Assembly: GCA_947643415.1 (NCBI GenBank)
Contig: CANRWA010000015.1
Location: 1 to 64,000, forward strand
Origin: an uncultured Clostridia bacterium
Lineage (GTDB): Bacteria; Bacillota; Clostridia; Lachnospirales; Lachnospiraceae
Length of the DNA: 64,000 bases
Direction of reading: 5' to 3'
The translations under genes and the position numbers were made by a program. Positions 1 through 64,000 of the stretch are shown here, in pieces. A model generated the notes under the pieces. It was not told the origin of the DNA and made no database searches. It worked only from the letters and a program-made list of their open reading frames with translations. The number at the start of each line of letters is the position of its first letter. The stretch's first letter is position 1.

Positions 1-1
1 G

Positions 2-205
2 GAAATCATGTATGAGGATGTATTTGAGGGTAAAAAAGGATGGAGAATGAAAACGAATATTTTATCATTCACATCGTCAAATCAGGGAGTGGCAAAAGTA
101 ACATCAAGCGGAAAGATAAAAGGGCTGAGGAAAGGCAAGGCAACCATAACAGTGAGAATGAAACCTACTGGTGTTAAGTGCAGGGTGAAGGTAACTGTTA
201 AATGA
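2..205 (+). CDS. C-terminal fragment of a Big2 (Ig-like) domain protein
   Basis: The reading frame is open from the window edge and ends at 205, so the true start lies outside. The visible 67 or so residues carry the bacterial Ig-like Big2 pattern: a serine/asparagine-rich strand (SSNQGVAKV), a turn with SGKIKGLRKGKATITV, and a final VKVTVK strand. Such domains usually close secreted or surface proteins. The internal ATG at 8 has no clear ribosome binding site, supporting a longer gene. The function of the full protein cannot be judged from this piece. Confidence 0.7.
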   Translation, partial: EIMYEDVFEGKKGWRMKTNILSFTSSNQGVAKVTSSGKIKGLRKGKATITVRMKPTGVKCRVKVTVK

Positions 206-226
206 TTTTTGAAGCTATTCTATGCG

Positions 227-268
227 TTAGCTCAACGGCGGGGTCAAATTGGCGCCGCCCAGCTAACT
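227..268. repeat. AGCTCAACGG palindromic repeat, copy 1
   Basis: First of at least seven dispersed copies of a short imperfect palindrome with core AGCTCAACGGCGCCAATT and its complement. This copy reads TTAGCTCAACGGCG, then TCAAATTGGCGCCGCCCAGC. It lies between the convergent genes ending at 205 and 324. Confidence 0.75.
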
Positions 269-278
269 CAGCGAAAGA

Positions 279-310
279 AAGATCCTGAATTATATGAAAT
301 CCAGGATCTT
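279..310. terminator. Hairpin between convergent genes
   Basis: Perfect 9-bp stem AAGATCCTG/CAGGATCTT with a 14-nt loop. It lies just downstream of the minus-strand gene ending at 324. On that strand it is followed by TCTTTC, a weak T-rich tail, so it probably terminates that gene and may act in both directions. Confidence 0.5.
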
Positions 311-323
311 AGTGGTCAGATAT

Positions 324-746
324 TTAGTATTTTGCTGTATGGCTTCCTGTGATTGTTTCCGACACTCCATTCCGTGTAACTTTTACTTTTACATCCAGCC
401 GGTAAGTTCCTTTGGAGAGGAGATAACAAGTTTTTGAAACAATAAGTATACGATCATTGCATGATATGTTCCAGCTCTTTACTGTTGTAGTGCCAGAAGA
501 AGTCACTTTTTTGAGTTTCATTGTTCCTTCGATCCTGGTTGTATTTGACTTCCCAATGATAGTTGTTTTACAACGAGTTGCGCCATCGCTGTCTATGCTC
601 AATAATGTTGTAATTGAATCGGTAGTTACACTCTGGACAGATATTCCATTATCGGTACTGGCGGCCAGACTTCTAGAATTTGATAATGATTGTACGGATA
701 GTGCTAATGCTAATACCACTACTGCTATTTTTTTCATATACCTCAT
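324..746 (-). CDS. Small secreted protein of unknown function
   Basis: 140 residues. The N-terminus is a clear signal peptide: MRYMKKIAVVV, a hydrophobic core, and an AA cleavage region near residue 30. The mature part is rich in Thr, Ser and Val with alternating beta-strand character (GTYRLDVKVKV) and has two or three cysteines. I recognise no family. The first ATG is supported by AGGAGA about 8 nt upstream. The gene ahead of it (DUF4367 protein) ends 14 nt upstream on the same strand, so the two are probably co-transcribed. Confidence 0.75.
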   Translation of the reverse strand: MRYMKKIAVVVLALALSVQSLSNSRSLAASTDNGISVQSVTTDSITTLLSIDSDGATRCKTTIIGKSNTTRIEGTMKLKKVTSSGTTTVKSWNISCNDRILIVSKTCYLLSKGTYRLDVKVKVTRNGVSETITGSHTAKY

Positions 747-760
747 ATTAAATCAATCTC

Positions 761-1471
761 CTATGTTTTTAATTTTACTCCTTCAGCGATTCGTATTATA
801 TCATTTTCTTCGAGTCCAGTTATATATAAAGTGCAGAGAAAATCTTCTTTTTGCCAAATCAATCTGCTATCTGATTTATCAGAATTGCTTTGATAGAGGT
901 CACAAAAAGTTCCATCCTGCAGTTCTTTATGGGTAAGAGTACTATTTTCATTGTCAACGGATGTATCAGCATCTTTTGCAATGGCGTAATGGAATATTAA
1001 TTGCTCTGTCCCTTTACAATATGTAACAGTCCCCATATCCTTTTCCATATCAGCACTTTTCAACATATAGCCATCTGGTATGTATTCCAGTGAGAATCCA
1101 GCAACAGATTCATTATTTATATCTGCTGATATCGTTTTATCAGAAGATGTGGTTTTATAATTTGTCATGCCACCGCTTACCGCAGTTTTTATCCATTGGA
1201 AACAAGTAGCACGGACATCCCTGTCAAGGGCACCTATCAAAATAAAGCTGCCAATCAGAAGGACAAATAGAGAGGCGATATTCTGTCCAAGGCGTCGCAG
1301 TCGTCTTCGCCATCTGTATTTCCAAGACATACCACTCAGCCTGTACAGGATTTCAGGGGGCGGCTCTTCCTCTGTCATATCACTGGCTTCCTCCGAAGAA
1401 TAGAATCTGTATCGTTCCTCTTCATATTCTTCTCGTACTGCCTTTTCCAACAGATCCTCTTCCTTGGACAC
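761..1471 (-). CDS. DUF4367-type membrane protein, anti-sigma-like
   Basis: 236 residues starting at GTG, with GGAGG 9 nt upstream. An acidic N-terminal cytoplasmic part (many Glu, residues 1-45) is followed by a basic stretch (KYRWRRRLRRL), one membrane segment near residues 63-82, and an extracellular domain with the DUF4367 pattern (LEYIPDGYML..., YCKGTEQLIFHYA, and a C-terminal IIRIAEGVKL). In Clostridia such proteins usually follow an ECF sigma factor gene and act as its partner. Here the upstream neighbour is a tRNA gene and no sigma gene is adjacent, so the partner is missing or elsewhere. Confidence 0.75.
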   Translation of the reverse strand: MSKEEDLLEKAVREEYEEERYRFYSSEEASDMTEEEPPPEILYRLSGMSWKYRWRRRLRRLGQNIASLFVLLIGSFILIGALDRDVRATCFQWIKTAVSGGMTNYKTTSSDKTISADINNESVAGFSLEYIPDGYMLKSADMEKDMGTVTYCKGTEQLIFHYAIAKDADTSVDNENSTLTHKELQDGTFCDLYQSNSDKSDSRLIWQKEDFLCTLYITGLEENDIIRIAEGVKLKT

Positions 1472-1523
1472 AGCCCAATTCCTCCCTTGGTTTCCCTAAA
1501 ACGAATGACCCCCTGTTTCAATA

Positions 1524-1596
1524 AGCTTCGAAAGGGACTTGAACCCTCGACCCCTTCATTACGAGTGAAGTGCTCTACCGACTGAGCTATCGAAGC
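1524..1596 (-). tRNA. tRNA-Thr (anticodon CGU)
   Basis: The minus strand folds as a cloverleaf. The acceptor GCTTCGA pairs perfectly with TCGAAGC. The D arm is GCTC...GAGC, the anticodon stem CTTCA/TGAAG holds loop CTCGTAA, and the T arm contains GGTTCAAGTCC. The anticodon is CGT. No CCA is encoded. It lies at the left edge of the tail-gene locus, on the side of the tRNA 5' end, so it is not an obvious integration scar. Confidence 0.93.
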
Positions 1597-1747
1597 AAAA
1601 TGTATAAAGTTCATTAAGAACTACAACAGAATAATAATACAACATATTTTTCGTTGTTGTCAATATGAATTTGAAAAATTGAAGAAAAATATTCCAACTA
1701 TGTGGTTCTGTTATACAGCATATGGCGTGGCGGAACGGTAGATAACA

Positions 1748-1780
1748 GTCCGGCGGCTGGTGTGACAGACGCCGCCGGAC
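1748..1780. other. Strong GC-rich inverted repeat downstream of the endolysin
   Basis: Perfect 10-bp stem GTCCGGCGGC/GCCGCCGGAC with a 13-nt loop, 27 nt beyond the endolysin stop. Its position suggests an end-of-operon structure, but neither strand has a run of T after it, so it is not a classical terminator. Confidence 0.5.
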
Positions 1781-1806
1781 CGATAAAACAGATGGATGAA
1801 ATCGGT

Positions 1807-2745
1807 TTACCGTATAGACAATTCTTTGTTATAGATAAATCCGTCATAGGTTTTCATTCCTCTTTTGTATTTTATATTTGTCCATTGTTTTCCCACTGAG
1901 ACTACCGTCACTTTGCTGCCTTTGGGGGCTGTGACCTGTACTTTGGATGTTTTTTTATTTTTCTCATGAATATCGGCAGTGGGGGCAGTGATGGTTCCTG
2001 TCCTGTATTTTGACAGTCCGGATTTTTTCAGGCAAGTGTTTTTGACAAAACCGGTTTTTAAGGCATTTACCATCTTTGCTCTGACCTGGCTCCAGCCATT
2101 GCCTTTGTCTTTTATGAATTCCACTTCCCGGCCTACAGGCAGGCTGCCATAATATCCTTTCACAGTCATGGCAGATTTATATAAGCGGCATTTGGTTGTG
2201 ATGGTAGTTTTATCAGGATCCTGGTCATACAGGGGCCTGCCATAGCCGAGTATTCTGCTGTGTGCTGCAGAATATGATTTCTCACAGACAGAACCGCCAT
2301 TATCTACAACAGAGGAACTATTATTTGTATTTCCCTCCATCGTATAGATTTTGTTCCCCGATACCTTTGTCACGATCCCGATATGATTGGCGCCACTGTG
2401 GCGGGAGCCGGAGAAAAATACAAGGTCTCCGGCCCTGGGGGATTTAAAATATCTTTTTTTCTGGACAAAGGCGGTGCGGATTGTCTCGCATGCTGCCGAG
2501 AATGCACCGCATAACAATTTTTTGGCAGTTGTCTTTGAACCGCCACAGAGTTTGTACATCACCCAGCAGATAAAAGAGGCGCACCAGTAGTCGCCGTTTG
2601 TTCCAGTGATAACACCATATTTGGTAAAATTATTGCTGCCAGGGTTTGCTTTTTTGCTGTTCAGGTTTTTGTTTGATGCTTTTTCTATGTATCCTTTTTC
2701 TGCTTTTGCGATCTTGATCGCCTTTTCAGCATAGTATTTGGACAT
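1807..2745 (-). CDS. CHAP-domain endolysin with SH3-like C-terminal repeats
   Basis: 312 residues. Residues about 35-170 form a CHAP cysteine amidase/endopeptidase domain, with catalytic Cys55 in DYWCASFICW, His121 in SGANHIGIV and Glu137/Asn139 in YTMEGNT. Two SH3-like wall-binding units follow (about 185-245 and 255-312). It would cut peptidoglycan for lysis. AAGGAGATG stands ahead of the ATG. It is the last gene of the minus-strand tail operon, as expected for lysis. Unusually, the holin is not adjacent: it lies 22 kb upstream behind tape measure 2. Confidence 0.92.
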   Translation of the reverse strand: MSKYYAEKAIKIAKAEKGYIEKASNKNLNSKKANPGSNNFTKYGVITGTNGDYWCASFICWVMYKLCGGSKTTAKKLLCGAFSAACETIRTAFVQKKRYFKSPRAGDLVFFSGSRHSGANHIGIVTKVSGNKIYTMEGNTNNSSSVVDNGGSVCEKSYSAAHSRILGYGRPLYDQDPDKTTITTKCRLYKSAMTVKGYYGSLPVGREVEFIKDKGNGWSQVRAKMVNALKTGFVKNTCLKKSGLSKYRTGTITAPTADIHEKNKKTSKVQVTAPKGSKVTVVSVGKQWTNIKYKRGMKTYDGFIYNKELSIR

Positions 2746-2810
2746 TTTGATTCATCTCCTTTTTTTCGTTAGTATAGTGGGGAAAATAGGTTCAAATTGG
2801 TGCTGCTGAG

Positions 2811-3224
2811 TTACATTGGCCAGCCTTGCTCCTTGTCGGAAGCTTCGATCATGAATCCAATGGAAGTGATAGCGGCAGGAGATATTTTTATATTCTCCAT
2901 CTCCTCTGGACGGATGGTGTAGATGTTGATCTCTACTTCAAACTGGTTTAGTTCGTTGCGGTCTCTGTTGAAGTCTTTAATTGTTTCGGGGATCAGTTCG
3001 TAGAAACCGGGATTGTCTTCTGTCTGGATGAAATTACCATTCTCATCTTTTCGCACATACTTGTCCATCAGTTTGTTCATTTCCTCCTGATAGTCGGTGA
3101 GTGCTGCCTGGATCCCTTTGATGTTCTGGGAGATCTTCAGGCTTGTCCGGTAATTCATCTGCTGGGGAATGATCTCGTTTAGTGCTGCAGTTGCGTTTGA
3201 TAGGGTTAGATAGGTGAGTTTCAT
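2811..3224 (-). CDS. Small phage protein, possibly DUF1617-like
   Basis: 137 residues, mostly helical (MKLTYLTLSNATAALNEI...), with a charged central part and a C-terminal strand region (FEVEINIYTI). Small proteins of this shape lie between tail fibre and lysis genes in many Firmicutes siphophages (DUF1617 family). The match is by size, position and the opening pattern only. AAGGAGGC precedes the ATG. It lies between the fibre array and the endolysin. Confidence 0.6.
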   Translation of the reverse strand: MKLTYLTLSNATAALNEIIPQQMNYRTSLKISQNIKGIQAALTDYQEEMNKLMDKYVRKDENGNFIQTEDNPGFYELIPETIKDFNRDRNELNQFEVEINIYTIRPEEMENIKISPAAITSIGFMIEASDKEQGWPM

Positions 3225-3263
3225 AGAATTGCCTCCTTGAATTTTATAGATTATAAAGCTAAT

Positions 3264-3359
3264 ATGGGAGAAGAACTTATTGATAAGTATAAAAACTGGG
3301 AATCCGAATTACAACAAAGGGAGGAAAAACAACGAAATTCGGAACAAAATCAACAATGA
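3264..3359 (+). pseudogene. Short plus-strand coding remnant
   Basis: A 31-codon open frame beginning MGEELIDKYKNW and ending in a Glu/Gln-rich tail. The frame stays open upstream towards the antisense of the 137-residue gene. Amino-acid usage looks like the end of a real charged, helical protein, but there is no start signal, and the surrounding 3360-3560 is AT-rich without a gene. It is probably the decayed 3' end of a lost cargo gene. Confidence 0.3.
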
Positions 3360-3563
3360 GATGTGTAAAAATGATATATAGTAAATAAGAATACAATAGT
3401 TTATAAAAAGTTATAAATATATAAATCCATAAATATTTATATATTTCGGTAACAAATTGGTGTAGAAGATTAGAGCTTAAATATTGTTCGTTAAAAGATA
3501 AAAACTCATTCAGTTCCGTCTATATGGATGATCTCTTGCATTATTCATTTCCATCACCTCGCA

Positions 3564-4493
3564 TTATGAACTCAAACCGATAGAAAAAGAGGTATATGTT
3601 CCAGCGGGTCCTGATACAGTAATATAGCCTGAATCTGCACTAACTGTTATATAATTTGAACTTGCGTATATTGTATGAAAATTGTATCCGCCACTATAGG
3701 TTATACAACCCAAAAGAATATGATTAGCAAATTTAATGACAAGAAATGCAAACAAATGGGTGCTAGTGCTGCCATTCACAGCATAACGTATTGGTATAGT
3801 AAATGAACCTTGGGATGACGCGATAGTATTTGCCTGCGTGTAACTCTTGTGACTATGGCCAATTTCTTCTTTATAACTTAGCATTTCTGTAATCGCTGCC
3901 CTTGTCATAGTACCATCTGTGCTTGTGCCTGTGGATGAATACAGTTTCGTCAATCCAGACACAGAAGCTGTACCTGTACTGTAGGTGGTATTTGTCCCTG
4001 GAATCCCCAAGGCTGTAATATCTGTCTTTGTCACTGCGGCCGCCCCGGTCACATGACCACTGGTATCCGTTGTAATCTTATACAGCCCGCTGGATTTCGC
4101 ACCTGCAGCACTGGAAGGATGGGTATATTTATTTGCCCCTGTGGCAATACCTGACAGCTTCGTTCGTTCATCGGCAGTGATGTGTATTGCATTATTATTT
4201 ACATGAGTCTCCAGTTCTGACTGATTTGCTTTCAAAGCTATTGCTGCCTCTATGTTTGTCGACATATCATTCCATTTGGTTATGTTATTGGAAGTGATAG
4301 AATCTAATGCATCTTTGTTGCTGTGTTCGTGTTTTTTATTACTGGCATCATCCCATTTTGTTTTATTTGACTCCAGTGTTGTGCCATCATCCATCTCGAC
4401 AGTCTGTGAACTTGTCCAGAAAGATAACAGTTTATAGCCGTCCGGCAGCCGGATATGCCGCCGGATTTTTTTGAATCCAGATAATATGCTCAT
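3564..4493 (-). CDS. Tail fibre / receptor-binding protein, copy 1
   Basis: 309 residues. The first ~80 residues (MSILSGFKKIRRHIRLPDGY..., KTKWDDAS.KKHEH) are almost the same as in the two following paralogues. From about residue 85 it diverges into a helical part (NQSELETHVNNNAIHITADERTKL) and a Gly/Thr/Ser-rich beta region typical of trimeric fibres. The tip (last ~110 residues) is unique. The HEH motif resembles metal-binding HxH motifs of phage fibres. AGGAGG precedes the ATG. It is the last of three tandem fibre genes. Confidence 0.8.
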   Translation of the reverse strand: MSILSGFKKIRRHIRLPDGYKLLSFWTSSQTVEMDDGTTLESNKTKWDDASNKKHEHSNKDALDSITSNNITKWNDMSTNIEAAIALKANQSELETHVNNNAIHITADERTKLSGIATGANKYTHPSSAAGAKSSGLYKITTDTSGHVTGAAAVTKTDITALGIPGTNTTYSTGTASVSGLTKLYSSTGTSTDGTMTRAAITEMLSYKEEIGHSHKSYTQANTIASSQGSFTIPIRYAVNGSTSTHLFAFLVIKFANHILLGCITYSGGYNFHTIYASSNYITVSADSGYITVSGPAGTYTSFSIGLSS

Positions 4494-4564
4494 TTTGGTG
4501 GCCTCCTAACGAATGGATTTGTTTGATTTACTTGTAGCAATATAATATTTGTGAATGTATAGTA

Positions 4565-5605
4565 TTAAGATGTTCTCAGATAAATGACTTGTGCGATGGG
4601 AGATAAGGTTTTATCATTTCCTACTGTATTTTTGATGCCGCCTCTAACAGTTTTTTTGTCGGGGTCAAGATAACAATACATCCAGCATACGTCTGCAGAG
4701 CAGGTATCTTTTGCAATGGCAGCAATTGGTTTGTAATTGCTAATATTGGCCACTGTTCCTGTTGTTCGTGCATCCCAATTCCCCTGCACCGTTAATTGAT
4801 TAAGACTCAGATCTCTAATGATGACTAAATCTGTTGTTTTGTTCCAGTATGTGTTTGATATTATATTCCCATTCCCATCTTGTGCAGCTTTTGTTGCAGC
4901 CCCATCTAAAGCCCCATGAAAAGTTGTAGCATACATGTTTGCCCATTTATGAGATGAGGTTCCGATTGCCCCGTTATTATTTGTGGCGGGATAGAAATTT
5001 CTTGATTTATCGAGGATAACCTGTAGTCTGTTGGCAATAGTATTGCAATTCACATCAAAATAAATATTATTATCCGATGCAAGGTGAAGTTCTTCATTTG
5101 TAGCAGATACGACACTTTCAAGGGCTTTCGCTGATTTCCCGCCGCCTATGATGGCAGCACCTCCAGCACCGACAGAAATTCCTTGGCCATTAGTATCTCC
5201 GCCATATATTTTTAAAGGTGTCTGTGTAGAGGAATTCATTTTAAAAGATAGATTTCCGGTCAGTGTACCGCCAGTTGTTGATAAGGCACCGATATTTGCA
5301 GATGACAGGTTGACATTACCCGTTCGATATGATGATTCGGCATTTCCTTTTATGCCTGTGACATTGGACTCTGACAATATATTCCATTTAGCTACCTTTT
5401 CAGAAGTGATAGAATCCAAGGCTGGCTTGTTGGTGTGCTCATGTTTTTTTGTGCTGGCATCATCCCATTTTGTTTTATTTGACTCCAGGGTTGTGCCGTC
5501 ATCCATCTCGACAGTCTGAGAACTTGTCCAGAAAGATAACAGTTTGTAGCCGTCCGGCAGCCGGATATGCCGCCGGATTTTTTTAAATCCAGATAGTATG
5601 CTCAT
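4565..5605 (-). CDS. Tail fibre / receptor-binding protein, copy 2
   Basis: 346 residues. It shares about 110 N-terminal residues nearly unchanged with copy 3, through the region NVNLSSANIGAL.TTGGTLTGN. It also carries the repeated fibre motif NNNGAIGTSSHKWANMYA, shared with copy 3 (NNNGSVGTSSYQWANMYA). The C-terminal ~100 residues are unique. AAGGAG lies ahead of the ATG. The copies probably arose by duplication and exchange of tips. Confidence 0.82.
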   Translation of the reverse strand: MSILSGFKKIRRHIRLPDGYKLLSFWTSSQTVEMDDGTTLESNKTKWDDASTKKHEHTNKPALDSITSEKVAKWNILSESNVTGIKGNAESSYRTGNVNLSSANIGALSTTGGTLTGNLSFKMNSSTQTPLKIYGGDTNGQGISVGAGGAAIIGGGKSAKALESVVSATNEELHLASDNNIYFDVNCNTIANRLQVILDKSRNFYPATNNNGAIGTSSHKWANMYATTFHGALDGAATKAAQDGNGNIISNTYWNKTTDLVIIRDLSLNQLTVQGNWDARTTGTVANISNYKPIAAIAKDTCSADVCWMYCYLDPDKKTVRGGIKNTVGNDKTLSPIAQVIYLRTS

Positions 5606-5671
5606 TTTAATCTTCTCCTTTTAATATTCATGCCGCCAGAAGAAACTATTAATGTACAATTATAATAGACA

Positions 5672-6790
5672 TTAATTTGGAGGTATGACTGTATACTGTG
5701 CACCAGAACAGTAATAACCTGAGGATGATACACTTTCTAATTTTACCTCTTCATAAAAACTACTACTCGTATTCCTAATGGCCAGATCAAATTTAAACTG
5801 CATTTCATAGATGTTACTTCCTTTACTTGCACGCGATAAATAATACCCACTATATCCTACATTTCTGGCTATACATATGTTAAATGGGTATATTAGATAT
5901 CCTACTCCTGCATAGTAAATTACGGCTGTCCCGATAATAACTGTACCTTCTAAGTACTGTCCATTTAAAATATTAGTAGTCGTTCCATAACCGGAAGCTC
6001 CAGTTACTGCATGAGTATGTGGTTGCTTACTTGATACATAATTTTGTACATAAGATGGAGTGGCAGCATAGTTTTTAATATTACCAGAATGAAGAAGTGT
6101 CACCCAATTGCCCCATGTACCAGCCTTCTTATTTCTATACCTCACTTCATCTACTGTCATACCTAAAGCTAACTGAGTTACATAATTGGCATCTGCCCCC
6201 TGCCCACTGAGAATGTGATAATAATGACTAGTTGGTATGTTGGTACTTCCATCTGTAAATTCTTCCACAATGAAGCTGTTTGTCCCTGGGTTATAAGATG
6301 CGTTTTTTGTTACTCTGTTAAGTTTTAAACAGTTGGATTTCCCATCTAAAGCCCCATGGAATGTTGCAGCATACATGTTTGCCCACTGATAGGATGAGGT
6401 TCCTACTGAACCGTTATTATTTGCAGCGGGATAGATATTTCCGGTCAGTGTACCGCCTGTCGTTGGCAGGGCGCCAATATTTGCAGATGTCAGGTTGACA
6501 TTACCCGTTCGATATGATGATTCGGCATTTCCTTTTATGCCTGTGACATTGGACTCTGACAATATATTCCATTTAGCTACCTTTTCAGAAGTGATAGAAT
6601 CCAAGGCTGGCTTGTTGGTGTGCTCATGTTTTTTTGTGCTGGCATCATCCCATTTTGTTTTATTTGACTCCAGGGTTGTGCCGTCATCCATCTCGACAGT
6701 CTGTGAACTTGTCCAGAAGGATAACAGTTTGTAGCCATCCGGCAGCCGGATATGCCGCCGGATTTTTTTGAATCCAGATAGTATGCTCAT
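5672..6790 (-). CDS. Tail fibre / receptor-binding protein, copy 3, with pyocin-knob-like domain
   Basis: 372 residues. The N-terminal ~115 residues match copy 2. After the fibre motif (SVGTSSYQWANMYA) comes a region (YYHILSGQG... AGTWGNWVTL, about 180-230) with the pattern of the knob domain found in R-type pyocin fibres. An HTH motif and a unique beta-rich tip follow. AGAGGAGG precedes the ATG, and the gene follows BppU by 12 nt. It is the first fibre transcribed and therefore probably the main one used. Confidence 0.83.
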   Translation of the reverse strand: MSILSGFKKIRRHIRLPDGYKLLSFWTSSQTVEMDDGTTLESNKTKWDDASTKKHEHTNKPALDSITSEKVAKWNILSESNVTGIKGNAESSYRTGNVNLTSANIGALPTTGGTLTGNIYPAANNNGSVGTSSYQWANMYAATFHGALDGKSNCLKLNRVTKNASYNPGTNSFIVEEFTDGSTNIPTSHYYHILSGQGADANYVTQLALGMTVDEVRYRNKKAGTWGNWVTLLHSGNIKNYAATPSYVQNYVSSKQPHTHAVTGASGYGTTTNILNGQYLEGTVIIGTAVIYYAGVGYLIYPFNICIARNVGYSGYYLSRASKGSNIYEMQFKFDLAIRNTSSSFYEEVKLESVSSSGYYCSGAQYTVIPPN

Positions 6791-6802
6791 TTTAACCTCC
6801 TC

Positions 6803-7594
6803 TCAGTATTCCTGCAGCCAGAAGAAGCCGTTTTGCTGATCAGCAGGTTCCGTGTCTGATAAAGGTTCCATCATGCCGGTAAGAAGGTCTTCACAGTTTT
6901 TGGCAGCCGTATTTGCTCTTTTTGTGGCATCTTGGACATTTTGCAGGGCATTTGCAGTATCGGTCTGCCGTTTTTCTTCTTGTTCCTGTCTGGCTTTCTC
7001 TTTTTGTTGCCGGTCAGATTCATTTTCCTTGATTTCCAGGTTTTTCTGAATCAGATCATCTGTTGTCTTAACCGCTTCTTTCAGATCTTCATAAGTATCA
7101 TTTATTTCTGTTTCAAGATTGTCAATGTGTTCTTTTGATTTTTGTGCGGACTGTTCATATTCCCTGACATGGTTTAGTGTATGGACGATGGAGAGGTATT
7201 CATCAGTACTTTCCAGCTCTGAACTATAGTTGACATTTGGCTCCACATAGATAAAGAATGTGTCAGAGAAATAACAGGCTCCATCTGGTTTGTAGATGCA
7301 TAGCTCGCATTTTACTGTTCCTGGTACAGAAAGCATCTGCCGGGTGACAGTAACATTTATCTTGTCGTCCGTGAGAGATATATGTCCTTCCTCAACATCA
7401 TTAACAATGAATTTATTGTCGGGTTTTGTTGCAGAAATGACAATTTTCCAGTCTGGATCAAGTTTTAAGCGGTCATTGTTGTCATAAAGAGTTATTGATA
7501 GTATATGTGTCTGGTCTGAATTTTGCTTGATTACGGTTCGTTTTATATCGGATGAACCAAAATTGAGCTGTATGTTGTGAGTGATTGGGTCCAT
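6803..7594 (-). CDS. BppU-like upper baseplate protein
   Basis: 263 residues. Residues 1-125 have the BppU N-terminal pattern: DITxxIQLxFGSSD, then KIVISATKPD, VPGTVKCELCIYKPDG and YFSDTFFIYVEPN. Residues 130-240 form a long Glu/Lys/Gln-rich coiled coil, and the tail ends GFFWLQEY. In lactococcal siphophages BppU ties receptor-binding proteins to the tail tip. Its ATG overlaps the stop of the tail-tip gene (TAATG), showing translational coupling, and the fibre genes follow directly. Confidence 0.85.
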   Translation of the reverse strand: MDPITHNIQLNFGSSDIKRTVIKQNSDQTHILSITLYDNNDRLKLDPDWKIVISATKPDNKFIVNDVEEGHISLTDDKINVTVTRQMLSVPGTVKCELCIYKPDGACYFSDTFFIYVEPNVNYSSELESTDEYLSIVHTLNHVREYEQSAQKSKEHIDNLETEINDTYEDLKEAVKTTDDLIQKNLEIKENESDRQQKEKARQEQEEKRQTDTANALQNVQDATKRANTAAKNCEDLLTGMMEPLSDTEPADQQNGFFWLQEY

Positions 7595-10500
7595 TATAGA
7601 TCACCATCCTTATCTTTTTTTAGTAACGCTATTTCTTTTTTCAGATCTTCTAATTCCCGATACATTTCCTGCGCAAAGGCAATATGGAGTGCATGTAGAT
7701 TTTCATAATTAATCCGATAGGCAGTATCCCCAGTGTATTTTCCCTCATCCATATAGGAGCGTGTTTCATATTCTTCTACCAGGTCGCTTCCTCTCCAGTC
7801 AATGTTGTTTTTTTCTAAAACATGAACCACCTGCTGTGCCAGTAAACCATAATGTACTTTGTTATTTTCAGCACAGCCATTTTTGAAAGAATATTGTTTG
7901 GGTTTGAAATTAAGGTATATCGGTTTAATATTTTTGAGAGGGAGTATTTCTTTCTTAAGACGGAAATCAGAAGAGGAAGATCTCTGGAAATTGTCCTGGA
8001 CATAGGGAACACTGGCGAAGTTATATCCGTCCTCTAATCCAGAATGAATATTGCCATAGGCGGTCTTTGTTTTATATATTTCTGTTATATTGGTATTCTT
8101 GTTTACTACTTCAGATCCTTTGCAGAACATATTTCCAGAGGCGCTTATATTCCCGGCAGCATGCATATTGCCGGAAAAATATGTACCTCCACCGCTCAGC
8201 GGACCCATGTAAGTTCCATCATTGAAATATAACCTATTTGTTATATATAACTCATTTGCTATTTTTGTAGTCCCATAAATTAGGATATCTTGTGTATCCC
8301 CATTAGGATTAAGTCCATAATTCAGGACAAGGGGTGTTATATAAGTACTGTCAGAAGATGAATTCATGTTACCAAAAGAGATGAATTTACTGTCCGCTTC
8401 TGAATGAATGCCAACACCATAGATGGATGTATTTTTCCAACTAGTTGTGGATAAAGTCATACATTCTGTACTGTTTCTTAGGAAGCGTAGGGAGCCAGAG
8501 GATAACACAACTTTTTCGCCCCCATTTTGGGAAATCAGAGATTTTCCCTGGGCATCCAGCTGCAGATGGTTATCATTTACATTTCCAGAGTATATGGAGG
8601 AGGAGTTGATTGTCCACCCGCCTATTTCGCCATAGTGGGAGGATATTGTTCCATTAAAGGTTCCAGATGTAGCGTTGATCTCACCATTAAAATAGGCATC
8701 TCCATTCGCTTTTACACCCATTATTGGATTAGTTGAAGTTTTTTTCCGAATGGCAAACAAATAATCCGTAAGAGTTTTATCGCATTTTTGATCTGGGTCT
8801 ATTTCAACAGAATAATTATTATTTGCTATGTACAGGTACCCGCCACCGATCTTCGGTGATATAACAGAATCAGAGGTTATGGTTGTCACACCAAGGCTGC
8901 CTTTTACAGAATTTTTAAAATCGTTGAGTCCGGCGACAGCGTTTGAAGTAATGGCATTATCTTTATTTATTGGGTTGAGCCATGTAATTGCACCGCCATC
9001 CAGTGTAATTCCATTTTCATCTATAAAAACAGAACCTTTATCATTTGTTACATGTAGTTCTTTTGTGACTGTAAGGTCTCCATAAAGAAGATCCGCCCAT
9101 ACACCATACACAGGTTTTTTGTTGTACATACCGAGTCCGATGGCAAGTCTGGCAGACTCCCAGTTATTATCCGTCATAACAAGATTCCGGTCGATAAGTT
9201 TCATCTGGTACGGGGAATAGGTATCTGTCTCCTGGTTCTTTCTGCGGAGCAGGATGCCATGGCCGTCGATAACGACATCCTGGTCACGTCCGGCTTTTAC
9301 TGCCATAAGAGCGGCATCCAGCCCTTCTTTTTTTATGGCATCAAACTGTGCGCTGGCGGCGCCGCCTTTCTCAGCCTGTGTTGCCACATAACTATAGGAG
9401 GTTGCCATGCTGGCAGCTTTGTCTATGATATCTTTCACATCATTCAGTGTCCCGCCTTTGTAATTTGTCACATTGGTAAATGTAACTTCAAGCTTGTCTG
9501 TTACAGGGAATGACAATGTCATGGAGGCGATCCGCATCTTATAAATTACACCGTCGATGCGGACTCTGACAAAGTTATTGATCCGAAATCCGGAATAATC
9601 ATCATTTACCAAAATATCCCCACATTGAAAGGATTTTTGGCCGACGATGGAAGAGAGGGGGGCGTCTATGGTATACTGCGCCATGCATGCCTTGGCTAGC
9701 TCCTGTTCGGCTTTTGCCCGAAGTTCCTTTGCATGTTCAATGAGCTGTGTGTTATTCAGCCCGTCCGATATGTAATTGTCATTTTTGTACACATCTTCCC
9801 GGATGAAAGAACGTAGTTCTGCGTAAAGCTGTTCATTGTTTAAGTATTTTTTTAGATTAAATTTTTTCTGGCATGTCTCCCTCATATTTGTGATGGTATC
9901 ATTTTTATGGGAACAATAACTGTCGCTGATATTTTTCATGATATCAAGATAGGTGTAGATATCACTGCCGGAACTTTCGCAATGGGGGTTGCTGCAGACA
10001 TTTCCATTTGTACTTTCGGAGACATTGGAGCTGCCGCATTTCTTACATTGGAATGGCTTTGTGCCGATGAATTTATTTACTTTGTAGGTTTTGTTTTGGT
10101 TGTCCTGGTATCCACCGGAACAGGAGGGATCTAACATGTCATGAAAGACAGATTCCAGATCCTTATGATGTTTCAGTGAGTATTTTACCCTGCCATCTGC
10201 ATCAAGAAAGTCTGGATCGTATTCCCCGTGATAAGCACAGATGGCGAAGATCTGTTCCAGCAGCATATCCATCTGGTTCTGGATATCCGTCTGAATGGAC
10301 TGATAACTGGTTATCATATTATTTAATATGTTACAATTTCCTGAGTCCGTTTCTTCCGAACACAGCAAATCCCTCAGAGAATCGATGCATCTTTCGTATC
10401 CATCATAAAAGGATTCCAGCCGGTTATAGGAATAGAGGTTCCAGGGGCGTTTGATTTCATTGTCATAAGACTGGTCAATGGTACTTAGGATATATTGTGT

Positions 10501-12117
10501 GTGCTGTTCGATATATTTTTTATAGTCCTCTGTTGGCTCGTCTGCAAAAGAGAAAACAATGGAAAAACCGTTTACTGCATTTTGCATGGAGGAGTCGCTG
10601 ATTGTGTATGGTTCCTCATTTTCTCCCTGAGACACATATGTGTTCCGGGATGGCTGCAGATGCAATGTGTAACTGTCATCCCGGTTTCCTGTACTGTATA
10701 TCTTAATTTTTCCGTACCATTGATAGGAATTGCCAGGGTGATAGGGATCTGTTTTATCTGTTATGGTGCTGCCTTCTATTGAGAAGGAATAGCCTTCCGG
10801 CATAAAGGAAGAGAACATATTCTGCACGGAAATGCGGGCAGCATTGTGGCTGTAATCATTATAACTCTTTATAAAGAATTTGTTATCATAATAATGGCTG
10901 ATCTTCGTTAGCACAGTATAAAGCGCCTCATCTGTTTTCAGAATCTCTTTCTCGTGAGGAGGCATCTTACTGCTCCTGAGATAATGTTTTATATCAAAAA
11001 TATTGTATTCCGTTTCAAGGAGATTTTCATAGTCACCGATGCTGCTCTGATATTCTTCGTCGTAATGATCCAGTATTTCTATTAGTCCAGGACTCATTTC
11101 CTGTTTCTGCTTATCTGAGAACATCATGATCCTGTCAGATGCAGACATGGAAAGCCCCTGTACAGCAGCGGTGATCAGATCGTCCCCGCCTGTTACCTTG
11201 AAACAGTTCTTTATGCTGTCCTTTTCACTGCGGATGGAGATCTCGTCGGACAGGTTTTCTGTTGAGATGAAAATATTTGTATCCATGCCGATGTCCCTGA
11301 TATGTTCAGAGGAATGACAGTTCTGGCATACGCCGCCTACGATGGTGCGGTATTTGTATGTATTGGAGGAGGTTTTTTGGCTGTCATCGAGTTTATTGTA
11401 ACATTCATCGCAGTACTGCATGTCATATACATTAATGACCCGTTGTGGCTTTCCATCTTCCAGATAGATCTGTATATCGAAAGCACAGTTGATCTCTTTT
11501 GAGATATCGCTAAAAATAGTGAGGATATCAGTATCACTCCAGGAAAATGTGCGCTGGATCTGTCGGAGGGTTTCGGATACAGTTCCAATCCTGTAGTGTG
11601 GTGCACTGGACAGGATACGGTGAAGAAGGGAGGAATCGCGGTATTTTTTCTCCGTTTCGGCGTCTATAATCTCATTTATGCTGCGGTAAAATACAGTGCG
11701 GAGGTTCGCATCATAATCACTCCGGTTCATGTCATCATCGGTATTGACTTCCAGCGTTGTAAGAATCTGTGACAGTTCTGCGTGGCCAAGGGAGATTCCG
11801 GTGACGGATTTAGTGACAGAGGAGTTTTCGTTTTTTTCTATGGCGATTTCAAAGTAGCCATAACCATCCACCAGGACGACAGACAGATCGTCCAGCTTAT
11901 CAAATAAGGGGGTGTCTTTACCATCAACTTTTCTGTAATATGTGAAACTGATCTCATCCGCCTGATTGATCTCATTTACTGTTATCCTAAGGTTTTCTAT
12001 GGGATACAGTTCTCCAATCTTGTGGATACGTTTGTCCGCAAGAAATATCTGCGGCTGTTTGTATTCGTTTGTAATGGGATTTAATTCATAGCCGTATTTT
12101 TTAAATGGGATGGACAC
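7594..12117 (-). CDS. Tail-tip (Tal/gp44-type) protein with C-terminal S74 chaperone
   Basis: About 1507 residues. The N-terminal ~450 residues have the prophage tail endopeptidase/tail-tip pattern. Two Cys4 zinc-knuckle-like clusters are visible (CDECYN...CQNCH and CKKCG...CSNPHC). The middle is beta-rich. The last ~125 residues are a peptidase S74 intramolecular chaperone (SSSDFRLKKEI, catalytic Ser near residue 1390, then GLLAQQV and a coiled coil) that trims itself after trimerisation. I chose GTG at 12117, which overlaps the upstream stop (TAGTG) and has AAGGCGGTG 5 nt before it. The longer ATG form at 12147 has no ribosome binding site. Confidence 0.88.
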   Translation of the reverse strand: MSIPFKKYGYELNPITNEYKQPQIFLADKRIHKIGELYPIENLRITVNEINQADEISFTYYRKVDGKDTPLFDKLDDLSVVLVDGYGYFEIAIEKNENSSVTKSVTGISLGHAELSQILTTLEVNTDDDMNRSDYDANLRTVFYRSINEIIDAETEKKYRDSSLLHRILSSAPHYRIGTVSETLRQIQRTFSWSDTDILTIFSDISKEINCAFDIQIYLEDGKPQRVINVYDMQYCDECYNKLDDSQKTSSNTYKYRTIVGGVCQNCHSSEHIRDIGMDTNIFISTENLSDEISIRSEKDSIKNCFKVTGGDDLITAAVQGLSMSASDRIMMFSDKQKQEMSPGLIEILDHYDEEYQSSIGDYENLLETEYNIFDIKHYLRSSKMPPHEKEILKTDEALYTVLTKISHYYDNKFFIKSYNDYSHNAARISVQNMFSSFMPEGYSFSIEGSTITDKTDPYHPGNSYQWYGKIKIYSTGNRDDSYTLHLQPSRNTYVSQGENEEPYTISDSSMQNAVNGFSIVFSFADEPTEDYKKYIEQHTQYILSTIDQSYDNEIKRPWNLYSYNRLESFYDGYERCIDSLRDLLCSEETDSGNCNILNNMITSYQSIQTDIQNQMDMLLEQIFAICAYHGEYDPDFLDADGRVKYSLKHHKDLESVFHDMLDPSCSGGYQDNQNKTYKVNKFIGTKPFQCKKCGSSNVSESTNGNVCSNPHCESSGSDIYTYLDIMKNISDSYCSHKNDTITNMRETCQKKFNLKKYLNNEQLYAELRSFIREDVYKNDNYISDGLNNTQLIEHAKELRAKAEQELAKACMAQYTIDAPLSSIVGQKSFQCGDILVNDDYSGFRINNFVRVRIDGVIYKMRIASMTLSFPVTDKLEVTFTNVTNYKGGTLNDVKDIIDKAASMATSYSYVATQAEKGGAASAQFDAIKKEGLDAALMAVKAGRDQDVVIDGHGILLRRKNQETDTYSPYQMKLIDRNLVMTDNNWESARLAIGLGMYNKKPVYGVWADLLYGDLTVTKELHVTNDKGSVFIDENGITLDGGAITWLNPINKDNAITSNAVAGLNDFKNSVKGSLGVTTITSDSVISPKIGGGYLYIANNNYSVEIDPDQKCDKTLTDYLFAIRKKTSTNPIMGVKANGDAYFNGEINATSGTFNGTISSHYGEIGGWTINSSSIYSGNVNDNHLQLDAQGKSLISQNGGEKVVLSSGSLRFLRNSTECMTLSTTSWKNTSIYGVGIHSEADSKFISFGNMNSSSDSTYITPLVLNYGLNPNGDTQDILIYGTTKIANELYITNRLYFNDGTYMGPLSGGGTYFSGNMHAAGNISASGNMFCKGSEVVNKNTNITEIYKTKTAYGNIHSGLEDGYNFASVPYVQDNFQRSSSSDFRLKKEILPLKNIKPIYLNFKPKQYSFKNGCAENNKVHYGLLAQQVVHVLEKNNIDWRGSDLVEEYETRSYMDEGKYTGDTAYRINYENLHALHIAFAQEMYRELEDLKKEIALLKKDKDGDL

Positions 12118-12959
12118 TATATCACCGCCTTTCTTGGCACACGCCATTTCATTGTTACAATACAGTTACCTGTTACTGTGATCTCATTTTCTCTGTTTGT
12201 AAAGGTGTTTCCGATGGTGAGCCAGTCATAGTTAAAATCATCAAAAAGTGCTGCATGTTGCCCCTCATAGCAGTTATGCGTTACTGAAAATTCCCATTCT
12301 GTGGATCTTATGCCCATATTCTTTATGGTAATTTCTTCTTCCGGCAGACAATTGTGAATCTGCATACATTTTCCGGTGAGATTGTTCTGGATCTGAATGT
12401 CCTGCCTGCCAGAAGGGTGTCTGGCGGAGATGACGGTCTTCGGGTATATTTCCCCGATCTCATCAGAACTGTCAAATAACCTGACTGTATTTGAAGTGGA
12501 AGAGGAGATAGTGGCAGTTATGATATCTGACCAGCCGAAGGGGGCATCACAGGTGACGGTTAGATTCAGGCCATAACATTGTCCGCCGATCATGTAACGC
12601 TCAGCACTGATCTGGCATCGGTAGAAAATGTTTTCATATCCCTCTTGTATAAACTGAAGCCATTTGTAATCTTTTCGCACAAGCCATCTCATGAGGAAAG
12701 CCAGTTCCCGCTCAGAGAGTGGTTCCTCTTTTCCTGTTATGAATGGATTATATTTGCAGACCTGAAAGGTAAATGTCAGTTGCTCATTATAGGTTACGCT
12801 GGTTTTCAGCCATTGGCTGGAGTCCGGTGCCTTGAAGGTGGTAAATTCGAGATGGTTTCCGGCAGTCATTTCACCGGACTGTCCCCCGTCAAAGGAACAT
12901 ATGATAAGGTTGTATTCTTTGCTGGATATTCCATCAAATGTAAATTCTGTGCAATACAT
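12117..12959 (-). CDS. Distal tail protein (Dit, Sipho_tail family)
   Basis: 280 residues. The opening (FTFDGISSKEYNLIICSFDGG) and the middle (FMRWLVRKDYKWLQF, ...NIFYRCQISAERY) match the siphophage distal tail family. The second half is a beta-sandwich, ending in a strand-rich domain (ITIKNMGIRSTEWEF). Dit forms the hexameric hub joining tail tube to baseplate. It lies directly between tape measure 1 and the tail-tip gene, the standard siphophage order. AAGGAGG precedes the ATG. Confidence 0.88.
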   Translation of the reverse strand: MYCTEFTFDGISSKEYNLIICSFDGGQSGEMTAGNHLEFTTFKAPDSSQWLKTSVTYNEQLTFTFQVCKYNPFITGKEEPLSERELAFLMRWLVRKDYKWLQFIQEGYENIFYRCQISAERYMIGGQCYGLNLTVTCDAPFGWSDIITATISSSTSNTVRLFDSSDEIGEIYPKTVISARHPSGRQDIQIQNNLTGKCMQIHNCLPEEEITIKNMGIRSTEWEFSVTHNCYEGQHAALFDDFNYDWLTIGNTFTNRENEITVTGNCIVTMKWRVPRKAVI

Positions 12960-12992
12960 GGGTATTGGCCTCCTTTCTTATTTTTTTCTGGT

Positions 12993-15900
12993 TTAATGTA
13001 TCGTTTGAATGTTGTTTGTAATGCGCCCGTTTTTCATACAGTCGCTGATACTGATCTCCAGGGCCCGCTGGATTTTTTTGCTATTTTGCAGTTCTGTGAT
13101 AAAGTCCTGCGTCAGGATTGTTTCGTTTGGGTTTACTCTTACACGTATGTTGTCACCGTTTTTTGGCATACCATCTGCACGAATAATACCGCCTGTCTGG
13201 AAACCAATATGTGGGTATTTTTGTGATAGGGATCTGTACACTTTTCCATTACTCTTCAAACTTCCATCACCAGATAGGTTTCCAAGCTCCTGTGCAAACA
13301 TATCAATATATTTGAGACCGCCAGAACCGGAACCTGATTTTACAACATAGCCGTATTTAGATAATTTTTGATTTAGCTCACTGTTGAAGGATTCACCGCT
13401 TTTTGCCGGTCTCAGTGGTTTGGTGGTATCACCTTTTCCGGAATGGATTCCGAGGAAAGATTTCAATTGTGTGATCTCTGCATTCCGCATGGACTGTTCC
13501 GCATTATTCTTCTGTTCCTGCATGGAAGAGAATATGGCACTGTCTGCTGGCTGGCTTCCTGCTGAGGCACCCTGTTGGCCTCCGGGGGTTTGCCCTGCTC
13601 CGGAGCTCCCTTCGGGAGGATTTGCGGATGGGGATCCATCTCTGGTAAGGCATTCTATAATCTTATCAAAGGATTCTGAATAATTGTAACTATAATCTTC
13701 GGCTGTCTTGCCAAGGATTCCCTGAATGATCAAACTATTGTCTTGTATCAGGTCAATGCCATCCTGTAACAGCGCATCCGTATCTTTGAACAGGCAGTTA
13801 AGGAGGTCTTCATACTGGCTGCTCATATTGTCCAGCATATTCTGTTGGTTAGTGATATATCTGTCATATTCTGTGTCCTGTAAATCCAGGTTCGCTTCAT
13901 CCAGACTGGCCTGAAGTTTTGACCTTCTGGAACGTCCTTCTTCTGAGTCATCACCCTGCAGGGCGGACATCTGTTTTTCCAATGCTGCGATATTCTTTGT
14001 CTTATCAGCAATATTCCGCTGATAATCATACAGGTCTTTCTCCATACTAAGAACATTTTTCTTCGCATCTATGATATTTTTCATATAATCAAGCTGTGCC
14101 TGATATTTTGACTTCATAAGGTCAATGATCTGCTGCTCCGCATCAAATTCATTTTTGACCCATTCTTGCTGGCGGTCAATGATCTTTTTGTAAGCATCCT
14201 CAAATTGTTCCAGGGAATCATAGTCATGGCTGCCATCACCAAGCTGGAGGACTCCATTCTTTTTCATATTTTCTAGAATGTCCCGTTCTTTCTTAAAGTT
14301 CCCGGTCTGCTCTTTTGATGTATTAAGACGCATGCCATAAGTACCGAGGGTGCCGAGACCAGAGTCTGTGAGTTTTCCTGTTTTGGAATCAGTCAGTTCT
14401 TCATGGGACAGGAGAGTGGCGATAAAGTCTGCTTCTGTATTGCTGCGCGCAGCGTTTTCTGCCATGTTATCAAGCATAGTTGTATGAAGTTCCCGAATGG
14501 CAGCAGAGTTATTTGCAATGGCGATATCACAGTCGTTAATGGTGTTGTCCAGTGTTTGGAGACTGGATTGGATCTCATACCATGCATCCGAATATATTTT
14601 GATATCTCCTTTGGCTACGGCATCGTTTAATGCACTTTCAACAGAAGCCCGTTCATTTACAGCTTCATTTCGCTTTTGTGTCTCAAAGTCAGTCTGTTTT
14701 TGAAAAAAGTCTGCTGTTACGGTCTGACCGCGCGCTTCCAGAAGAGAGATCCTGTTTTGGGTATCCTGCTCATCATTATTTATCTGACCAATTCTGTTCT
14801 CATATTCCTTCTGGATATTTTCGATTTCCTGCATCTTGATCTCAGCAATCTTTGCTTCATATTCTGCCTGTAGTCTTGATGCTTCGGTGGAATCATGGTT
14901 TAGGTCTGCGATTTTTCTCTGATAACGGTAGACTTGCCCAAGATCTGCAAGCTGCTTTTCCAGATGGGAATTCTGTTCTTTGTACCCAATGGCATTTGTG
15001 GATAATGTTTCTTCCAGTTCTGCTTTGGAGTTGTAGTTATCTACATGATTTTGAAGTTTCTCTGTCTCTTTTTCGCGTATGGATGTTTTTGTCTCTTCCT
15101 TTGATGTATTTTTCTTTCTCAGTACATCAGAGACATAATCAACATTATTGTTATAATCAATAAGCTTGTTATAGAGACTGGGATTGCTTTTTTTGGCTTT
15201 GTTCAAAAGACCTTTTGGAATTTCCCTGCCCTTTTTAATAAGACTTTTGATCTTCTTTTTGAAACCACTTCCAAGCCCGCTCTTACTCAGTGCTGATAAA
15301 GCAGTTTTGCCAGATGTTTTTCTAAGTTTATCTGCATCTTTATAAAATTTGTCATAGGACTTATCATCAGAGCGGTAAGTAGAAATTTCTTTGTCCAGGA
15401 TTTTGTTTTTACTGGCAACCGTTGTGGCATTGGAATATTTTGCATCAAAATAAGATCGTTTTGTCTCATTATTATCTAGTGATAGATCCAGCTTTTGCTT
15501 ATTTAGATCTTTTAAGGAACTGCGAAGTTCTTCTGTTGCCTTTCTGGCTTCCTTTGCCTTGTCAATATAATTCTGGTAACTGGTGATCTTTTTCGCAGTA
15601 TCGTCATTATAATTGTGGATCAGATTAGAGAGGCTCCCCTTGATATCACCTTTTTTTACCTTTGTTTTTAAAGACTTGTTAGTTTTTGAATTTTTGGAAA
15701 GCCTGATACCATCTGCTTTCTTCTGGTATTTTGTGCTGGCCTTTTCCTGTGCTTTCAGAAGTTTTGTTGTCTGGGCTATCTGTGTTTTCAGGCTGTTCTT
15801 TTTGGAACTCAGGAAAAAAAGATTTTCAAATCTGGCTTTTGTCTGGTCTATTTTAGACTGTAGAACTGTTAGTTTGCGGGAGATCCAGTCGATTTCCTGC

Positions 15901-18122
15901 TTTGTTTTAGGTGTAGTTCCACTCGGTGTTTTCGCTTTAGGGGAATTCTCTTTCTTATCATCTATTTTGAGTTCTGTATTTTTGGCGGTTTGCTGCTTTT
16001 TCTTTTTTTTGCTGTTTTCTTGTGTCGCTATGGCACCCCGGATCATATCAGCCGTTGTTGTACCTTTCATAGAGCCACTGGTCTGTGGTTTTTGTCCCCA
16101 CTGGGAACCAGTGGTTGTATCCTGGCTGTTCCCTTGGGAATCTTTCGTTGCTGGAGCTGCAACTGCCCTTTTTAACCGGATCAGCTTTTCCAGTTCATCA
16201 TTTGTGAGACCGAGCCGATGGCAGAATTCAATCAGTGTGTTTATACTGTGCATGTCATCCAGTCCTGTCTCAGATGCCTGCTGTTTCTTGATAAGGAAAT
16301 CGGCTAGTTCTTCATTAGAAAAACCAAGCTGTTCTGCTTCATCTTTGAATCCCTGAATGTCTTCTTCTGTAGGGTTAGAGATATCGATAGGAGCAAGTGT
16401 TGACTCCAGCTTTGCTTCTTTTGCCTGCTGCTGATTTATCTCAAGCTGTTTTTCTACAATTGGCTTTGCATCTTTAATGCCCATTTGTTTCAGAAGTGTT
16501 TTATAATAATCTTTATTTGTGTCATTCAGATTGGCAAGGAAGTTGTTACTGTTTATGTAAGACTGAGCTAATTCATCTTGGGCATCTTTGAGCTCGTCTA
16601 TGGACTTTGAACCATCTCCTGCGATCCTCTTATAATTTTCCCAGGCCTGTTGATCCGCAGGATCCCATTCTGAGACACCAAGGGTGTCATACATGGAGTT
16701 CAGGGTGGATATGGAGACCGCTTTATTTTCCTTGTTCTTTTTTTCATCGTAGGCGGAGGTTATGGCTGAAATGCCGGTTTTCATGGAATTAAGCTGTCCC
16801 GTGTCTTCGGCCCGCCGGTTTATCTTCATTGTGACAGATTCGGTAGAGAGACCGGTATCTTTCTTGATTCGGCTGGCAAGAAAGGATTTTTCAAATTCCG
16901 CTGTAGTAAGTTTTCCTGCTTCGGCTAATTGAAGAAGCCTCTTTTTTTCTTCTTTCTTTTTTGGTTCATCTGTGCCTGTCTTGCCGAGGGTGTTCCAGGA
17001 GGAGGAAAAGGAGAGGGAATCTGTATTTTCAGCTCTTTTCAGTCTATTTGAATAATCAGGAAAAAGTATATCAAGAAAGTCTAATATTTCATTCTGTATA
17101 ACACTATTATTTTTATGGTTTTCTTTTAGTTCTTTTCTGTAGGATTCAAATGATTTGAGTGAGTTGATTTTTCCGGAATCCCATTTTTCTAATATGTTTT
17201 CTTTTATATTCCTTATATGTTGTTCTTCTAAAGCTTTATCCCTATTATCCTTCTTATCAGCTAATTCTTTATACCAACCTTGTATCAGGGCAAGTTCATC
17301 ACTGTATTCGCCAGTCTCAGAATTGATTCTAACTAAGTGATTGCGCCAGTCTTCAAGTTGTTTTAATTGTTTGTCGGCATCCATTTTTTCAAGAGTATTC
17401 CCGATGTTGGACCAAAAAGTACCATCAATTGTTTTTGTTACACCATTTTCTTTTAATATTCTAGACACATTTCCCCAAGGATCAATTCCGAAGAATCCTT
17501 GTTCCAATCCTTTGTCATAATCAGACTCAGCAATTGCTGCATTAGCATCAATTTCTCCTTTATCTTCTTTTAATTTTAGAAGAAAATTACGTTTAAGTTT
17601 ATTACTTTGTTCATCAAGTTTGCCATTAACAAGATCTATTTTTTCTGCTTGTGTACCTAAGGATTGGTTGATTTGATCATTTAGATTTTTTATTATTTCT
17701 GTATTGTCAGTACTGCGATCCCCTATATCTATATTATTATACTCATTGATTAATGTTTGAATATTATTCTCTTCTTCAATTGAGTTATTTGCGTGTTCTT
17801 TTACTTGTCCTTTTGCCTCTTCTATTTGTTTATATGAATTGGAGATAGAATCAATAATAGTACCCAATATCATATTAATACCAGTTGAAAGTAGTGAGGT
17901 TCCAAGTGACTTGAAAATTGTGCTGGCTGTTCCACTGGATTTGAATTCTGTTGATTTTGTTTTATTTGTATTTTTTAGGTATTGCTGGTATGTTTCCAGA
18001 TTTTTTGTTCCATAGTCCATGTCCTTTAGGAAAGATATCAAAGTTTTATCCGTCAAATTCATTTTATTAATAAAGGAATCTAATTTTTTTTCATTTGGAA
18101 AAACTAATGATTTTTTTTCCAA
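12993..18122 (-). CDS. Tape measure protein 1
   Basis: About 1709 residues from TTG. It is mostly charged coiled coil, with a hydrophobic stretch near residues 68-90 (LGTSLLSTGINMILGTII), a low-complexity Gly/Pro/Ser linker (about 1540-1580), and a C-terminal tape-measure signature GGIIRADGMPKNGD...RVNPNETILTQDF. It sets tail length and guides tail assembly. It is a clear paralogue of tape measure 2 but lacks about 55 residues near the C-terminus. The TTG has no ribosome binding site, and an overlapping upstream frame ending at an A8 tract appears to encode the missing N-terminus (see the entry at 18104). Dit follows in the normal order. Confidence 0.85.
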   Translation of the reverse strand: MEKKSLVFPNEKKLDSFINKMNLTDKTLISFLKDMDYGTKNLETYQQYLKNTNKTKSTEFKSSGTASTIFKSLGTSLLSTGINMILGTIIDSISNSYKQIEEAKGQVKEHANNSIEEENNIQTLINEYNNIDIGDRSTDNTEIIKNLNDQINQSLGTQAEKIDLVNGKLDEQSNKLKRNFLLKLKEDKGEIDANAAIAESDYDKGLEQGFFGIDPWGNVSRILKENGVTKTIDGTFWSNIGNTLEKMDADKQLKQLEDWRNHLVRINSETGEYSDELALIQGWYKELADKKDNRDKALEEQHIRNIKENILEKWDSGKINSLKSFESYRKELKENHKNNSVIQNEILDFLDILFPDYSNRLKRAENTDSLSFSSSWNTLGKTGTDEPKKKEEKKRLLQLAEAGKLTTAEFEKSFLASRIKKDTGLSTESVTMKINRRAEDTGQLNSMKTGISAITSAYDEKKNKENKAVSISTLNSMYDTLGVSEWDPADQQAWENYKRIAGDGSKSIDELKDAQDELAQSYINSNNFLANLNDTNKDYYKTLLKQMGIKDAKPIVEKQLEINQQQAKEAKLESTLAPIDISNPTEEDIQGFKDEAEQLGFSNEELADFLIKKQQASETGLDDMHSINTLIEFCHRLGLTNDELEKLIRLKRAVAAPATKDSQGNSQDTTTGSQWGQKPQTSGSMKGTTTADMIRGAIATQENSKKKKKQQTAKNTELKIDDKKENSPKAKTPSGTTPKTKQEIDWISRKLTVLQSKIDQTKARFENLFFLSSKKNSLKTQIAQTTKLLKAQEKASTKYQKKADGIRLSKNSKTNKSLKTKVKKGDIKGSLSNLIHNYNDDTAKKITSYQNYIDKAKEARKATEELRSSLKDLNKQKLDLSLDNNETKRSYFDAKYSNATTVASKNKILDKEISTYRSDDKSYDKFYKDADKLRKTSGKTALSALSKSGLGSGFKKKIKSLIKKGREIPKGLLNKAKKSNPSLYNKLIDYNNNVDYVSDVLRKKNTSKEETKTSIREKETEKLQNHVDNYNSKAELEETLSTNAIGYKEQNSHLEKQLADLGQVYRYQRKIADLNHDSTEASRLQAEYEAKIAEIKMQEIENIQKEYENRIGQINNDEQDTQNRISLLEARGQTVTADFFQKQTDFETQKRNEAVNERASVESALNDAVAKGDIKIYSDAWYEIQSSLQTLDNTINDCDIAIANNSAAIRELHTTMLDNMAENAARSNTEADFIATLLSHEELTDSKTGKLTDSGLGTLGTYGMRLNTSKEQTGNFKKERDILENMKKNGVLQLGDGSHDYDSLEQFEDAYKKIIDRQQEWVKNEFDAEQQIIDLMKSKYQAQLDYMKNIIDAKKNVLSMEKDLYDYQRNIADKTKNIAALEKQMSALQGDDSEEGRSRRSKLQASLDEANLDLQDTEYDRYITNQQNMLDNMSSQYEDLLNCLFKDTDALLQDGIDLIQDNSLIIQGILGKTAEDYSYNYSESFDKIIECLTRDGSPSANPPEGSSGAGQTPGGQQGASAGSQPADSAIFSSMQEQKNNAEQSMRNAEITQLKSFLGIHSGKGDTTKPLRPAKSGESFNSELNQKLSKYGYVVKSGSGSGGLKYIDMFAQELGNLSGDGSLKSNGKVYRSLSQKYPHIGFQTGGIIRADGMPKNGDNIRVRVNPNETILTQDFITELQNSKKIQRALEISISDCMKNGRITNNIQTIH

Positions 18123-18211
18123 TTCTTTGTCATATTAAATAAGTCGGAAGCTTCAGCACTTAATCCATTAACTCCATTTTTTAGCTCATGGTTATTGCAT
18201 TGTACAGCCAA
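18104..18211 (-). other. Out-of-frame leader of tape measure 1 with A8 slippery tract
   Basis: A TTG-started 35-codon frame (begins AVQCNNHELKNGV after the start, ends MTKNWKKNH) overlaps the annotated start of tape measure 1. Its opening matches sequence lying in frame upstream of tape measure 2 (AVQYNQNNDF). It enters a run of eight A on the minus strand (18111-18118). A -1 shift in the AAA-AAA codons, or one extra A, joins it exactly to the tape-measure frame (WKK-KSLVFPNEKK). It could be programmed slippage, phase variation or a simple mutation. Confidence 0.55.
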
Positions 18212-18281
18212 ATACAATATAATTTCTATATATTAAACTGCTTCTGTCAATTTTAATATTTATGAAAGGATGTGAGTAAAT

Positions 18282-18728
18282 ATGGATATGTTAAAATTTT
18301 GTAGTACATGTAGAAGAGTTAATCAAGAGAATTTTCATGGATATATCGCATGGGTTGAAGAAGATTGTTACGAGTGTCCTATATGTGGGGATAAAATGAT
18401 TGATACATCTATTTCGGTTGATGAATACTATATTATAGACAAAATTTCAGATGAGGTGAATTTTCTTGAAGCAATGATAAAGCTTAAAGAGGATGATATA
18501 ATAGAGTATCAATTGAGGATGAGCCAATTTAGAACACAAGTACAACAACAGGATGATATTAAACAATTAGTAGAAGAAAAATACATTCCACGATGTCCTA
18601 ATTGTAACAGCCCTAATGTTCAGCCTATATCAAGTGTTAAGAGTTTTTTTTCCATTGCATTGGGCGGAATATTTAGCAACATGATAAATAAGACCTATGA
18701 ATGTAATGATTGCGGATATACTTGGTAA
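18282..18728 (+). CDS. Double zinc-ribbon cytoplasmic protein (cargo gene)
   Basis: 148 residues. An N-terminal Cys4 ribbon (CSTCRR...CPICGDK) and a C-terminal Cys4 ribbon (CPNCNS...CNDCGYTW) are separated by a helical, acidic coiled-coil linker (about 50-105). There is no signal peptide. GAAAGGATGTG precedes the ATG. It is divergent from tape measure 1, with 159 nt between the starts, in the same arrangement as the 303-residue zinc-ribbon gene beside tape measure 2. Function unknown. Confidence 0.75.
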   Translation: MDMLKFCSTCRRVNQENFHGYIAWVEEDCYECPICGDKMIDTSISVDEYYIIDKISDEVNFLEAMIKLKEDDIIEYQLRMSQFRTQVQQQDDIKQLVEEKYIPRCPNCNSPNVQPISSVKSFFSIALGGIFSNMINKTYECNDCGYTW

Positions 18729-18780
18729 AATTGCGTGTGCTTATCCGAGGGTGTAAAATTTTGGCAATAGATAAGTTTCT

Positions 18781-19555
18781 GTAATAATTACCCGCTTTCA
18801 CGGGGGTCAGACTGTATATCACAACCTCATACAATTACGCCTGTATGCAGTCAAACCTTGTCAGTCGTTGGGGGTTAAGACGTGGCTTACAGTACCACAC
18901 CTATCTGTCATTACCATGACAGACTTAGCCTTTCCCTGCTTTCGGTGTGCCAGAATATGGCACACCTACCTATAGATCAGCCATTCCTTTTCGTATTGTT
19001 ATATAAATGCATATATGCAGATCAGAAGATATAACAGATACAAAAGCATAAATTGTTACTTAGACTCTCATCATATAACATACCATATATGTTTCTTTCT
19101 GCTTTTCAGCACCATTGCCGTTTGCTGTTTCCGGCTCCGTTTTGGATTATATATGGTCTTTAGGCTTTCCAGCATATTCGGTTTTTATAATTTATGTAAT
19201 TAAGGGTATCCATCTTATTTTATGTGGCTGATGCTCCCGTCCGTTGATTGCATGGCATTATTATGTAACCTTAGAGGGGTGGGCGCAGTACGGTCTACCA
19301 CAGGAACTTCGTACGTTCACCAATACCTTCGGTAATGCTTTGTGTGACAGCATTACGGATCTGTGTCTTTAAGACGGAAATAGAAGAAGGATCTATTTCC
19401 GTCTGGATTTTTAGGTTATTGTCGTTTTTGGGCATTTTGCACCATTCCTTTCTGTGTTTTATAGTAGTCATGATATCCATTACTGTATATATACGAAGCT
19501 GAAAATGCTTTGGAAGCACTTGATAATGGGAAGAACCAGGGATTTGCTAAATCAA
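18781..19555. repeat. Long direct repeat, copy A (about 770 bp)
   Basis: Nearly identical to 32115-32890. It fills most of the gap between the 148- and 199-residue genes. It starts with a ~110-nt conserved element (18781-18900) also found at 20520, 24306 and 32115, each just after a plus-strand cargo gene. It continues through an IR around CAGACTTAGCC, holds a 46-codon minus-strand ORF, and ends with a segment related to the region downstream of the 279-residue zinc-ribbon gene near 35.9 kb (GTATATATAC motif). Confidence 0.85.
19295..19435 (-). pseudogene. Truncated 46-residue ORF inside repeat A
   Basis: Starts MPKNDNNLKIQTEID with AAAGGAATGG upstream and ends at TAG after ERTKFLW. The N-terminus looks like a real structural-protein start (beta strand then helix, as in some tape-measure N-termini), but it stops abruptly. 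An identical copy lies at 32630-32770. It is likely the 5' stump of a lost gene carried along by the repeat. Confidence 0.4.
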
Positions 19556-19587
19556 ATTATGGGTTTTCCATTTTATAATTTCCGATT

Positions 19588-19712
19588 TATGTTGTGCTGC
19601 CAATTAAACTCTGATATAATAAATATCAGAAATATCACTTATATTGTGTATTATAGCTTCGATATTATAGAATTAATTACTTAAACTTCCTACATTGAAA
19701 ATTGGGATTGCG
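19588..19712 (+). pseudogene. Internally deleted copy of the 88-residue cargo gene
   Basis: Bases matching the region just upstream of 20880 join directly to bases matching 21106-21210, including the 3' end of the 88-residue gene (ATCACTTATATTGTG) and its downstream sequence. The middle ~235 bp is missing. Confidence 0.65.
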
Positions 19713-19789
19713 TTTTGAAGAAACAAAATTGCGGTTTGCAAAATGGTGGTCGGGTGACATTTTGATTATATTTTAAAGTTTTGTGAAAC

Positions 19790-19827
19790 TAGCTCAACGG
19801 TGCCAATTTGAATCCGTTGTTGAGCTA
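19790..19827. repeat. AGCTCAACGG palindromic repeat, copy 2
   Basis: Reads TAGCTCAACGG-TGCCAATTTGAAT-CCGTTGTTGAGCTA, a hairpin ending 58 nt before the start of the 199-residue cargo gene. It may end transcription from upstream. Confidence 0.75.
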
Positions 19828-19885
19828 AAAAATGTAGGGATTATGAGTTGTTTTTTTGACACCGTCATTAAGGAGATGTGGCTCT

Positions 19886-20485
19886 ATGTCATTGATAAAC
19901 TGCCCAGAGTGTAACAGGGAAATATCCAATACATCAAAAAAATGCATCCATTGCGGATATGTGTTAAGAAAGAAAAAATCCAAAAAGGTTTTTGCGGTGT
20001 TGATCGTTTCGCTTATGATCTTAACTATAGTCGGTTTGCTGGTTAAGAGATTTTGTCTGCCGTCCTCCCCCTATCATACTCTTTTTAAGATAATGGAATG
20101 CCGATCACCAGAAAAGGTTAAAAATATTTTAGGGGAGGATTTTGAGAATAATGATCTAGGAGACGGCTACGTTTACAATACCTATAGAAATATTCAGATT
20201 GACGGGTTAGATTGTATTTATTTTACAATTAAGTATAAGAATGATAAATGTACAGGAATAGACTGTGACATTGATAACATGGACGAAGCAGCAAAGGACT
20301 CATTTTTTGAAGCGTTGGTTGATCAGTTTGGGGATATTCATTCCTATAAGGAAGAAAAATATCTTGATATAGAATCGGAGCACTACGGTTGGAAAAATGA
20401 TAATTTATTTTCGGTTGATGTCAATCATTCAACTAAAGATAAGGAAGGAATTTATTTTATACAGATTTATGTTGTTTGGTCATAA
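19886..20485 (+). CDS. Zinc-ribbon single-pass membrane protein (cargo gene)
   Basis: 199 residues from the ATG at 19886, which has AAGGAG 9 nt upstream; the longer frame from 19856 has none. A cytoplasmic Cys4 ribbon (CPECNRE...CIHCGYV) is followed by a basic stretch, one membrane helix (about 30-52), and an extracellular domain of ~145 residues rich in Asp, Tyr and Lys (GDGYVYNTYRNIQIDG). It is the zinc_ribbon_2 plus membrane plus sensor layout common in Clostridia. Function unknown. It is AT-rich compared with the tail genes. A conserved 110-nt element follows the stop. Confidence 0.72.
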   Translation: MSLINCPECNREISNTSKKCIHCGYVLRKKKSKKVFAVLIVSLMILTIVGLLVKRFCLPSSPYHTLFKIMECRSPEKVKNILGEDFENNDLGDGYVYNTYRNIQIDGLDCIYFTIKYKNDKCTGIDCDIDNMDEAAKDSFFEALVDQFGDIHSYKEEKYLDIESEHYGWKNDNLFSVDVNHSTKDKEGIYFIQIYVVWS

Positions 20486-20519
20486 AAGTGTTTTCTATTG
20501 TTTCCTTTTAGGTTATTCT

Positions 20520-20790
20520 GTAATAGGTTACCCGCTTTCATGGGGGTCAGACTGTATATCAAAACTACATACAATTACGCCTGTATGCAGTCAAACCTTG
20601 TCAGTCGTTGGGGGTTAAGACGTGGCTTACAGTACCACACCTACCTATAGATCAGCCATTCCTTTCTGTGTTTTATAGTAGTCATGATATCCATTACTGT
20701 ATATATACAAAGCTGAAATTGCTTTGGAAGCACTTGATAATGGGAAGAACCAGGGATTTTCTAAATCAAACTATGGGTTTTCTGTTTTAT
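20520..20790. repeat. Shortened copy B of the long direct repeat
   Basis: Contains the conserved element (20520-20640) and the end segment around GTATATATAC (20700) of copies A and C, but lacks two inner blocks. Both deletions end at short direct repeats visible in copy A (CACACCTA and CATTCCTTT), suggesting slippage or short-homology recombination. The stretch to 20906 otherwise holds only the upstream region of the next gene. Confidence 0.7.
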
Positions 20791-20906
20791 AAAGGTGCTC
20801 TATTTTACAAGTTCCGATTTATGTTGTGCTGCCAATTAAATTCTGATATAATAAATATTAAATTGTTGCTTCTGACAATAGTTTAATATAAGGGGAATAT
20901 AAGTTT

Positions 20907-21173
20907 ATGACAAAAAACGATTATTACAATTTGTTAATAGATAACGGAATTTATTCTAAAGTTGATGTAAATGAGACGAAGGTTTTTGAATATGATATTG
21001 TGATAGAGGATATATATAAAAGATATAAAGTTGAAACAAATGATATGTCAAAGGAAGATGTCATTATTGCTTTATTGGCTAAACAGACTTTATACATAAA
21101 AAATATCAGAAACATCATAGTATTTGTGCTGGTAACATCACTTATATTGTGTATTATAGCTTACATATTATGA
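20907..21173 (+). CDS. Small tail-anchored membrane protein (cargo gene)
   Basis: 88 residues: a soluble acidic N-terminal part (YDIVIEDIYKRYKVE) and a C-terminal membrane helix (about 66-88, NIIVFVLVTSLILCIIAYIL). AAGGGGAATATAAGTTT precedes the ATG. No family recognised. A deleted copy lies at 19588-19712. It precedes the 188-residue gene by 89 nt on the same strand. Confidence 0.6.
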   Translation: MTKNDYYNLLIDNGIYSKVDVNETKVFEYDIVIEDIYKRYKVETNDMSKEDVIIALLAKQTLYIKNIRNIIVFVLVTSLILCIIAYIL

Positions 21174-21262
21174 GAATTAATTACTTAAACTTCCTACATT
21201 GAAAATTGGGAGGGTGGAAAAATTTTAGTTATTATACTATAGCAGCAAGGAGACATGATTAT

Positions 21263-21829
21263 ATGGAAGTATCTCATCACGAAAATGTTGCAGTGGATCA
21301 TGATTTAAAGACTATATGTCCTGAATGCGGCAAGGAACTTTTGGATCAGAATATGACATGCATGAATTGTGGGTTCGTTTTAAAGAAAGCAGCTTCCCTG
21401 TCTGATAAAAGAAAAAGGCTGGCATTTATTATTGTCATATCAGCGATAGCAGCAGTTTCCTTACTGGTCCTGTTATTCTATATGATAGTGGGAAATAGTA
21501 AAAAAAGATATGCCCAGAAACTGATCGAGGCTGATCTTGGCATAGATATATTATGTACAGCCGTTTATTATAATTCAGAGGATCAGTTGTGCTTTGTCGA
21601 TTTCCAAAAAGGAAATATAGAAGATGTAGCAATGGTGAATCTTGTTTCAAAGGAAATAGGGTATGACAGTGTATTGACAGAATATATAAGTGAGAGCGAA
21701 AAATATTCCGACTATAACTCAGAGGGATACCAGGAAGCTGCCAGGAAGATTGTCGGGTATGCGTATGATGTTACTGCGTATTATGCTGCCCAGGACGGAA
21801 GAGGTGGATGGAAGCAGGTATATCCTTAG
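21263..21829 (+). CDS. Zinc-ribbon single-pass membrane protein (cargo gene)
   Basis: 188 residues from the ATG at 21263 with AAGGAG 8 nt upstream. A cytoplasmic ribbon (CPECGKE...CMNCGFV, about 20-43) and a membrane helix (about 57-80) precede an extracellular domain ending in SDYNSEGYQEAARKIVGYAY. Its last 45 codons recur exactly at 24436-24566. Its stop overlaps the stop of a holin-gene remnant on the other strand, just as the 24.5 kb copy overlaps the intact holin. The original gene was therefore probably convergent with a holin. Confidence 0.7.
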   Translation: MEVSHHENVAVDHDLKTICPECGKELLDQNMTCMNCGFVLKKAASLSDKRKRLAFIIVISAIAAVSLLVLLFYMIVGNSKKRYAQKLIEADLGIDILCTAVYYNSEDQLCFVDFQKGNIEDVAMVNLVSKEIGYDSVLTEYISESEKYSDYNSEGYQEAARKIVGYAYDVTAYYAAQDGRGGWKQVYP

Positions 21830-21881
21830 AGATTGCTGTCGTCCCCTTCTGTGTTTTCGATAAATTGTTTGAACATCTGGT
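21826..21881 (-). pseudogene. 3' end remnant of a holin gene, copy 1
   Basis: Bases identical to the last ~18 codons of the intact holin at 24563-24838 (ending NTEGDDSNL), then divergence at 21882. It shows that a further copy of the holin once lay here. Confidence 0.75.
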
Positions 21882-21902
21882 ACTAAATAATTGAAATAAT
21901 AT

Positions 21903-21930
21903 TTGACAATATATTACATTATGTTACAAT
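21903..21930 (+). promoter_or_regulatory. Sigma-A-type promoter of a toxin-like locus
   Basis: TTGACA, 16-nt spacer, TACAAT, about 120 nt upstream of the small ORF at 22052. It is followed by a leader with hairpins, a layout typical of type I toxin genes. Confidence 0.55.
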
Positions 21931-22051
21931 AGTTACGGTGCTACCTAAAGTGGTAGGCGGTTAGTCCTTCTCTCAGAGGGACTGGCACCCTCTGTTTACA
22001 TAGATAATCTTCTCCGGGAGAAATATTTAAGTGAAGGAGGGGATTGCAGTT

Positions 22052-22171
22052 ATGTCTTTAGATCAGATTATTCAATTTGTGATAATGCTTACCTTACAGC
22101 AGTCGCCGGTTTGTTTTTTCAAATCGGTAAACGAAAATAACCGCCCAGGCTCCAATCTGATGCGGCTATAA
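22052..22171 (+). pseudogene. Frameshifted holin-like type I toxin
   Basis: AGGAGGGG lies 10 nt before an ATG that opens MSLDQIIQFVIMLT, typical of the short Hol_Tox/TxpA-like membrane toxins. The frame then goes off into a 39-residue product without a membrane tail. Adding one base after codon 14 restores a continuous hydrophobic helix and a basic end (LTAVAGLFFQIGKRK-stop), about 29 residues. The leader (21938-21967) and downstream sequence (22196-22222) are complementary over an 11-nt perfect match plus more, as expected for an antisense-RNA-controlled toxin. Confidence 0.5.
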
Positions 22172-22195
22172 CCATTTATATACTTATTCAATCTT

Positions 22196-22222
22196 GGACT
22201 AACCGCTTGCTATCGGTAGTAC
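22196..22222. ncRNA. Candidate antitoxin RNA region or pairing site of the toxin-like locus
   Basis: GGACTAACCGC here is the exact complement of GCGGTTAGTCC at 21957-21967 in the toxin leader. GGTAGTACC nearby matches GGTGCTACC imperfectly. This could be long-range mRNA pairing or the 5' part of an antisense RNA made from the minus strand. No promoter can be assigned with confidence. Confidence 0.35.
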
Positions 22223-22437
22223 CTTTTTATTCTTACCTTTCATTATTATTACATAAATAGATCCCTATGTCAATTATTTTCTTCGTTTCTTCCCTACAGC
22301 CAGGGTAATTCCGGGTCTTCGACACTTGTAAACTAAACTGTAGGGTACCTGTTACAGCAGGTGTCCTTCTTTACGTTCAATATACCAAAATCTGTGCAAA
22401 GTTTCAAATGCTTTCTTCTGGCAGTTTGTGTCACTTT

Positions 22438-22590
22438 TTTTTATTTCATTAGATATATTTGTAGCACTTTTTTATGGTTTCTTCCGTGTGGTGAAGTCAT
22501 TAGTTTGGTTATATTGTACAGCTTTAATATAAAAAGGACTTCCATTTATTTCTTACAAATGATATAGTAATTACATATAATTATTAGTTA
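22438..22590 (-). pseudogene. 5' remnant of a third tape-measure gene
   Basis: Bases closely match the upstream/5' region of tape measure 2 (30990-31145). On the minus strand the frame gives YIKAVQYNQTNDFTTRKKP followed by a stop, against AVQYNQNNDFTTWKEP for tape measure 2, and then NATNISNEIK-like sequence in the same register. Small deletions and a stop show it is dead. The flanking 22240-22437 and 22590-22737 hold no gene; an 8-bp stem CCCTACAG/CTGTAGGG is visible at 22300-22347. Confidence 0.65.
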
Positions 22591-22737
22591 TGCAGGAACG
22601 ATAACAAAACGTACTTCGTGGAACAACGTATTGTAAGCATCCCGCAGTCATGGCTTCATCCCATTGCCAGAGGCTTCTGTTGAGTTTTGCGCAGTCTGGA
22701 AAATGCAAATTTCTGCTTAATCGGCAGACACTATTTA

Positions 22738-22872
22738 CATCTGTATGTACCGTGTTTTATGTGGATAACAAAATTAAAGAAGACATTCAGTCGTACAATT
22801 AAATTTGAAAATATTTATAACATTATAACCGAGATGACCATAAGAGGTGGATGGGAGCAGGTATATCCTTAG
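22738..22872 (+). pseudogene. Chimeric remnant: deleted 180-residue cargo gene fused to a 188-residue gene tail
   Basis: The first part matches the membrane-segment codons of the gene at 23026 (CATCTGTATGT... GTGGATAACAAAA). After an internal deletion it matches codons for TIKFENIYNIITEMTI of that gene, and ends with the last codons of the 188-residue gene (GGWEQVYP). Three pieces of two different cargo genes are thus joined in frame by deletions. Confidence 0.65.
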
Positions 22873-22902
22873 AAATTGCTGTCGTCCCCTTCTATGTTTC
22901 AT
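22868..22902 (-). pseudogene. 3' end remnant of a holin gene, copy 2
   Basis: Sequence after the chimeric cargo remnant repeats the end of the holin gene (rc of AAATTGCTGTCGTCCCCTTC) and then diverges. It is the second dead holin tail in 1 kb. Confidence 0.6.
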
Positions 22903-23025
22903 TTTTTATAAGTATTCCAATCTTTATTAAATAGTGCTAAAGTTTTTTTCGTTTCATCAACAGAACTGTTTTTTGTGATAAAATCAGAGTCGTTTTAACA
23001 TATTTTAGTAAAGGAGTTAGTTTAA

Positions 23026-23568
23026 ATGAAAAAGAAAAAAAGTTTAGTGGTTATTGTGATAATCTTAGTTTTTATAGTTACATCTGTATGTGCTGTGTTT
23101 TTTGTAAATAACAAAAATGGCGAAGAAGTTCCCATAAACCATTTAGTAAATGCGATAAATAATCATAATGTTTCTGAAATACCAAAAGCGTTTCATGAAT
23201 ATTGCTCCCTGGCGATTGAGCAAAATATATCAGAAGAAGAATTCGATAATTATATTAATGGTATTTCACAGGATTTTGGTGAAAATTATCAAATTTCATA
23301 CAAAATTATTAGTATGAGCAGCATGTCAAAAGAAGACATTGAAATGTATGAAGATAATGCAAAGGCTATATACTCCAATTATCCTTACATTTCAAATGGT
23401 GGTACAATTAAATTTGAAAATATTTATAACATTACAACCGAGATGACCATAAAAGGAAAATATCAAGAAGAAAAAGGAAGTGTTGAATTTGCAGTAGTAA
23501 AAATAGATGATAACTACTATTTTTTACATATACCAAATCAAATAATGAGTACGTTTATAAATTATTAG
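23026..23568 (+). CDS. Membrane-anchored extracellular protein (cargo gene)
   Basis: 180 residues. A basic start (MKKKKS) leads into one hydrophobic helix (about 6-26) that has a Cys but no good lipobox, so it is more likely an anchor than a lipoprotein. The outside domain (30-180) has an alpha+beta pattern with NHLVNAINNHNVSEIPKAF and a closing strand region (EFAVVKIDDNYYFLHIP). AAGGAG precedes the ATG. No family recognised. A deleted copy precedes it at 22738-22872. Confidence 0.68.
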   Translation: MKKKKSLVVIVIILVFIVTSVCAVFFVNNKNGEEVPINHLVNAINNHNVSEIPKAFHEYCSLAIEQNISEEEFDNYINGISQDFGENYQISYKIISMSSMSKEDIEMYEDNAKAIYSNYPYISNGGTIKFENIYNITTEMTIKGKYQEEKGSVEFAVVKIDDNYYFLHIPNQIMSTFINY

Positions 23569-23648
23569 CTCAAATTTCCTATATTAAAAATGGAATTATA
23601 TCATACATGGATTTTATTTTGATAATATCATAACGGGGAGGAACTATA

Positions 23649-24215
23649 ATGAAAAAAATAATGGCGATATTAATGATTTGCATATTGTTTATTGCATGTT
23701 CATCATCTGTTGGGAGATTACCAATAAAAGATGGTGAGTTTGTGATTACTGTTGAGGAATTTTGTGAAAGATACAAAAAATGTGTAAGTAGCAATGATGA
23801 ATATGAAGGTATATCTTTAGGCGAATTAACTAAAGATGGAGAAATTTTTGATTACGAAATATTATATCAATCAGAAAAGACGGATACACATCTTGCATTT
23901 ATAAAAGGAGAAAGTAAAAATAATGTTAGAACAATTGCTTTGGTTGCAAGCAATCTGAAAGATAACGAAGATGCGAAGATTAGGAATAAAATAATGGAAC
24001 CATTTATAAAATCTTGTGATGATACTTTGTCACATGATGAGTTAAATGATATATTAGAAAAAATTTTTTCATCTAATATAGAAACAACACCGGAGATGAT
24101 TTTAGAAAATGATTTTCCTACTGAAACAACTGTTAGAAATGATATAATTTATGTCGGCTGGATACAAACGAAGCCATCTTTGACTTTTTCAATAATGGTA
24201 AATCCAAATGAGTAG
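23649..24215 (+). CDS. Lipoprotein (cargo gene)
   Basis: 188 residues with a lipoprotein signal peptide: MKKIMAILMICILF then lipobox FIAC at Cys19. The rest is an acidic soluble domain (LSHDELNDILEKIFSSN; DIIYVGWIQTKPSLTFSIMVN). GGGGAGGAA precedes the ATG. It follows the 180-residue gene by 80 nt on the same strand and is followed 90 nt later by the conserved 110-nt element. Function unknown; a role in self-protection or adhesion is only conjecture. Confidence 0.72.
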   Translation: MKKIMAILMICILFIACSSSVGRLPIKDGEFVITVEEFCERYKKCVSSNDEYEGISLGELTKDGEIFDYEILYQSEKTDTHLAFIKGESKNNVRTIALVASNLKDNEDAKIRNKIMEPFIKSCDDTLSHDELNDILEKIFSSNIETTPEMILENDFPTETTVRNDIIYVGWIQTKPSLTFSIMVNPNE

Positions 24216-24305
24216 AAGCTTTTCTAATTTGACTTCTAGCAAAGTAAGTTTGCTCAAAGATTGATGAAACTCTTTATGTTGTCCCTTAGAACAGTAAAGA
24301 TTTCT

Positions 24306-24420
24306 GTATTCATTACCCATTTTCGCTGGGGTCAGACTGTATATCACAACTACATACAATTACGACTGTGTGCAGTCAAATCTTGTCGGTCGTTGGGGGT
24401 TAAGGCGTGGATTACAGCAG
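24306..24420. repeat. Conserved 110-nt element, copy D
   Basis: Diverged copy of the element at 18781, 20520 and 32115 (GGGGTCAGACTGTATATC, then TACAATTACG.CTGT.TGCAGTC, then CGTTGGGGGTTAAG). Here it is joined directly to the remnant of the 188-residue cargo gene. Like the others it follows a plus-strand cargo gene. Confidence 0.7.
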
Positions 24421-24566
24421 CTTCCCTATCCGGTAAAAAATATTCCGACTATAACTCAGAGGGATACCAGGAAGCTGCCAGGAAGATTGTCGGGTATGCG
24501 TATGATGTTACTGCGTATTATGCTGCCCAGGACGGAAGAGGTGGATGGAAGCAGGTATATCCTTAG
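24421..24566 (+). pseudogene. Internally deleted copy of the 188-residue zinc-ribbon cargo gene
   Basis: Begins with codons matching KKAASLSDK and jumps to YSDYNSEGYQEAARKIV. From there it is identical to 21703-21829 and continues identically into the holin 3' end. Its TAG overlaps the holin stop codon on the other strand. Confidence 0.75.
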
Positions 24567-24838
24567 AGATTGCTGTCGTCCCCTTCTGTGTTTTCGATAA
24601 ATTGTTTGAACATCTGGTGCATACCAACAGATGCGAGTCCGGAAATCATGCCGCTGAGCATAATATCTGGGCTGATGTTCCAGTCATTGATCCATATGGA
24701 CATAATGACACCAATTATAGCGACAAATGTTGGAATGTACCGGTTATTGATATCATTGATCCATTGTTTCATGATATAGCCGGTGCAGAGACATATCCCA
24801 ACAATGACAGGCATCATAAAGTCATTTAAAAAGTTCAT
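24563..24838 (-). CDS. Phage holin
   Basis: 91 residues with three hydrophobic helices (about 8-20, 33-52 and 56-75) and a short charged tail (NTEGDDSNL), as in small class I/II phage holins of Clostridia. AGGAGGTG stands 6 nt before the ATG, which decides the start inside a much longer open frame. It lies 35 nt after the 174-residue membrane protein. It would form the membrane lesion that lets the endolysin at 1807-2745 reach the wall. Two dead 3' copies occur at 21.8 and 22.9 kb. Confidence 0.85.
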   Translation of the reverse strand: MNFLNDFMMPVIVGICLCTGYIMKQWINDINNRYIPTFVAIIGVIMSIWINDWNISPDIMLSGMISGLASVGMHQMFKQFIENTEGDDSNL

Positions 24839-24872
24839 GTTTCTCACCTCCTGTGATTGTGTAAATGTGTAG

Positions 24873-25397
24873 TTAAAACCCTTCTCGTAATTTTCGTTTA
24901 TAGTCGTCATAGATGATCTGCATTGAGACTTCGATCTCACCATTTTCCAGGTTATTTTCCTCCAGAAGTTTCTCGTATTTTTCATAGATGTGAATACAGT
25001 GTTTGTAGCTGTCTTTGTTGCATGGCCTGCCCTCGGAGACTCTTGTTGCGAAATTATTGATCTCCCAACGCATATCATCAATTTCTTTATCAATGAACAT
25101 TTTGGTGAGTTTTTTGATATCGCTGCGCATCCAGGCATCATACTGGTCAGACCGTTTCATGTCTTTCTTGTGCCGTTCCTGCAGGTCAGAGAGGTTTTGG
25201 GATGTTTTGACGAGGAGTTCATGTTCCTCGCGTCTTTTGCGCATCCATTTGGTTTCCAGACCCAGTTTTTCAACCGTCCACTCAAAGATGGAAGAGATAC
25301 TTTTTATTCCGATCAGTATACTGATGACAGAGAGGAAGACAGAGAGAAAGTCTGTTTTAGTTAATTCAATGATTGGTTCCATTTTGCTTAACACCAC
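24873..25397 (-). CDS. Phage membrane/coiled-coil protein beside the holin
   Basis: About 174 residues. One membrane helix near residues 16-38 (TKTDFLSVFLSVISILIGIKSI) is followed by a long charged helical region (HELLVKTSQNLSDLQERHKKDMK) and a Trp-containing C-terminal part. Proteins with this TKTDxxx...HELLxKTSQxLSDLQ pattern lie next to holins in Clostridia phages and may act like XhlA-type holin partners. The start is uncertain: GTG at 25397 or 25394, or ATG at 25382, because AAAGGTGT stands just upstream. Confidence 0.7.
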   Translation of the reverse strand: MVLSKMEPIIELTKTDFLSVFLSVISILIGIKSISSIFEWTVEKLGLETKWMRKRREEHELLVKTSQNLSDLQERHKKDMKRSDQYDAWMRSDIKKLTKMFIDKEIDDMRWEINNFATRVSEGRPCNKDSYKHCIHIYEKYEKLLEENNLENGEIEVSMQIIYDDYKRKLREGF

Positions 25398-25406
25398 ACC
25401 TTTATT

Positions 25407-25652
25407 CTAGATTTCTTCCAGCTTCAACCTGTATTCTTCAAAAATATCTTCCACCGTGGCGATCAGATTCAGATACCGTTCCTTCAGGATCTTTGTTTCA
25501 TTTATGAGATCTTCATAATCTTGTTTGTAGCGGTCAATGGAATTTAGTTTTGCCAATAGTTCATCCCGCTCTTTTTGTAACCGTTCGGCTTCTTTTTTCC
25601 ATAAAAGAGTAGTCTTTTTGTCTGTTCTTTTTGAATGGATTTTTATACTCAT
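25407..25652 (-). CDS. Small coiled-coil phage protein
   Basis: 81 residues, almost entirely charged heptad-like helix (KKEAERLQKERDELLAKL ... ILKERYLNLIATVEDIFEEY). AAAGGAGAA precedes the ATG. It lies between tape measure 2 and the holin-partner gene, 9 nt ahead of the latter. A structural or tail-adaptor role is possible. No family recognised. Confidence 0.65.
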   Translation of the reverse strand: MSIKIHSKRTDKKTTLLWKKEAERLQKERDELLAKLNSIDRYKQDYEDLINETKILKERYLNLIATVEDIFEEYRLKLEEI

Positions 25653-25706
25653 TTTGTTCTATTCTCCTTTCTTAAATAAGCCTGCCAAAAAGGCAGGCTC
25701 AGAATA

Positions 25707-28700
25707 TTAAATTATGTTTTGGATGTTGTTTGTGATCCTTCCATGGCTGAGACAGTCGCGCACACCTATTTCAAACGCTTTCTGTATCCGCTTACTGTTT
25801 TGGAATTCGGATACAAAGTCCTGTGCATCGGAAACATTCGGCAGTTCGGCAGTTACGATAATGTTGCCGAAGTTGTTGCCAGCGGCTTTTGGTTTCATGT
25901 GCTTTGCGTAGTCGGTGGCATTAACAAAATATTTCATTGTGTCAACTGAATCCGGAAGCAGCTTTGTGAAATCCTGTGTCAGTATTGTTTCATTTGGATT
26001 TACCCTGACAGGTACATAATCCCCATCCTTTGGCACACCGTCAGCACGGACGATACCGCCTGTGCGGAACCCAAGAAGAGGAAATCTCTCCTTCAGTTTC
26101 TTATATATATTTCCATCTTTTGCATAATAACTCCCATTCTCGCCCGGCTTTGCTGAACCATTCCCATTCCCATTTAATGCCTGGAGGAATTGTGTTGCAG
26201 AATAATCATCATCGATCGTCACTATATATTCTGTTTTCTTCGCCAGTATCTGGTTTAATCTTGATTCATATTCTCCAGGGGATTTTTTTGCCTTTTTGGC
26301 ATACGGTGCGTTTGACAGTATCTCTTTTAGCTCTTTTTTCTGTGCTGCTTCTTTGTCAGCATCTGTCTTTCCCTGCTGGATTATGGGATCCCTGTTTGGT
26401 GTACTCCCGGGTGGGTTTGTATCAGTATCGCCTCCACGCTGCCCATTGAGTCCGGAACCGCCATTGCCGGAGCTGCCATTGCCGCCATTGCCTGAACCGG
26501 AACCGCCAGTACCTCCGTTGTATAACTTCCTGATCTCTACTGCCAGGTTATTAAATATTTCATCAAGTTTTTTCAGCCCTGTATCATTAAAGGAATTCAT
26601 GATACTGCGCATGTCACTTGTTGTCACATAATTATACTGGCTGGCTATATTATTTAGTGTATTGGAGATCCCACCTGCTGTTGTGTTGATCAGGTTTATG
26701 CCGTCCTTTACAACGGTTTCAAAATCCTTTTCAAGGGCAGTAAGAAGATCTTCATACTGTGTGTACATGTTGTCGAGCATGTTCTGCTGGTCACTGATAT
26801 AACGTTCATATTCTGTATCCTGGAGGTTCTGGTTTGCCTCATCCAGGCTGACCTGGAGTTTTGCCCGTCTGGCACGCCCCTCCTCTGAATCATCCCCCTT
26901 TAATGATGCCATCTGTTTTTCCAGCATGGCAATATTTTTTGTCTGGCTGTTTATATTTTTCTCATAATCATACAGGTCTTTTTCCATATCAAGGACCTGT
27001 TTTTTTGCATCTATGATGGATTTCAGGTAGGCAAGCTGTGCTTCATACCGTTTTACCATAAGGTCATAGATATTTTTCTTCGATTCGTATTCTGCCGATA
27101 TTGCTTCCTGCTGTTTTTTGATAACCTCATTCAGTGTCTTTTCTGCAGCGGTAAGTGAACCATACATATCCAGGGCATGTGCATCACCGGATTTAAACGC
27201 AGCGACCGCCTTTTCAATCTCTTCCCGTTCCTGTTTAAAATTTCCGGCAGTGTTTGTATTTGCTTTAAGCTCTATTCCATATGTGCCAAGTACACCTAAT
27301 CCTTCTTTGGTCAGGTTTCCTGTTTTATCATCTGTCAGGCTGTCACCAAGCAGGCTGGCAAGAAACTGTGCTTCTGAACTGACATCTGAATTCCTGGCAG
27401 CGATATCTTCGTACATTGTCTGGCGGAGTTCACCAATCTTTTTATTATTTTCAATGATGGAGATATTTGCTTCATTTATGGAATTCTCCACGCTCTGGAT
27501 GTCAGACTGCAGGTCATACCATTGTGGTGAATACATGTCGAAGGTATTCTGTTCTGCCTGTAGTTTCCCAAGTTCATCCATTAGATTGTCAAGAACCTTT
27601 TTTTCATAGGTGTTGAGGGAAGAGTAGAAGCCTGCCTGCACAATATTGCCCTTTGCTTCTGTTTCGGAAAGGGAATTGCTTATATCCTGTTTATCATTGT
27701 TTACAAGCCCGATCCTGTTCTCATAATCGGTTTTCAGGTTGTCGATCTGTTCCTGTTTCAGGGAAACTTCTTTTGCTTTATATTCTGCCTGCAGACGGTC
27801 CTGTTCTGTTTTATCATTTGACAGTTTTGCTATCTCGATCTGTTTTGCATAGGACTGTTTCAGATAGGAAAGTTGTGTGTTGATAAACCCATTCTGTTTC
27901 TCATAGCCAATGGCATTGCTGGAATTGATTTCGGCAAGGTCAGCACAGGCATTGTATTCGTCAACATAATTCTGCAGTTTTTCCTGTTCCAGTTCCCTTA
28001 TTTTTTGCTGGAGTTCGTAATCAAGACGGTCTGCCTCTGCTTTGTTCTTTGATAGTTTTGCAATCTTGATCTGATACTCATAGGACAGTTTTGTGTTTTT
28101 AATCTGTGTGTTGATTGTTGTTTCTTTATCTTTTGCTGTAGTCTGGATGCTTTCTTTTGCCTCAGCCCGGGCAGTGCGGGAATCGTACAGGTCAACCCAG
28201 CTCTGTAGTTTTTCTTGCTTCAGTCCCCGTATCTTTGCTTTTGCGTCCTGTTTATTCTTCCTTGCATCCTGTGCTTTGTCAAAGTAGTCAATATACTTAT
28301 TGATCCTGTCAGCATTACTCTGTCCGTATTCTTTAATTAGCTTGCTGTAGCTTGATTTGGTAATCTTGCCTGACTGTATTTTATTAATGATATCTTTGGA
28401 CAGTGGCTTTACTTTCTTTTTCTTGCCTTTGTTCTTGTTCGATTTTATCTTTGATGTGGAGCCGCCTGCAACCAAATCTGCTTTTTTCTGGTATTTTTCA
28501 GCAGCAATGCTGTACTGTTTCATCAGAGTATTTGTCTGTTTTATCTGCTTGTTTAGGTTGCTGCTTTTGGCTTTTATGCTGAACAGATTCTGAAGTTTAG
28601 CAGCCGTATGGTCAATGATGGACTGCATACGGGTGAGACGGCGGGAGAGCCAGTCAATCTCTGTCTTGGTCTCCTTGGTTTTATCTTTATTTGAATTGTC

Positions 28701-30968
28701 AGAGGAATCTTTGGTTTTGGCCGTGGAGATTTTTTCCTTACCGTTTTTGGCTTTCCCTTTTAGCCTTTTTCGTGCTTTATTGATCTCATTAATGGCACCA
28801 GCTTTCAAACCAGTTTCAATTACCGCATTTGCTCCTAATACATCAGAGTTTTCGGATTTCCCTGACAGATAATCACGGTAAGCTTTTACTGCATTCGTTG
28901 ACAGACCTAATGAATCCATCAGATTGATTAACTGGTTAATATCCTCGGTAGTATCAAGTGCCTTGCCATTTGCATAAACCTTTTCAAGGGCAAAGAGTTT
29001 CATTGCGTTTCGTGCCTGGTCTGTCTTAGCCTTTTCTTCAATGAGTTTTGCAATCTCATCCGAAGTCATATTTGTAAGATCTGCTGTCTCAATGGCTTCC
29101 AGCCCCTTTTTCTTTGCCAGTTCATTTTTCACAATGGTATCCGCATTTTCGACACCCATTTGTTTTAATAGAGTTTCATAGTAATCGTCACTTGTATCAT
29201 CAAGGTTGGCAAGAAAGTTATTGCTGTTGACAAAAGAGGTTGCCAGTTCATCTTGGGCTTCTTTCAGGCTGCCCATGGATGCTTTGCCATTAGCGGCACA
29301 TTTTTTGTAATTTTTCCAAACTTCTTTGTTCTTGTTATCCCATTCATCCACGCCTAACGTATCATACATGGATTCAAGAGTGGATCGGGAGACAGTATTG
29401 GTTTCGCTGTTTTTCTTTTCGTCATAGGCAGATGTGATGGCTGAAATGCCAGATTCCATGGCTTTGAGCTGTTTGACATTTTTGATGAGATTATTGACCT
29501 CCTGTGTTGCTTGCTCTGCTGAGAGACCTGTTTCTTTAAATATAGTCTGTGCGATGGGAGAGTTTTTGAATTCCTCTTTTGTCAGTTTTCCGGCTTCTGC
29601 CAGTTGAAGGAGTTTTTGTTTTTCTTCTTCGTTTCTTTTATTTTCTTCATTGGTTCCTGTTGTACTTATAGCTTTCCAGGCTTTGGTGAAAGGAGTAGGA
29701 GATGAAAAAGATGTGTTATTAATTTTATCATTAGAAAAATTTTTCCATTTGATAAACCAGTCAGAAAAACCTTCTGTTGTAATCATATAAGAATCAATTA
29801 TAGTTATAAGATCTTTTTCATTTAGCATTCCATCAGAAAGAATTCTTGCAATATCAGGATTTTTCTTTGTGGTTTCAATTAAGCTGCTTCTATATTTTTT
29901 GAAATCATTGGTTGAGTGAATATCAGAAGAATCTGCAGCAAAATCAAGATAAAAATAGACCAAGTCTTCCGCAGAATTTTGTTGCTTATTAATTATATCG
30001 CTCCATGTTTCGATTTGGCGTGTAATTGCGGTGTATATACCCGAGCTGCCTTTACCTTTTGATAACAACGTTTGCTGCATCCTTTTTAAATAATCTGTTT
30101 TTTCTTTTAATGTATTTAAAGGTTTGCCATTTTCATCCTGATCAGCATCTACTTGAATAAAGCCATTACTGCTCCAATTAAACAACTCTCTCAATATATT
30201 GGTTTCAGATTTTTTGAATTTGAAACCAGCTTTCTCTAATATGTTTAGTGTATCTTTGTCGATACTTCTTTCTCTGTATATATAGTCTGATCCATCGTCC
30301 TCTTCTTGTTCTCTTGCGGTATTAGCTGCGTTTTTGGAATTATTATAATTTCCAATGCTATTGTAATAGGCTGCTTGTTTTTGCTCCTTTGAGATTTGTT
30401 TTAGTTTTTCAAGCTGTTCATCTACTTTTCCATTTACAAGGTCTATATTGTCAGCTTGTTGTCCTATAAGTGCATTGATATCGTTTTGTAATAGTACCAG
30501 TTTTGTCCCTTTTTCAGAATCTAATGAATCAGATTTTGGAATATTTTTATATTTTTCTATGATATCATTCAAAACATTGATAGTTTCCTTGTATTTCTGA
30601 GTATTCATGTTTGACTCATTATATAATTCCTTTGTTTTTTCAGCGGTTTCTTTTTCAGCATTAGCCATTTTGTTTAAATCACCAATAATTTCGTCGACAA
30701 TTAAGTTGATAGCTATATTGCCTAATGATGAGCTAAATGACTTTAGAATATTTTCGGTTTTGCTTGTAACGGATGCGAAAGTATTGGTTGTCTTACTGTT
30801 TTCAGATAACCACTGTTGATAATCTGCCATATTGAATTTAGCATTACCAATATTATTTAAAAACTGTTTGAAATTTTCATCAGCAATTTTATGTTTGGAT
30901 ATAAAATCATCAATACCGCCATTGTCTAAATCATAAAAAAAATCGTGCCACCCAATTTGGTCATCCAT
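25707..30968 (-). CDS. Tape measure protein 2
   Basis: At least 1753 residues. Same plan as tape measure 1: N-terminal helical region with hydrophobic patch (about 70-95), long charged coiled coils with paired modules (LLQLAEAGKLT.EEF; NSNNFLANL), a Gly/Asn/Ser linker (about 1500-1545) and the C-terminal GGIVRADGVPKDGDYVPVRVNPNETILTQDF. It has a ~55-residue insert (about 1660-1715) absent from tape measure 1. The ATG at 30968 has no ribosome binding site. The frame stays open for at least 45 codons upstream (AVQYNQNNDF...NNIIPD), matching the leader of tape measure 1, so the true start is probably near 31100. Confidence 0.85.
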   Translation of the reverse strand: MDDQIGWHDFFYDLDNGGIDDFISKHKIADENFKQFLNNIGNAKFNMADYQQWLSENSKTTNTFASVTSKTENILKSFSSSLGNIAINLIVDEIIGDLNKMANAEKETAEKTKELYNESNMNTQKYKETINVLNDIIEKYKNIPKSDSLDSEKGTKLVLLQNDINALIGQQADNIDLVNGKVDEQLEKLKQISKEQKQAAYYNSIGNYNNSKNAANTAREQEEDDGSDYIYRERSIDKDTLNILEKAGFKFKKSETNILRELFNWSSNGFIQVDADQDENGKPLNTLKEKTDYLKRMQQTLLSKGKGSSGIYTAITRQIETWSDIINKQQNSAEDLVYFYLDFAADSSDIHSTNDFKKYRSSLIETTKKNPDIARILSDGMLNEKDLITIIDSYMITTEGFSDWFIKWKNFSNDKINNTSFSSPTPFTKAWKAISTTGTNEENKRNEEEKQKLLQLAEAGKLTKEEFKNSPIAQTIFKETGLSAEQATQEVNNLIKNVKQLKAMESGISAITSAYDEKKNSETNTVSRSTLESMYDTLGVDEWDNKNKEVWKNYKKCAANGKASMGSLKEAQDELATSFVNSNNFLANLDDTSDDYYETLLKQMGVENADTIVKNELAKKKGLEAIETADLTNMTSDEIAKLIEEKAKTDQARNAMKLFALEKVYANGKALDTTEDINQLINLMDSLGLSTNAVKAYRDYLSGKSENSDVLGANAVIETGLKAGAINEINKARKRLKGKAKNGKEKISTAKTKDSSDNSNKDKTKETKTEIDWLSRRLTRMQSIIDHTAAKLQNLFSIKAKSSNLNKQIKQTNTLMKQYSIAAEKYQKKADLVAGGSTSKIKSNKNKGKKKKVKPLSKDIINKIQSGKITKSSYSKLIKEYGQSNADRINKYIDYFDKAQDARKNKQDAKAKIRGLKQEKLQSWVDLYDSRTARAEAKESIQTTAKDKETTINTQIKNTKLSYEYQIKIAKLSKNKAEADRLDYELQQKIRELEQEKLQNYVDEYNACADLAEINSSNAIGYEKQNGFINTQLSYLKQSYAKQIEIAKLSNDKTEQDRLQAEYKAKEVSLKQEQIDNLKTDYENRIGLVNNDKQDISNSLSETEAKGNIVQAGFYSSLNTYEKKVLDNLMDELGKLQAEQNTFDMYSPQWYDLQSDIQSVENSINEANISIIENNKKIGELRQTMYEDIAARNSDVSSEAQFLASLLGDSLTDDKTGNLTKEGLGVLGTYGIELKANTNTAGNFKQEREEIEKAVAAFKSGDAHALDMYGSLTAAEKTLNEVIKKQQEAISAEYESKKNIYDLMVKRYEAQLAYLKSIIDAKKQVLDMEKDLYDYEKNINSQTKNIAMLEKQMASLKGDDSEEGRARRAKLQVSLDEANQNLQDTEYERYISDQQNMLDNMYTQYEDLLTALEKDFETVVKDGINLINTTAGGISNTLNNIASQYNYVTTSDMRSIMNSFNDTGLKKLDEIFNNLAVEIRKLYNGGTGGSGSGNGGNGSSGNGGSGLNGQRGGDTDTNPPGSTPNRDPIIQQGKTDADKEAAQKKELKEILSNAPYAKKAKKSPGEYESRLNQILAKKTEYIVTIDDDYSATQFLQALNGNGNGSAKPGENGSYYAKDGNIYKKLKERFPLLGFRTGGIVRADGVPKDGDYVPVRVNPNETILTQDFTKLLPDSVDTMKYFVNATDYAKHMKPKAAGNNFGNIIVTAELPNVSDAQDFVSEFQNSKRIQKAFEIGVRDCLSHGRITNNIQNII

Positions 30969-31184
30969 ATCTGGAATAATATTATTAAATACTTCTTTTA
31001 TTTCATTTGATATGTTTGTAGCATTTCTTTTTAATGGTTCCTTCCATGTGGTGAAGTCATTATTTTGGTTATATTGTACAGCCTTAATATAAAGAAAAGA
31101 CTTCCATTTGCTTCTGACAAATGATATAATAATTATATATAAGAAATAAATTGATATATTATATTTGTTAGTAGGAGGAATAAA

Positions 31185-32096
31185 ATGACAATAAAAAAGT
31201 GTCCTAAATGTGGTAAGGAATTTAGTGATATGGCAAAAAGTTGTCCCAATTGCAGTTATTCTATGAAAAAAACTGGTAAGTTTCTTAAATCAAAAGTACT
31301 CTTTCTATTATGTATATTTGCAATACTACTTATTAGTTCATCAGTATATTTGATATATTATCTTAACAGACCTTCATATAAACTGATAAAGGCGATTAAA
31401 AGTGGGGAATTAATTACAGCACAAACTATATATGATGAGTCTGTTAAAAAATATAATGATCAGTTGGATCAGACTTATGATGGAATATTGGAGTATTTAC
31501 CAGAATTAGTGTCTGGATTGGCAAAAGGGGATAGTGACTACTATGATGTGAAAGAGATAATTGGATTTGTGCAGAAAAATTTTCCTGAAGTTGATTTAAC
31601 TACATATGAAGAAAATATATCTAAAATAAATATATCAAAAGCATATTTTCATATAGCGGAAGAACAGAATGAGAAAAAAGAGTTTCTTAAAGCAATTGAA
31701 GGTTATGAAAATGTTTGTGAACTGGATTCAGAATATTATAAAAGGGCTCAAGAAAATATAATTGAATGCCGAAAAAAATATGCCAATGAAATTTTTAAAA
31801 AGATAAATAGTGTAGCAGAAGATAATCTTAAAAATGAATATATTCAAATTTCTGAGGAAATAAATAGTCAATCCTGGTTACTGGATAATGAGGAAGTTTC
31901 AAATGCATTTAATGCATTAAAATTAAGAGTAAAGGCAGAGGTTATACAACCTATACTTGATAAAGTTGATAAATATACTGAGAGAAGTGAATATGGTAAA
32001 GCAATTGGCTTGTTATATCAAAATATGAAATATGAAGTTGATAATATTTTATCTAATAAAATGGCAGTTGTTAAACAACAGCGCATTAGTGATTAG
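31185..32096 (+). CDS. Zinc-ribbon membrane protein with TPR-like extracellular part (cargo gene)
   Basis: 303 residues. A Cys4 ribbon (CPKCGKE...CPNCSYS, residues 5-25) and a membrane helix (about 36-57) are followed by a long helical extracellular or periplasm-facing domain with TPR-like repeats (YFHIAEEQNEKKEFLKAIEGYENVC). GTAGGAGGAATAAA precedes the ATG. It is divergent from tape measure 2, with 216 nt between the starts. The long direct repeat C begins 19 nt after its stop. Confidence 0.75.
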   Translation: MTIKKCPKCGKEFSDMAKSCPNCSYSMKKTGKFLKSKVLFLLCIFAILLISSSVYLIYYLNRPSYKLIKAIKSGELITAQTIYDESVKKYNDQLDQTYDGILEYLPELVSGLAKGDSDYYDVKEIIGFVQKNFPEVDLTTYEENISKINISKAYFHIAEEQNEKKEFLKAIEGYENVCELDSEYYKRAQENIIECRKKYANEIFKKINSVAEDNLKNEYIQISEEINSQSWLLDNEEVSNAFNALKLRVKAEVIQPILDKVDKYTERSEYGKAIGLLYQNMKYEVDNILSNKMAVVKQQRISD

Positions 32097-32114
32097 AGGA
32101 ACTTAGGTTTTTCT

Positions 32115-32890
32115 GTAATAAGTTACCCACTTTCATGGGGGTCAGACTGTATATCACAACTACATACAATTACGCCTGTATGCAGTCAAACCTTGTCAGT
32201 CGTTGGGGGTTAAGACGTGGCTTACAGTACCACACCTATCTGTCATTACCATGACAGACTTAGCCTTTCCCTGCTTTCGGTGTGCCAGAATATGGCACAC
32301 CTACCTATAGATCAGCCATTCCTTTTCGTATTGTTATATAAATGCATATATGCAGATCAGAAGATATAACAGATACAAAAGCATAAATTGTTACTTAGAC
32401 TCTCATCATATAACATACCATATATGTTTCTTTCTGCTTTTCAGCACCATTGCCGTTTGCTGTTTCCGGCTCCGTTTTGGATTATATATGGTCTTTAGGC
32501 TTTCCAGCATATTCGGTTTTTATAATTTATGTAATTAAGGGTATCCATCTTATTTTATGTGGCTGATGCTCCCGTCCGTTGATTGCATGGCATTATTATG
32601 TAACCTTAGAGGGGTGGGCGCAGTACGGTCTACCACAGGAACTTCGTACGTTCACCAATACCTTCGGTAATGCTTTGTGTGACAGCATTACGGATCTGTG
32701 TCTTTAAGACGGAAATAGAAGAAGGATCTATTTCCGTCTGGATTTTTAGGTTATTGTCGTTTTTGGGCATTTTGCACCATTCCTTTCTGTGTTTTATAGT
32801 AGTCATGATATCCATTACTGTATATATACGAAGCTGAAAATGCTTTGGAAGCACTTGATAATGGGAAGAACCAGGGATTTTCTGAATCAA
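32115..32890. repeat. Long direct repeat, copy C (about 770 bp)
   Basis: Near-identical to copy A at 18781-19555, in the same orientation. The two copies bound a 12.6-13.3 kb segment holding tape measure 2, the holin genes and most cargo genes. It includes the conserved 110-nt element (32115-32234) and the 46-codon minus-strand ORF. The remaining gap to 33095 is the upstream region of the next lipoprotein gene. Confidence 0.88.
32630..32770 (-). pseudogene. Truncated 46-residue ORF inside repeat C
   Basis: Same sequence as the ORF at 19295-19435: start MPKNDNNLKIQTEID with an AAAGGAATGG ribosome binding site and a premature end. Likely the stump of a deleted structural gene. Confidence 0.4.
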
Positions 32891-33095
32891 ACAAATTTCA
32901 TAAATTGATTTTTCGTATATGCATCATTCTTCTCTATGTTTTAATAGGTTGTGTATATTTGTTGTATCATAATGGGTGCAATTCTGTTTATAAAGTATAA
33001 AATTTAGTATCATGAACATGTAGAATTATTCTTGACTAATTTGAAATGAGAGGAGTATAATAGAATCAAGATAGTTATAAGGATGGTGTTCATAA

Positions 33096-33746
33096 ATGAA
33101 AAAAGCATTATTAGTTTTCCTGGTGTTTTCTTTATTGGCAATGGGATGTGATTCTACACTAAGAGAATCAGATTTTAGTAGTTTTCAAAATGATTTATCT
33201 TCTGTTTTAGGTTCAATATCTAACGTCAATGACAAAAGTGATAAAGTATATAATATTGTTTATGAAGTATGGGATAATAATGGTCCAGATTATGTGATAA
33301 ACGATTTGGCATTAATGTATAGCTTGGAGGATGCAGATAGTTTAGCTGAAACATCTAGTAGTCGCTTATTCTCAGGTCGGATTGAGGAAATTCTAGGAAT
33401 AAATATGATGGATACTATTTATGATTACGAAACACCAATGGATTGGGGGAAACGTACAGGAGCATTTGACAGGGTTTTTGAGTATTGTCAAGTATATAAA
33501 ACCCAATATGATGAACTGTACGGAGCTAAAATTACTTTAGAGTCACAGGTTAAAAATTTTAAAAAAGATTATGAATCTAATCAACAGATAATAACAGAAT
33601 TAGTATCTGATTTATATGTAAAAACATGTTCTTATGCTGATTTGGTGTTGAATCCTACGGGAAGTTTGATAACATATACATCAGATATTAATGATATTAA
33701 ATCAGAAATAAAGGAGTTAAAATCAAAAATTGAGTTAGAAAAGTAA
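33096..33746 (+). CDS. Lipoprotein (cargo gene)
   Basis: 216 residues with a lipoprotein signal peptide (MKKALLVFLVFSLLAMGC, lipobox Cys18). The mature part is acidic and helical with an Asp/Tyr-rich middle and a coiled-coil C-terminus (DINDIKSEIKELKSKIELEK). AAGGATGGTG precedes the ATG. It is convergent with the major tail protein gene, 95 nt between stops. No family recognised. Confidence 0.72.
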   Translation: MKKALLVFLVFSLLAMGCDSTLRESDFSSFQNDLSSVLGSISNVNDKSDKVYNIVYEVWDNNGPDYVINDLALMYSLEDADSLAETSSSRLFSGRIEEILGINMMDTIYDYETPMDWGKRTGAFDRVFEYCQVYKTQYDELYGAKITLESQVKNFKKDYESNQQIITELVSDLYVKTCSYADLVLNPTGSLITYTSDINDIKSEIKELKSKIELEK

Positions 33747-33841
33747 AATTTTTATAAAGTAAAGGAATATCTTTTTTAAGCCCAGCGCACCAATACATAT
33801 ACATACCGATACGCCAGGCAGTAAAAGATTTTCCTGTGAGT

Positions 33842-34855
33842 TTATTCTACTACTACAATAACCTCATCTGATACACCCTGATAGGTAACAGTGATCTTTG
33901 CAGAACCGCTTGCCACAGCAGTGACAACGCCGGTACCATCTACAGTAGCCACAGAAGGTGTGTCGCTTACGAATTCACAGGCAGCATTCTCCAATTCCAC
34001 AGGAGAGTAGAGTGAGCCCTTGAGGCCAATTACGGAGAGTGTGGCAGAAGCAGAGCCTGTCATATCCAGATTGACCGTTGCCGGTGTAGCGGCAATTTCG
34101 AGGACGGAAATAGCGCTTGCGGTTTCATCAAATTCCTTGATGTAAGCATAGACATTTCCTTCAGAGCAGCAGTCGTTCTCAACGGCAAGAGCCTTTCCTT
34201 CCAGGCTGGTGGAGGTCGCGCCGTCTGGTGTGAGCTCGATATTGAAATTACCATTTAACTGATAGGAAGGGATCGTGATCTGTACGCTGCCCACTTTGCC
34301 GAGTTTGTTATTATGCTTGTCTACATCCAGAACAAGGCGGCCACACATTGGTACCGTGTCAGAATCAATGGTGATGGATTTTGCCATTCTGTTATAGCGG
34401 TATGTTGCTCTGGCACAGTCCCCCTCGTTTGTCAGGCCGTAAGCAGTCAGGTCAATCTTGCCATCGGCAGGGGTGACCGTTACGAAGGAACCATTAGGCA
34501 GTTCGACTGCGACATCACCGACCGGGGCTGCACTCAGGGCACCGATGCCATCAGTCAGTGAGACATGCTCACCAAGCTTGTAAACATCCGTCATGCCTTC
34601 TGTAATCTTAGAACCGGATGCCATGGCGAGGTATTCCAGCCTCCAGTCAGCAGCTTCCAGGGTGGCGCTGAGTTTTCTTCCATATTTGAAGGAATAGACC
34701 AGCTTATTGCCCTTTCCTGCGTTGACTTCCTGTTCCTCTGTCGTTACCTCAAGAGATGTGTTGAGGTTTGTTGTTCCGGTACAGGCAAGGACATCACCTA
34801 CATAGAAGGCGAAATCTGCTGTACTTACCAAAAAGTTTTTTGTGTTGTTTTCCAT
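33842..34855 (-). CDS. Major tail tube protein with C-terminal Big2 domain
   Basis: 337 residues. The first ~240 residues fit a siphophage major tail protein (LEVTTEEQEVNAGKGNKLVYSFKYGRKLSATLEAADWRLEYLA; later GSVQITIPSYQLNGNFNIEL). Residues about 255-337 are a Big2 Ig-like domain (ATPATVNLDMTGSA...DTPSVATVDGTGVVTAVASGSAKITVTY), a common surface decoration of tail tubes. AGTGAGGAAAA precedes the ATG. It follows the chaperone candidate by 16 nt. The next minus-strand structural gene, tape measure 2, is about 2.9 kb away across a cargo block. Confidence 0.85.
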   Translation of the reverse strand: MENNTKNFLVSTADFAFYVGDVLACTGTTNLNTSLEVTTEEQEVNAGKGNKLVYSFKYGRKLSATLEAADWRLEYLAMASGSKITEGMTDVYKLGEHVSLTDGIGALSAAPVGDVAVELPNGSFVTVTPADGKIDLTAYGLTNEGDCARATYRYNRMAKSITIDSDTVPMCGRLVLDVDKHNNKLGKVGSVQITIPSYQLNGNFNIELTPDGATSTSLEGKALAVENDCCSEGNVYAYIKEFDETASAISVLEIAATPATVNLDMTGSASATLSVIGLKGSLYSPVELENAACEFVSDTPSVATVDGTGVVTAVASGSAKITVTYQGVSDEVIVVVE

Positions 34856-34871
34856 ATTGTTTTCCTCACTT

Positions 34872-35630
34872 TCATAGTTTTCTTTTTAATGAATTTTCAT
34901 CGGTTTTCAGATCTTTGTACCTATCCTCTTCTTCAAAGGATGTCATCCAGTGTTTCAATGGTTCCTTAAAGGAGACCATGCCACTGCATTCACCTGTTTT
35001 GGCGATAGTATAGCTCTCACGGAGCTGGTAACGTTTGATATAGCGCCAGAATTTGCGTATGGTCATATTCATGATCCTGTCCTCGGTGGTATTCATGGCG
35101 ATCACAAGAGAATCAATATAGTCTTCTATGTTTGACCTGCTTTCACTTTTGTCCAGGTCTTTTCTGGCTTTTTGCAGCCGCTGTTCTGTGTCATGGTGCA
35201 GAAATTCATCCATATCAAAATCAATATCGTTCTGAATGATAATGATACGTCTCAGGTCGTCGAATATTTTAGGCGTAATACATTCCTGATTGATAAGGAT
35301 CTGGCCTGTCTGCTGGCCGATCTGTATGTCTGCATCCTGGCAGCATAGCTGAAGGAGCTTTACAGCATACAGGAAGTACTGAGAGAGACCGGGGATCTGA
35401 TATTGGATTTCCAGTTCTTTGTTGCCGAGGCAGTATAGAAGGAATTCCAGGTAGGACATCTTGATGATCTCTTTCTCGTGGAATGTACTATTCTTCCGCA
35501 CCGTCAGTGACTGGGAAAGGAACTGGAAAGTCAGAACATCTTTCATTGTAACCGGATACAGTGTGATCTTGTCATTATATGGTATCTCTTTGTTGAAGAT
35601 AACATATGAGAAGAGTGATTCATTTGTCAT
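34872..35630 (-). CDS. Tail assembly chaperone candidate
   Basis: 252 residues from the ATG preceded by AAAGGAGG; a longer frame to 35687 has no ribosome binding site. Layout: N-terminal strand region (YNDKITLYPVTMKDVLTF), a helical core with SYLEFLLYCLGN, a middle FDDLRRIIIIQNDIDF, and a C-terminal region IRKFWRYIKRYQL...KTGECSGMVSFKEPLKHWM. This layout resembles tail-chaperone proteins of Firmicutes phages (gpG/gpT functional analogues). The position next to the major tail protein fits. No frameshift extension is evident. Confidence 0.6.
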   Translation of the reverse strand: MTNESLFSYVIFNKEIPYNDKITLYPVTMKDVLTFQFLSQSLTVRKNSTFHEKEIIKMSYLEFLLYCLGNKELEIQYQIPGLSQYFLYAVKLLQLCCQDADIQIGQQTGQILINQECITPKIFDDLRRIIIIQNDIDFDMDEFLHHDTEQRLQKARKDLDKSESRSNIEDYIDSLVIAMNTTEDRIMNMTIRKFWRYIKRYQLRESYTIAKTGECSGMVSFKEPLKHWMTSFEEEDRYKDLKTDENSLKRKL

Positions 35631-35911
35631 GGTTTTCCTCCTTTGTAGTCTTGTTGTGCTGAGAGATTGTTCCGGATGACAGAACACAGGCGGCAGTTCT
35701 CCCAGAAAGGGAGGCGCTGCCGTCTGGCAGCCTGGCGGAGGGTATGAATGGGTGGTGCCAGGCTTGAAGAAGAAGGTCTGGCAGTATGGCCAGAGCCAGA
35801 GATAGGAAACTCAACGGGTTTGGGTGACGCCGCTGAGTGAAAGAAATGATATCCACTACTGTATATATACGCAGCCAGAAATGGGTGTAAAGTGCCAGGG
35901 GAGGGAGAGGA
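35631..35911. promoter_or_regulatory. Intergenic region with GTATATATAC motif
   Basis: No convincing gene. It carries a GC-rich, hairpin-prone part (35660-35830) and, near 35855-35875, GATATCCACTACTGTATATA. The same GATATCCA.TACTGTATATATAC motif recurs in repeats A, B and C (around 19480, 20692 and 32810). It lies ahead of the chaperone and tail-tube genes on the minus strand, so it may be a promoter or processing signal, possibly for the resident phage-type RNA polymerase. Confidence 0.35.
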
Positions 35912-36751
35912 TCAGGATTTTTCTAAATCAAACATACGTTTGGCTTTTGCGCTGATGCGTGCTCTTTCCCGGTTGACTGAAACAGCACAATCTTTACAGT
36001 ATTTGATCCTGTTATTTGTCTTTTCAACGAGCCTGCCGCAGACCGCACACCGTATATAAGATCTGTGGTCACGGATGCCATAATAATGTTTCTGCCATTT
36101 CTTCATCGCACCCTCCAGTGACCGGCAGAAATATTTTATATAGAAGTTATCCTCGTTCAGGAAATCATAGATATTTCCAGCCGCTTCTTCTTTTTCACAA
36201 TCTCCGATGAGCTGGCAGGTGTCAAAGATCTTCTGCAGGAATCCTTCCATTACTTTTTTGTATTCTTTCCAGGAGAGTTCCATTTTCTGATTCTGGTAGA
36301 TGATATATTTATTTTCAGCTTCTGCCATGGCACCCTGGATCTGGGAGGTAACTTCCTCCGGCGTCATGTCTTTTCCTACTTCCCACTGGAAATAAAGCTG
36401 CTTCGGTGTCTGTAAGAGACGGATATAATCTTTATTTAGTATAATGTTCCGGTCAAAGTATCTGGTATAGAGATTGTTGATCTTCTGGCGGATCAGGCTG
36501 CACCAGTCTGTATTCTTTGTGCGGGAGCAGTAACCATTGTATCCGATGTTCGTCCAGGGCAGGAAGACTTGTCCGGTAGCTGTTTCCAGCAGATCCTTCC
36601 GGACGGAAAAGCGGATCATGTTTGTGTGGGTGCGTCTTTTGTTGCTGCTTGCCCAGAGGGAGGAGCAGAATGACTGGAAGATCTCATTCCTTTCCCTGTC
36701 GGAGACAGCATATTTGTAGTCTTCTATGATTTCATATAAGTATAATTCCAT
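35912..36751 (-). CDS. Phage protein with C-terminal zinc ribbon
   Basis: 279 residues. Mainly helical; Trp/Tyr-rich in the first half (FLPWTNIGYNGYCSRTKNTDWCSLIRQKI). It ends in a Cys4 ribbon (CAVCGRLVEKTNNRIKYCKDC, about 236-256) followed by a basic helix. AAGAAGGGAAGG precedes the ATG. It follows the RNA polymerase gene by 51 nt and is likely co-transcribed. A DNA- or RNA-binding partner of the polymerase is possible but not shown. Confidence 0.62.
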   Translation of the reverse strand: MELYLYEIIEDYKYAVSDRERNEIFQSFCSSLWASSNKRRTHTNMIRFSVRKDLLETATGQVFLPWTNIGYNGYCSRTKNTDWCSLIRQKINNLYTRYFDRNIILNKDYIRLLQTPKQLYFQWEVGKDMTPEEVTSQIQGAMAEAENKYIIYQNQKMELSWKEYKKVMEGFLQKIFDTCQLIGDCEKEEAAGNIYDFLNEDNFYIKYFCRSLEGAMKKWQKHYYGIRDHRSYIRCAVCGRLVEKTNNRIKYCKDCAVSVNRERARISAKAKRMFDLEKS

Positions 36752-36802
36752 GCTAACCTTCCCTTCTTAGGAACCGTAAATAAATAACTTTACACCTATT
36801 TA

Positions 36803-39367
36803 TTAACAGTTCCTATGTTCATAGTGCTTTCCGAGGTATTCATACGATGTATCTGTGGGGACAGGGACTTCCCGGATGGATATCCTCTGCCCCGGAGAAG
36901 AATGTTCTTTCAGGTTTTTAATGATATAATCTCCATAACCTGTCCATGCCAGTGACCTGCTGACAGATAGGTTCCTGTAAGAGACAGAGATCACATAGTT
37001 GGCGATGGTTTCTTCATCCAATCCAAGATCATGCGCCAGGCGGTCTTTAAACTGCCGGACTACTTCCTGCATCTGGAACTGGTGGTCTCCATCATCAGAG
37101 TCCTTTTGAAGCTTCATATGCCTGCGCATTTCATCTGCATATGCATTGACGGCGCGCCGGACGGTGCGGAGGATTGACCGGTCAGAGAGATCAATGCCAT
37201 CTTTTAGGATCAGCGGCCGGACCTGCTCCAGGTCTGTCTTGCTGTGATCCCACAAAATATGTTTTTTCTCCCAGGCACATATATAATTACACAATTCGTT
37301 CATGGGCGAGGGGGAGTGATAGGCATTCAGCTTGAGCTTATCCTCTTTGTTTGGGATATTCCGGTTCTTCTCTGTCAGTTTTTTATACTTCTCCATATGG
37401 ACGGGATAGTTGTGGAGCAGGAAATAGGGAAGTTGTTTCATGTGTTTCCGAAGTCCCTGATGCATATGCCACCGGACTCCTGTCTTGAGAAAATCAATTT
37501 CTTTTCCCTGGAAGATGCGGAGAAGGGAGGCGTAGTCGGAATATAATTGTCTTATTTCCTCCTTTGTTGTGTATTGATTCTCAATGCTGGTTGCCACATT
37601 GGTGATCTCACCAATCCGGCTGTCCCGTGTCATAATCTCATATTCTATGATATTTTCTTCTGTATAGGGTTTGGACTCTGCTGTGATCTTGTCCTCAATA
37701 TCAAGAATAATCGGTTTCTCGATCTTCGATCCGGTCAGGCACGGATCATCACAGAGAAAGAATATATCTCCATCAAAGTCGGCGCCCCCCTGTTGTGGTG
37801 CGGATATATCGTACATATTGAACATCACGATATCTTGGTCCTGAAAGCAGCGAAACCAGTTATCGGTTGTTTCATTCCGGATAATCTTTATCTTGTTGAC
37901 CTCGGATGGGTCTACCAGCGGTGAGCGGAAGGAGAGGACATCGCCCTGATCCAGTATACTGCTGTATAATTCACCTGCCCTCAGACATCCCACCGGGGTT
38001 TCTCCGGCGGCAAACTGCAGGTAGCCGATCATATCGCCCACGCCGGTATGATAGAAACCGGAACTATATATTTTTCCTACCTTTGCCTCATCGATGGATT
38101 TCTTTAACTTCCGGTATATAAATTGTTTCACAGCGGGATCTTTCAACATATCTTCATTTATAAGGACGGCTTCCAGATAGCGGCTCTTTGGTTTATGGTT
38201 CTGTGTGTCATGGATGCCCATATATTTATAAGTGTAAAATGGCTTACCGTCTATGATTTTCTCAAAAAGGCCTGTGGTGTATCTTGCCAGGCGGATGATC
38301 TTTCCATCATGGGCCGGGTCAAGGATATCATAATCCCTGTTCGCTCTGTCTTCGCAATAGTCAATATAATCCGGATTCCACAGGTCAAGGCACTGGAGGT
38401 ACTGGAAATTCATACGGGTATATCGGTTGATGTGCCGGATATGGTGGCTGTATTTGCTGATCCCCAGTTTAAACTGGTATTTATCCAGGGTTTCCATATA
38501 GGCTGTCCATGCCTGATCTCCATATTTTTTCCTGAATATCCCATGTCCCTTAAACATAGAAATATTCCAGATACAGTCTATGGTATCAATGGGATGGCTG
38601 TGCCCATAAATATCTGTGATGGAGCGATATCCCCATTCTTTCAGTATTTTCCGGAATGGTACATACACGGAGTAACCTTTCATGAAAGGAAGGCGGATCT
38701 GTGTTCCTGCTACATCATAGTCCAGGTCCAGTTCTTTTCTTACATGTTCCATAAATTCATGTTCATGGCAGCCGCATCCGTCAAAAGGGGAGATTTCCAG
38801 ATCCCTGTAACCTTCCCGGATCTCCCTTTTCCGCTCCTGCGTAGCGACATATTTGATATACTGGCCAGGCAGGATCTTTTTATATTCGTCTATGATCACG
38901 ATATTAGGCATATAGTTCCGGATCAGGGTACAGGAACTGAATACCAGGCACCTCTGCGCCTCATATTTGGATATGACACATTCATCTACTTTAATATCCA
39001 TCTGCGTGATGTCGTACAGTCTGTCAAAGAGGCTGTCACATACAAATGCAGTGATGCCTGCCTTGCCCTGTGATGCGGACTTGCCAAAGCGCTTATAGTG
39101 GATCCCATTGTAGAAAAATCCTTCTTTCAATAAACGCCGCAGATCCTTTTCCTGTTTGGGGTTCTTCTTTGCCACCACAAGTATGATCTCGCTGATATGG
39201 CTGCTGGCATTGCCACGGAGCCGTTCAATCTGATCAAATAGAAGAGAATCTTCCTGCGCCACCAGGTATTCCTTTTGAATCTCCTCTTCCCTGCTGATGG
39301 TGACATTAAATTCCTGTGAGATAATTTCTTTTACCGGAACCTTTACCAGTGTATATTGTTTTGTCAT
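36803..39367 (-). CDS. YonO/QDE-1-like two-barrel RNA polymerase
   Basis: 854 residues. The catalytic loop of the double-psi beta-barrel RNA polymerase family is clear: GGADFDGDIFFLCDD, with Asp530, Asp532 and Asp534 placed to bind Mg2+. It is preceded by VLSFRSPLVDPSEV and DIVMFNMYD, which match the RPxLxPxD...DVIVF pattern of the PF05183 superfamily. That superfamily includes eukaryotic RNAi polymerases and SPbeta YonO, a single-chain DNA-dependent RNA polymerase for phage late genes. AGGAGG lies 7 nt before the ATG. It is the first gene of the minus-strand operon behind an SOS-type promoter. Its likely job is to transcribe the long tail operon. Confidence 0.88.
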   Translation of the reverse strand: MTKQYTLVKVPVKEIISQEFNVTISREEEIQKEYLVAQEDSLLFDQIERLRGNASSHISEIILVVAKKNPKQEKDLRRLLKEGFFYNGIHYKRFGKSASQGKAGITAFVCDSLFDRLYDITQMDIKVDECVISKYEAQRCLVFSSCTLIRNYMPNIVIIDEYKKILPGQYIKYVATQERKREIREGYRDLEISPFDGCGCHEHEFMEHVRKELDLDYDVAGTQIRLPFMKGYSVYVPFRKILKEWGYRSITDIYGHSHPIDTIDCIWNISMFKGHGIFRKKYGDQAWTAYMETLDKYQFKLGISKYSHHIRHINRYTRMNFQYLQCLDLWNPDYIDYCEDRANRDYDILDPAHDGKIIRLARYTTGLFEKIIDGKPFYTYKYMGIHDTQNHKPKSRYLEAVLINEDMLKDPAVKQFIYRKLKKSIDEAKVGKIYSSGFYHTGVGDMIGYLQFAAGETPVGCLRAGELYSSILDQGDVLSFRSPLVDPSEVNKIKIIRNETTDNWFRCFQDQDIVMFNMYDISAPQQGGADFDGDIFFLCDDPCLTGSKIEKPIILDIEDKITAESKPYTEENIIEYEIMTRDSRIGEITNVATSIENQYTTKEEIRQLYSDYASLLRIFQGKEIDFLKTGVRWHMHQGLRKHMKQLPYFLLHNYPVHMEKYKKLTEKNRNIPNKEDKLKLNAYHSPSPMNELCNYICAWEKKHILWDHSKTDLEQVRPLILKDGIDLSDRSILRTVRRAVNAYADEMRRHMKLQKDSDDGDHQFQMQEVVRQFKDRLAHDLGLDEETIANYVISVSYRNLSVSRSLAWTGYGDYIIKNLKEHSSPGQRISIREVPVPTDTSYEYLGKHYEHRNC

Positions 39368-39437
39368 ATCGCATCCTCCTCGCTATTTGCTTTTATAATA
39401 CTATTTCGCCGTTTCGGTATGAAATTTTTTAAAAATA

Positions 39438-39449
39438 GAATATATGTTC
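39438..39449. promoter_or_regulatory. LexA (SOS) box, near-consensus, over the RNA polymerase promoter
   Basis: On the minus strand CGAACATATATTC fits the Gram-positive LexA consensus CGAACRNRYGTTCG with one arm mismatch. It overlaps the -10 of the minus-strand promoter. Confidence 0.65.
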
Positions 39450-39466
39450 GAAAAATATGTTGACAA
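39439..39466 (-). promoter_or_regulatory. Promoter of the RNA polymerase/tail operon
   Basis: Minus strand: TTGTCA (39466-39461), 16-nt spacer, TATATT (39444-39439), 71 nt upstream of the polymerase ATG. Its -35 shares bases with the -35 of the divergent plus-strand promoter. Confidence 0.6.
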
Positions 39467-39488
39467 TAAAGAACAAGTGTTCTATAAT
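39460..39488 (+). promoter_or_regulatory. Consensus promoter of the sigma-like gene
   Basis: TTGACA (39460-39465), exactly 17 nt, TATAAT (39483-39488): perfect sigma-A consensus. The spacer contains the LexA box at 39471-39482. It lies 107 nt before the GTG start of the sigma-like gene. Confidence 0.82.
39471..39482. promoter_or_regulatory. LexA (SOS) box between -35 and -10
   Basis: GAACAAGTGTTC, flanked by A and T, is a perfect palindrome in its arms and fits GAACRNRYGTTC with no mismatch. Its place inside the promoter spacer predicts tight repression until DNA damage. Confidence 0.78.
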
Positions 39489-39540
39489 TGTTTTTACAGC
39501 CCGCCAGTGATGATTTGAAAGATCTGACGTGCTGAATCTT

Positions 39541-39577
39541 GCTTAACGGCTGCTTCGAATTGGCGCCGTTGAGCTAA
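39541..39577. repeat. AGCTCAACGG palindromic repeat, copy 3
   Basis: GCTTAACGGC, then GAATTGGCGCCGTTGAGCTA, lying in the 5' untranslated region of the sigma-like gene, 18 nt before its start. It could affect translation or premature termination. Confidence 0.7.
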
Positions 39578-39594
39578 TAAAAGGGGGTAGCAAT

Positions 39595-40155
39595 GTGGAA
39601 AAGATCATCCATGTTTATTATGAGAACAATGCCATTAAGCTTCGCAGGATGGTAGACCAGATACTGAAACGGTTCGGCCGGATACCTGACAGGGAGGATT
39701 TCTATTCCCTGGCAAATGAAGTATTTGCAGAAGTTCTGAAAAAATATGATTCGTCAAGATCATTTGATGCATTCCTGTATTCCTGTCTCTGCAACCGGAT
39801 CAAGAGTGAGATACGGCGGCGGAACAGAGATAAACGGAGGACAGACCATCTGTCCGTCTCCTTTGATGTGCTGCTTGATAATGAAACCGGGCAGATGCTG
39901 GGAGATCTGCTTGCCTGTCCATTTGACCTGGAGAAAGAAGTGATCGGAGAGGACGATTTTGGCGATTCAAAGATCGAAAAATATCTCCAACGGTTATCGA
40001 AACGGCAGAGGGCAGTTGTACAGTTACTGGCCGCCTCTTACCGGGCAGGCGAGATTCAGGAGATACTGCATATCACGAGGAAAGAATATTCTGATGCGAT
40101 GACAGGGATACGGTCTTATGAAAATGTTTCGGTGCTTTTTAGAAACTGCAGTTAG
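39595..40155 (+). CDS. Sigma-70-like factor
   Basis: 186 residues from GTG, with AGGGGG 8 nt upstream. Region-2-like part: DREDFYSLANEVFAEVLKKYDSSRSFDAFLYSCLCNRIKSEIRRRNRDKR. Region-4-like helices near the C-terminus (LSKRQRAVVQLLAASYRAGEIQEILHITRKEY), where a helix-turn-helix would read a -35 element. Small phage or mobile-element sigma factors of this kind turn on structural genes. It sits behind an SOS-boxed promoter, divergent from the RNA polymerase gene. It may direct host polymerase to the tail or cargo promoters. Anti-sigma or target sites are not identified. Confidence 0.75.
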   Translation: MEKIIHVYYENNAIKLRRMVDQILKRFGRIPDREDFYSLANEVFAEVLKKYDSSRSFDAFLYSCLCNRIKSEIRRRNRDKRRTDHLSVSFDVLLDNETGQMLGDLLACPFDLEKEVIGEDDFGDSKIEKYLQRLSKRQRAVVQLLAASYRAGEIQEILHITRKEYSDAMTGIRSYENVSVLFRNCS

Positions 40156-40162
40156 CCAAAAT

Positions 40163-40203
40163 ACGCCGTCTACAGCGGGTTCAAATTGGCGCCGTTGAGT
40201 TAA
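40163..40203. repeat. AGCTCAACGG palindromic repeat, copy 4
   Basis: ACGCCGTCTACAGCGGG then TTCAAATTGGCGCCGTTGAG. It follows the sigma-like gene by a few bases and may act as its terminator. Confidence 0.65.
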
Positions 40204-40280
40204 ATTAATTGCCTGCTTGCGCCGGATATTTCTTTGAGGGTGCATGTCAGTTTTGAGAGGATTGGAAAGGTTGTGAATAT

Positions 40281-41372
40281 ATGGAATTAGTGAGAGACAG
40301 ACGGGTAAAAGATGCCTATATGAATTCAACAATACAAAATATGTTTTATCGGGGGGAACTGAGGAAGGACCACCCTCTGCAGCGGAAACCGGACCAGTGG
40401 AATAAGAAGGATAAAGACGCTCTGATCGCAACGGTTCTGAAAGATGAAGACATTGACTCCATTAAGGTGTGTGAGCAACTGACTGAAAATGGTGCTGCCC
40501 TGTGGGTGATCGATGGCCTGCAGAGGCTTACTGTACTGGACGGTTACCGTAACGGCGCATTTAAGTTGGGGAAGAAGATCGAATTCCCGGTTCTTGTATA
40601 CCAAAAGGTGAAAAGAGATGGTAAGGGAAGGATAGCAAGGGATGGGAAGGACAATTACATATATGAAAAGGCGGAATTTGACATCAGGGGAAAAGGCTAT
40701 GGGGATCTGCCAGATGAATTGAAGGAAAGATTTGATCATTACAAGATAGATGTAGTAAAGCATCTGGATTGCTCAGATGAGGAGATCGGGTACCATATAC
40801 GAAGGTATAACAGGCAGAAGTCCATGACGGTATCACAGAATGCGGTTTCCTATATGGACAACATAGCCGGGGAGGTAAAGAAGATCTCATACAATAACCG
40901 GTTTTTCCGGGAATATGATATTTATACCGAAAGAGAAAAAAGTAATGGGACGATAGAGAGGATCGTTATTGAATCGGTTATGTGCATGTATCATCTGGAG
41001 CATTGGATGGAGCAGAGCCACAGGATTGCCGCCTATCTGAACCGGTTTGCGGATAAGGATGAGTTTGCCAGGTTAGACAGCAACCTGCAGAGGCTTGGGA
41101 ATATTTATGAGAATCGTTTTCAGCCTATATTCTCTTCTAAGGACTCTTTTATCTGGTTTACCCTGTTTGAAAGGTTTACTGCCCTGCCTTTTGAGGATAC
41201 CCGGTTTGCCGGTTTTCTCAGGGCTTTTCAGGATGGATTGTGCAGAAGGAAAGTTGCCGGGGAATGTTTTGTCCAAATTGATAGGAAGAGATCTGCCAAT
41301 GATAAAGCTACGGTCATGAAAAAACTGACCATTCTTGAGACATTACTGTATGGGTTTCTTCATATTCCTTGA
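40281..41372 (+). CDS. DUF262/ParB-like protein
   Basis: 363 residues. The N-terminal 100 residues carry the DUF262 pattern: LQRKPDQWNKKDKDALIATVL...WVIDGLQRLTVLDGY, the last part matching the DGQQRLT box of GmrSD-type and ParB/sulfiredoxin-fold nucleotide-binding domains. The rest is helical, without the DUF1524 HNH nuclease found in full GmrSD restriction enzymes. AAAGG with a 10-nt spacer precedes the ATG. It follows the sigma-like gene on the same strand. It may be a regulator or defence-derived protein; the activity is unknown. The fab promoter overlaps its stop codon. Confidence 0.65.
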   Translation: MELVRDRRVKDAYMNSTIQNMFYRGELRKDHPLQRKPDQWNKKDKDALIATVLKDEDIDSIKVCEQLTENGAALWVIDGLQRLTVLDGYRNGAFKLGKKIEFPVLVYQKVKRDGKGRIARDGKDNYIYEKAEFDIRGKGYGDLPDELKERFDHYKIDVVKHLDCSDEEIGYHIRRYNRQKSMTVSQNAVSYMDNIAGEVKKISYNNRFFREYDIYTEREKSNGTIERIVIESVMCMYHLEHWMEQSHRIAAYLNRFADKDEFARLDSNLQRLGNIYENRFQPIFSSKDSFIWFTLFERFTALPFEDTRFAGFLRAFQDGLCRRKVAGECFVQIDRKRSANDKATVMKKLTILETLLYGFLHIP

Positions 41373-41397
41373 CAAATAGTATGTAATAAGATAAAAT
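41369..41397 (+). promoter_or_regulatory. Promoter of the fatty-acid synthesis operon
   Basis: TTGACA, 17-nt spacer, TAAAAT; the -35 overlaps the last codons of the preceding gene. It marks the end of the tail locus and the start of housekeeping genes. Confidence 0.72.
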
Positions 41398-41405
41398 AGT
41401 AACGA

Positions 41406-41426
41406 TTCAAGTTGTTTGAACTTAAT
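41406..41426. promoter_or_regulatory. Candidate operator of the fab operon
   Basis: Inverted repeat AAGTT-GTTTG-AACTT just downstream of the -10, in the position expected for a repressor of fatty-acid genes (FabT/FapR-like). It does not match the FapR consensus, so the regulator is not named. Confidence 0.4.
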
Positions 41427-41497
41427 AGTCCTGCATTTCTACTATCAAAATGGCGGATGCCGGGCTATAAAATAAAAGCAAAAAGGAGAATAGTATT

Positions 41498-41728
41498 ATG
41501 TTAGAAAAAATGCAGGAACTTATCGCAGATCAGTTAAGTGTAGATGCAGACAGCATTACAGAGGCATCTTCTTTCAAAGACGATTTGGGAGCAGATTCCC
41601 TTGACCTCTATGAGTTGATCATGGCTCTGGAGGAAGAGTACGATGTTGAGATTCCTACAGATGACCTTGAGAGCATCAATACTGTAGGTGACGTAATTAA
41701 TTTCCTGAAAGAAAAAGGTGTAGAGTAA
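41498..41728 (+). CDS. acpP: Acyl carrier protein
   Basis: 76 acidic residues with the phosphopantetheine site [12 protein letters not shown] (Ser34) and four-helix pattern, normal length for ACP. It carries growing acyl chains in type II fatty-acid synthesis in the cytoplasm. AAAAAGGAG precedes the ATG. It is first in the acpP-fabD-fabG-fabF-fabZ cluster. A hairpin in the 126-nt gap before fabD could partly end transcription and give more acpP mRNA. Confidence 0.95.
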
Positions 41729-41767
41729 AGCCAAAAGCACATATGTCTGGAAACAGACCACGAAATG

Positions 41768-41807
41768 ACACCAGGAGAGGCATCCTTTGTGTGCCTTACC
41801 CTGGTGT
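41768..41807 (+). terminator. Hairpin between acpP and fabD, possible attenuator
   Basis: Stem ACACCAGG/CCTGGTGT with inner AGGCA/TGCCT pairing. It is followed by TACTTGTT rather than a T run, so partial termination or RNA processing is more likely than a full stop. Confidence 0.5.
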
Positions 41808-41854
41808 TACTTGTTATAAAGAATCGAGAAAGATTGATTTGAATGGAGGAAGAG

Positions 41855-42790
41855 ATGGGTAAGATTGCATTTGTATTCCCTGGACAGGGGGCACAGGCAG
41901 TGGGAATGGGAAAAGATGTCTATGATCATTCTGAGACTGCAAGGGAGATATTTGATAAGGCAAGTGAGGCTGTGGGCCTGGATCTGAAGGCTCTCTGCTT
42001 CGAAGAAAATAATGATATCAACATAACTGAGTATACACAGGTATGCCTTTTGACTACCAGCGTGGCGATTATGGAAGTGATCCGGGAGAGGGGAATCCAG
42101 CCGGATGTGGCGGCGGGACAGAGCCTGGGTGAGTATGGTGCACTGGTGGCAGTGGGGGCTATGAATTTTATTGATGCTGCCAAAGCTGTCCGTCAGAGAG
42201 GTATCTTCATGCAGGAGGAGGTTCCGGCAGGAGAGGGCGGCATGGCTGCCATCCTTGGCATGAATGCCGAAGAGATTGATGAAGTCATAGCAGATATTGA
42301 GGATGTTCAGTGTGCCAATTACAACTGTCCGGGACAGATCGTGATCTCAGGGAAGACAGAGCAGGTGGAACAGGCAGCCGGGAAACTGAAGGAAGCTGGG
42401 GCGAGAAGGACAGTGATGTTGAATGTCAGTGGTCCTTTCCACTCAAATCTTCTCACGGGCGCAGGAGAGAAGCTGGAGAAGGTGCTGGATGGACTGACCA
42501 TAAATAAACCCCAGATTCCTTATGTTGCTAATGTGAATGCCAGCTATATCACGGAGCAGGAGAAGATCGAACCTCTTCTGGTACAGCAGGTAAGTAATTC
42601 TGTGCGCTGGCAGCAGTCAGTAGAGACTATGGTGGAGAATGGCGTGGACACTTTTATTGAGATCGGGCCAGGGAAAACACTGGCTGGTTTTAATAAGAAG
42701 ATCGGTAAGGCAATTGGTAAAGAATTGACAACATATAATGTCAGTACGATGGAAGAGATTGATGATCTTGTTGCCAGCCTGGCAAAATAG
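41855..42790 (+). CDS. fabD: Malonyl-CoA:ACP transacylase
   Basis: 311 residues. It moves malonyl from CoA to ACP. Motifs: FPGQGAQ oxyanion region near the start, nucleophile Ser90 in GQSLGEYG, catalytic His in VSGPFHS (about 197), and the closing [10 protein letters not shown] chose the ATG at 41855, which has GGAGGAAGAG directly upstream, over the in-frame ATG at 41843. fabG follows after 20 nt. Confidence 0.95.
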
Positions 42791-42810
42791 GACAGCGAAT
42801 GGAGGAAATC

Positions 42811-43554
42811 ATGCTATTAGAAGATAAGATTGCAGTGGTAACAGGCGCCGGCCGCGGCATTGGCCGTGGTATTGCACTGGCACTTGCCAGGGAAGGCGCT
42901 TTTGTGGTAGTGAATTACAATGGTTCAAAGGAACGTGCCGAGGGGGTTGTATCCGAGATTGAGGGAAACGGTGGCAAGGCAGCAGCGATTCAGTGTAATG
43001 TCAGTGATTTTGAGGCGGCAAAGGAGTTCTATGCAGGTGTCGTCAAGGAATATGGAAGAGTTGATATTCTTGTGAACAATGCCGGCATTACAAGAGATAA
43101 TCTGATTATGAAGATGTCAGAGGAAGAATTCGCAGATGTGATCCAGACAAATCTGACAGGAACATTTAACGGTGTGAAGTTTGTGACGCGGCCAATGATG
43201 AAACAGAGATATGGGCATATCATCAATATTGCCTCGGTATCCGGTGTTACCGGTAATATGGGGCAGGCAAATTACTCTGCTTCTAAAGCCGGGGTCATCG
43301 GCCTGACAAAGGCGGCAGCAAAGGAACTGGCGTCCCGTAATATTACGGTAAATGCTATCGCACCTGGTTTTATTGCGACAGAGATGACGGACAAGCTTTC
43401 GGATTCGGTGAAGGAAGAGGCTTGTAAGTCCATTCCGCTGCAGGAGTTTGGAACTGTGGAGGATGTGGCAGAGGCAGTTGTTTTCCTGGCTTCTGACAGG
43501 GCACGTTATATTACCGGACAGGTGCTCTGCGTAGATGGTGGAATTGCCATTTGA
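42811..43554 (+). CDS. fabG: 3-oxoacyl-ACP reductase
   Basis: 247 residues, short-chain dehydrogenase fold. NADPH-binding [12 protein letters not shown] near the N-terminus, NNAGITRDN, and the catalytic Ser/Tyr/Lys set in INIASVSG...NYSASKAG; it ends with GQVLCVDGG. It reduces 3-ketoacyl-ACP. The ATG at 42811 has AATGGAGGAAATC upstream and is preferred to the one at 42799. fabF follows after 35 nt. Confidence 0.95.
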
Positions 43555-43589
43555 AAGAAAATAAGTAATAAGGATTTTGGAGGTAGATC

Positions 43590-44822
43590 ATGAGTAGACG
43601 AGTAGTTATTACCGGTCTTGGTGCTGTTACCCCGATCGGAAATAATGTAGAAGATTTTTGGGAAAACATTAAGAAGGGAACAGTGGGGATCGGACCGATC
43701 ACAAAGTTTGATACGACAGAATACAAAGCTCATCTGGGGGCAGAGGTCAAGGATTTTGACCCGTCTTCTGTCATTGACAAGAAGGCCGCCCGCCGCATGG
43801 AAGATTTCTCGCAGTATGCTGTAGTAGCAGCGAAGGAGGCACTGGATGACAGTGGCCTTGAGATTGAGAAGGAAGATGCTTTCCGAATCGGTGTCAGTGT
43901 TGGCTGTGGTATCGGAAGCCTGCAGTGTGTCCAGACGAATTACAAAAAGTTGATGGAAAAAGGGCCAAACCGTGTAGCTCCCCTAATGATTCCGATGCTG
44001 ATCTCTAATATGGCAGCAGGTAACATTTCCATCCAGTTTGGGCTGAAAGGAAAGAACATCAACGTTGTAACTGCATGTGCTACAGGAAATCACAATATTG
44101 GTGAAGGTTTCCGTTCTATTCAGTACGGAGAGGCAGATGTAATGCTTGCCGGAGGCGCGGAAGGTGCCATCACTGAGATTGGGCTTGCCGGATTTACCGG
44201 ACTCAATGCCCTGACTACATCAGAAGATCCACTGAGGGCTTCCATTCCATTTGATGCAGACCGCAGTGGTTTTGTCATGGGTGAAGGCGCTGGCATCGTT
44301 GTCCTGGAGGAGTTGGAACATGCGAAGAAACGTGGTGCCCATATCTACGCTGAGGTGATCGGTTATGGTGCCACCAGTGATGCCCATCATCTTACTGCTC
44401 CTATTGAGGATGGAAGCGGAGATGCCAGGGCGATTGAGTATGCACTGAAGGATGCAGGGGTACAGCCGGAGGATGTAGATTATTTCAATGCACATGGGAC
44501 AAGTACTCCAATGAATGATGCCTTTGAAACTAAGGCGATTAAGCTGGCGATGGGGGATGCAGCTTACCATTGTAAAATAAGTTCTACTAAGTCCATGGTG
44601 GGACATCTGCTGGGGGCAGCAGGCGGTGTTGAGACGATTGCCTGTGTGAAATCTATTGAGGAGGGCTATGTTCACAAGAACGCAGGCCTCATCAACCAGG
44701 ATCCGGAATGTGATCTTGACTGTGTGAAAGAAGGCATTGAAATGGATGTCAATGTGGCAGTGAGCAATTCCCTTGGCTTTGGCGGACATAATGCTGTCCT
44801 TGTATTTAAAAAATATGAATAG
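43590..44822 (+). CDS. fabF: 3-oxoacyl-ACP synthase II
   Basis: 410 residues, normal KAS II length. The catalytic Cys163 is in [13 protein letters not shown]. The two histidines are in FNAHGTSTP and [13 protein letters not shown], and the closing SLGFGGHN loop is present. It condenses malonyl-ACP with acyl-ACP. GGAGG precedes the ATG. It lies inside the fab operon. Confidence 0.95.
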
Positions 44823-44836
44823 GAGGCAGTGAATGT

Positions 44837-45262
44837 ATGTCTTTAGATATTAATGAGATCAAAAAGATTATTCCACACCGTTATCCGTTTCTTCTTGTTG
44901 ACAGAATTGAAGAGATGGAACCGGGTGTGAGAGCTGCCGGCTATAAGAATGTGACTGTAAATGAACCATTCTTTCAAGGGCATTTCCCAGAATATCCCGT
45001 GATGCCGGGAGTACTTATCATTGAAGCACTGGCTCAGGTTGGTGCAGTGGCGATCCTGAGTCTGGAGGAGAATAAAGGAAAACTGGCATTCTTTGGTGGG
45101 ATCAAAAATGCGAAGTTCCGTAAGCAGGTTGTTCCGGGAGATTGTCTGAAACTGGAGACAGAGATCATTAAGTGCAAAGGCCCTATGGGTGTCGGCAAGG
45201 CGACTGCTACAGTAGATGGCAAGTTGGCTGCACAGGCAGAGATTAGTTTTATGATACAGTAA
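44837..45262 (+). CDS. fabZ: 3-hydroxyacyl-ACP dehydratase
   Basis: 141 residues, hot-dog fold. Opening [17 protein letters not shown], catalytic His49 in [15 protein letters not shown] and Glu63 in IIEALAQ. It removes water from 3-hydroxyacyl-ACP. AGGAGG stands 11 nt before the ATG. Last gene of the operon before a strong terminator; fabH, fabK/I and acc genes are not in this window. Confidence 0.95.
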
Positions 45263-45280
45263 AAGATAACAGGCAGAGGG

Positions 45281-45315
45281 AAAACGGCAAGAGACCAACA
45301 TCTCTTGCCGTTTTT
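45281..45315 (+). terminator. Strong terminator of the fab operon
   Basis: Stem AACGGCAAGAGA/TCTCTTGCCGTT with loop CCAACA, followed by TTTTT. Confidence 0.93.
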
Positions 45316-45443
45316 CTGTGGATACTGGCTTTGCTGGTATCTTTCGGAACTTAGTCATGGCATCTTCTCCAAATATTTTTTCTTGATAAAGGTAAGGCCT
45401 CCACCATACAGCACTTTGATAATTGAATAGACTTTGCACCTAA

Positions 45444-45486
45444 ATTGTGATATACTTTTTTTGTAACAGTCAATATATATCACAAT
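45444..45486. promoter_or_regulatory. Inverted repeat upstream of the 63-residue gene
   Basis: Perfect arms ATTGTGATATA and TATATCACAAT separated by 21 nt including a T8 run. The arms straddle the likely promoter region of the next gene and may be a repressor operator, or an RNA hairpin. Confidence 0.5.
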
Positions 45487-45504
45487 ATGAAAGTGGGTGA
45501 TTAT

Positions 45505-45696
45505 ATGCCAACTGGTGTAGAAGTAGCGAAAGTTGCCATTGATGATTTTAAAGAAATTCAAGAGTATATGTTGTTAGCAAAAAAAGAGAATGCAACCGAA
45601 ACATATGCAAAGTTGAAAAAGAAATATCTTTCTTTGAAAGCAATATTGAATGTATGTGGTGTCAATCTAACAGATATTGATGAAATCAAAGAGTAA
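45505..45696 (+). CDS. Small conserved helical protein
   Basis: 63 residues from ATG at 45505 (upstream GTGGGTGAT); an ATG at 45487 would add six. All-helical: GVEVAKVAIDDFKEIQEYMLLAKKENATETYAKLKKKYLSLKAILNVCGVNLTDIDEIKE is the general shape of a small protein I have seen in Lachnospiraceae genomes, but no function is known to me. It is followed by palindromic repeat copy 5. Confidence 0.6.
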   Translation: MPTGVEVAKVAIDDFKEIQEYMLLAKKENATETYAKLKKKYLSLKAILNVCGVNLTDIDEIKE

Positions 45697-45726
45697 GTAA
45701 CGATTATATAATTGAAAAACCTAAAC

Positions 45727-45802
45727 CCCAGTTAGCTCAACGGCGCCAATTTGAATCCACCATTCACGGCGGGTTCAAATTGGCGCCGTTGAGCTATGCT
45801 GG
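45727..45802. repeat. AGCTCAACGG palindromic repeat, copy 5 (best copy)
   Basis: Two perfect 23-nt arms (45733-45755 and 45774-45796), core AGCTCAACGGCGCCAATT, around an 18-nt loop, with outer CCCAG/GCTGGG pairing. It is the longest palindrome of the family and the reference for the other copies. It may also end transcription of the 63-residue gene. Confidence 0.9.
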
Positions 45803-45959
45803 GGAGAACAGGATAAGCAGTAGCATAGAAGATATATATCCAGGAGCCGCTTTTTAGCGGCTGCGAGTAAACGGGTTCGTAACACCCAGTCTTTTCGTAC
45901 AGTTATTGCAGTTCATTCTATTTCATTCGTAATCGAAAATAATCATTCTAATATTTTTC

Positions 45960-45988
45960 TTGACAAAGATATTTTTATACAATATAAT
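45960..45988 (+). promoter_or_regulatory. Promoter of the secreted-peptide operon
   Basis: TTGACA, 17-nt spacer, TATAAT: perfect consensus, 27 nt ahead of the TTG start. The stretch 45803-45959 before it holds only a small hairpin AGCCGC-TTTTT-AGCGGCT. Confidence 0.85.
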
Positions 45989-46015
45989 GAAAGAAAAACG
46001 AAGGGGATGATAAGA

Positions 46016-46366
46016 TTGAAAAAAGTAATATTAAAAGGAAAGAAAATTTTGGCAGTTGTTGTATTGGCTTTGATGATGGTGTGTATGATATCATCTGTTG
46101 CACAAGCAGCATTGAAAAGAGTAGGAAAGAGGCAGTATAGTTCGTCAAAGGGTTATAGAAGCCATACTGAAATTTCGGGTTTATATGATGACAGGGGATA
46201 CGCTTATAATATGAGTGCAATGGCCTCGATGGGTGGTAAAAAAATGTATGTTGTTTATGGTTCTGCCAAAGCGACAGTCAATTCTCCCTATATTCAGAAT
46301 AAAATGAATGCTTATCATGGCTATTGTATTGGAAATACAGTAATGGATGTATGGATTCAAAATTAA
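46016..46366 (+). CDS. Secreted peptide, possibly lactococcin-972-like bacteriocin
   Basis: 116 residues from TTG at 46016, 9 nt after AAGGGG (the ATG at 46007 touches the ribosome binding site). Signal peptide to about residue 32 ending SSVAQAA. Mature ~84 residues, Gly/Ser/Tyr-rich: SSSKGYRSHTEISGLYDDRG, later VVYGSAKATVNSPYI and a final Trp. The size, SHTEI...GSAKATV spacing and following FtsX-like and ABC genes recall the lactococcin 972 family and its immunity/export operon. The match is by pattern only; it could be another secreted signal or adhesin. Confidence 0.5.
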   Translation: MKKVILKGKKILAVVVLALMMVCMISSVAQAALKRVGKRQYSSSKGYRSHTEISGLYDDRGYAYNMSAMASMGGKKMYVVYGSAKATVNSPYIQNKMNAYHGYCIGNTVMDVWIQN

Positions 46367-46390
46367 TGTATGAACTCAGGTGTATCAATT

Positions 46391-47749
46391 ATGGGTAAAA
46401 TAAGATTTATGGTAGAAGAGTTTTTTCGGAGTTTCCGAAAAAATCTATCTAAAGATTTTCTTTTGATGGTCATCTTTTCTATTTGCTTTGTGATGGTCGT
46501 TCTCCTTGGGTCATATTATTTGGATCTGGGAGAACGATACTCTGATTCGGCTCAATATTATGATGAAAATGGGATCTGGTATGCATCGGGGATAGAAATT
46601 TTAGAAGACAGAAATGAGTTTATAAATAATCTGGACACTATTCAGGGCTGTCAAAATGTGATGGCATATTATGAAAAAGTACGAAATATGGAAAAACATC
46701 CGCTTATGTCAGTAATGACAGCACAGACTATGCTAATGAAGGAATCGGTGGTGGCAGAGAAGTTTGGTGATAAGAGTTACAGACGGTTTCTTAATGATAA
46801 CAGGGATTCCTTTATGGCGCGCTTTGGAGATGAGGACTGCAGTGTTCTGGAAATGAAATCTGCTCAGTTTGATTTCAGGGCATATCAGCTTTTTGGATTA
46901 AAGACAGAAGAGGGGGAAGGCTTTACAGAGGCAAATACAACGCTGGAATGTGGTTCAGATGCGATACCTGTTATACTGGGAAATGAATATAAAGGCATTT
47001 TTTCTGTGGGAGATATGGTAGATATCTGCATGGCAGGCACAGAAAATGTCTATCCCTGTAAGGTGGTGGGAATCCTTGAGGGTAGGACACAGATTCCGGA
47101 ATTTGGTTATTATGCACAGGATATGGTATTGCTGGATAATTACATTATTTTTCCTTATGGAATCTTTATTCAGCAGAGTACTCCGGCAAAACTGGAAGAA
47201 ATAAAAAAATATGCATTTCTGGATATGGTAGCTTTAGAAAATTCGGCAGTTCAGGTAAGTGATGAGAAGGAATTTAATGAACTGGTATTGGCTTATCAGG
47301 ATATGGGGATAGAGTTTGATCTGCCGCCAATCTGCTTATATGAATCTTCTGTTGGATTAAATCTTCTTCGTAAGGAATCTGCTTTTAGTGTCAGGGTTAT
47401 GTTGATCTTGACGATCGTTTTGTTCTGCTTTGTTTTCTATAGTCTGTTTGTTTTATTTTATGATAAAATACAGTCAGGAAGAAGGACATACGGGATTTAT
47501 CTTATGAATGGGTGTTCTGTAGGGATGATATTATTACCATGTTTATTGGAGACAGTAGTTATTTTGTTGCCAGCTCTTCTTGTATGCAGATGGGTTTTTA
47601 TTAATGTAGGGATGGATACTAATATTCAGGCGATAATGAGAGCCGGTTACTGCGTCGTAGGAATTTCATTTTTGTTAAGTACTGTATTTCTGGTATTTTT
47701 GATGAAAGGTGTCAATACAGAATACTTAATTCGGCGGAAGGATTCGTGA
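46391..47749 (+). CDS. FtsX-like ABC membrane protein with large extracellular domain
   Basis: About 452 residues from ATG at 46391 (AGGTG upstream); the frame starts at 46370. One N-terminal helix (about 22-42), an extracellular MacB-like domain of ~280 residues, and three C-terminal helices (about 335-360, 380-405, 425-448) give the four-helix FtsX/MacB layout. It follows the secreted peptide by 24 nt. Likely the permease or immunity part of a bacteriocin-type ABC system with the ATPase at 48432. Confidence 0.72.
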   Translation: MGKIRFMVEEFFRSFRKNLSKDFLLMVIFSICFVMVVLLGSYYLDLGERYSDSAQYYDENGIWYASGIEILEDRNEFINNLDTIQGCQNVMAYYEKVRNMEKHPLMSVMTAQTMLMKESVVAEKFGDKSYRRFLNDNRDSFMARFGDEDCSVLEMKSAQFDFRAYQLFGLKTEEGEGFTEANTTLECGSDAIPVILGNEYKGIFSVGDMVDICMAGTENVYPCKVVGILEGRTQIPEFGYYAQDMVLLDNYIIFPYGIFIQQSTPAKLEEIKKYAFLDMVALENSAVQVSDEKEFNELVLAYQDMGIEFDLPPICLYESSVGLNLLRKESAFSVRVMLILTIVLFCFVFYSLFVLFYDKIQSGRRTYGIYLMNGCSVGMILLPCLLETVVILLPALLVCRWVFINVGMDTNIQAIMRAGYCVVGISFLLSTVFLVFLMKGVNTEYLIRRKDS

Positions 47750-47751
47750 AT

Positions 47752-47780
47752 ATAGCTCAAAGTGTGACAATTTGAACGCA
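47752..47780. repeat. AGCTCAACGG palindromic repeat, copy 6 (degenerate)
   Basis: TATAGCTCAAAGTGTGACAA then TTTGAACGC, only one arm well kept. It lies between two genes of the operon. Confidence 0.5.
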
Positions 47781-47823
47781 ATTCAATTGATGTCGGTTGA
47801 ATCGGGAAAGGGAATGGAGAGAG

Positions 47824-48294
47824 ATGAAGAATCTTTTTCAGTTGGTTATTTTGGCTGTTCTGTGTATGCTGTGCATAACAGGATGCCAGCATAAGGCAGA
47901 AATATTGAAAGAAAAAGGTATTTGGGAAGAACGTCGGGAGGTCTGGGTACAGAAAGATCTTAATTCAGATCAGGAAGAGGTTAATTTATCCATATCTGTG
48001 CTGCGGGATATGACGGAAGAGGAAATGTTACAGGTATTGGATTATTACGAGAAAGAAATTTTTACAGATACCGGGGCAGGCGAAAAGGTGAATTTTGGCG
48101 GCAATGAGGTGGAGATCAAGGCGAGAGAAGTCACCATGTGTTATGCTATCTTTTATAAAGGTAACACTGACGAGGTGCTTAAAGAGTTCAAATATGCAGA
48201 TGGCAAAAATATACCAGTTACCAAGGAGGATGAAGCGTATTTTAATTCTATGAAAATGGACGACCAGATAGCGTCAGAGTCGGAGGAGGAATAA
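47824..48294 (+). CDS. Small lipoprotein
   Basis: 156 residues from ATG at 47824 with GGAGAGAG upstream. Signal peptide with lipobox CITGC (Cys20). The rest is Glu-rich with a central alpha+beta domain (DMTEEEMLQVLDYYEKEIF; KAREVTMCYAIFYKG). It lies between the two membrane components of the ABC system, so it may be an immunity or helper lipoprotein. No family recognised. Confidence 0.68.
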   Translation: MKNLFQLVILAVLCMLCITGCQHKAEILKEKGIWEERREVWVQKDLNSDQEEVNLSISVLRDMTEEEMLQVLDYYEKEIFTDTGAGEKVNFGGNEVEIKAREVTMCYAIFYKGNTDEVLKEFKYADGKNIPVTKEDEAYFNSMKMDDQIASESEEE

Positions 48295-48295
48295 G

Positions 48296-48410
48296 CTAGT
48301 ACAACAAAAATTAAGTCTTTGATACATTCACGCAGGATAATTGTTTCTGACGAAGTAGCTGGACAATTAGACAAGTGAATGTATCAATTATTTAATATTT
48401 GTTGTACTAG
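48296..48410. mobile_element. 115-bp MITE-like palindrome
   Basis: Terminal inverted repeats of ~19 nt (CTAGTACAACAAAAATTAA against CTAGTACAACAAATATTAA on the other strand, one or two mismatches), with a second perfect inner pair TTGATACATTCAC/GTGAATGTATCAA. No coding capacity. It separates the lipoprotein from the ATPase gene inside one operon and begins 2 nt after the lipoprotein stop. Confidence 0.8.
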
Positions 48411-48431
48411 TGCTGCCGGGAAGAGGGAGAA

Positions 48432-49145
48432 GTGATGATTGAATTACGGAATATACATAAGGCTTTTGGTAAGAAAGACGCACGGGTAGAAGCATTGCGT
48501 GGAGTTGATATATCTGTCGGCGAGGGGGAAATGGTAGCAGTGATGGGAAAGAGCGGTTCAGGAAAATCCACACTGTTGAATATTCTTGGGGGGATGATGT
48601 CTTTTGACTGCGGAGAATATATATATGATGGGAAAATGGTTAATTTTAAGAGACAGAAAGATCTGATGAAATTCCGGCGGAACGAGATTGGTTTTGTGGT
48701 ACAGTATTTTGCATTAGTGGAGGATCTGAATGTTTTTCAGAATGTAGCGCTTCCCTTGAAATATCAAGGCTTTTCAGCAAAAACAATAAGAGGGCGTGTG
48801 ATGGATACTTTGCAGGAACTTGGTATTGAAGATAAAGCGAAATCATATCCTGACGAATTGTCAGGAGGACAACAGCAGAGGACAGCCATTGCAAGAGCGA
48901 TAGTAAAACAACCCAGAGTAATTTTGGCAGATGAGCCCACGGGGGCACTGGATGAAGCGACAGGAGAGGAAGTGCAGGGAATATTTAGAGAGTTGAATAA
49001 TAAAGGCAAGACTATTATTATTGTCACACACGATGCCAGGGTGGCGGGGATCTGCGAACGCCGCATTTTTCTTCGGGATGGCATGATTGAAAAAAACGAA
49101 GAAACAAACTGTGGGGGGAATTTTTACAGAGGAGAGGCCCAATGA
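48432..49145 (+). CDS. ABC transporter ATPase, LolD/MacB type
   Basis: 237 residues. Walker A GKSGSGKST, Q-loop VVQYF, signature LSGGQQQR, Walker B VILADEPTGALD and switch THD. This subfamily drives FtsX-type permeases. The start overlaps ATGATG with GAGGGAGAAGTG upstream. It ends in a 4-nt ATGA overlap with the next permease, so they are translated together. Confidence 0.92.
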   Translation: MMIELRNIHKAFGKKDARVEALRGVDISVGEGEMVAVMGKSGSGKSTLLNILGGMMSFDCGEYIYDGKMVNFKRQKDLMKFRRNEIGFVVQYFALVEDLNVFQNVALPLKYQGFSAKTIRGRVMDTLQELGIEDKAKSYPDELSGGQQQRTAIARAIVKQPRVILADEPTGALDEATGEEVQGIFRELNNKGKTIIIVTHDARVAGICERRIFLRDGMIEKNEETNCGGNFYRGEAQ

Positions 49146-50188
49146 AGATTGTTGGTAAAAAGATATCCAAAGGAAATGTCCTTTTGTTTTTTAGTTTTAC
49201 GGCAATATCCCTGTGCCTGCTCCTTATTCTGTCAGCTGCACGGGCAGAACATAGAAACAGCCAGAGCCAGAAAGGCTTATATACAGGGTATCAGAAAGGC
49301 TTTTCTGTTCGCAATTCAGAAGATGGGGACCAGTGGGCCAAGGTGATTCCGGAACTGGCATCCAGGCATGATAATTTTGTTATTTATCTGCCTGTTCAGG
49401 ATCCGGATATCGTGATGCGGGGAATGTGTGTTCAGGGAGAGGTGGAGACTCCGCCAATGCTGGAAGGAAAATATTTTGATTTCCCTACATCCTGGACGGA
49501 TCACCCGACAATGGTTGTTGGGAAACAATACCAGAAAAATATGGTCAGGCGGACAGGAAAAATGTATTACAAGTATGAGGATATAGAATTTGAAGTAATC
49601 GGCATTATGGGAGAAGAAGGGGAGAGCCGGATCAATCAGATGATACTGATGGACTTTCGGTCAGCACTCCGGATTACAGGGATCAATGCGGAGTATATCC
49701 TTGATACAGGAAAAGAAAATAGCCTCACCGGGGTAGGACAGGATCTGTATGGCCTGTTCCGTTCTCCTGCTGAAGTACTGATTATATTAGAGCAGGGGGT
49801 GAAGCCTTCTGTTATTGCCGGTTTATTGTCGGATGGTTCTGTGATGAGGACTCTGTATATTATGACCTTGATCAGCTTTTCACTGAGTACGGTGCTTGTT
49901 ACATTTATTTGGTTTCGCTTCCGCAGACAATTATTTTTTGCCTGCACCCTTTGTGGATATGAAAAGCGGATGGAGCGTCTGGAGATTTCAAAAAGATTTT
50001 ATCTGGCTGCCGGAACAGGTTTTGTGGTGGGAATGTTACTAATGATATTTATTTCCGGATATATGACAGATATTCACATGGCAGTTTCAGATATTCTAAT
50101 TGCATTTGGAATTACGATAGGCCTGGGGACTGTAATATTATTTTCATGTTATGGCATCCATCGGCATAGCTCAACGGAGCCAATTTGA
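49142..50188 (+). CDS. FtsX-like ABC permease; 3' end runs into a palindromic repeat
   Basis: 348 residues. N-terminal helix (about 13-32), extracellular domain, and C-terminal helices (about 238-262, 285-308, 315-338). Partner of the ATPase that overlaps its start. The last codons (HRHSSTEPI) lie inside palindromic repeat copy 7, so the original C-terminus may have been replaced when the repeat entered. Confidence 0.8.
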   Translation: MKIVGKKISKGNVLLFFSFTAISLCLLLILSAARAEHRNSQSQKGLYTGYQKGFSVRNSEDGDQWAKVIPELASRHDNFVIYLPVQDPDIVMRGMCVQGEVETPPMLEGKYFDFPTSWTDHPTMVVGKQYQKNMVRRTGKMYYKYEDIEFEVIGIMGEEGESRINQMILMDFRSALRITGINAEYILDTGKENSLTGVGQDLYGLFRSPAEVLIILEQGVKPSVIAGLLSDGSVMRTLYIMTLISFSLSTVLVTFIWFRFRRQLFFACTLCGYEKRMERLEISKRFYLAAGTGFVVGMLLMIFISGYMTDIHMAVSDILIAFGITIGLGTVILFSCYGIHRHSSTEPI

Positions 50189-50204
50189 TCCCGCTGTGAG
50201 TTAA
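50166..50204. repeat. AGCTCAACGG palindromic repeat, copy 7
   Basis: TAGCTCAACGGAGCCAATTT then CCCGCTGTGAGTTA. It overlaps the 3' end of the permease gene and supplies its stop codon. Confidence 0.75.
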
Positions 50205-50224
50205 GATAATTTGATTATGAATGA

Positions 50225-50267
50225 AAAGACCCTGTGCAGGTTACCGAAATGGTTTGCATAGGGTTTT
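50225..50267 (+). terminator. Terminator of the ABC operon
   Basis: Stem ACCCTGTGCA/TGCATAGGGT (one G-U pair) followed by TTTTTG. Confidence 0.8.
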
Positions 50268-50290
50268 TGTTGTATAACAGTATAAAACAG

Positions 50291-50319
50291 TTGACAACTG
50301 TGCTATACTGTTGTATACT
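50291..50319 (+). promoter_or_regulatory. Promoter and likely self-operator of the GntR/ABC operon
   Basis: TTGACA, 17-nt spacer, TATACT. The palindrome GTATA-CTGT-TATAC covers the -10 and start region, the usual place for autorepression by YtrA-type GntR proteins. Confidence 0.75.
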
Positions 50320-50364
50320 GTTATACATAAGAAGGCTTCTTACTGTTTCGAAATGGAGGAGAAT

Positions 50365-50736
50365 ATGCATATTATAGTAAATACTTCGTCCATGGTCCCG
50401 ATTTATGAGCAGATCATGGATCAGGTCAAAACGGCTGTAATAGTCGGAGAACTAAAAGAAGGTGCCGGGCTTCCTTCTGTCCGGGGATTGTCGAAGGAAC
50501 TGAAGATCAGTGCACTTACTGTGAAAAAGGCATATGACAATCTGGAGCAGGAGGGGTTCACTGTTACAGTACATGGGAAAGGCACCTTTGTGGCAGCAGT
50601 CAATCCAGAACTGCTGCAGGAGGAACACCGAAAGGAAGTAGAGGCAGATCTGGAGAAAGTGATCCAGAAGGCGAGAGGATGCGGGATGACAGAGGAAGAG
50701 ATCTGCAGTCTGTTTGAGATTATTATGGAGGGATAG
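50365..50736 (+). CDS. GntR family repressor, YtrA subfamily
   Basis: 123 residues from ATG at 50365 with GGAGGAG upstream. N-terminal winged helix: VPIYEQIMDQVKTAVIVGELKEGAGLPSVRGLSKEL...LTVKKAYDNLEQEGF...GKGTFVA. The short C-terminal helical tail without ligand domain is typical of YtrA regulators next to ABC genes. It would repress its own operon until cell-envelope stress or drug signal. Confidence 0.9.
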   Translation: MHIIVNTSSMVPIYEQIMDQVKTAVIVGELKEGAGLPSVRGLSKELKISALTVKKAYDNLEQEGFTVTVHGKGTFVAAVNPELLQEEHRKEVEADLEKVIQKARGCGMTEEEICSLFEIIMEG

Positions 50737-50885
50737 TGTGAAAAATAAGCTTGATAGCTTATTTTTCACACCACTATTTGTGCCGAAGCGTCACAAATAG
50801 TATACGAACCTTTGGTTCGTTATGCACTAGAGCAAAAAAAGAATATTTCATATTCTTCGTTACGCTGCTTTTTGCTCGTGCGTCC
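50736..50885. repeat. Chain of hairpins between regulator and ABC genes
   Basis: Four successive inverted repeats: GTGTGAAAAATAAGC/GCTTATTTTTCACAC (perfect, 15 bp), CTATTTGTG/CACAAATAG, ACGAACC/GGTTCGT, and GAGCAAAAA.../...TTTTTGCTC. The chain fills nearly all of the 177-nt gap. Some of them could act as terminators or RNA-processing sites, lowering expression of the transporter relative to the regulator. Confidence 0.7.
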
Positions 50886-50913
50886 TCGCTAACGCTTCGG
50901 AATGGAGGATAGT

Positions 50914-51765
50914 ATGCTGAAAATAAGTAATCTTGTCAAGGAATATAACGATTTTTCGCTGAATTGTTCCATGGAGATTCAGCCAGGGTGCATTACAGGG
51001 CTCATTGGAAGAAATGGAGCTGGAAAGAGCACGACTTTTAAGGCGGTGCTGGGGCTGATTCATATGGATGGCGGCAGTGTAGAGATACTGGGTAAGGATG
51101 CTGCCAGCCTGACAGCACAGGACAGGCAGAAACTGGGGATAGTGCTGTCAGATTCTGGTTTTAGTACAGCTTTTACTTTAAAAGATGTTTTTCATATACT
51201 GAAGAATATGTACAGAGAATTTGACAGCGACTGGTTTCTGGCACAATGCCGGCACTATAAGCTGCCTGAGAATAAGAAGATTAAAGATTTTTCTACTGGT
51301 ATGAGGGCGAAACTGAAACTGCTGGTGGCATTATGCCATAATGCTTCCCTTCTGATTTTGGATGAACCTACTGTGGGGCTGGATGTCATGGTGAGGGATG
51401 AAGTGCTGGATATGCTGAGAAATTATATGGAGGAGGATGAGAACCGTTCTATCCTGATCAGTTCCCATATTTCATCCGATCTGGAAAGTCTATGTGATGA
51501 TTTTTATATGATCCATGAGGGAAAGATTCTGCTTCATGAGGAGACAGATGTGCTGCTGGGTGATTATGCTGTGTTAAAGATGGAGCCAGAGCAGTTTGAA
51601 AGAACAGATAAGAAGTATATGATCAAATACAAAAAGGAATCTTATGGATATCGCTGCCTCACGGACCAGAGACAGTTTTATCTGGAGAATTATCCGGATA
51701 TTGTAGTGGAAAAGGGAAATATTGATGATCTTATTGTGATGATGATAGGAGGTACAAAATTATGA
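50914..51765 (+). CDS. ABC transporter ATPase, YtrB-like
   Basis: 283 residues from ATG at 50914 (GGAGGATAGT upstream). Walker A GRNGAGKST, signature FSTGMRAKL, Walker B LLILDEPTVGLD, and switch ISSHI. C-terminal extension of ~65 residues. Works with the ABC-2 permease whose start overlaps its stop by 4 nt. This is the typical GntR-ATPase-permease export operon of Firmicutes. Confidence 0.92.
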   Translation: MLKISNLVKEYNDFSLNCSMEIQPGCITGLIGRNGAGKSTTFKAVLGLIHMDGGSVEILGKDAASLTAQDRQKLGIVLSDSGFSTAFTLKDVFHILKNMYREFDSDWFLAQCRHYKLPENKKIKDFSTGMRAKLKLLVALCHNASLLILDEPTVGLDVMVRDEVLDMLRNYMEEDENRSILISSHISSDLESLCDDFYMIHEGKILLHEETDVLLGDYAVLKMEPEQFERTDKKYMIKYKKESYGYRCLTDQRQFYLENYPDIVVEKGNIDDLIVMMIGGTKL

Positions 51766-52400
51766 AAGGATTATTTGTAAAGGATATCCGGATGATGATG
51801 GGACAGAAAAAATTTTTCTGTCTGGTATTTCTTATGGCAGTGGTTTTGAACTTTAGTTCGGATTCCGTTTATGTGGTATATTATCTGACATTTGTCTGTT
51901 CTTTCTTTGCTATGAACAGTATCAGTTATGATGAGGCAGATAATGGATATCCCTTTCTTTTTACCCTGCCCATAGACCGAAGCATATATGTCAGGGAAAA
52001 GTATCTGTTTGGCATAGCACTTAATGTCAGCTCCTGGCTGGCAGGGATGTGCGTGGCCTTAATCTTTGCGGTGGTGAAAAATAATATTCCTGCCTTTACT
52101 GAAAACATTCTGGCAATGGCACTTATGCTGCCTGTCATGCTGATTTTCAATTCGGTTGTATTTCCGTTGATTTTCAAATTTGGATCGGAAAAGGGAAAGA
52201 TTGTAATGCTTTGTGTGTTTGGTATTGCATTTTTTATAGGGTATATGCTGAGCAGACTGATGAATCTGGAGAAATTGATTCATACTGCAAATGGTTATCC
52301 GGCATCGGTTCTGGCATTGTCTCTTGTGGCGGTGACAGTATTGATACTGATTGTGTCCTGTGCGGTAAGTGTCATGATCATGAAGAAAAAGGAACTGTAA
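51762..52400 (+). CDS. ABC-2 type permease
   Basis: 212 residues with six hydrophobic segments (about 20-38, 40-52, 80-105, 118-138, 145-165, 180-205). The motif DEADNGYPFLFTLPIDRSIYVREKY between helices 2 and 3 is characteristic of this ABC-2 subgroup. Translationally coupled to the ATPase (ATGA). Confidence 0.85.
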   Translation: MKGLFVKDIRMMMGQKKFFCLVFLMAVVLNFSSDSVYVVYYLTFVCSFFAMNSISYDEADNGYPFLFTLPIDRSIYVREKYLFGIALNVSSWLAGMCVALIFAVVKNNIPAFTENILAMALMLPVMLIFNSVVFPLIFKFGSEKGKIVMLCVFGIAFFIGYMLSRLMNLEKLIHTANGYPASVLALSLVAVTVLILIVSCAVSVMIMKKKEL

Positions 52401-52497
52401 AGGCATAAAGTAAGGAGTTTATCAGGTTAAAGTGCACAAGAGACCAGGGACTTTCTTTCAGCAATTTTCACAAATATTCTACAGCTTAAGAAAAAAC

Positions 52498-52526
52498 TTA
52501 CAAAAAAGGGAAAAAAGTGGTATACT
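52498..52526 (+). promoter_or_regulatory. Promoter of the CarD-like gene
   Basis: TTACAA, 17-nt spacer, TATACT, 49 nt before the GTG start. Confidence 0.65.
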
Positions 52527-52575
52527 ATAGACAAGTAGGTCAATAGTGCTAATATGAGAGAAAGGATGGATTGAA

Positions 52576-53103
52576 GTGTTTGAAGTAGGAGATTATGTTG
52601 TGCACGGCAATAGCGGAGTCTGCAGAGTAGATGCAGTACAGACAATGGATGGGATCGGCGCAGATAAGAAGCGGGTATACTATACATTGGTTCCTCTGTA
52701 CACATCAGGAAGCAAATTGTTTGTTCCCACAGATAGTAAAAAGGTAGTGATACGCTCTGTTATGACTAAGAAGGAAGTTAAGAAACTGATGGATGAATGG
52801 AACGATATTGAAACACTTCGGGTAGAGAATGACAAGAACAGGGAAGAGGTCTACAAGGAAGCACTGAGATCCTGTGACAGCCGCCAGTGGGTGCGGCTGA
52901 TCAAAACCTCTTATCAGAGAAACCAGTCCCGGATGGAGAAAGGTAAGAAAGCCACCACAAGTGATGAGAGATATCTGCAGATGGCAGAGGAAAATCTGTT
53001 TGGGGAGCTGGCGATCCCGCTGGAGATGAGCCGGGGAGAGGCGGAAGCTTATTTTGTTGCAAAAATAAAGAAGAGTGGGAAGGAAACAGTAACGGTATCG
53101 TGA
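52576..53103 (+). CDS. CarD/CdnL-type RNA polymerase-binding regulator
   Basis: 175 residues from GTG with AAAGGATGG upstream. N-terminal CarD/TRCF RNAP-interacting Tudor-like domain (FEVGDYVVHGNSGVCRVDAVQTMDG; YYTLVPLY...LFVPTDS) and a helical C-terminal domain (NREEVYKEALRSCDSRQWVRLIKTSYQR) that contacts promoter DNA. CarD proteins steady the open complex at rRNA and other promoters. Confidence 0.9.
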   Translation: MFEVGDYVVHGNSGVCRVDAVQTMDGIGADKKRVYYTLVPLYTSGSKLFVPTDSKKVVIRSVMTKKEVKKLMDEWNDIETLRVENDKNREEVYKEALRSCDSRQWVRLIKTSYQRNQSRMEKGKKATTSDERYLQMAEENLFGELAIPLEMSRGEAEAYFVAKIKKSGKETVTVS

Positions 53104-53120
53104 GTTAGTAGCAGATCGTG

Positions 53121-53159
53121 CAACACAGCAGTTCAGTTAAGGGCAGAACTGCTGTGTTG
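53121..53159. terminator. Hairpin after the CarD-like gene
   Basis: Perfect 14-bp stem CAACACAGCAGTTC/GAACTGCTGTGTTG with an 11-nt loop, 18 nt after the stop. No T run follows on the plus strand, so efficiency is uncertain. Confidence 0.6.
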
Positions 53160-53179
53160 GAGACACGGAAATCAATTTT

Positions 53180-54016
53180 CTAAAATCTTACAAATTTAGA
53201 AGGCTTAAGTAGGCAATCCAGCATTATTTTAGACATTGCTCTTTTTGATGAAATTCTTACCTTGTACTGCTTTAGCAGGCTGATGGAGAATTTACGGAGC
53301 AGGTTTAGATTCTGCTGGATTGTTCTATTTGCAATGCGGCAATAATCCTCTCTGTAATGAACATCCAATAACCAATGCATCGTTTCTACTGCCTATTCCA
53401 TCCGGGCATGATGGAGCAGCCCCACCGCTGAAAGCTTTCGGCTGGAAATATAATAGTGCCATTCCTCTGTTTTTCTTTCACAGTCCATGCCCATCCGAAG
53501 CGTATCCTCCTGAACATATTCAGAGATTTCTTTCTCAAGGGTCGGCTGATTGCCTTTTGCATCCAATAAATAATCGCCTTTCCCTCTGACGATTGCCTCC
53601 GCAGTTTTTTGCTGGCAGTTTAGCGCATCCGCAACAACCAAACATCCTTCAATATCCATTTTCCTCAGCAGTTCCTGTACAGCAGGAATCTCATTGCTTT
53701 TGGATTCCACAGTTTCTGATATGCCAGGGTATACCCATTTCATCAGACATTGATTCAGTGTGTCTGTTTTCACCATCTTCAGTAGCAGCAGAAGCCTGTG
53801 GTAGCATGGAATGTGATTGATTCCTAATTTCTCTTTCAAAAATTCGCTGACATGTTCACTTTCTGCCCACTGATGGATTTGACTGAAATTTTTCAAACCG
53901 CATAGGCTCCCAAGCACGACAATACTAATTGCTTCTACAATACTGCTAAAGTATCCATTGTATTCTTCTGTTGTTTCTACCTCTTCAAAGAAGTCAGTTA
54001 ATGTTGTTCTATCCAT
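53180..54016 (-). pseudogene. Broken ISAs1-family transposase
   Basis: N-terminal part is typical of ISAs1 (LGSLCGLKNFSQIHQWAE; IPCYHRLLLLL; GCLVVADALNCQQKTAEAIV with the catalytic Asp; KGDYLLDAKGNQPTL). About 50 residues are missing between DCERKTEE and WHYYISSRKLSA. The codon for the conserved Trp after HHARME is TAG (53393-53395). The frame then continues with TMHWLLDVHYREDY to the family's usual C-terminus. It is inactive. No clear terminal inverted repeats were seen. Confidence 0.85.
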
Positions 54017-54134
54017 GTCCCTATTGTATCATATTAATGACTTTTTGATAATTGATTTCCGTGTTTTGGAGATTCCTGTTGTTGAATTTTACAGCAGATT
54101 GGGTTATACTAATGGCAGAGAGGAGCTGAACCTT

Positions 54135-54389
54135 ATGCCAAATATTAAACCTATTTCTGATCTGCGCAATTACAGCGAGGTACTGCATGATGTAGCAGTG
54201 GGAGCTCCCGTTTTTTTGACCAAAAACGGCCGGGGGCGTTATGCAATTATTGACATACAGGATTATGAAAAGACACAGGCAACCATTCAGCTGATGAACG
54301 AGCTTGAAAAAGGCCGGAAATCAGGGGAAGAGAAAGGCTGGCTGACATTGGAGGCCGTGGAGGAAAACCTCAGGCTTTCCCATGAATAA
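54135..54389 (+). CDS. Phd/YefM-type antitoxin
   Basis: 84 residues from ATG at 54135 (GAGAGGAGCTG upstream). N-terminal DNA-binding fold MPNIKPISDLRNYSEVL, core PVFLTKNGRGRYAIIDIQDYEK, and an acidic C-terminal tail that would wrap the toxin. Its end overlaps the toxin gene by 8 nt, typical of a type II toxin-antitoxin pair. It would bind its own promoter. Confidence 0.9.
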   Translation: MPNIKPISDLRNYSEVLHDVAVGAPVFLTKNGRGRYAIIDIQDYEKTQATIQLMNELEKGRKSGEEKGWLTLEAVEENLRLSHE

Positions 54390-54717
54390 CCTGCATTTAT
54401 CGAAAGAGGCGAAAAATGACCTGGTCGAAATCAAAGCCTATATTACGGAGGAGCTTGAAAACCCGGACGCAGCCCTGGCAACCGTAAGTAGAATCATAAA
54501 GAAAATCCGCATCCTGAAAAACCAGGCTTATGTAGGGACTCCGCTTTCTTCGATCGCGGACACGGAAAGCTATTACCGTTTTCTCGTAAGCGGAAACTAT
54601 CTTGTGTTCTACCGGGTCTATGGAAAGGATGTTTATATAGACCGTGTTTTGTATGGCCGTCGCAATTATATGCGTATTTTGTTCGGTGATGCGCAGACAG
54701 ATGAAACAGACGAATAA
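54382..54717 (+). CDS. RelE/ParE-family toxin
   Basis: 111 residues. ParE/RelE fold: LHLSKEAKNDLVEIKAYITEEL, IRILKNQAYVGTPLSS, YRFLVSGNYLVFYRVYGKDVYIDRVLYGRRNYMRIL. The overall pattern is closer to ParE/RelE of phd-linked pairs than to YoeB. It would act on gyrase or translation; which is not decidable here. Translationally coupled to the antitoxin. Confidence 0.88.
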   Translation: MNNLHLSKEAKNDLVEIKAYITEELENPDAALATVSRIIKKIRILKNQAYVGTPLSSIADTESYYRFLVSGNYLVFYRVYGKDVYIDRVLYGRRNYMRILFGDAQTDETDE

Positions 54718-54898
54718 TGGTATCATTTTCTTGGAATCGGAAAGATGATAGAACTCTATTAGAAAATCGCTTGTAAAAATCAAGTATTTTTTCATGTGCA
54801 AAGGAGTGTGAAAAAATCAAAAAAATACTGAAATCTATGCCCGCCCTGGTGACCCCGGATAGCGTTCTTTTGTTTATAGTATAGGAAAATATAGTAAA

Positions 54899-54930
54899 CC
54901 CCCTAATTGTGTTACACACAGTTAGGGGGG
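54899..54930 (-). terminator. Terminator downstream of fprA
   Basis: Stem CCCCTAA.TGTGT/ACACAGTTAGGGG. On the minus strand it is followed by TTTACTATATTTT, and it lies 77 nt beyond the fprA stop. It may also serve the convergent toxin gene. The rest of 54718-55006 shows no gene. Confidence 0.65.
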
Positions 54931-55006
54931 GGCGAAAACACTTTAATCTTTATAGGATTATAGGAAATTCCATTCTTGCTCTGCGGTTTTCAGCCGACGC
55001 TTTTCC

Positions 55007-56170
55007 TCATCCCAGCAGTTCTTCTGCCAGTGCTTCCATCTCAGCGATATTTGCCTCTTTCATTGTTGACTTGATGGTAACGGTATTTTCACAAAGCGTC
55101 ATATTTTTCATTCCTTCGAAAAATTCTTTCATTTTCTTATTTGCCATAGGCGCCCAGCTTCCATTTTCCATAAAAGCAACTTTTTTGTTCTGGAAGTTCT
55201 TGTGTCCCAGATGGAAAAGGAAATCCTGCATGATGGGGAACAGTCCTGCGTCATAGGTGGCACATGCCACTACCAGCTTATCATAGCGGAAAGCATCTTC
55301 AATGGCTTCTGCCAGATCTTCCCTTGCCAGATCGCAGACAACGACTTTCTTTGCCCCTTTTGCTTCCAGGATCTCACCAAGTTTCTTTGCTGCCTTTGCT
55401 GTGTTTCCGTGAATGGAGCCATATGCCACCAGAACGCCGTCATCCTCTGCCTCATAACTGCTCCATGTCACATATTTACCAATATAATAGTCCAGATTTT
55501 CTTTCAGGATTGGGCCATGGAGGGGGCAGATGGCCTGAATATCCAGACCGGCAGCTTTCTTCAGCAGGGCAGATGCCTGTGCACCATATTTTCCGACAAT
55601 ATTAAAGTAATATCTTCTTGCCTCACAGGCCCAGTCCTCATCTGTATCAAGGGCACCAAATTTACCAAAAGCGTCAGCAGAGAAGAGTACCTTCTCGCTG
55701 GATTCGTATTCTACCATAACTTCTGGCCAGTGAACCATAGGTGCCATAAGGAAGTTCAGCGTGTGGCTTCCCAGTTCAAGGGTATCCCCTTCTGCCACTA
55801 CTACTTTTTTATCTTCGACATCCAGATCAAAGAACTGGGGAAGCATATTAAATACCTTTGCATTGCTTACCAGCTTCATGTCAGGATATTTCTCTATGAC
55901 TGCCTGGATACTTCCGCTGTGATCTGGCTCCAGATGGGAGATAATCAGGTATGCCGGAACTTTTCCAGACAATTCCCTTTCCACATTTTCAAGCCACTCA
56001 TCTGTCTTTCTGGCATCTACCGTGTCCATAATGGCGATTTTATCATCCATAATGATGTATGAATTATATGAAACACCATTTGGTACAATGTACTGGCTCT
56101 CGAACAGGTCGATCTCCCTGTCATCAACACCTACATATCGGATCGAATCAGAAATCGTAACGTTACTCAT
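55007..56170 (-). CDS. fprA: Flavodiiron protein (oxygen/NO reductase)
   Basis: 387 residues, normal length. The N-terminal metallo-beta-lactamase domain has the diiron ligands: HLEPDH (the HxExDH motif), His in APMVHWPEV, Asp in SADAFGKFG and His in CPLHGP. The C-terminal flavodoxin domain binds FMN (YGSIHGNTAKAA; ACATYDAG; NGSWAP). It reduces O2 to water or NO to N2O in anaerobes. GGAGG precedes the ATG. proS lies 20 nt upstream on the same strand. Confidence 0.93.
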   Translation of the reverse strand: MSNVTISDSIRYVGVDDREIDLFESQYIVPNGVSYNSYIIMDDKIAIMDTVDARKTDEWLENVERELSGKVPAYLIISHLEPDHSGSIQAVIEKYPDMKLVSNAKVFNMLPQFFDLDVEDKKVVVAEGDTLELGSHTLNFLMAPMVHWPEVMVEYESSEKVLFSADAFGKFGALDTDEDWACEARRYYFNIVGKYGAQASALLKKAAGLDIQAICPLHGPILKENLDYYIGKYVTWSSYEAEDDGVLVAYGSIHGNTAKAAKKLGEILEAKGAKKVVVCDLAREDLAEAIEDAFRYDKLVVACATYDAGLFPIMQDFLFHLGHKNFQNKKVAFMENGSWAPMANKKMKEFFEGMKNMTLCENTVTIKSTMKEANIAEMEALAEELLG

Positions 56171-56190
56171 CGTAAAACCTCCTAAAATAT

Positions 56191-57939
56191 TTATTTTGAA
56201 ATGGATGCTTCCACTTCCTTCTTCATTTTATGGATCAGTTCTTTTATGGCAGGAACCACCTGATCCAGTGATACTTTCTCCTGTACCGATTTGTCACGGC
56301 TGGACAGCTCAGCAACAGATTCTTTCATATTTCTCGGACTGATGACAAGACGGACTGGCACGCCCAGAAGATCGGCATCTGAGAACATCACTCCCGGACG
56401 TACATTCCGGTCGTCATAGATCACTTCAATGTGTTCCCTCTGGAGCTCGTCATAAAGTTTGTCCGCACATGCTTTCGCCTCAGCGTCATCAGCACGCAGG
56501 CAGCACAGATGCACCTGCCATGGTGCGATGGAGATGGGCCACACAGGTCCATATTCATCATGGTGTGCTTCACAGACAGAAGCGGCAAGGCGTCCCACTC
56601 CGATACCATAACATCCCATAATAGGATAGTGGGATTCCCCATCTGCATCCAGGTACTGCATGTTCATGGACTTGGTATATTTCGTTCCTAACTGGAAGAT
56701 ATTGCCTACTTCGATACCCCGGGATATGGTGATGTGTTTTTTGCCGCATTTCGGACAGATGCCCCCCTCTATAATCTTGGACACATCTACATATTCTGCA
56801 TCCGGCACATCCCGTTCCATACACAGTCCGGTATAGTGATATTCTTCCTCATTTGCCCCGCAGGACAGGTTGTTGCTGCCTTTCAGGGAAACATCATAGA
56901 TCACGGTACAGCCCCCGGCGACTTCCAGATCCACAGGCCCGATATATCCGGCGTTCAGTCCGCAGTCTGCCGTGATGACAGCCGGATGGACTGCCTCGCC
57001 GAGATAATTGGTGAGTTTCGTCTCATTGATATCCAGATCGCCCCGGACGAAGACTACCACATATTCATCGGTATTGTTTTTCTGGTATACCACAGCTTTA
57101 CAGGATTTTTCAAGAGGGGATCTGAGGAATTCACAGATCTCTTCGATTGTATGGATATCGGGCGTATGGACTTTGGTCAGCGGCTCATCCGCAGTCTCTT
57201 TTATATTTTCTATGATGCTGTCCGCAGCCTCCATATTGGCACGGTAATCACAGGATTCGTTACCGCAGATGGCAATCGTGTCTTCTCCTACCGGGGTCAG
57301 CAGCATGTATTCGTGGGCAAGGCTGCCTCCCATCATGCCAGAGTCAGAGGCAACTGTAATAACCTCTGGTATTCCGGCGCGGGCAAAGATACGGTTGTAG
57401 GCATCGTAGCAGATCTGGTAGTAGCGCTCAAGATCTTCCTGTGAGGTGTGGAAAGAATAGGCATCCTTCATAGTAAATTCCCTCACTCGGATTAGTCCGG
57501 CACGGGGCCTTGCCTCATCACGGAACTTTGTCTGTATCTGATATATCATAAAAGGATAGTTGTTGTAGCTCTTTGCATAATCTCTGACAAGGTGGACAGC
57601 AGCTTCTTCATGAGTCATGCCGAGGAGCATCTTTGAGCCATTGCGGTCTGAGAACCGCAGCAGTTCACTTCCTACACTTGTATAGCGTCCGGACTCATCC
57701 CAGAGAGCAGCGGGGAGTGCCACGGGGAATAATACCTCCTGTCCGTCAATGGCGTCCATCTCTTCACGGATAATGTTTTCAATCTTGCGGCAGATCCGCT
57801 TCAAAGGCATATATTGGGAATAGATCCCCTTTGCCACATCTTTTATGTAGCCGCCGCGTACCATCAGGGCGTGGCTCTCAATGATGCAGTCACTTGGTTT
57901 TTCCTTGAAGCGTTCGCCTACCAGTTTGTCCAGTTTCAT
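56191..57939 (-). CDS. proS: Prolyl-tRNA synthetase, bacterial type with editing domain
   Basis: 582 residues from ATG at 57939 (GAGGGG upstream; an ATG at 57951 is too far from it). Class II motifs: motif 2 FRDEARPRAGLIRVREFTMKDAYSF, ACGIGVGR-like GCYGIGVGRLA motif 3. The YbaK-type editing insertion occupies about residues 225-395 (SPLEKSCKAVVYQ), and the anticodon-binding domain is at the end. A Cys cluster in the insert (CGNESC; CPKCGKKH) is typical of Clostridia enzymes. Confidence 0.94.
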   Translation of the reverse strand: MKLDKLVGERFKEKPSDCIIESHALMVRGGYIKDVAKGIYSQYMPLKRICRKIENIIREEMDAIDGQEVLFPVALPAALWDESGRYTSVGSELLRFSDRNGSKMLLGMTHEEAAVHLVRDYAKSYNNYPFMIYQIQTKFRDEARPRAGLIRVREFTMKDAYSFHTSQEDLERYYQICYDAYNRIFARAGIPEVITVASDSGMMGGSLAHEYMLLTPVGEDTIAICGNESCDYRANMEAADSIIENIKETADEPLTKVHTPDIHTIEEICEFLRSPLEKSCKAVVYQKNNTDEYVVVFVRGDLDINETKLTNYLGEAVHPAVITADCGLNAGYIGPVDLEVAGGCTVIYDVSLKGSNNLSCGANEEEYHYTGLCMERDVPDAEYVDVSKIIEGGICPKCGKKHITISRGIEVGNIFQLGTKYTKSMNMQYLDADGESHYPIMGCYGIGVGRLAASVCEAHHDEYGPVWPISIAPWQVHLCCLRADDAEAKACADKLYDELQREHIEVIYDDRNVRPGVMFSDADLLGVPVRLVISPRNMKESVAELSSRDKSVQEKVSLDQVVPAIKELIHKMKKEVEASISK

Positions 57940-58028
57940 GTTACCCCTCATTTCTGTTTTATTTTACTTATAAATCCAAAACAAGATTATTTTAGCATTT
58001 CCCTTTTGTGATGTCAACCAGAGAACCT

Positions 58029-58057
58029 TTGACATCTTCACTTTCTGACGCTATAAT
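58029..58057 (+). promoter_or_regulatory. Promoter of the HAD phosphatase gene
   Basis: TTGACA, 17-nt spacer, TATAAT: perfect consensus, 24 nt before the chosen start. Confidence 0.85.
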
Positions 58058-58081
58058 GCTAAATGAAAGGTGGTGCCGGTT

Positions 58082-58735
58082 TTGAGGTATAAAGCGGTTA
58101 TATTTGATCTGGATGGGACGCTTCTTGATACATTGGAAGATCTGAAGGATGCTGAACGTGGCATAGGCCACCTTCCGCTCCTGACAGAGCGTTCCCTGGA
58201 GGAGGTTAGGAATTTTGTGGGGAACGGTATTGTGAAACTGATGGAACGCGCGGTTCCGGAGGGTCGGGAACATCCGGCATTTGATGATATCATGAAAGAG
58301 TTTCGGACTTACTATGGGGAGCATTGCCAGGATAAGACGTCAACTTATCCTGGGATCTTAGATATGCTCCGCAGGCTCAAGGAAAGCAATATCAGAACAG
58401 CTGTTGTCTCAAATAAAGCTGATTTTGCAGTACGCGAACTTATTCCGGTTTATTTTGATGGCCTTATTGATACTGCATATGGTGAGAATGAGGCAGCAGG
58501 GATCGGAAAGAAGCCATCACCGGACATGGTGCGGCAGGCAATCCGTGATTTGGACTGTGAGGAGGAATGTGCAGTATATGTAGGGGATTCTGATGTGGAT
58601 CTTCAGACGGCGACAAATGCCGGAATGGACTGTATTGGTGTGAGCTGGGGATTCCGGGGGCGGGAATTTCTGCTGCAGCATGGGGCAAAGGCGATCATCG
58701 ATGAACCATCAGAATTGTTTGAAAAAATGATATAA
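58082..58735 (+). CDS. HAD hydrolase, phosphoglycolate phosphatase-like
   Basis: About 217 residues from TTG at 58082, 7 nt after AAAGGTGG; a GTG at 58070 is the alternative. HAD motifs: I FDLDGTLLDT, II VVSNK, III/IV GKKPSPDMV...VYVGDSDVDLQTATNAG. The helical cap follows motif I. Likely substrate is 2-phosphoglycolate or another small phosphate ester; specificity cannot be fixed. Confidence 0.88.
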   Translation: MRYKAVIFDLDGTLLDTLEDLKDAERGIGHLPLLTERSLEEVRNFVGNGIVKLMERAVPEGREHPAFDDIMKEFRTYYGEHCQDKTSTYPGILDMLRRLKESNIRTAVVSNKADFAVRELIPVYFDGLIDTAYGENEAAGIGKKPSPDMVRQAIRDLDCEEECAVYVGDSDVDLQTATNAGMDCIGVSWGFRGREFLLQHGAKAIIDEPSELFEKMI

Positions 58736-58827
58736 TTGAATATTGGAACAGAAAAACGGTCACAATAGCATTGTAGATACATTGATATTCGAGAATCTCA
58801 GATTCTCAGGAAAGCGAGGGAAATACA

Positions 58828-59211
58828 ATGCAAAGAATAATTGCGACTGTTTTTTTGTCCATTTGCCTTGCCATGATGATGGTGGGGTGCGGTGACAAAA
58901 ATAATGATGCGACAGCACCAACTACTTCGCCACAGGCGACAACGAAACCAACAGACCAGGCAACTGCAGCCCCTTCGGACGACAATGATATGTCAGATGA
59001 TAATGCTGCAGACAAGGATGGTACAAAGGATGATGACAGTCTGACGGATGATGTCAAGGATGGTGTGGATGGTGTTGGCGATGGCGTCAAGGATACAGTG
59101 GATGGTGCAGTAGATGGAGCAGAAGATGCTGTGGATGGTGCAGTAGATGGAGCGAAAGATGCTGTAGACGGGATGAAGGATGGCGCCAAAGACGCTACAG
59201 ATAATAAGTAA
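58828..59211 (+). CDS. Low-complexity lipoprotein
   Basis: 127 residues. Lipoprotein signal peptide with MMMVGC (Cys21). A Thr/Ala/Pro linker follows, then an Asp-rich region with repeats of about 7-11 residues (DGVKDTVDGAVDGAEDAVDGAVDGAKDAVDGM shortened here as VDGA.DAVDGA). The repeats give a charged amphipathic helix. AAGCGAGGG precedes the ATG. Function unknown; many Lachnospiraceae have such proteins. Confidence 0.8.
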   Translation: MQRIIATVFLSICLAMMMVGCGDKNNDATAPTTSPQATTKPTDQATAAPSDDNDMSDDNAADKDGTKDDDSLTDDVKDGVDGVGDGVKDTVDGAVDGAEDAVDGAVDGAKDAVDGMKDGAKDATDNK

Positions 59212-59245
59212 GGGCAGGTTTTCGGCCTGTTATGCCATATTTGAA

Positions 59246-59285
59246 AAATCCTCTCATAGCATTGGCTGGCTATGAGAGGATTTTT
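59246..59285 (+). terminator. Terminator of the lipoprotein gene
   Basis: Stem AATCCTCTCATAGC/GCTATGAGAGGATT, loop ATTGGCTG, followed by TTTTTC. The AAAAA on the other side means it can also stop the convergent psd transcript. Confidence 0.93.
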
Positions 59286-59315
59286 CTTGGCACCGTTGGG
59301 CAGAAGGGAAGATGG

Positions 59316-60173
59316 TCAGGCTTTCCCGATCTCCTGCCCCTGAAGGATCTTTGTCTCATATCCATTCAGTGTATTCTGCAGCAGGTCTGCCCGGGGGCTG
59401 GTGTGGTGGTTTGTCAGAAGGATTATAGTAGACCCCCCATATTCAAAATAGCCCTTTTCCTCTCCGCGGACCGCAGTGGAAGATGAGTTGTCATTGCTGA
59501 TCTTACCTACCATTAGTGCCCCTACTTCCATTTGGACGATGTCACCAAATACAGGGGAATGGATGACGGTATATTCCCTTGTATTTTCCTTGTAGATGGG
59601 AAGGCAGTCGTTGGCAATGGGATTTACGGTATGGAAGGTGCCATCAATATGGTAATTTTTGGACCGTGTACCAGAAGCCGCATAGACATAGCGGTGGTAA
59701 TCCTCCACCGATAAGCGGAGAATATAAGCATATCCATTCTCAAAGCGTCCTGCCAGGCGGGGGCTGCGCAGAAGGGAACGCAGGGTATATTCCGTGTTTT
59801 TCACAGAGAAAGTAGTTCCTTTGCTGATGGGATATACAGTTGCCTTACAGTCACAGGGACTGATGAGGCTATGGGGATCCTCACAGATGGGGCGTTTCTC
59901 TGCCTGGATCTTTCTTGTGAAAAAGTCGTTGAAGGACCTATAATCCTTTTTTTCATAATCTTCCATGCAGATCCCATTTTTTTTGATAAATGGCTGGATC
60001 AGCACAGTGGAGCAGGGAGAATCCAGCAGTTTTCCGGAGAGGACAGATAACCGGCGGTTGACAAGAAATTTAAGCAGAAAGCGCCCCAGGATATTAGTAT
60101 AGAGAAATGAGAGCACTTTGTCCTGCCCTGTTGTCGTTTCAATCCGTGTACCGTCCAGATCAATGTAATTCAT
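59316..60173 (-). CDS. psd: Phosphatidylserine decarboxylase
   Basis: 285 residues. Core motifs: FNDFFTRKI, LISPCDCKATVYPI, YILRLSVEDYHRYVY, the VQMEVGALMVGKI region, and the self-cleavage site in EYGGSTIILL (GGST in place of the usual LGST), which makes the pyruvoyl group. It converts phosphatidylserine to phosphatidylethanolamine at the membrane. It follows pssA, the previous step, 14 nt downstream. Confidence 0.93.
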   Translation of the reverse strand: MNYIDLDGTRIETTTGQDKVLSFLYTNILGRFLLKFLVNRRLSVLSGKLLDSPCSTVLIQPFIKKNGICMEDYEKKDYRSFNDFFTRKIQAEKRPICEDPHSLISPCDCKATVYPISKGTTFSVKNTEYTLRSLLRSPRLAGRFENGYAYILRLSVEDYHRYVYAASGTRSKNYHIDGTFHTVNPIANDCLPIYKENTREYTVIHSPVFGDIVQMEVGALMVGKISNDNSSSTAVRGEEKGYFEYGGSTIILLTNHHTSPRADLLQNTLNGYETKILQGQEIGKA

Positions 60174-60187
60174 ATGGCAACCCTTTC

Positions 60188-60811
60188 CTAAAATATATTT
60201 AATACGCGAAGCATAACGATGGCAACAAAGATGATAAATGCCGTGATCGCAGCATTACCAGGTTTCTTGAGACGGAAATCCAGTACATAGAGGATTGCCA
60301 CGATGAGAAGCATAAGAGCAAGGATATTTGTGAACATCTCAGCCGGGACCAGAGGATGGAAAAGATAGATCACAGGGAAGATAATGGTGATGGAAGTGAT
60401 GGGGAGCCCCCGGTATCCTTTCTGTTCTTCCGTCTGGGAATCTGTGTGTTTCAGTTCCTCCAGCATGTTGAAATAGGCAAGGCGGATCACACCGCAGAGC
60501 ACAAAGACGATCTCAATAGCGATACCCCATATGCTCCGAAGCCCCATCTGGTAAGCAATGACTACCGGGGTGACACCAAAGCACACCATATCACACAGAG
60601 AATCTAACTGCACACCAAAGATCTCCATTTCCCTTGTGCGGTTTTTCATGGAACGGGCAATTTTGCCGTCAAAGGTGTCACATGCCCCGGCAAGAGCCAG
60701 GCACAGAATGGCGTATTCATAGCGGCCGTTTGAGGCGAGAGCCATGCCGATGATTGACAGGGCCACACCAAGATAAGTGACGATTACCGTATAATTATAA
60801 AATCCTATCAT
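60188..60811 (-). CDS. pssA: CDP-diacylglycerol-serine O-phosphatidyltransferase
   Basis: 207 residues, several membrane helices. CDP-alcohol phosphotransferase signature CDTFDGKIARSM ... FGVQLDSLCDMVCFG with the conserved Asp residues. It makes phosphatidylserine for psd. The AR-to-G spacing is 12, slightly longer than usual. Pair pssA-psd transcribed with the membrane genes upstream (28 nt gap). Confidence 0.93.
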   Translation of the reverse strand: MIGFYNYTVIVTYLGVALSIIGMALASNGRYEYAILCLALAGACDTFDGKIARSMKNRTREMEIFGVQLDSLCDMVCFGVTPVVIAYQMGLRSIWGIAIEIVFVLCGVIRLAYFNMLEELKHTDSQTEEQKGYRGLPITSITIIFPVIYLFHPLVPAEMFTNILALMLLIVAILYVLDFRLKKPGNAAITAFIIFVAIVMLRVLNIF

Positions 60812-60839
60812 ATTTTACCCCTCTTTTCTAAATATAGAG

Positions 60840-61886
60840 TTAGTCCTTCTCAGGTATTTCCGGAGAACCCTTGACTGTCAGGTGGGTGATACAGGAAACG
60901 ATTCCGCTGACAATGACTAAAACATAGTAACTAAAACCGCGGCTCACCAGCATGGAGGCGGTGGCAGCAGTGATTCCGCCGAATATGGGACTGAAGATCA
61001 GCAGATAGAGGCGTTCACTGATTCCCATACCGCCGGGAAGTGGAAGCATATCCACAGAGATGGAGATGATGGACTGAAGAACCGTGATGGTGAAGAAGTT
61101 CTCTGCATTCAGACCAAAACTGCGGTATACTACATAGGTAATGAAAAATAGAAAGAAGCGCTGAACAAAAGAGATCAGGGTGGTGTTCAGGATCGCCAGC
61201 TTATTATTTTTCAGAAATACAGCCGTTTCCTTATATACTTCCATCGATTTGTCCAGACGCTCTGTCCGGTTATTTTTTTCTTTCATTAAATGAATCTTTT
61301 TTAACAGGGCAAAGCCTTTCATTATGAGAAATTTTGCCGTGTCTGGAACGAATACAAGAAAACACATCAATGTGACACAGAAGACATTGAGCCCGATCCC
61401 CAGATAGAGAAAGAACTGTACCTCCCCTGTGAGTGTCTGCACCAGTCCCTGCCCGAACAGCGCTACAGCGATCCCGATAAAGACCAGTACAAATTTATAT
61501 TCGATCGTTACCAGCATCAGGATGATGGTAGCGGTTGGAATATCAATATTCTGTTTCTTCATATAATAAATCTGCATGGGCTGTCCGCCGGTAGCAGATG
61601 GAGTGATACAACTGTAAAAAAAACCTACAAAGGAGTACCGGATACAGTTAAATAAAGGTACGCGGATCTGTACTGTATACAGCAGGTATTTGATGATGAC
61701 AGACTCGCTGCATACGTAGATCACAACTAATATAAAACCGATCAGCAGATAAATCGGGGAAATTCCTGATATATTGTTAAGAATAACTCCCAGATCCTGA
61801 TCCTTGAATACTGCCCAGATGGTAAGTGCTACCAGGGCAATAAGAAATAGTGCATTCAGTACATTTTTTCTGACTTTACTGCTCAC
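60840..61886 (-). CDS. UPF0104/LPG-synthase-TM-type membrane protein
   Basis: 348 residues with about eight membrane helices. Family features: FVGFFYSCITPSATGGQPMQIYYM, then SISVDMLPLPGGMGISERLYLLIF. This is the flippase-like domain found alone or in MprF, linked to lipid transfer or flipping. It overlaps the PAP2 gene by 11 nt and lies in a phospholipid gene cluster, fitting a lipid role. Substrate unknown. Confidence 0.85.
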   Translation of the reverse strand: MSSKVRKNVLNALFLIALVALTIWAVFKDQDLGVILNNISGISPIYLLIGFILVVIYVCSESVIIKYLLYTVQIRVPLFNCIRYSFVGFFYSCITPSATGGQPMQIYYMKKQNIDIPTATIILMLVTIEYKFVLVFIGIAVALFGQGLVQTLTGEVQFFLYLGIGLNVFCVTLMCFLVFVPDTAKFLIMKGFALLKKIHLMKEKNNRTERLDKSMEVYKETAVFLKNNKLAILNTTLISFVQRFFLFFITYVVYRSFGLNAENFFTITVLQSIISISVDMLPLPGGMGISERLYLLIFSPIFGGITAATASMLVSRGFSYYVLVIVSGIVSCITHLTVKGSPEIPEKD

Positions 61887-62598
61887 AACGCCCTCCTTTA
61901 CCTATTATAGTAAGTAATTTATAATTTAGCCTGTCAAAAAGACTTTTCACGATCTGGTAGGCACTGATCCTGTTGTTAATCCAGAGCAGAAATTCAGCAA
62001 GAGCGATTCCCGCAACAGCATCGGCTAGATAGTGCTGCTTTGTAAACTGTGTGGACGCTGCCACCAACAGGGCGAAGATACATGAAAATGCCTTATAGGG
62101 AGAGGATACTTTATCACTTTTCCGTATACCGGCATAGCAGAGCCAGCTCACCAGGCAGTGGATAGACGGAAAGAGGTTAGTGGGCTGGTCAATGCGGTAC
62201 AAAAATGCCAGCAGCCAGTCACTGAAGCTGTCAACAGTAAAGGCCGGCCGGACATTTGTAGTGGGAAATCCAATATAAAATGCAGCGCACACCAGACGGG
62301 ACATCATGTCCGTCATGACAAAGCGGTAAAAATACTCCCTGTCGTCACGGTAGATTCGTGCTACCAGTATATAGTTTATGATCCAGAACAAATAACAGCC
62401 AAAGTAAATATACATCCACTGCGGAACCAGAGGAACCTGCTTATCCAGCCAGGTTGTCAGATCGTAGTGGTGCCAGTCAGCGCAAAGGACCATGGAACCG
62501 CTGTAAACCAGCATATTCAGTGCAAAGCAGGAGAGCAGTGGCACGATGGAAAATAGCGGAATCACCGGATCGATATATTTTTTCAGCCAGTTGTACAT
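61876..62598 (-). CDS. PAP2-family membrane phosphatase
   Basis: 240 residues, six membrane helices. PAP2 motifs: NVRPAF (motif 1 degenerate), FPSIHCLVSWL (motif 2, PSxH), and TQFTKQHYLADAVAG (motif 3, His and Asp present, the usual SR replaced by TK). Such inositolphosphotransferase-like PAP2 proteins act on lipid phosphates. First gene of the minus-strand phospholipid operon. Confidence 0.85.
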   Translation of the reverse strand: MYNWLKKYIDPVIPLFSIVPLLSCFALNMLVYSGSMVLCADWHHYDLTTWLDKQVPLVPQWMYIYFGCYLFWIINYILVARIYRDDREYFYRFVMTDMMSRLVCAAFYIGFPTTNVRPAFTVDSFSDWLLAFLYRIDQPTNLFPSIHCLVSWLCYAGIRKSDKVSSPYKAFSCIFALLVAASTQFTKQHYLADAVAGIALAEFLLWINNRISAYQIVKSLFDRLNYKLLTIIGKGGRCEQ

Positions 62599-62744
62599 AA
62601 CATCATCCTTTAAATCATATTCTTGAAATAAACATATGTCGATATTTTACAATATTTTTTAGGATTTTGCAACTTATGATTGTCTTAGGCTTTCATTTAT
62701 GGTAAGATTAGCAGGTAAAATAGTATAAAGCGGAGGATAAAAGA

Positions 62745-63593
62745 ATGGGAATGTATGATGTTCTGGTGTCCGTTATTCTTGGGATTGTGGAGGGAATCAC
62801 TGAGTGGCTTCCGATCAGCAGTACCGGGCACATGATACTGGTAAATCAGTTTATGCAGTTTTCAAATAAGGATTTTCAGGAGATGTTTCTGGTAGTGGTG
62901 CAGCTTGGGGCAATACTGGCTGTGGTGCTGCTGTTCTGGAATAAGATATGGCCGTGTAATTTTAAATTCAGAAAGAATAAAGAACCATTTGTAAAGATGG
63001 AGATCATGCAGCTCTGGTTTAAGATCATTGTATCCTGCCTGCCTGCGGCTATCGTAGGTGTGCTTTTTGATGATATCATTGACACAATGTTCTATAATGC
63101 CTATGTAGTAGCGGGGGCGCTCATTATCTATGGTGTGCTGTTCATCATTATCGAGAACTGGAATGACGGAAGGCGGCCTGCCATTACTTCCGTGGCAGAG
63201 ATTGGCTACAATACTGCTATTATCATTGGTATTTTTCAGCTTCTGGCTGCCATTGTCCCAGGTACTTCCCGTTCTGGTGCCACTATTCTCGGAGCGCTGC
63301 TCATCGGTGTTGCCAGAGGGGCAGCAGCAGAGTTTACATTTTATCTGGCAATCCCGGTTATGTTTGGTGCCAGCCTGCTGAAGATCGTGAAAAATGGCCT
63401 TAATTTTGGCACCATGGGATATGTGACGCTGATCGTTGGGATGCTGGTGGCATTTATCGTCTCACTTTTTGTCATCCGTTTCCTGATGGGCTATATCCGC
63501 AAACATGACTTCAAAGTGTTTGGTTATTACCGGATTGCCCTGGGGGCATTGGTGCTCTTATACTTTGTCATTAGTGGGGCATCACCAGCATAG
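62745..63593 (+). CDS. uppP: Undecaprenyl-diphosphatase
   Basis: 282 residues, multi-helix membrane protein of normal length. Signature motifs GIVEGITEWLPISSTGHM and PGTSRSGATILGALLIGV. It recycles undecaprenyl diphosphate for wall synthesis; its loss or gain affects bacitracin sensitivity. GCGGAGGATAAAAGA precedes the ATG. Confidence 0.95.
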   Translation: MGMYDVLVSVILGIVEGITEWLPISSTGHMILVNQFMQFSNKDFQEMFLVVVQLGAILAVVLLFWNKIWPCNFKFRKNKEPFVKMEIMQLWFKIIVSCLPAAIVGVLFDDIIDTMFYNAYVVAGALIIYGVLFIIIENWNDGRRPAITSVAEIGYNTAIIIGIFQLLAAIVPGTSRSGATILGALLIGVARGAAAEFTFYLAIPVMFGASLLKIVKNGLNFGTMGYVTLIVGMLVAFIVSLFVIRFLMGYIRKHDFKVFGYYRIALGALVLLYFVISGASPA

Positions 63594-63603
63594 TCTGCCG
63601 TGG

Positions 63604-64000
63604 TCAGTCCAGTGATGCGAACTGGGGATAACCGAAATAGTTCAGCAGTCCTACATAGATGGCATAGGCGAACTGGTACTGCTCGGTGGAGAGCAGAAGG
63701 GCATCTTCATAATTGGATATATAGGCAAGTTCTATCAGTACGGCGGGCATGGATGTCCGCCGTAATACATATAAGGAAGGGCGGACGAATACGCCATTAT
63801 TTTTTGTGCCGAGGCGGCGGACGATCTCAGCTACGATATCTTCCCCCATATAATAAGCCTCTGAGCCGGAGCGGTAGACATAGGCTTCCGTGCCGTTGAT
63901 GGCGGGATTTACGTTGGCATTGACATGGATGCTGAGAAAATAATCAGCGCCCCAGACAGCGGCCATATCCACCCGTTCCCGCAGGCTGGAATTGTTGTCA
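63604..64000 (-). CDS. N-acetylmuramoyl-L-alanine amidase, partial
   Basis: C-terminal ~132 residues of an Amidase_3 domain; the frame is open to the window edge, so the N-terminus is outside. Visible: SLRERVDMAAVWGADYFLSIHVNANVNPAINGTEAYVY, with the zinc-binding His in SIHVNA, and the catalytic Glu in PAVLIELAYISN. It cuts wall peptides from glycan. Confidence 0.92.
   Translation of the reverse strand, partial: DNNSSLRERVDMAAVWGADYFLSIHVNANVNPAINGTEAYVYRSGSEAYYMGEDIVAEIVRRLGTKNNGVFVRPSLYVLRRTSMPAVLIELAYISNYEDALLLSTEQYQFAYAIYVGLLNYFGYPQFASLD

Follow-up and report, generated by a model that had tools for sequence, protein, structure and literature searches.

The 64,000-nucleotide stretch of DNA analysed here (the window), from a gut-type bacterium of the Lachnospiraceae, encodes an RNA polymerase of the YonO/QDE-1 type, whose gene stands ahead of phage-type tail and lysis genes. 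In our view, this is probably a tailocin-like element of the SPbeta/PMBT24 lineage, headless and non-contractile (F-type), which has kept the phage polymerase and in which removal of LexA would allow that polymerase to be made and, through it, the tail and lysis genes to be transcribed. The gene content, the lack of recognised head genes in the available sequence, the recurrence, the boxes and the motif that underlie this reading come directly from sequence or models, and we infer the designation "tailocin" from the genes of a locus whose left end is not closed. A tailocin-like element with its own polymerase had been put forward in the preliminary description, and both the structural comparison and the search for head genes that were to challenge this idea have now lent it support.

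Table 1. Positions of the genes and sequence elements of the locus in the window
Feature	Position	Strand	Remarks
DUF262/GmrSD_N-like protein	40281..41372	+	PF03235 E 5e-7, under its curated cut-off
Sigma-70/ECF-type factor, divergent from polymerase	39595..40155	+	PF04542 and TIGR02937, both above cut-off
Sigma-70-type promoter toward sigma gene	39460..39488	+	TTGACA-17-TATAAT, 12/12; LexA-like box within spacer
Sigma-70-type promoter toward polymerase	39439..39466	-	TTGTCA-16-TATATT, 10/12; second LexA-like box over -10
Two LexA-box-like palindromes, 33 bp apart	39438..39482	.	Upstream of polymerase
LexA-like box GAACACTTGTTC	39471-39482	read on -	
LexA-like box GAACATATATTC	39438-39449	read on -	
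YonO/QDE-1-type single-chain RNA polymerase	36803..39367	-	854 aa, DFDGD at 530-534
c3, companion of polymerase	35912..36751	-	279 aa; C-terminal zinc-site type cysteines
Candidate late promoter, 31-bp block before tail genes	35842..35872	-	GCGTATATATACAGTAGTGGATATCATTTCT
Extra late-promoter motif copies	32807..32828, 20686..20707, 19472..19493	-	1 mismatch each; motif profile
Gene 5' of major tail protein	34872..35687	-	Homologue of PMBT24 gene just before major tail protein; presumably tail completion type
Major tail protein with Ig domain	33842..34855	-	phrog_2729 E 8.5e-22; clusters with annotated PMBT24 major tail protein
Small lipoprotein-like protein	33096..33746	+	N-terminus MKKALLVFLVFSLLAMGC; candidate immunity protein
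Zinc-ribbon protein, one TM segment	31185..32096	+	Candidate immunity protein
Tape-measure-like protein 1	25707..30968	-	1753 aa
Holin	24563..25141	-	Phage_holin_5_2 / phrog_1129
Second opposite-strand block of small genes	18282..24215	+	Adjoins tape measure 2
Lipoprotein-like protein (second block)	23649-24215	+	
Proteins with one TM segment each (second block)	19856-20485, 21206-21829, 23026-23568	+	
Zinc-finger type protein (second block)	18282-18728	+	No TM segment
Tape-measure-like protein 2	12993..18122	-	1709 aa; followed by Dit-type gene
Distal tail (Dit-type) protein	12117..12959	-	DUF6558
Tail fibre	7594..12147	-	S74 chaperone domain
Four related receptor-binding-type proteins	3564-4493, 4565-5605, 5672-6790, 6803-7594	-	One cluster
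CHAP endolysin with SH3 domain	1807..2745	-	

Identity and fold of the polymerase

The polymerase, to which no other protein of its own genome gave a match, belongs by profile to the Pfam family PF05183 (RdRP) with an E-value of 2.4e-17 and a score of 63.3 bits (cut-off 23.8), the best stretch spanning residues 410-692, and the PHROGs family phrog_8308 with an E-value of 4.6e-61. By tblastn, it matches Thomasclavelia phage TR-TP1 (E 1e-79), Enterocloster phage PMBT24 (E 2e-36) and SPbeta-type phages, an annotated yonO among them (E about 1e-10). D530, D532, G533 and D534 are invariant in all 26 aligned sequences and F531 is variable, giving the motif DxDGD. RDR2 and QDE-1 make up the 21 best PDB matches to the AlphaFold model (mean pLDDT 88) in Foldseek, with E-values of 8.6e-19 to 1.6e-14, TM-scores by query of 0.43-0.55 and an rmsd of 9-12.5 Å over the whole chain; the phage polymerases P74 gp62 and P32 gp64 come next. 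A phmmer search of the PDB sequences returned no polymerase, its single row being a ribosome recycling factor (E 0.079), and none of the polymerase, c3 and the first two tail genes could be placed in an NCBIfam family. The profile match, the invariant motif and the fold thus confirm the earlier assignment of the 854-residue protein to the YonO/QDE-1-type two-barrel polymerases.

The Pfam family is named after RNA-dependent RNA polymerases, and the structures that match best belong to RNAi enzymes, which would suit an enzyme acting on RNA, as an RNAi-like or defence polymerase, with an incidental neighbourhood of tail genes. We regard this as highly improbable, since the YonO enzyme of SPbeta is DNA-dependent and transcribes late structural and lysis genes (PMC5467207), the polymerase precedes late genes in phages and tail-only loci alike, and a common motif lies before the late genes. 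Its position and this motif suggest that the window polymerase would carry out DNA-dependent transcription of late genes.

Tail and lysis genes

The tail, holin and lysin genes recognised at the outset were borne out by matches to phrog_2729, DUF6558, the S74 fibre domain, BppU_N, CHAP endolysin and Phage_holin_5_2, with BppU_N detected in only one of the four receptor-binding-type proteins (6803-7594). The tail module is non-contractile and is accompanied by its own lysis genes, the holin and the CHAP endolysin. PHROGs gave no family for either of the large tape-measure-like proteins, which reach SPbeta YomI only via homologues in loci G318 and G319, at modest E-values. The polymerase does head the tail and lysis genes, as had been claimed, but the proposed minus-strand operon is not continuous: two blocks of plus-strand genes, at about 31185-33746 and 18282-24566, interrupt the run.

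The polymerase and the main tail ORFs are intact. Relative to a sister species, and with dS near saturation, dN/dS is 0.096 for the polymerase, 0.094 for c3, 0.062 for the major tail protein and 0.090 for Dit, and it ranges from 0.06 to 0.20 over the polymerase, c3, the first tail gene, the major tail protein, Dit, the fibre and tape measure 2, tape measure 1 being saturated. These ratios indicate purifying selection on the locus. The receptor-type genes rank with those that change fastest, with a dN/dS of 0.17-0.34 for three window genes against one sister-species gene. This feature, together with the many carriers recorded as gut bacteria, might also be expected of a tail-derived delivery or injection device that serves other purposes than a bacteriocin, for example toward eukaryotic cells. 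Such a device is unlikely, as neither an effector gene nor a sheath family or other contractile machinery was recognised among the window proteins scanned, and the holin, the CHAP endolysin and the SOS-type boxes suit a tailocin.

Head genes and ends of the locus

In agreement with the first description, no profile match to TerL or portal was found in the window, whose contig ends near the left edge of the locus; the capsid profile recovered its three seeds only and is uninformative. An intact SPbeta-like prophage was rejected on this result, and a gene transfer agent was rejected as no head or packaging genes were recognised in the available sequence. The window-type locus is present in 3 of 39 congeneric genomes, with the same chromosomal neighbours, fabD and fabG, in all three carriers. 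A gene that we take to be htpG was tried as the left end of the locus and rejected, since another gene, resembling what is presumably carB, follows it in all three.

The one phrog_2 terminase of the same genome lies on contig C6, in a separate prophage. Because this prophage has its own portal, head proteins, contractile sheath and tape measure, its terminase is not the missing head of the window locus, which answers the earlier question of head genes elsewhere in the genome. A terminase profile of the polymerase-bearing phages matched 3 of 21 genomes, two of the phage class strongly and the C6 gene weakly (E 1e-7). A different Terminase_6N gene occurs in six tail-only genomes; in G306 it lies on the opposite strand, about 37 kb beyond the polymerase.

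Borrowing of parts is known from phage satellites. The second prophage with a head module and the Terminase_6N genes could be read as pointing to half of a split phage, or to a satellite, in which the tails of the window locus join heads from another prophage or from genes elsewhere. We judge this very unlikely: the C6 prophage has a contractile tail of its own, the 19 non-phage genomes showed no terminase of the type in the polymerase-bearing phages, save for the weak C6 match, and no integrase was found among the window proteins scanned, some small ORFs being outside the scan.

Recurrence of the polymerase-tail linkage

The linkage of polymerase and tail genes, which was to be sought in other Lachnospiraceae, recurs there and beyond; isolates with a tail-only locus include Lachnospiraceae bacterium 10-1 and Paenibacillus lutrae N10. 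Of 79 loci with related polymerases, 14 were set aside as duplicates, near-copies or, in six cases, short loci of distant homologues. The remaining 65 still include near relatives such as L103 and L113, which share an identical polymerase. The 65 comprise 32 tail-only loci, in which a major tail protein is encoded no more than 10 kb from the polymerase and profiles for terminase, portal and YonJ-exonuclease give no match, 17 phage-like loci, six of them assigned by the exonuclease alone, and 16 unclassified loci. TerL is present in 11 loci of the phage class. Thirteen tail-only loci have 20 kb or more of downstream sequence, and none of them shows a TerL, portal or YonJ-exonuclease profile match within 40 kb. 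In locus G301, the exonuclease, terminase and portal lie between c3 and the tail genes, and in G302 six of the same tail clusters directly follow c3.

The first polymerase tree contained 52 full-length polymerases, and the second 35 of these, with nine unclassified and eight further sequences, mostly long branches or of odd composition, left out. In the second tree, 14 tail-only rows, the window included, form one supported set (97/96), a group named after the first tree had been seen. The tail-only loci as a whole are not a single clade, and the locus types have therefore switched repeatedly. Similar clusters in related bacteria may encode a class of tail-like particles that has not been recognised so far.

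The absence of head genes and the patchy distribution among congeners (3 of 39) would also fit a degenerate prophage remnant, that is, a YonO-type phage without head genes, the rest of which is decaying. This explanation is quite unlikely in view of the intact ORFs and low dN/dS ratios, the major tail protein close behind the polymerase in 32 of the 65 loci, and the supported set of 14 rows. Furthermore, the LexA-like boxes and the late-promoter motif are conserved within fast-changing spacers.

LexA-like boxes and upstream genes

An exact GAACNNNNGTTC box lies just before the likely start of host recA, and the host lexA box has one mismatch, with five one-mismatch matches in the same 3.6-kb stretch, so that the lexA box carries little weight. 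With a spacing window chosen after the first matches had been seen, 22 LexA-like pairs were found in 148,650 bp upstream of polymerases, as compared to one in 1,416,330 bp elsewhere. Such pairs, with boxes of the kind that precedes host recA, stand ahead of the polymerase gene in 18 of 32 tail-only, 0 of 17 phage and 4 of 16 unclassified loci, and a sigma factor and/or DUF262 protein is encoded upstream in 21, 0 and 6 of these, respectively, class comparisons whose Fisher values ignore shared ancestry. The strict pair is missing from 14 tail-only loci, four of which have a weaker pair, and sigma/DUF262 from 11. The sigma factor recurs beside tail-only and unclassified loci, never beside phage loci. 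In other loci, one long ORF is matched by both the sigma and the DUF262 profiles; G314 has an MrpR-type regulator, and no Pfam family was found for the 345-aa upstream protein of another locus. The sigma-70-type promoters of the window are consensus matches, with five sites in the region versus 1.1 expected. Judging from its LexA-like boxes, the tail locus looks switched on by DNA damage.

c3 and the candidate late promoter

The c3 protein, which accompanies the polymerase in 62 of the 79 loci, is a candidate initiation factor; Foldseek gave no PDB match for it at E 0.001. Ahead of the tail genes lies the 31-bp block that may serve the polymerase as a late promoter; it is identical in three species, the remainder of the aligned piece being 43% identical. 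Its motif (TATATATACAGTARTGGATA; TATATATACAGTA-type) was detected in 33 of 66 loci scanned, nine of the 17 phage loci among them, with 40 of 41 matches on the operon strand and three matches in one shuffle. It is below threshold in the other 33, including the tail-only loci G305, G273, G311 and G314. In SPbeta, no such motif was found next to the published YonO start region, where the best candidate has five mismatches. The exact motif occurs in 13 viral contigs, six with the polymerase and/or c3 adjoining and seven with neither in the available stretch, in a motif-first scan that is not independent: five of the six positive contigs were already known through the polymerase, and the c3 piece of the sixth, L136, is the same as in L113.

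Discussion

For the tailocin-like element we propose the following regulatory order and promoter use, with presumed roles for c3 and the sigma/DUF262 pair and presumed killing and immunity. Two back-to-back host-type promoters would be held shut by LexA. Upon DNA damage, LexA would be removed, and host RNA polymerase would transcribe the genes of the YonO-type polymerase and its partner c3 on one side and those of the sigma factor and the DUF262 protein on the other. With c3 as a possible guide, the polymerase would start at the TATATATACAGTARTGGATA motif and transcribe the tail and lysis genes, and the holin and endolysin would free headless tails acting on related bacteria. Protection of the producer may come from the small membrane-anchored proteins whose genes lie opposite those of the tape measures.

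In SPbeta, too, a two-barrel polymerase of a single chain stands ahead of the late structural and lysis genes (PMC5467207); that paper leaves the YonO promoter open, and a candidate promoter is proposed here. SPbeta is, however, a complete phage with a portal (yonE) and a terminase (yonF), in contrast to the window locus, in which no head module was found and which has LexA-like boxes and the sigma/DUF262 pair. In PMBT24 and the Thomasclavelia phages TR-TP1/2, the polymerase also precedes the late genes, and both the major tail protein of the window locus and the gene preceding it have counterparts in PMBT24; unlike the window, these phages have genes for terminase and portal between the polymerase and the tail genes, and the TR-TP1 and PMBT24 stretches have neither a LexA pair nor sigma/DUF262 upstream. 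F-type tailocins are headless flexible phage tails under SOS control and released by lysis (PMC10538166), and the window locus, judged by its genes, may resemble them in these respects. Searches of the open-licence PMC literature brought up no tailocin that has an RNA polymerase of its own. Thermus phage P23-45 has two-barrel polymerases, gp64 and gp96, with promoter motifs of their own, but it is a complete phage, its gp64 motif is GC-rich, and the accessible text of PMC10770324 describes no headless locus. In Clostridium perfringens, a sigma factor gene with a LexA-binding site (uviA) lies beside the bacteriocin gene bcn, although this is a plasmid gene and the part of PMC4459074 at hand mentions no phage-type polymerase.

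More tentatively, the loci could represent a repeatedly formed class of tailocins in Clostridia, and in at least one Paenibacillus, with a portable YonO-type polymerase, c3 as a dedicated, possibly sigma-2-like initiation factor, the TATATATACAGTARTGGATA promoter, mostly LexA control, and membrane-anchored immunity proteins paired with each tape measure. New here are the LexA-like box pairs, the sigma/DUF262 neighbours and the conserved 31-bp block before the tail genes. If the proposed reading is true, tailocin structural genes need not always rely on host RNA polymerase, and some tailocins would carry a dedicated polymerase able to read tens of kilobases of tail genes.

The polymerase and its locus

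The polymerase gene is an uninterrupted ORF encoding 854 residues, the sole match of its kind within its own genome (GCA_947643415.1). The preliminary description had placed the protein in the YonO/QDE-1 family on its DFDGD loop, and the searches bear this out. The protein matches PF05183 above the family cut-off as well as phrog_8308, and tblastn aligns it with its counterparts in the phages SPbeta, TR-TP1 and PMBT24. Among 26 aligned sequences, D530, D532, G533 and D534 of the DxDGD motif are invariant, while F531 is variable. In a fold search with the AlphaFold model (mean pLDDT 88, pTM 0.85), the two-barrel polymerases RDR2 and QDE-1 ranked first, followed by the phage polymerases P74 gp62 and P32 gp64; superposition over the whole chain was loose (rmsd 9-12.5 Å). 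By these tests, the polymerase belongs to the YonO family.

In a Butyrivibrio tail-only locus, a group I intron lies within the polymerase gene (L053:2551-2854; 50.7 bits for Rfam RF00028, whose gathering score is 50). In two Roseburia loci (L044 and L045), an insert with opposite-strand ORFs splits the gene at the DxDGD motif (residues 529-530); Rfam matched no intron in L044. In a MAG labelled as an actinomycete (L016, recorded as Actinomycetes bacterium), a short contig bears a 70% identical polymerase, possibly through a binning error.

Features of the polymerase locus, in minus-strand order
Feature	Position	Strand	Remark
Polymerase	36803-39367	-	first in minus-strand order
c3 (279-residue companion protein)	35912-36751	-	second, after polymerase
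Homologue of the PMBT24 gene preceding the major tail protein	34872-35687	-	
Major tail protein	33842-34855	-	
Tape-measure-like protein 1	25707-30968	-	followed by a small gene, then the holin
Holin	24563-25141	-	
Tape-measure-like protein 2	12993-18122	-	
Dit-type protein, S74 fibre, four related receptor-type genes, CHAP endolysin		-	after tape measure 2

The gene content of the minus-strand tail, holin and lysin operon described earlier was confirmed, but its continuity was not, as two blocks of small plus-strand genes break up the run. On its right, the polymerase is flanked by a sigma-like gene and next by one resembling DUF262/GmrSD_N, beyond which fatty-acid synthesis genes follow. The window begins with the first base of a 69,825-bp contig, so the left end of the locus is not closed. 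The two divergent tape-measure-like genes are 32-47% identical in segments, and two tail lengths might result; the available stretch of the sister species (G312) has one such gene.

Absence of recognised head genes

In PMBT24, TR-TP1 and SPbeta, the terminase and portal genes come after the polymerase. Profiles seeded from these phages were run on 79 loci. Terminase matched in 11 of them, portal in 9 and exonuclease in 17 (18 matches); the capsid profile recovered only its own seeds. None of the four matched in the window, in line with the earlier claim of tail genes without portal or terminase, with the contig end open on the left and a capsid profile that finds seeds only. After 14 of the 79 loci were set aside, 65 were classed: 32 are tail-only, with a major tail protein no further than 10 kb from the polymerase and no terminase, portal or exonuclease match; 17 have such a match (phage class), six of them assigned by the exonuclease alone; and 16 are too short or unclear. 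The linkage of polymerase and tail genes recurs outside the window.

For thirteen tail-only loci, the downstream sequence extends 20 kb or more (the window and the loci of G305, G306, G312, G302, G300, G311, G314, G318, G319, G299, G253 and G273), and none has a terminase, portal or exonuclease match within 40 kb; G305 is a complete chromosome, that of [Clostridium] asparagiforme DSM 15981. In the other 19, the sequence stops sooner, and a distant head is possible there. In bacterium 1xD42-87 (G301), exonuclease, terminase and portal separate c3 from six tail clusters (c16, c11, c17, c32, c8 and c58), and in G302 the same six follow c3 immediately.

The preliminary description had counted head genes of the same prophage elsewhere in the genome as evidence against it. 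In the own genome, Terminase_6N finds nothing; across 22 genomes it matches in 10 (three phage class, six tail-only, one unclassified). The single terminase found there, by phrog_2 on contig C6, sits in a prophage that has a portal, protease, sheath and tape measure of its own, and thus belongs to a separate element. A profile made from the terminases of polymerase-bearing phages matched in 3 of 21 genomes, strongly in two of the phage class and weakly at the C6 gene. The C6 region (L121, G000:C6:50001-70000) is a contractile-tailed prophage. In G306, a Terminase_6N match lies about 37 kb past the polymerase on the other strand. It is part of a minus-strand run that has a 1194-residue gene of its own, and we read it as a probable neighbouring prophage.

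Distribution and history

A search for related loci returned 45 in genome contigs and 20 in viral contigs. Within the family, 12 of 299 genomes match the polymerase at E 1e-10, five of them at more than 60% identity (own genome counted). Within the genus, 3 of 39 genomes carry a match, each adjoining fabD and fabG. When 52 polymerases are placed in a tree, tail-only rows are interspersed with phage rows, with eight changes. A 35-row tree (27 tail-only, 8 phage) forces at least six changes and rejects a single tail-only clade (AU p 4e-40), the tested group having been chosen after the first tree was seen; in it, the window is one of 14 rows, all tail-only, that group together with support (97/96). 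There is thus a lasting tail-only lineage, and on several occasions either a switch between the tail-only and phage states took place or phages and tail loci exchanged the polymerase gene.

Against G312, dN/dS was 0.096 for the polymerase, 0.094 for c3, 0.062 for the major tail protein, 0.090 for Dit and 0.195 for tape measure 2, rough figures with dS near saturation (tape measure 1 and some others are saturated). Three receptor-type genes of the window gave 0.17-0.34, all against one single G312 gene.

LexA-like boxes and upstream genes

The gap between the polymerase and the sigma gene contains GAACACTTGTTC and, 33 bp on, GAACATATATTC. The core GAACNNNNGTTC, which we take as that of the LexA/DinR box in Bacilli and Clostridia, has an exact copy immediately before the probable start of the genome's own recA and a one-mismatch match upstream of its lexA, a stretch holding five such matches. 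By consensus matching, one box lies within the spacer of a host-type promoter facing the sigma gene (12 of 12), and the other overlaps the -10 element of a promoter facing the polymerase (10 of 12). Box pairs 26-36 bp apart, one exact and the other with at most one mismatch (a spacing fixed after the first matches), number 22 in 148,650 bp upstream of the polymerases at the 65 loci, versus one in 1,416,330 bp elsewhere. They occur at 18 of 32 tail-only, none of 17 phage and 4 of 16 unclassified loci; four further tail-only loci have a weaker pair (one mismatch on each side), and ten have neither. The only pair outside the upstream regions, about +30.1 kb from the G305 polymerase (L062), may mark another SOS gene. 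A tail-only locus of Paenibacillus lutrae without a pair encodes an MrpR-type regulator (PF22822/PF22823) upstream of the polymerase (L079:1286-2305).

Sigma and/or DUF262 homologues lie upstream at 21 of 32 tail-only, none of 17 phage and 6 of 16 unclassified loci. At several loci, both profiles match one long ORF; this apparent fusion is a matter of profile matching, because in one such 587-residue protein Pfam reports GmrSD_N at 250-380, under its cut-off, and no sigma domain. Next to a bacteriocin gene of C. perfringens, the sigma factor uviA is known to have a LexA site (PMC4459074). The sigma/DUF262 pair may boost or gate expression. A Pistol ribozyme is found upstream in one polymerase-bearing prophage locus (L056:286-372, minus strand).

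A candidate late promoter

The YonO paper left the promoter of YonO open. The gap from c3 to the first tail gene holds a 31-bp block, a candidate late promoter, in which three species agree at every base; the rest of the aligned piece is 43% identical. A motif profile built on 23 collected sites gave 41 matches over 66 loci (the 65 classed and L102), versus 3 in one block-shuffled set. Forty lie on the operon strand, and 39 are downstream of the polymerase within the element, of which 22 are the profile's own building sites and 17 lie outside that set. The 39 are spread over 33 loci (19 of 33 tail-only, 9 of 17 phage, 5 of 16 unclassified), the sites near c3 being mostly 28-76 nt past its stop. 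Four copies occur in the window; the three additional ones are each part of a longer shared repeat that includes a remnant resembling the 3' end of c3. An exact search of viral contigs returned 14 stretches on 13 contigs, with the polymerase and/or c3 alongside in six, five of which the polymerase search had already turned up. SPbeta gave no match to the motif, and 33 of the 66 loci, some of them truncated, had none above threshold; other branches would therefore need other sequences.

Opposite-strand genes and the nature of the element

Among the plus-strand genes beside the tape-measure genes are some for lipoprotein-like proteins and for zinc-ribbon proteins with a single TM segment, and one of them is present in four tandem copies in the sister species. 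In a Streptococcus phage, the lipoprotein Ltp interacts with the tape measure protein and thereby excludes phages (PMC3952083). One idea is that the opposite-strand proteins could protect the producer.

Judged by its anatomy, the element would be an F-type tailocin, with putative particles and killing. What is new in it is a tail-only locus with SOS-type boxes and its own polymerase.
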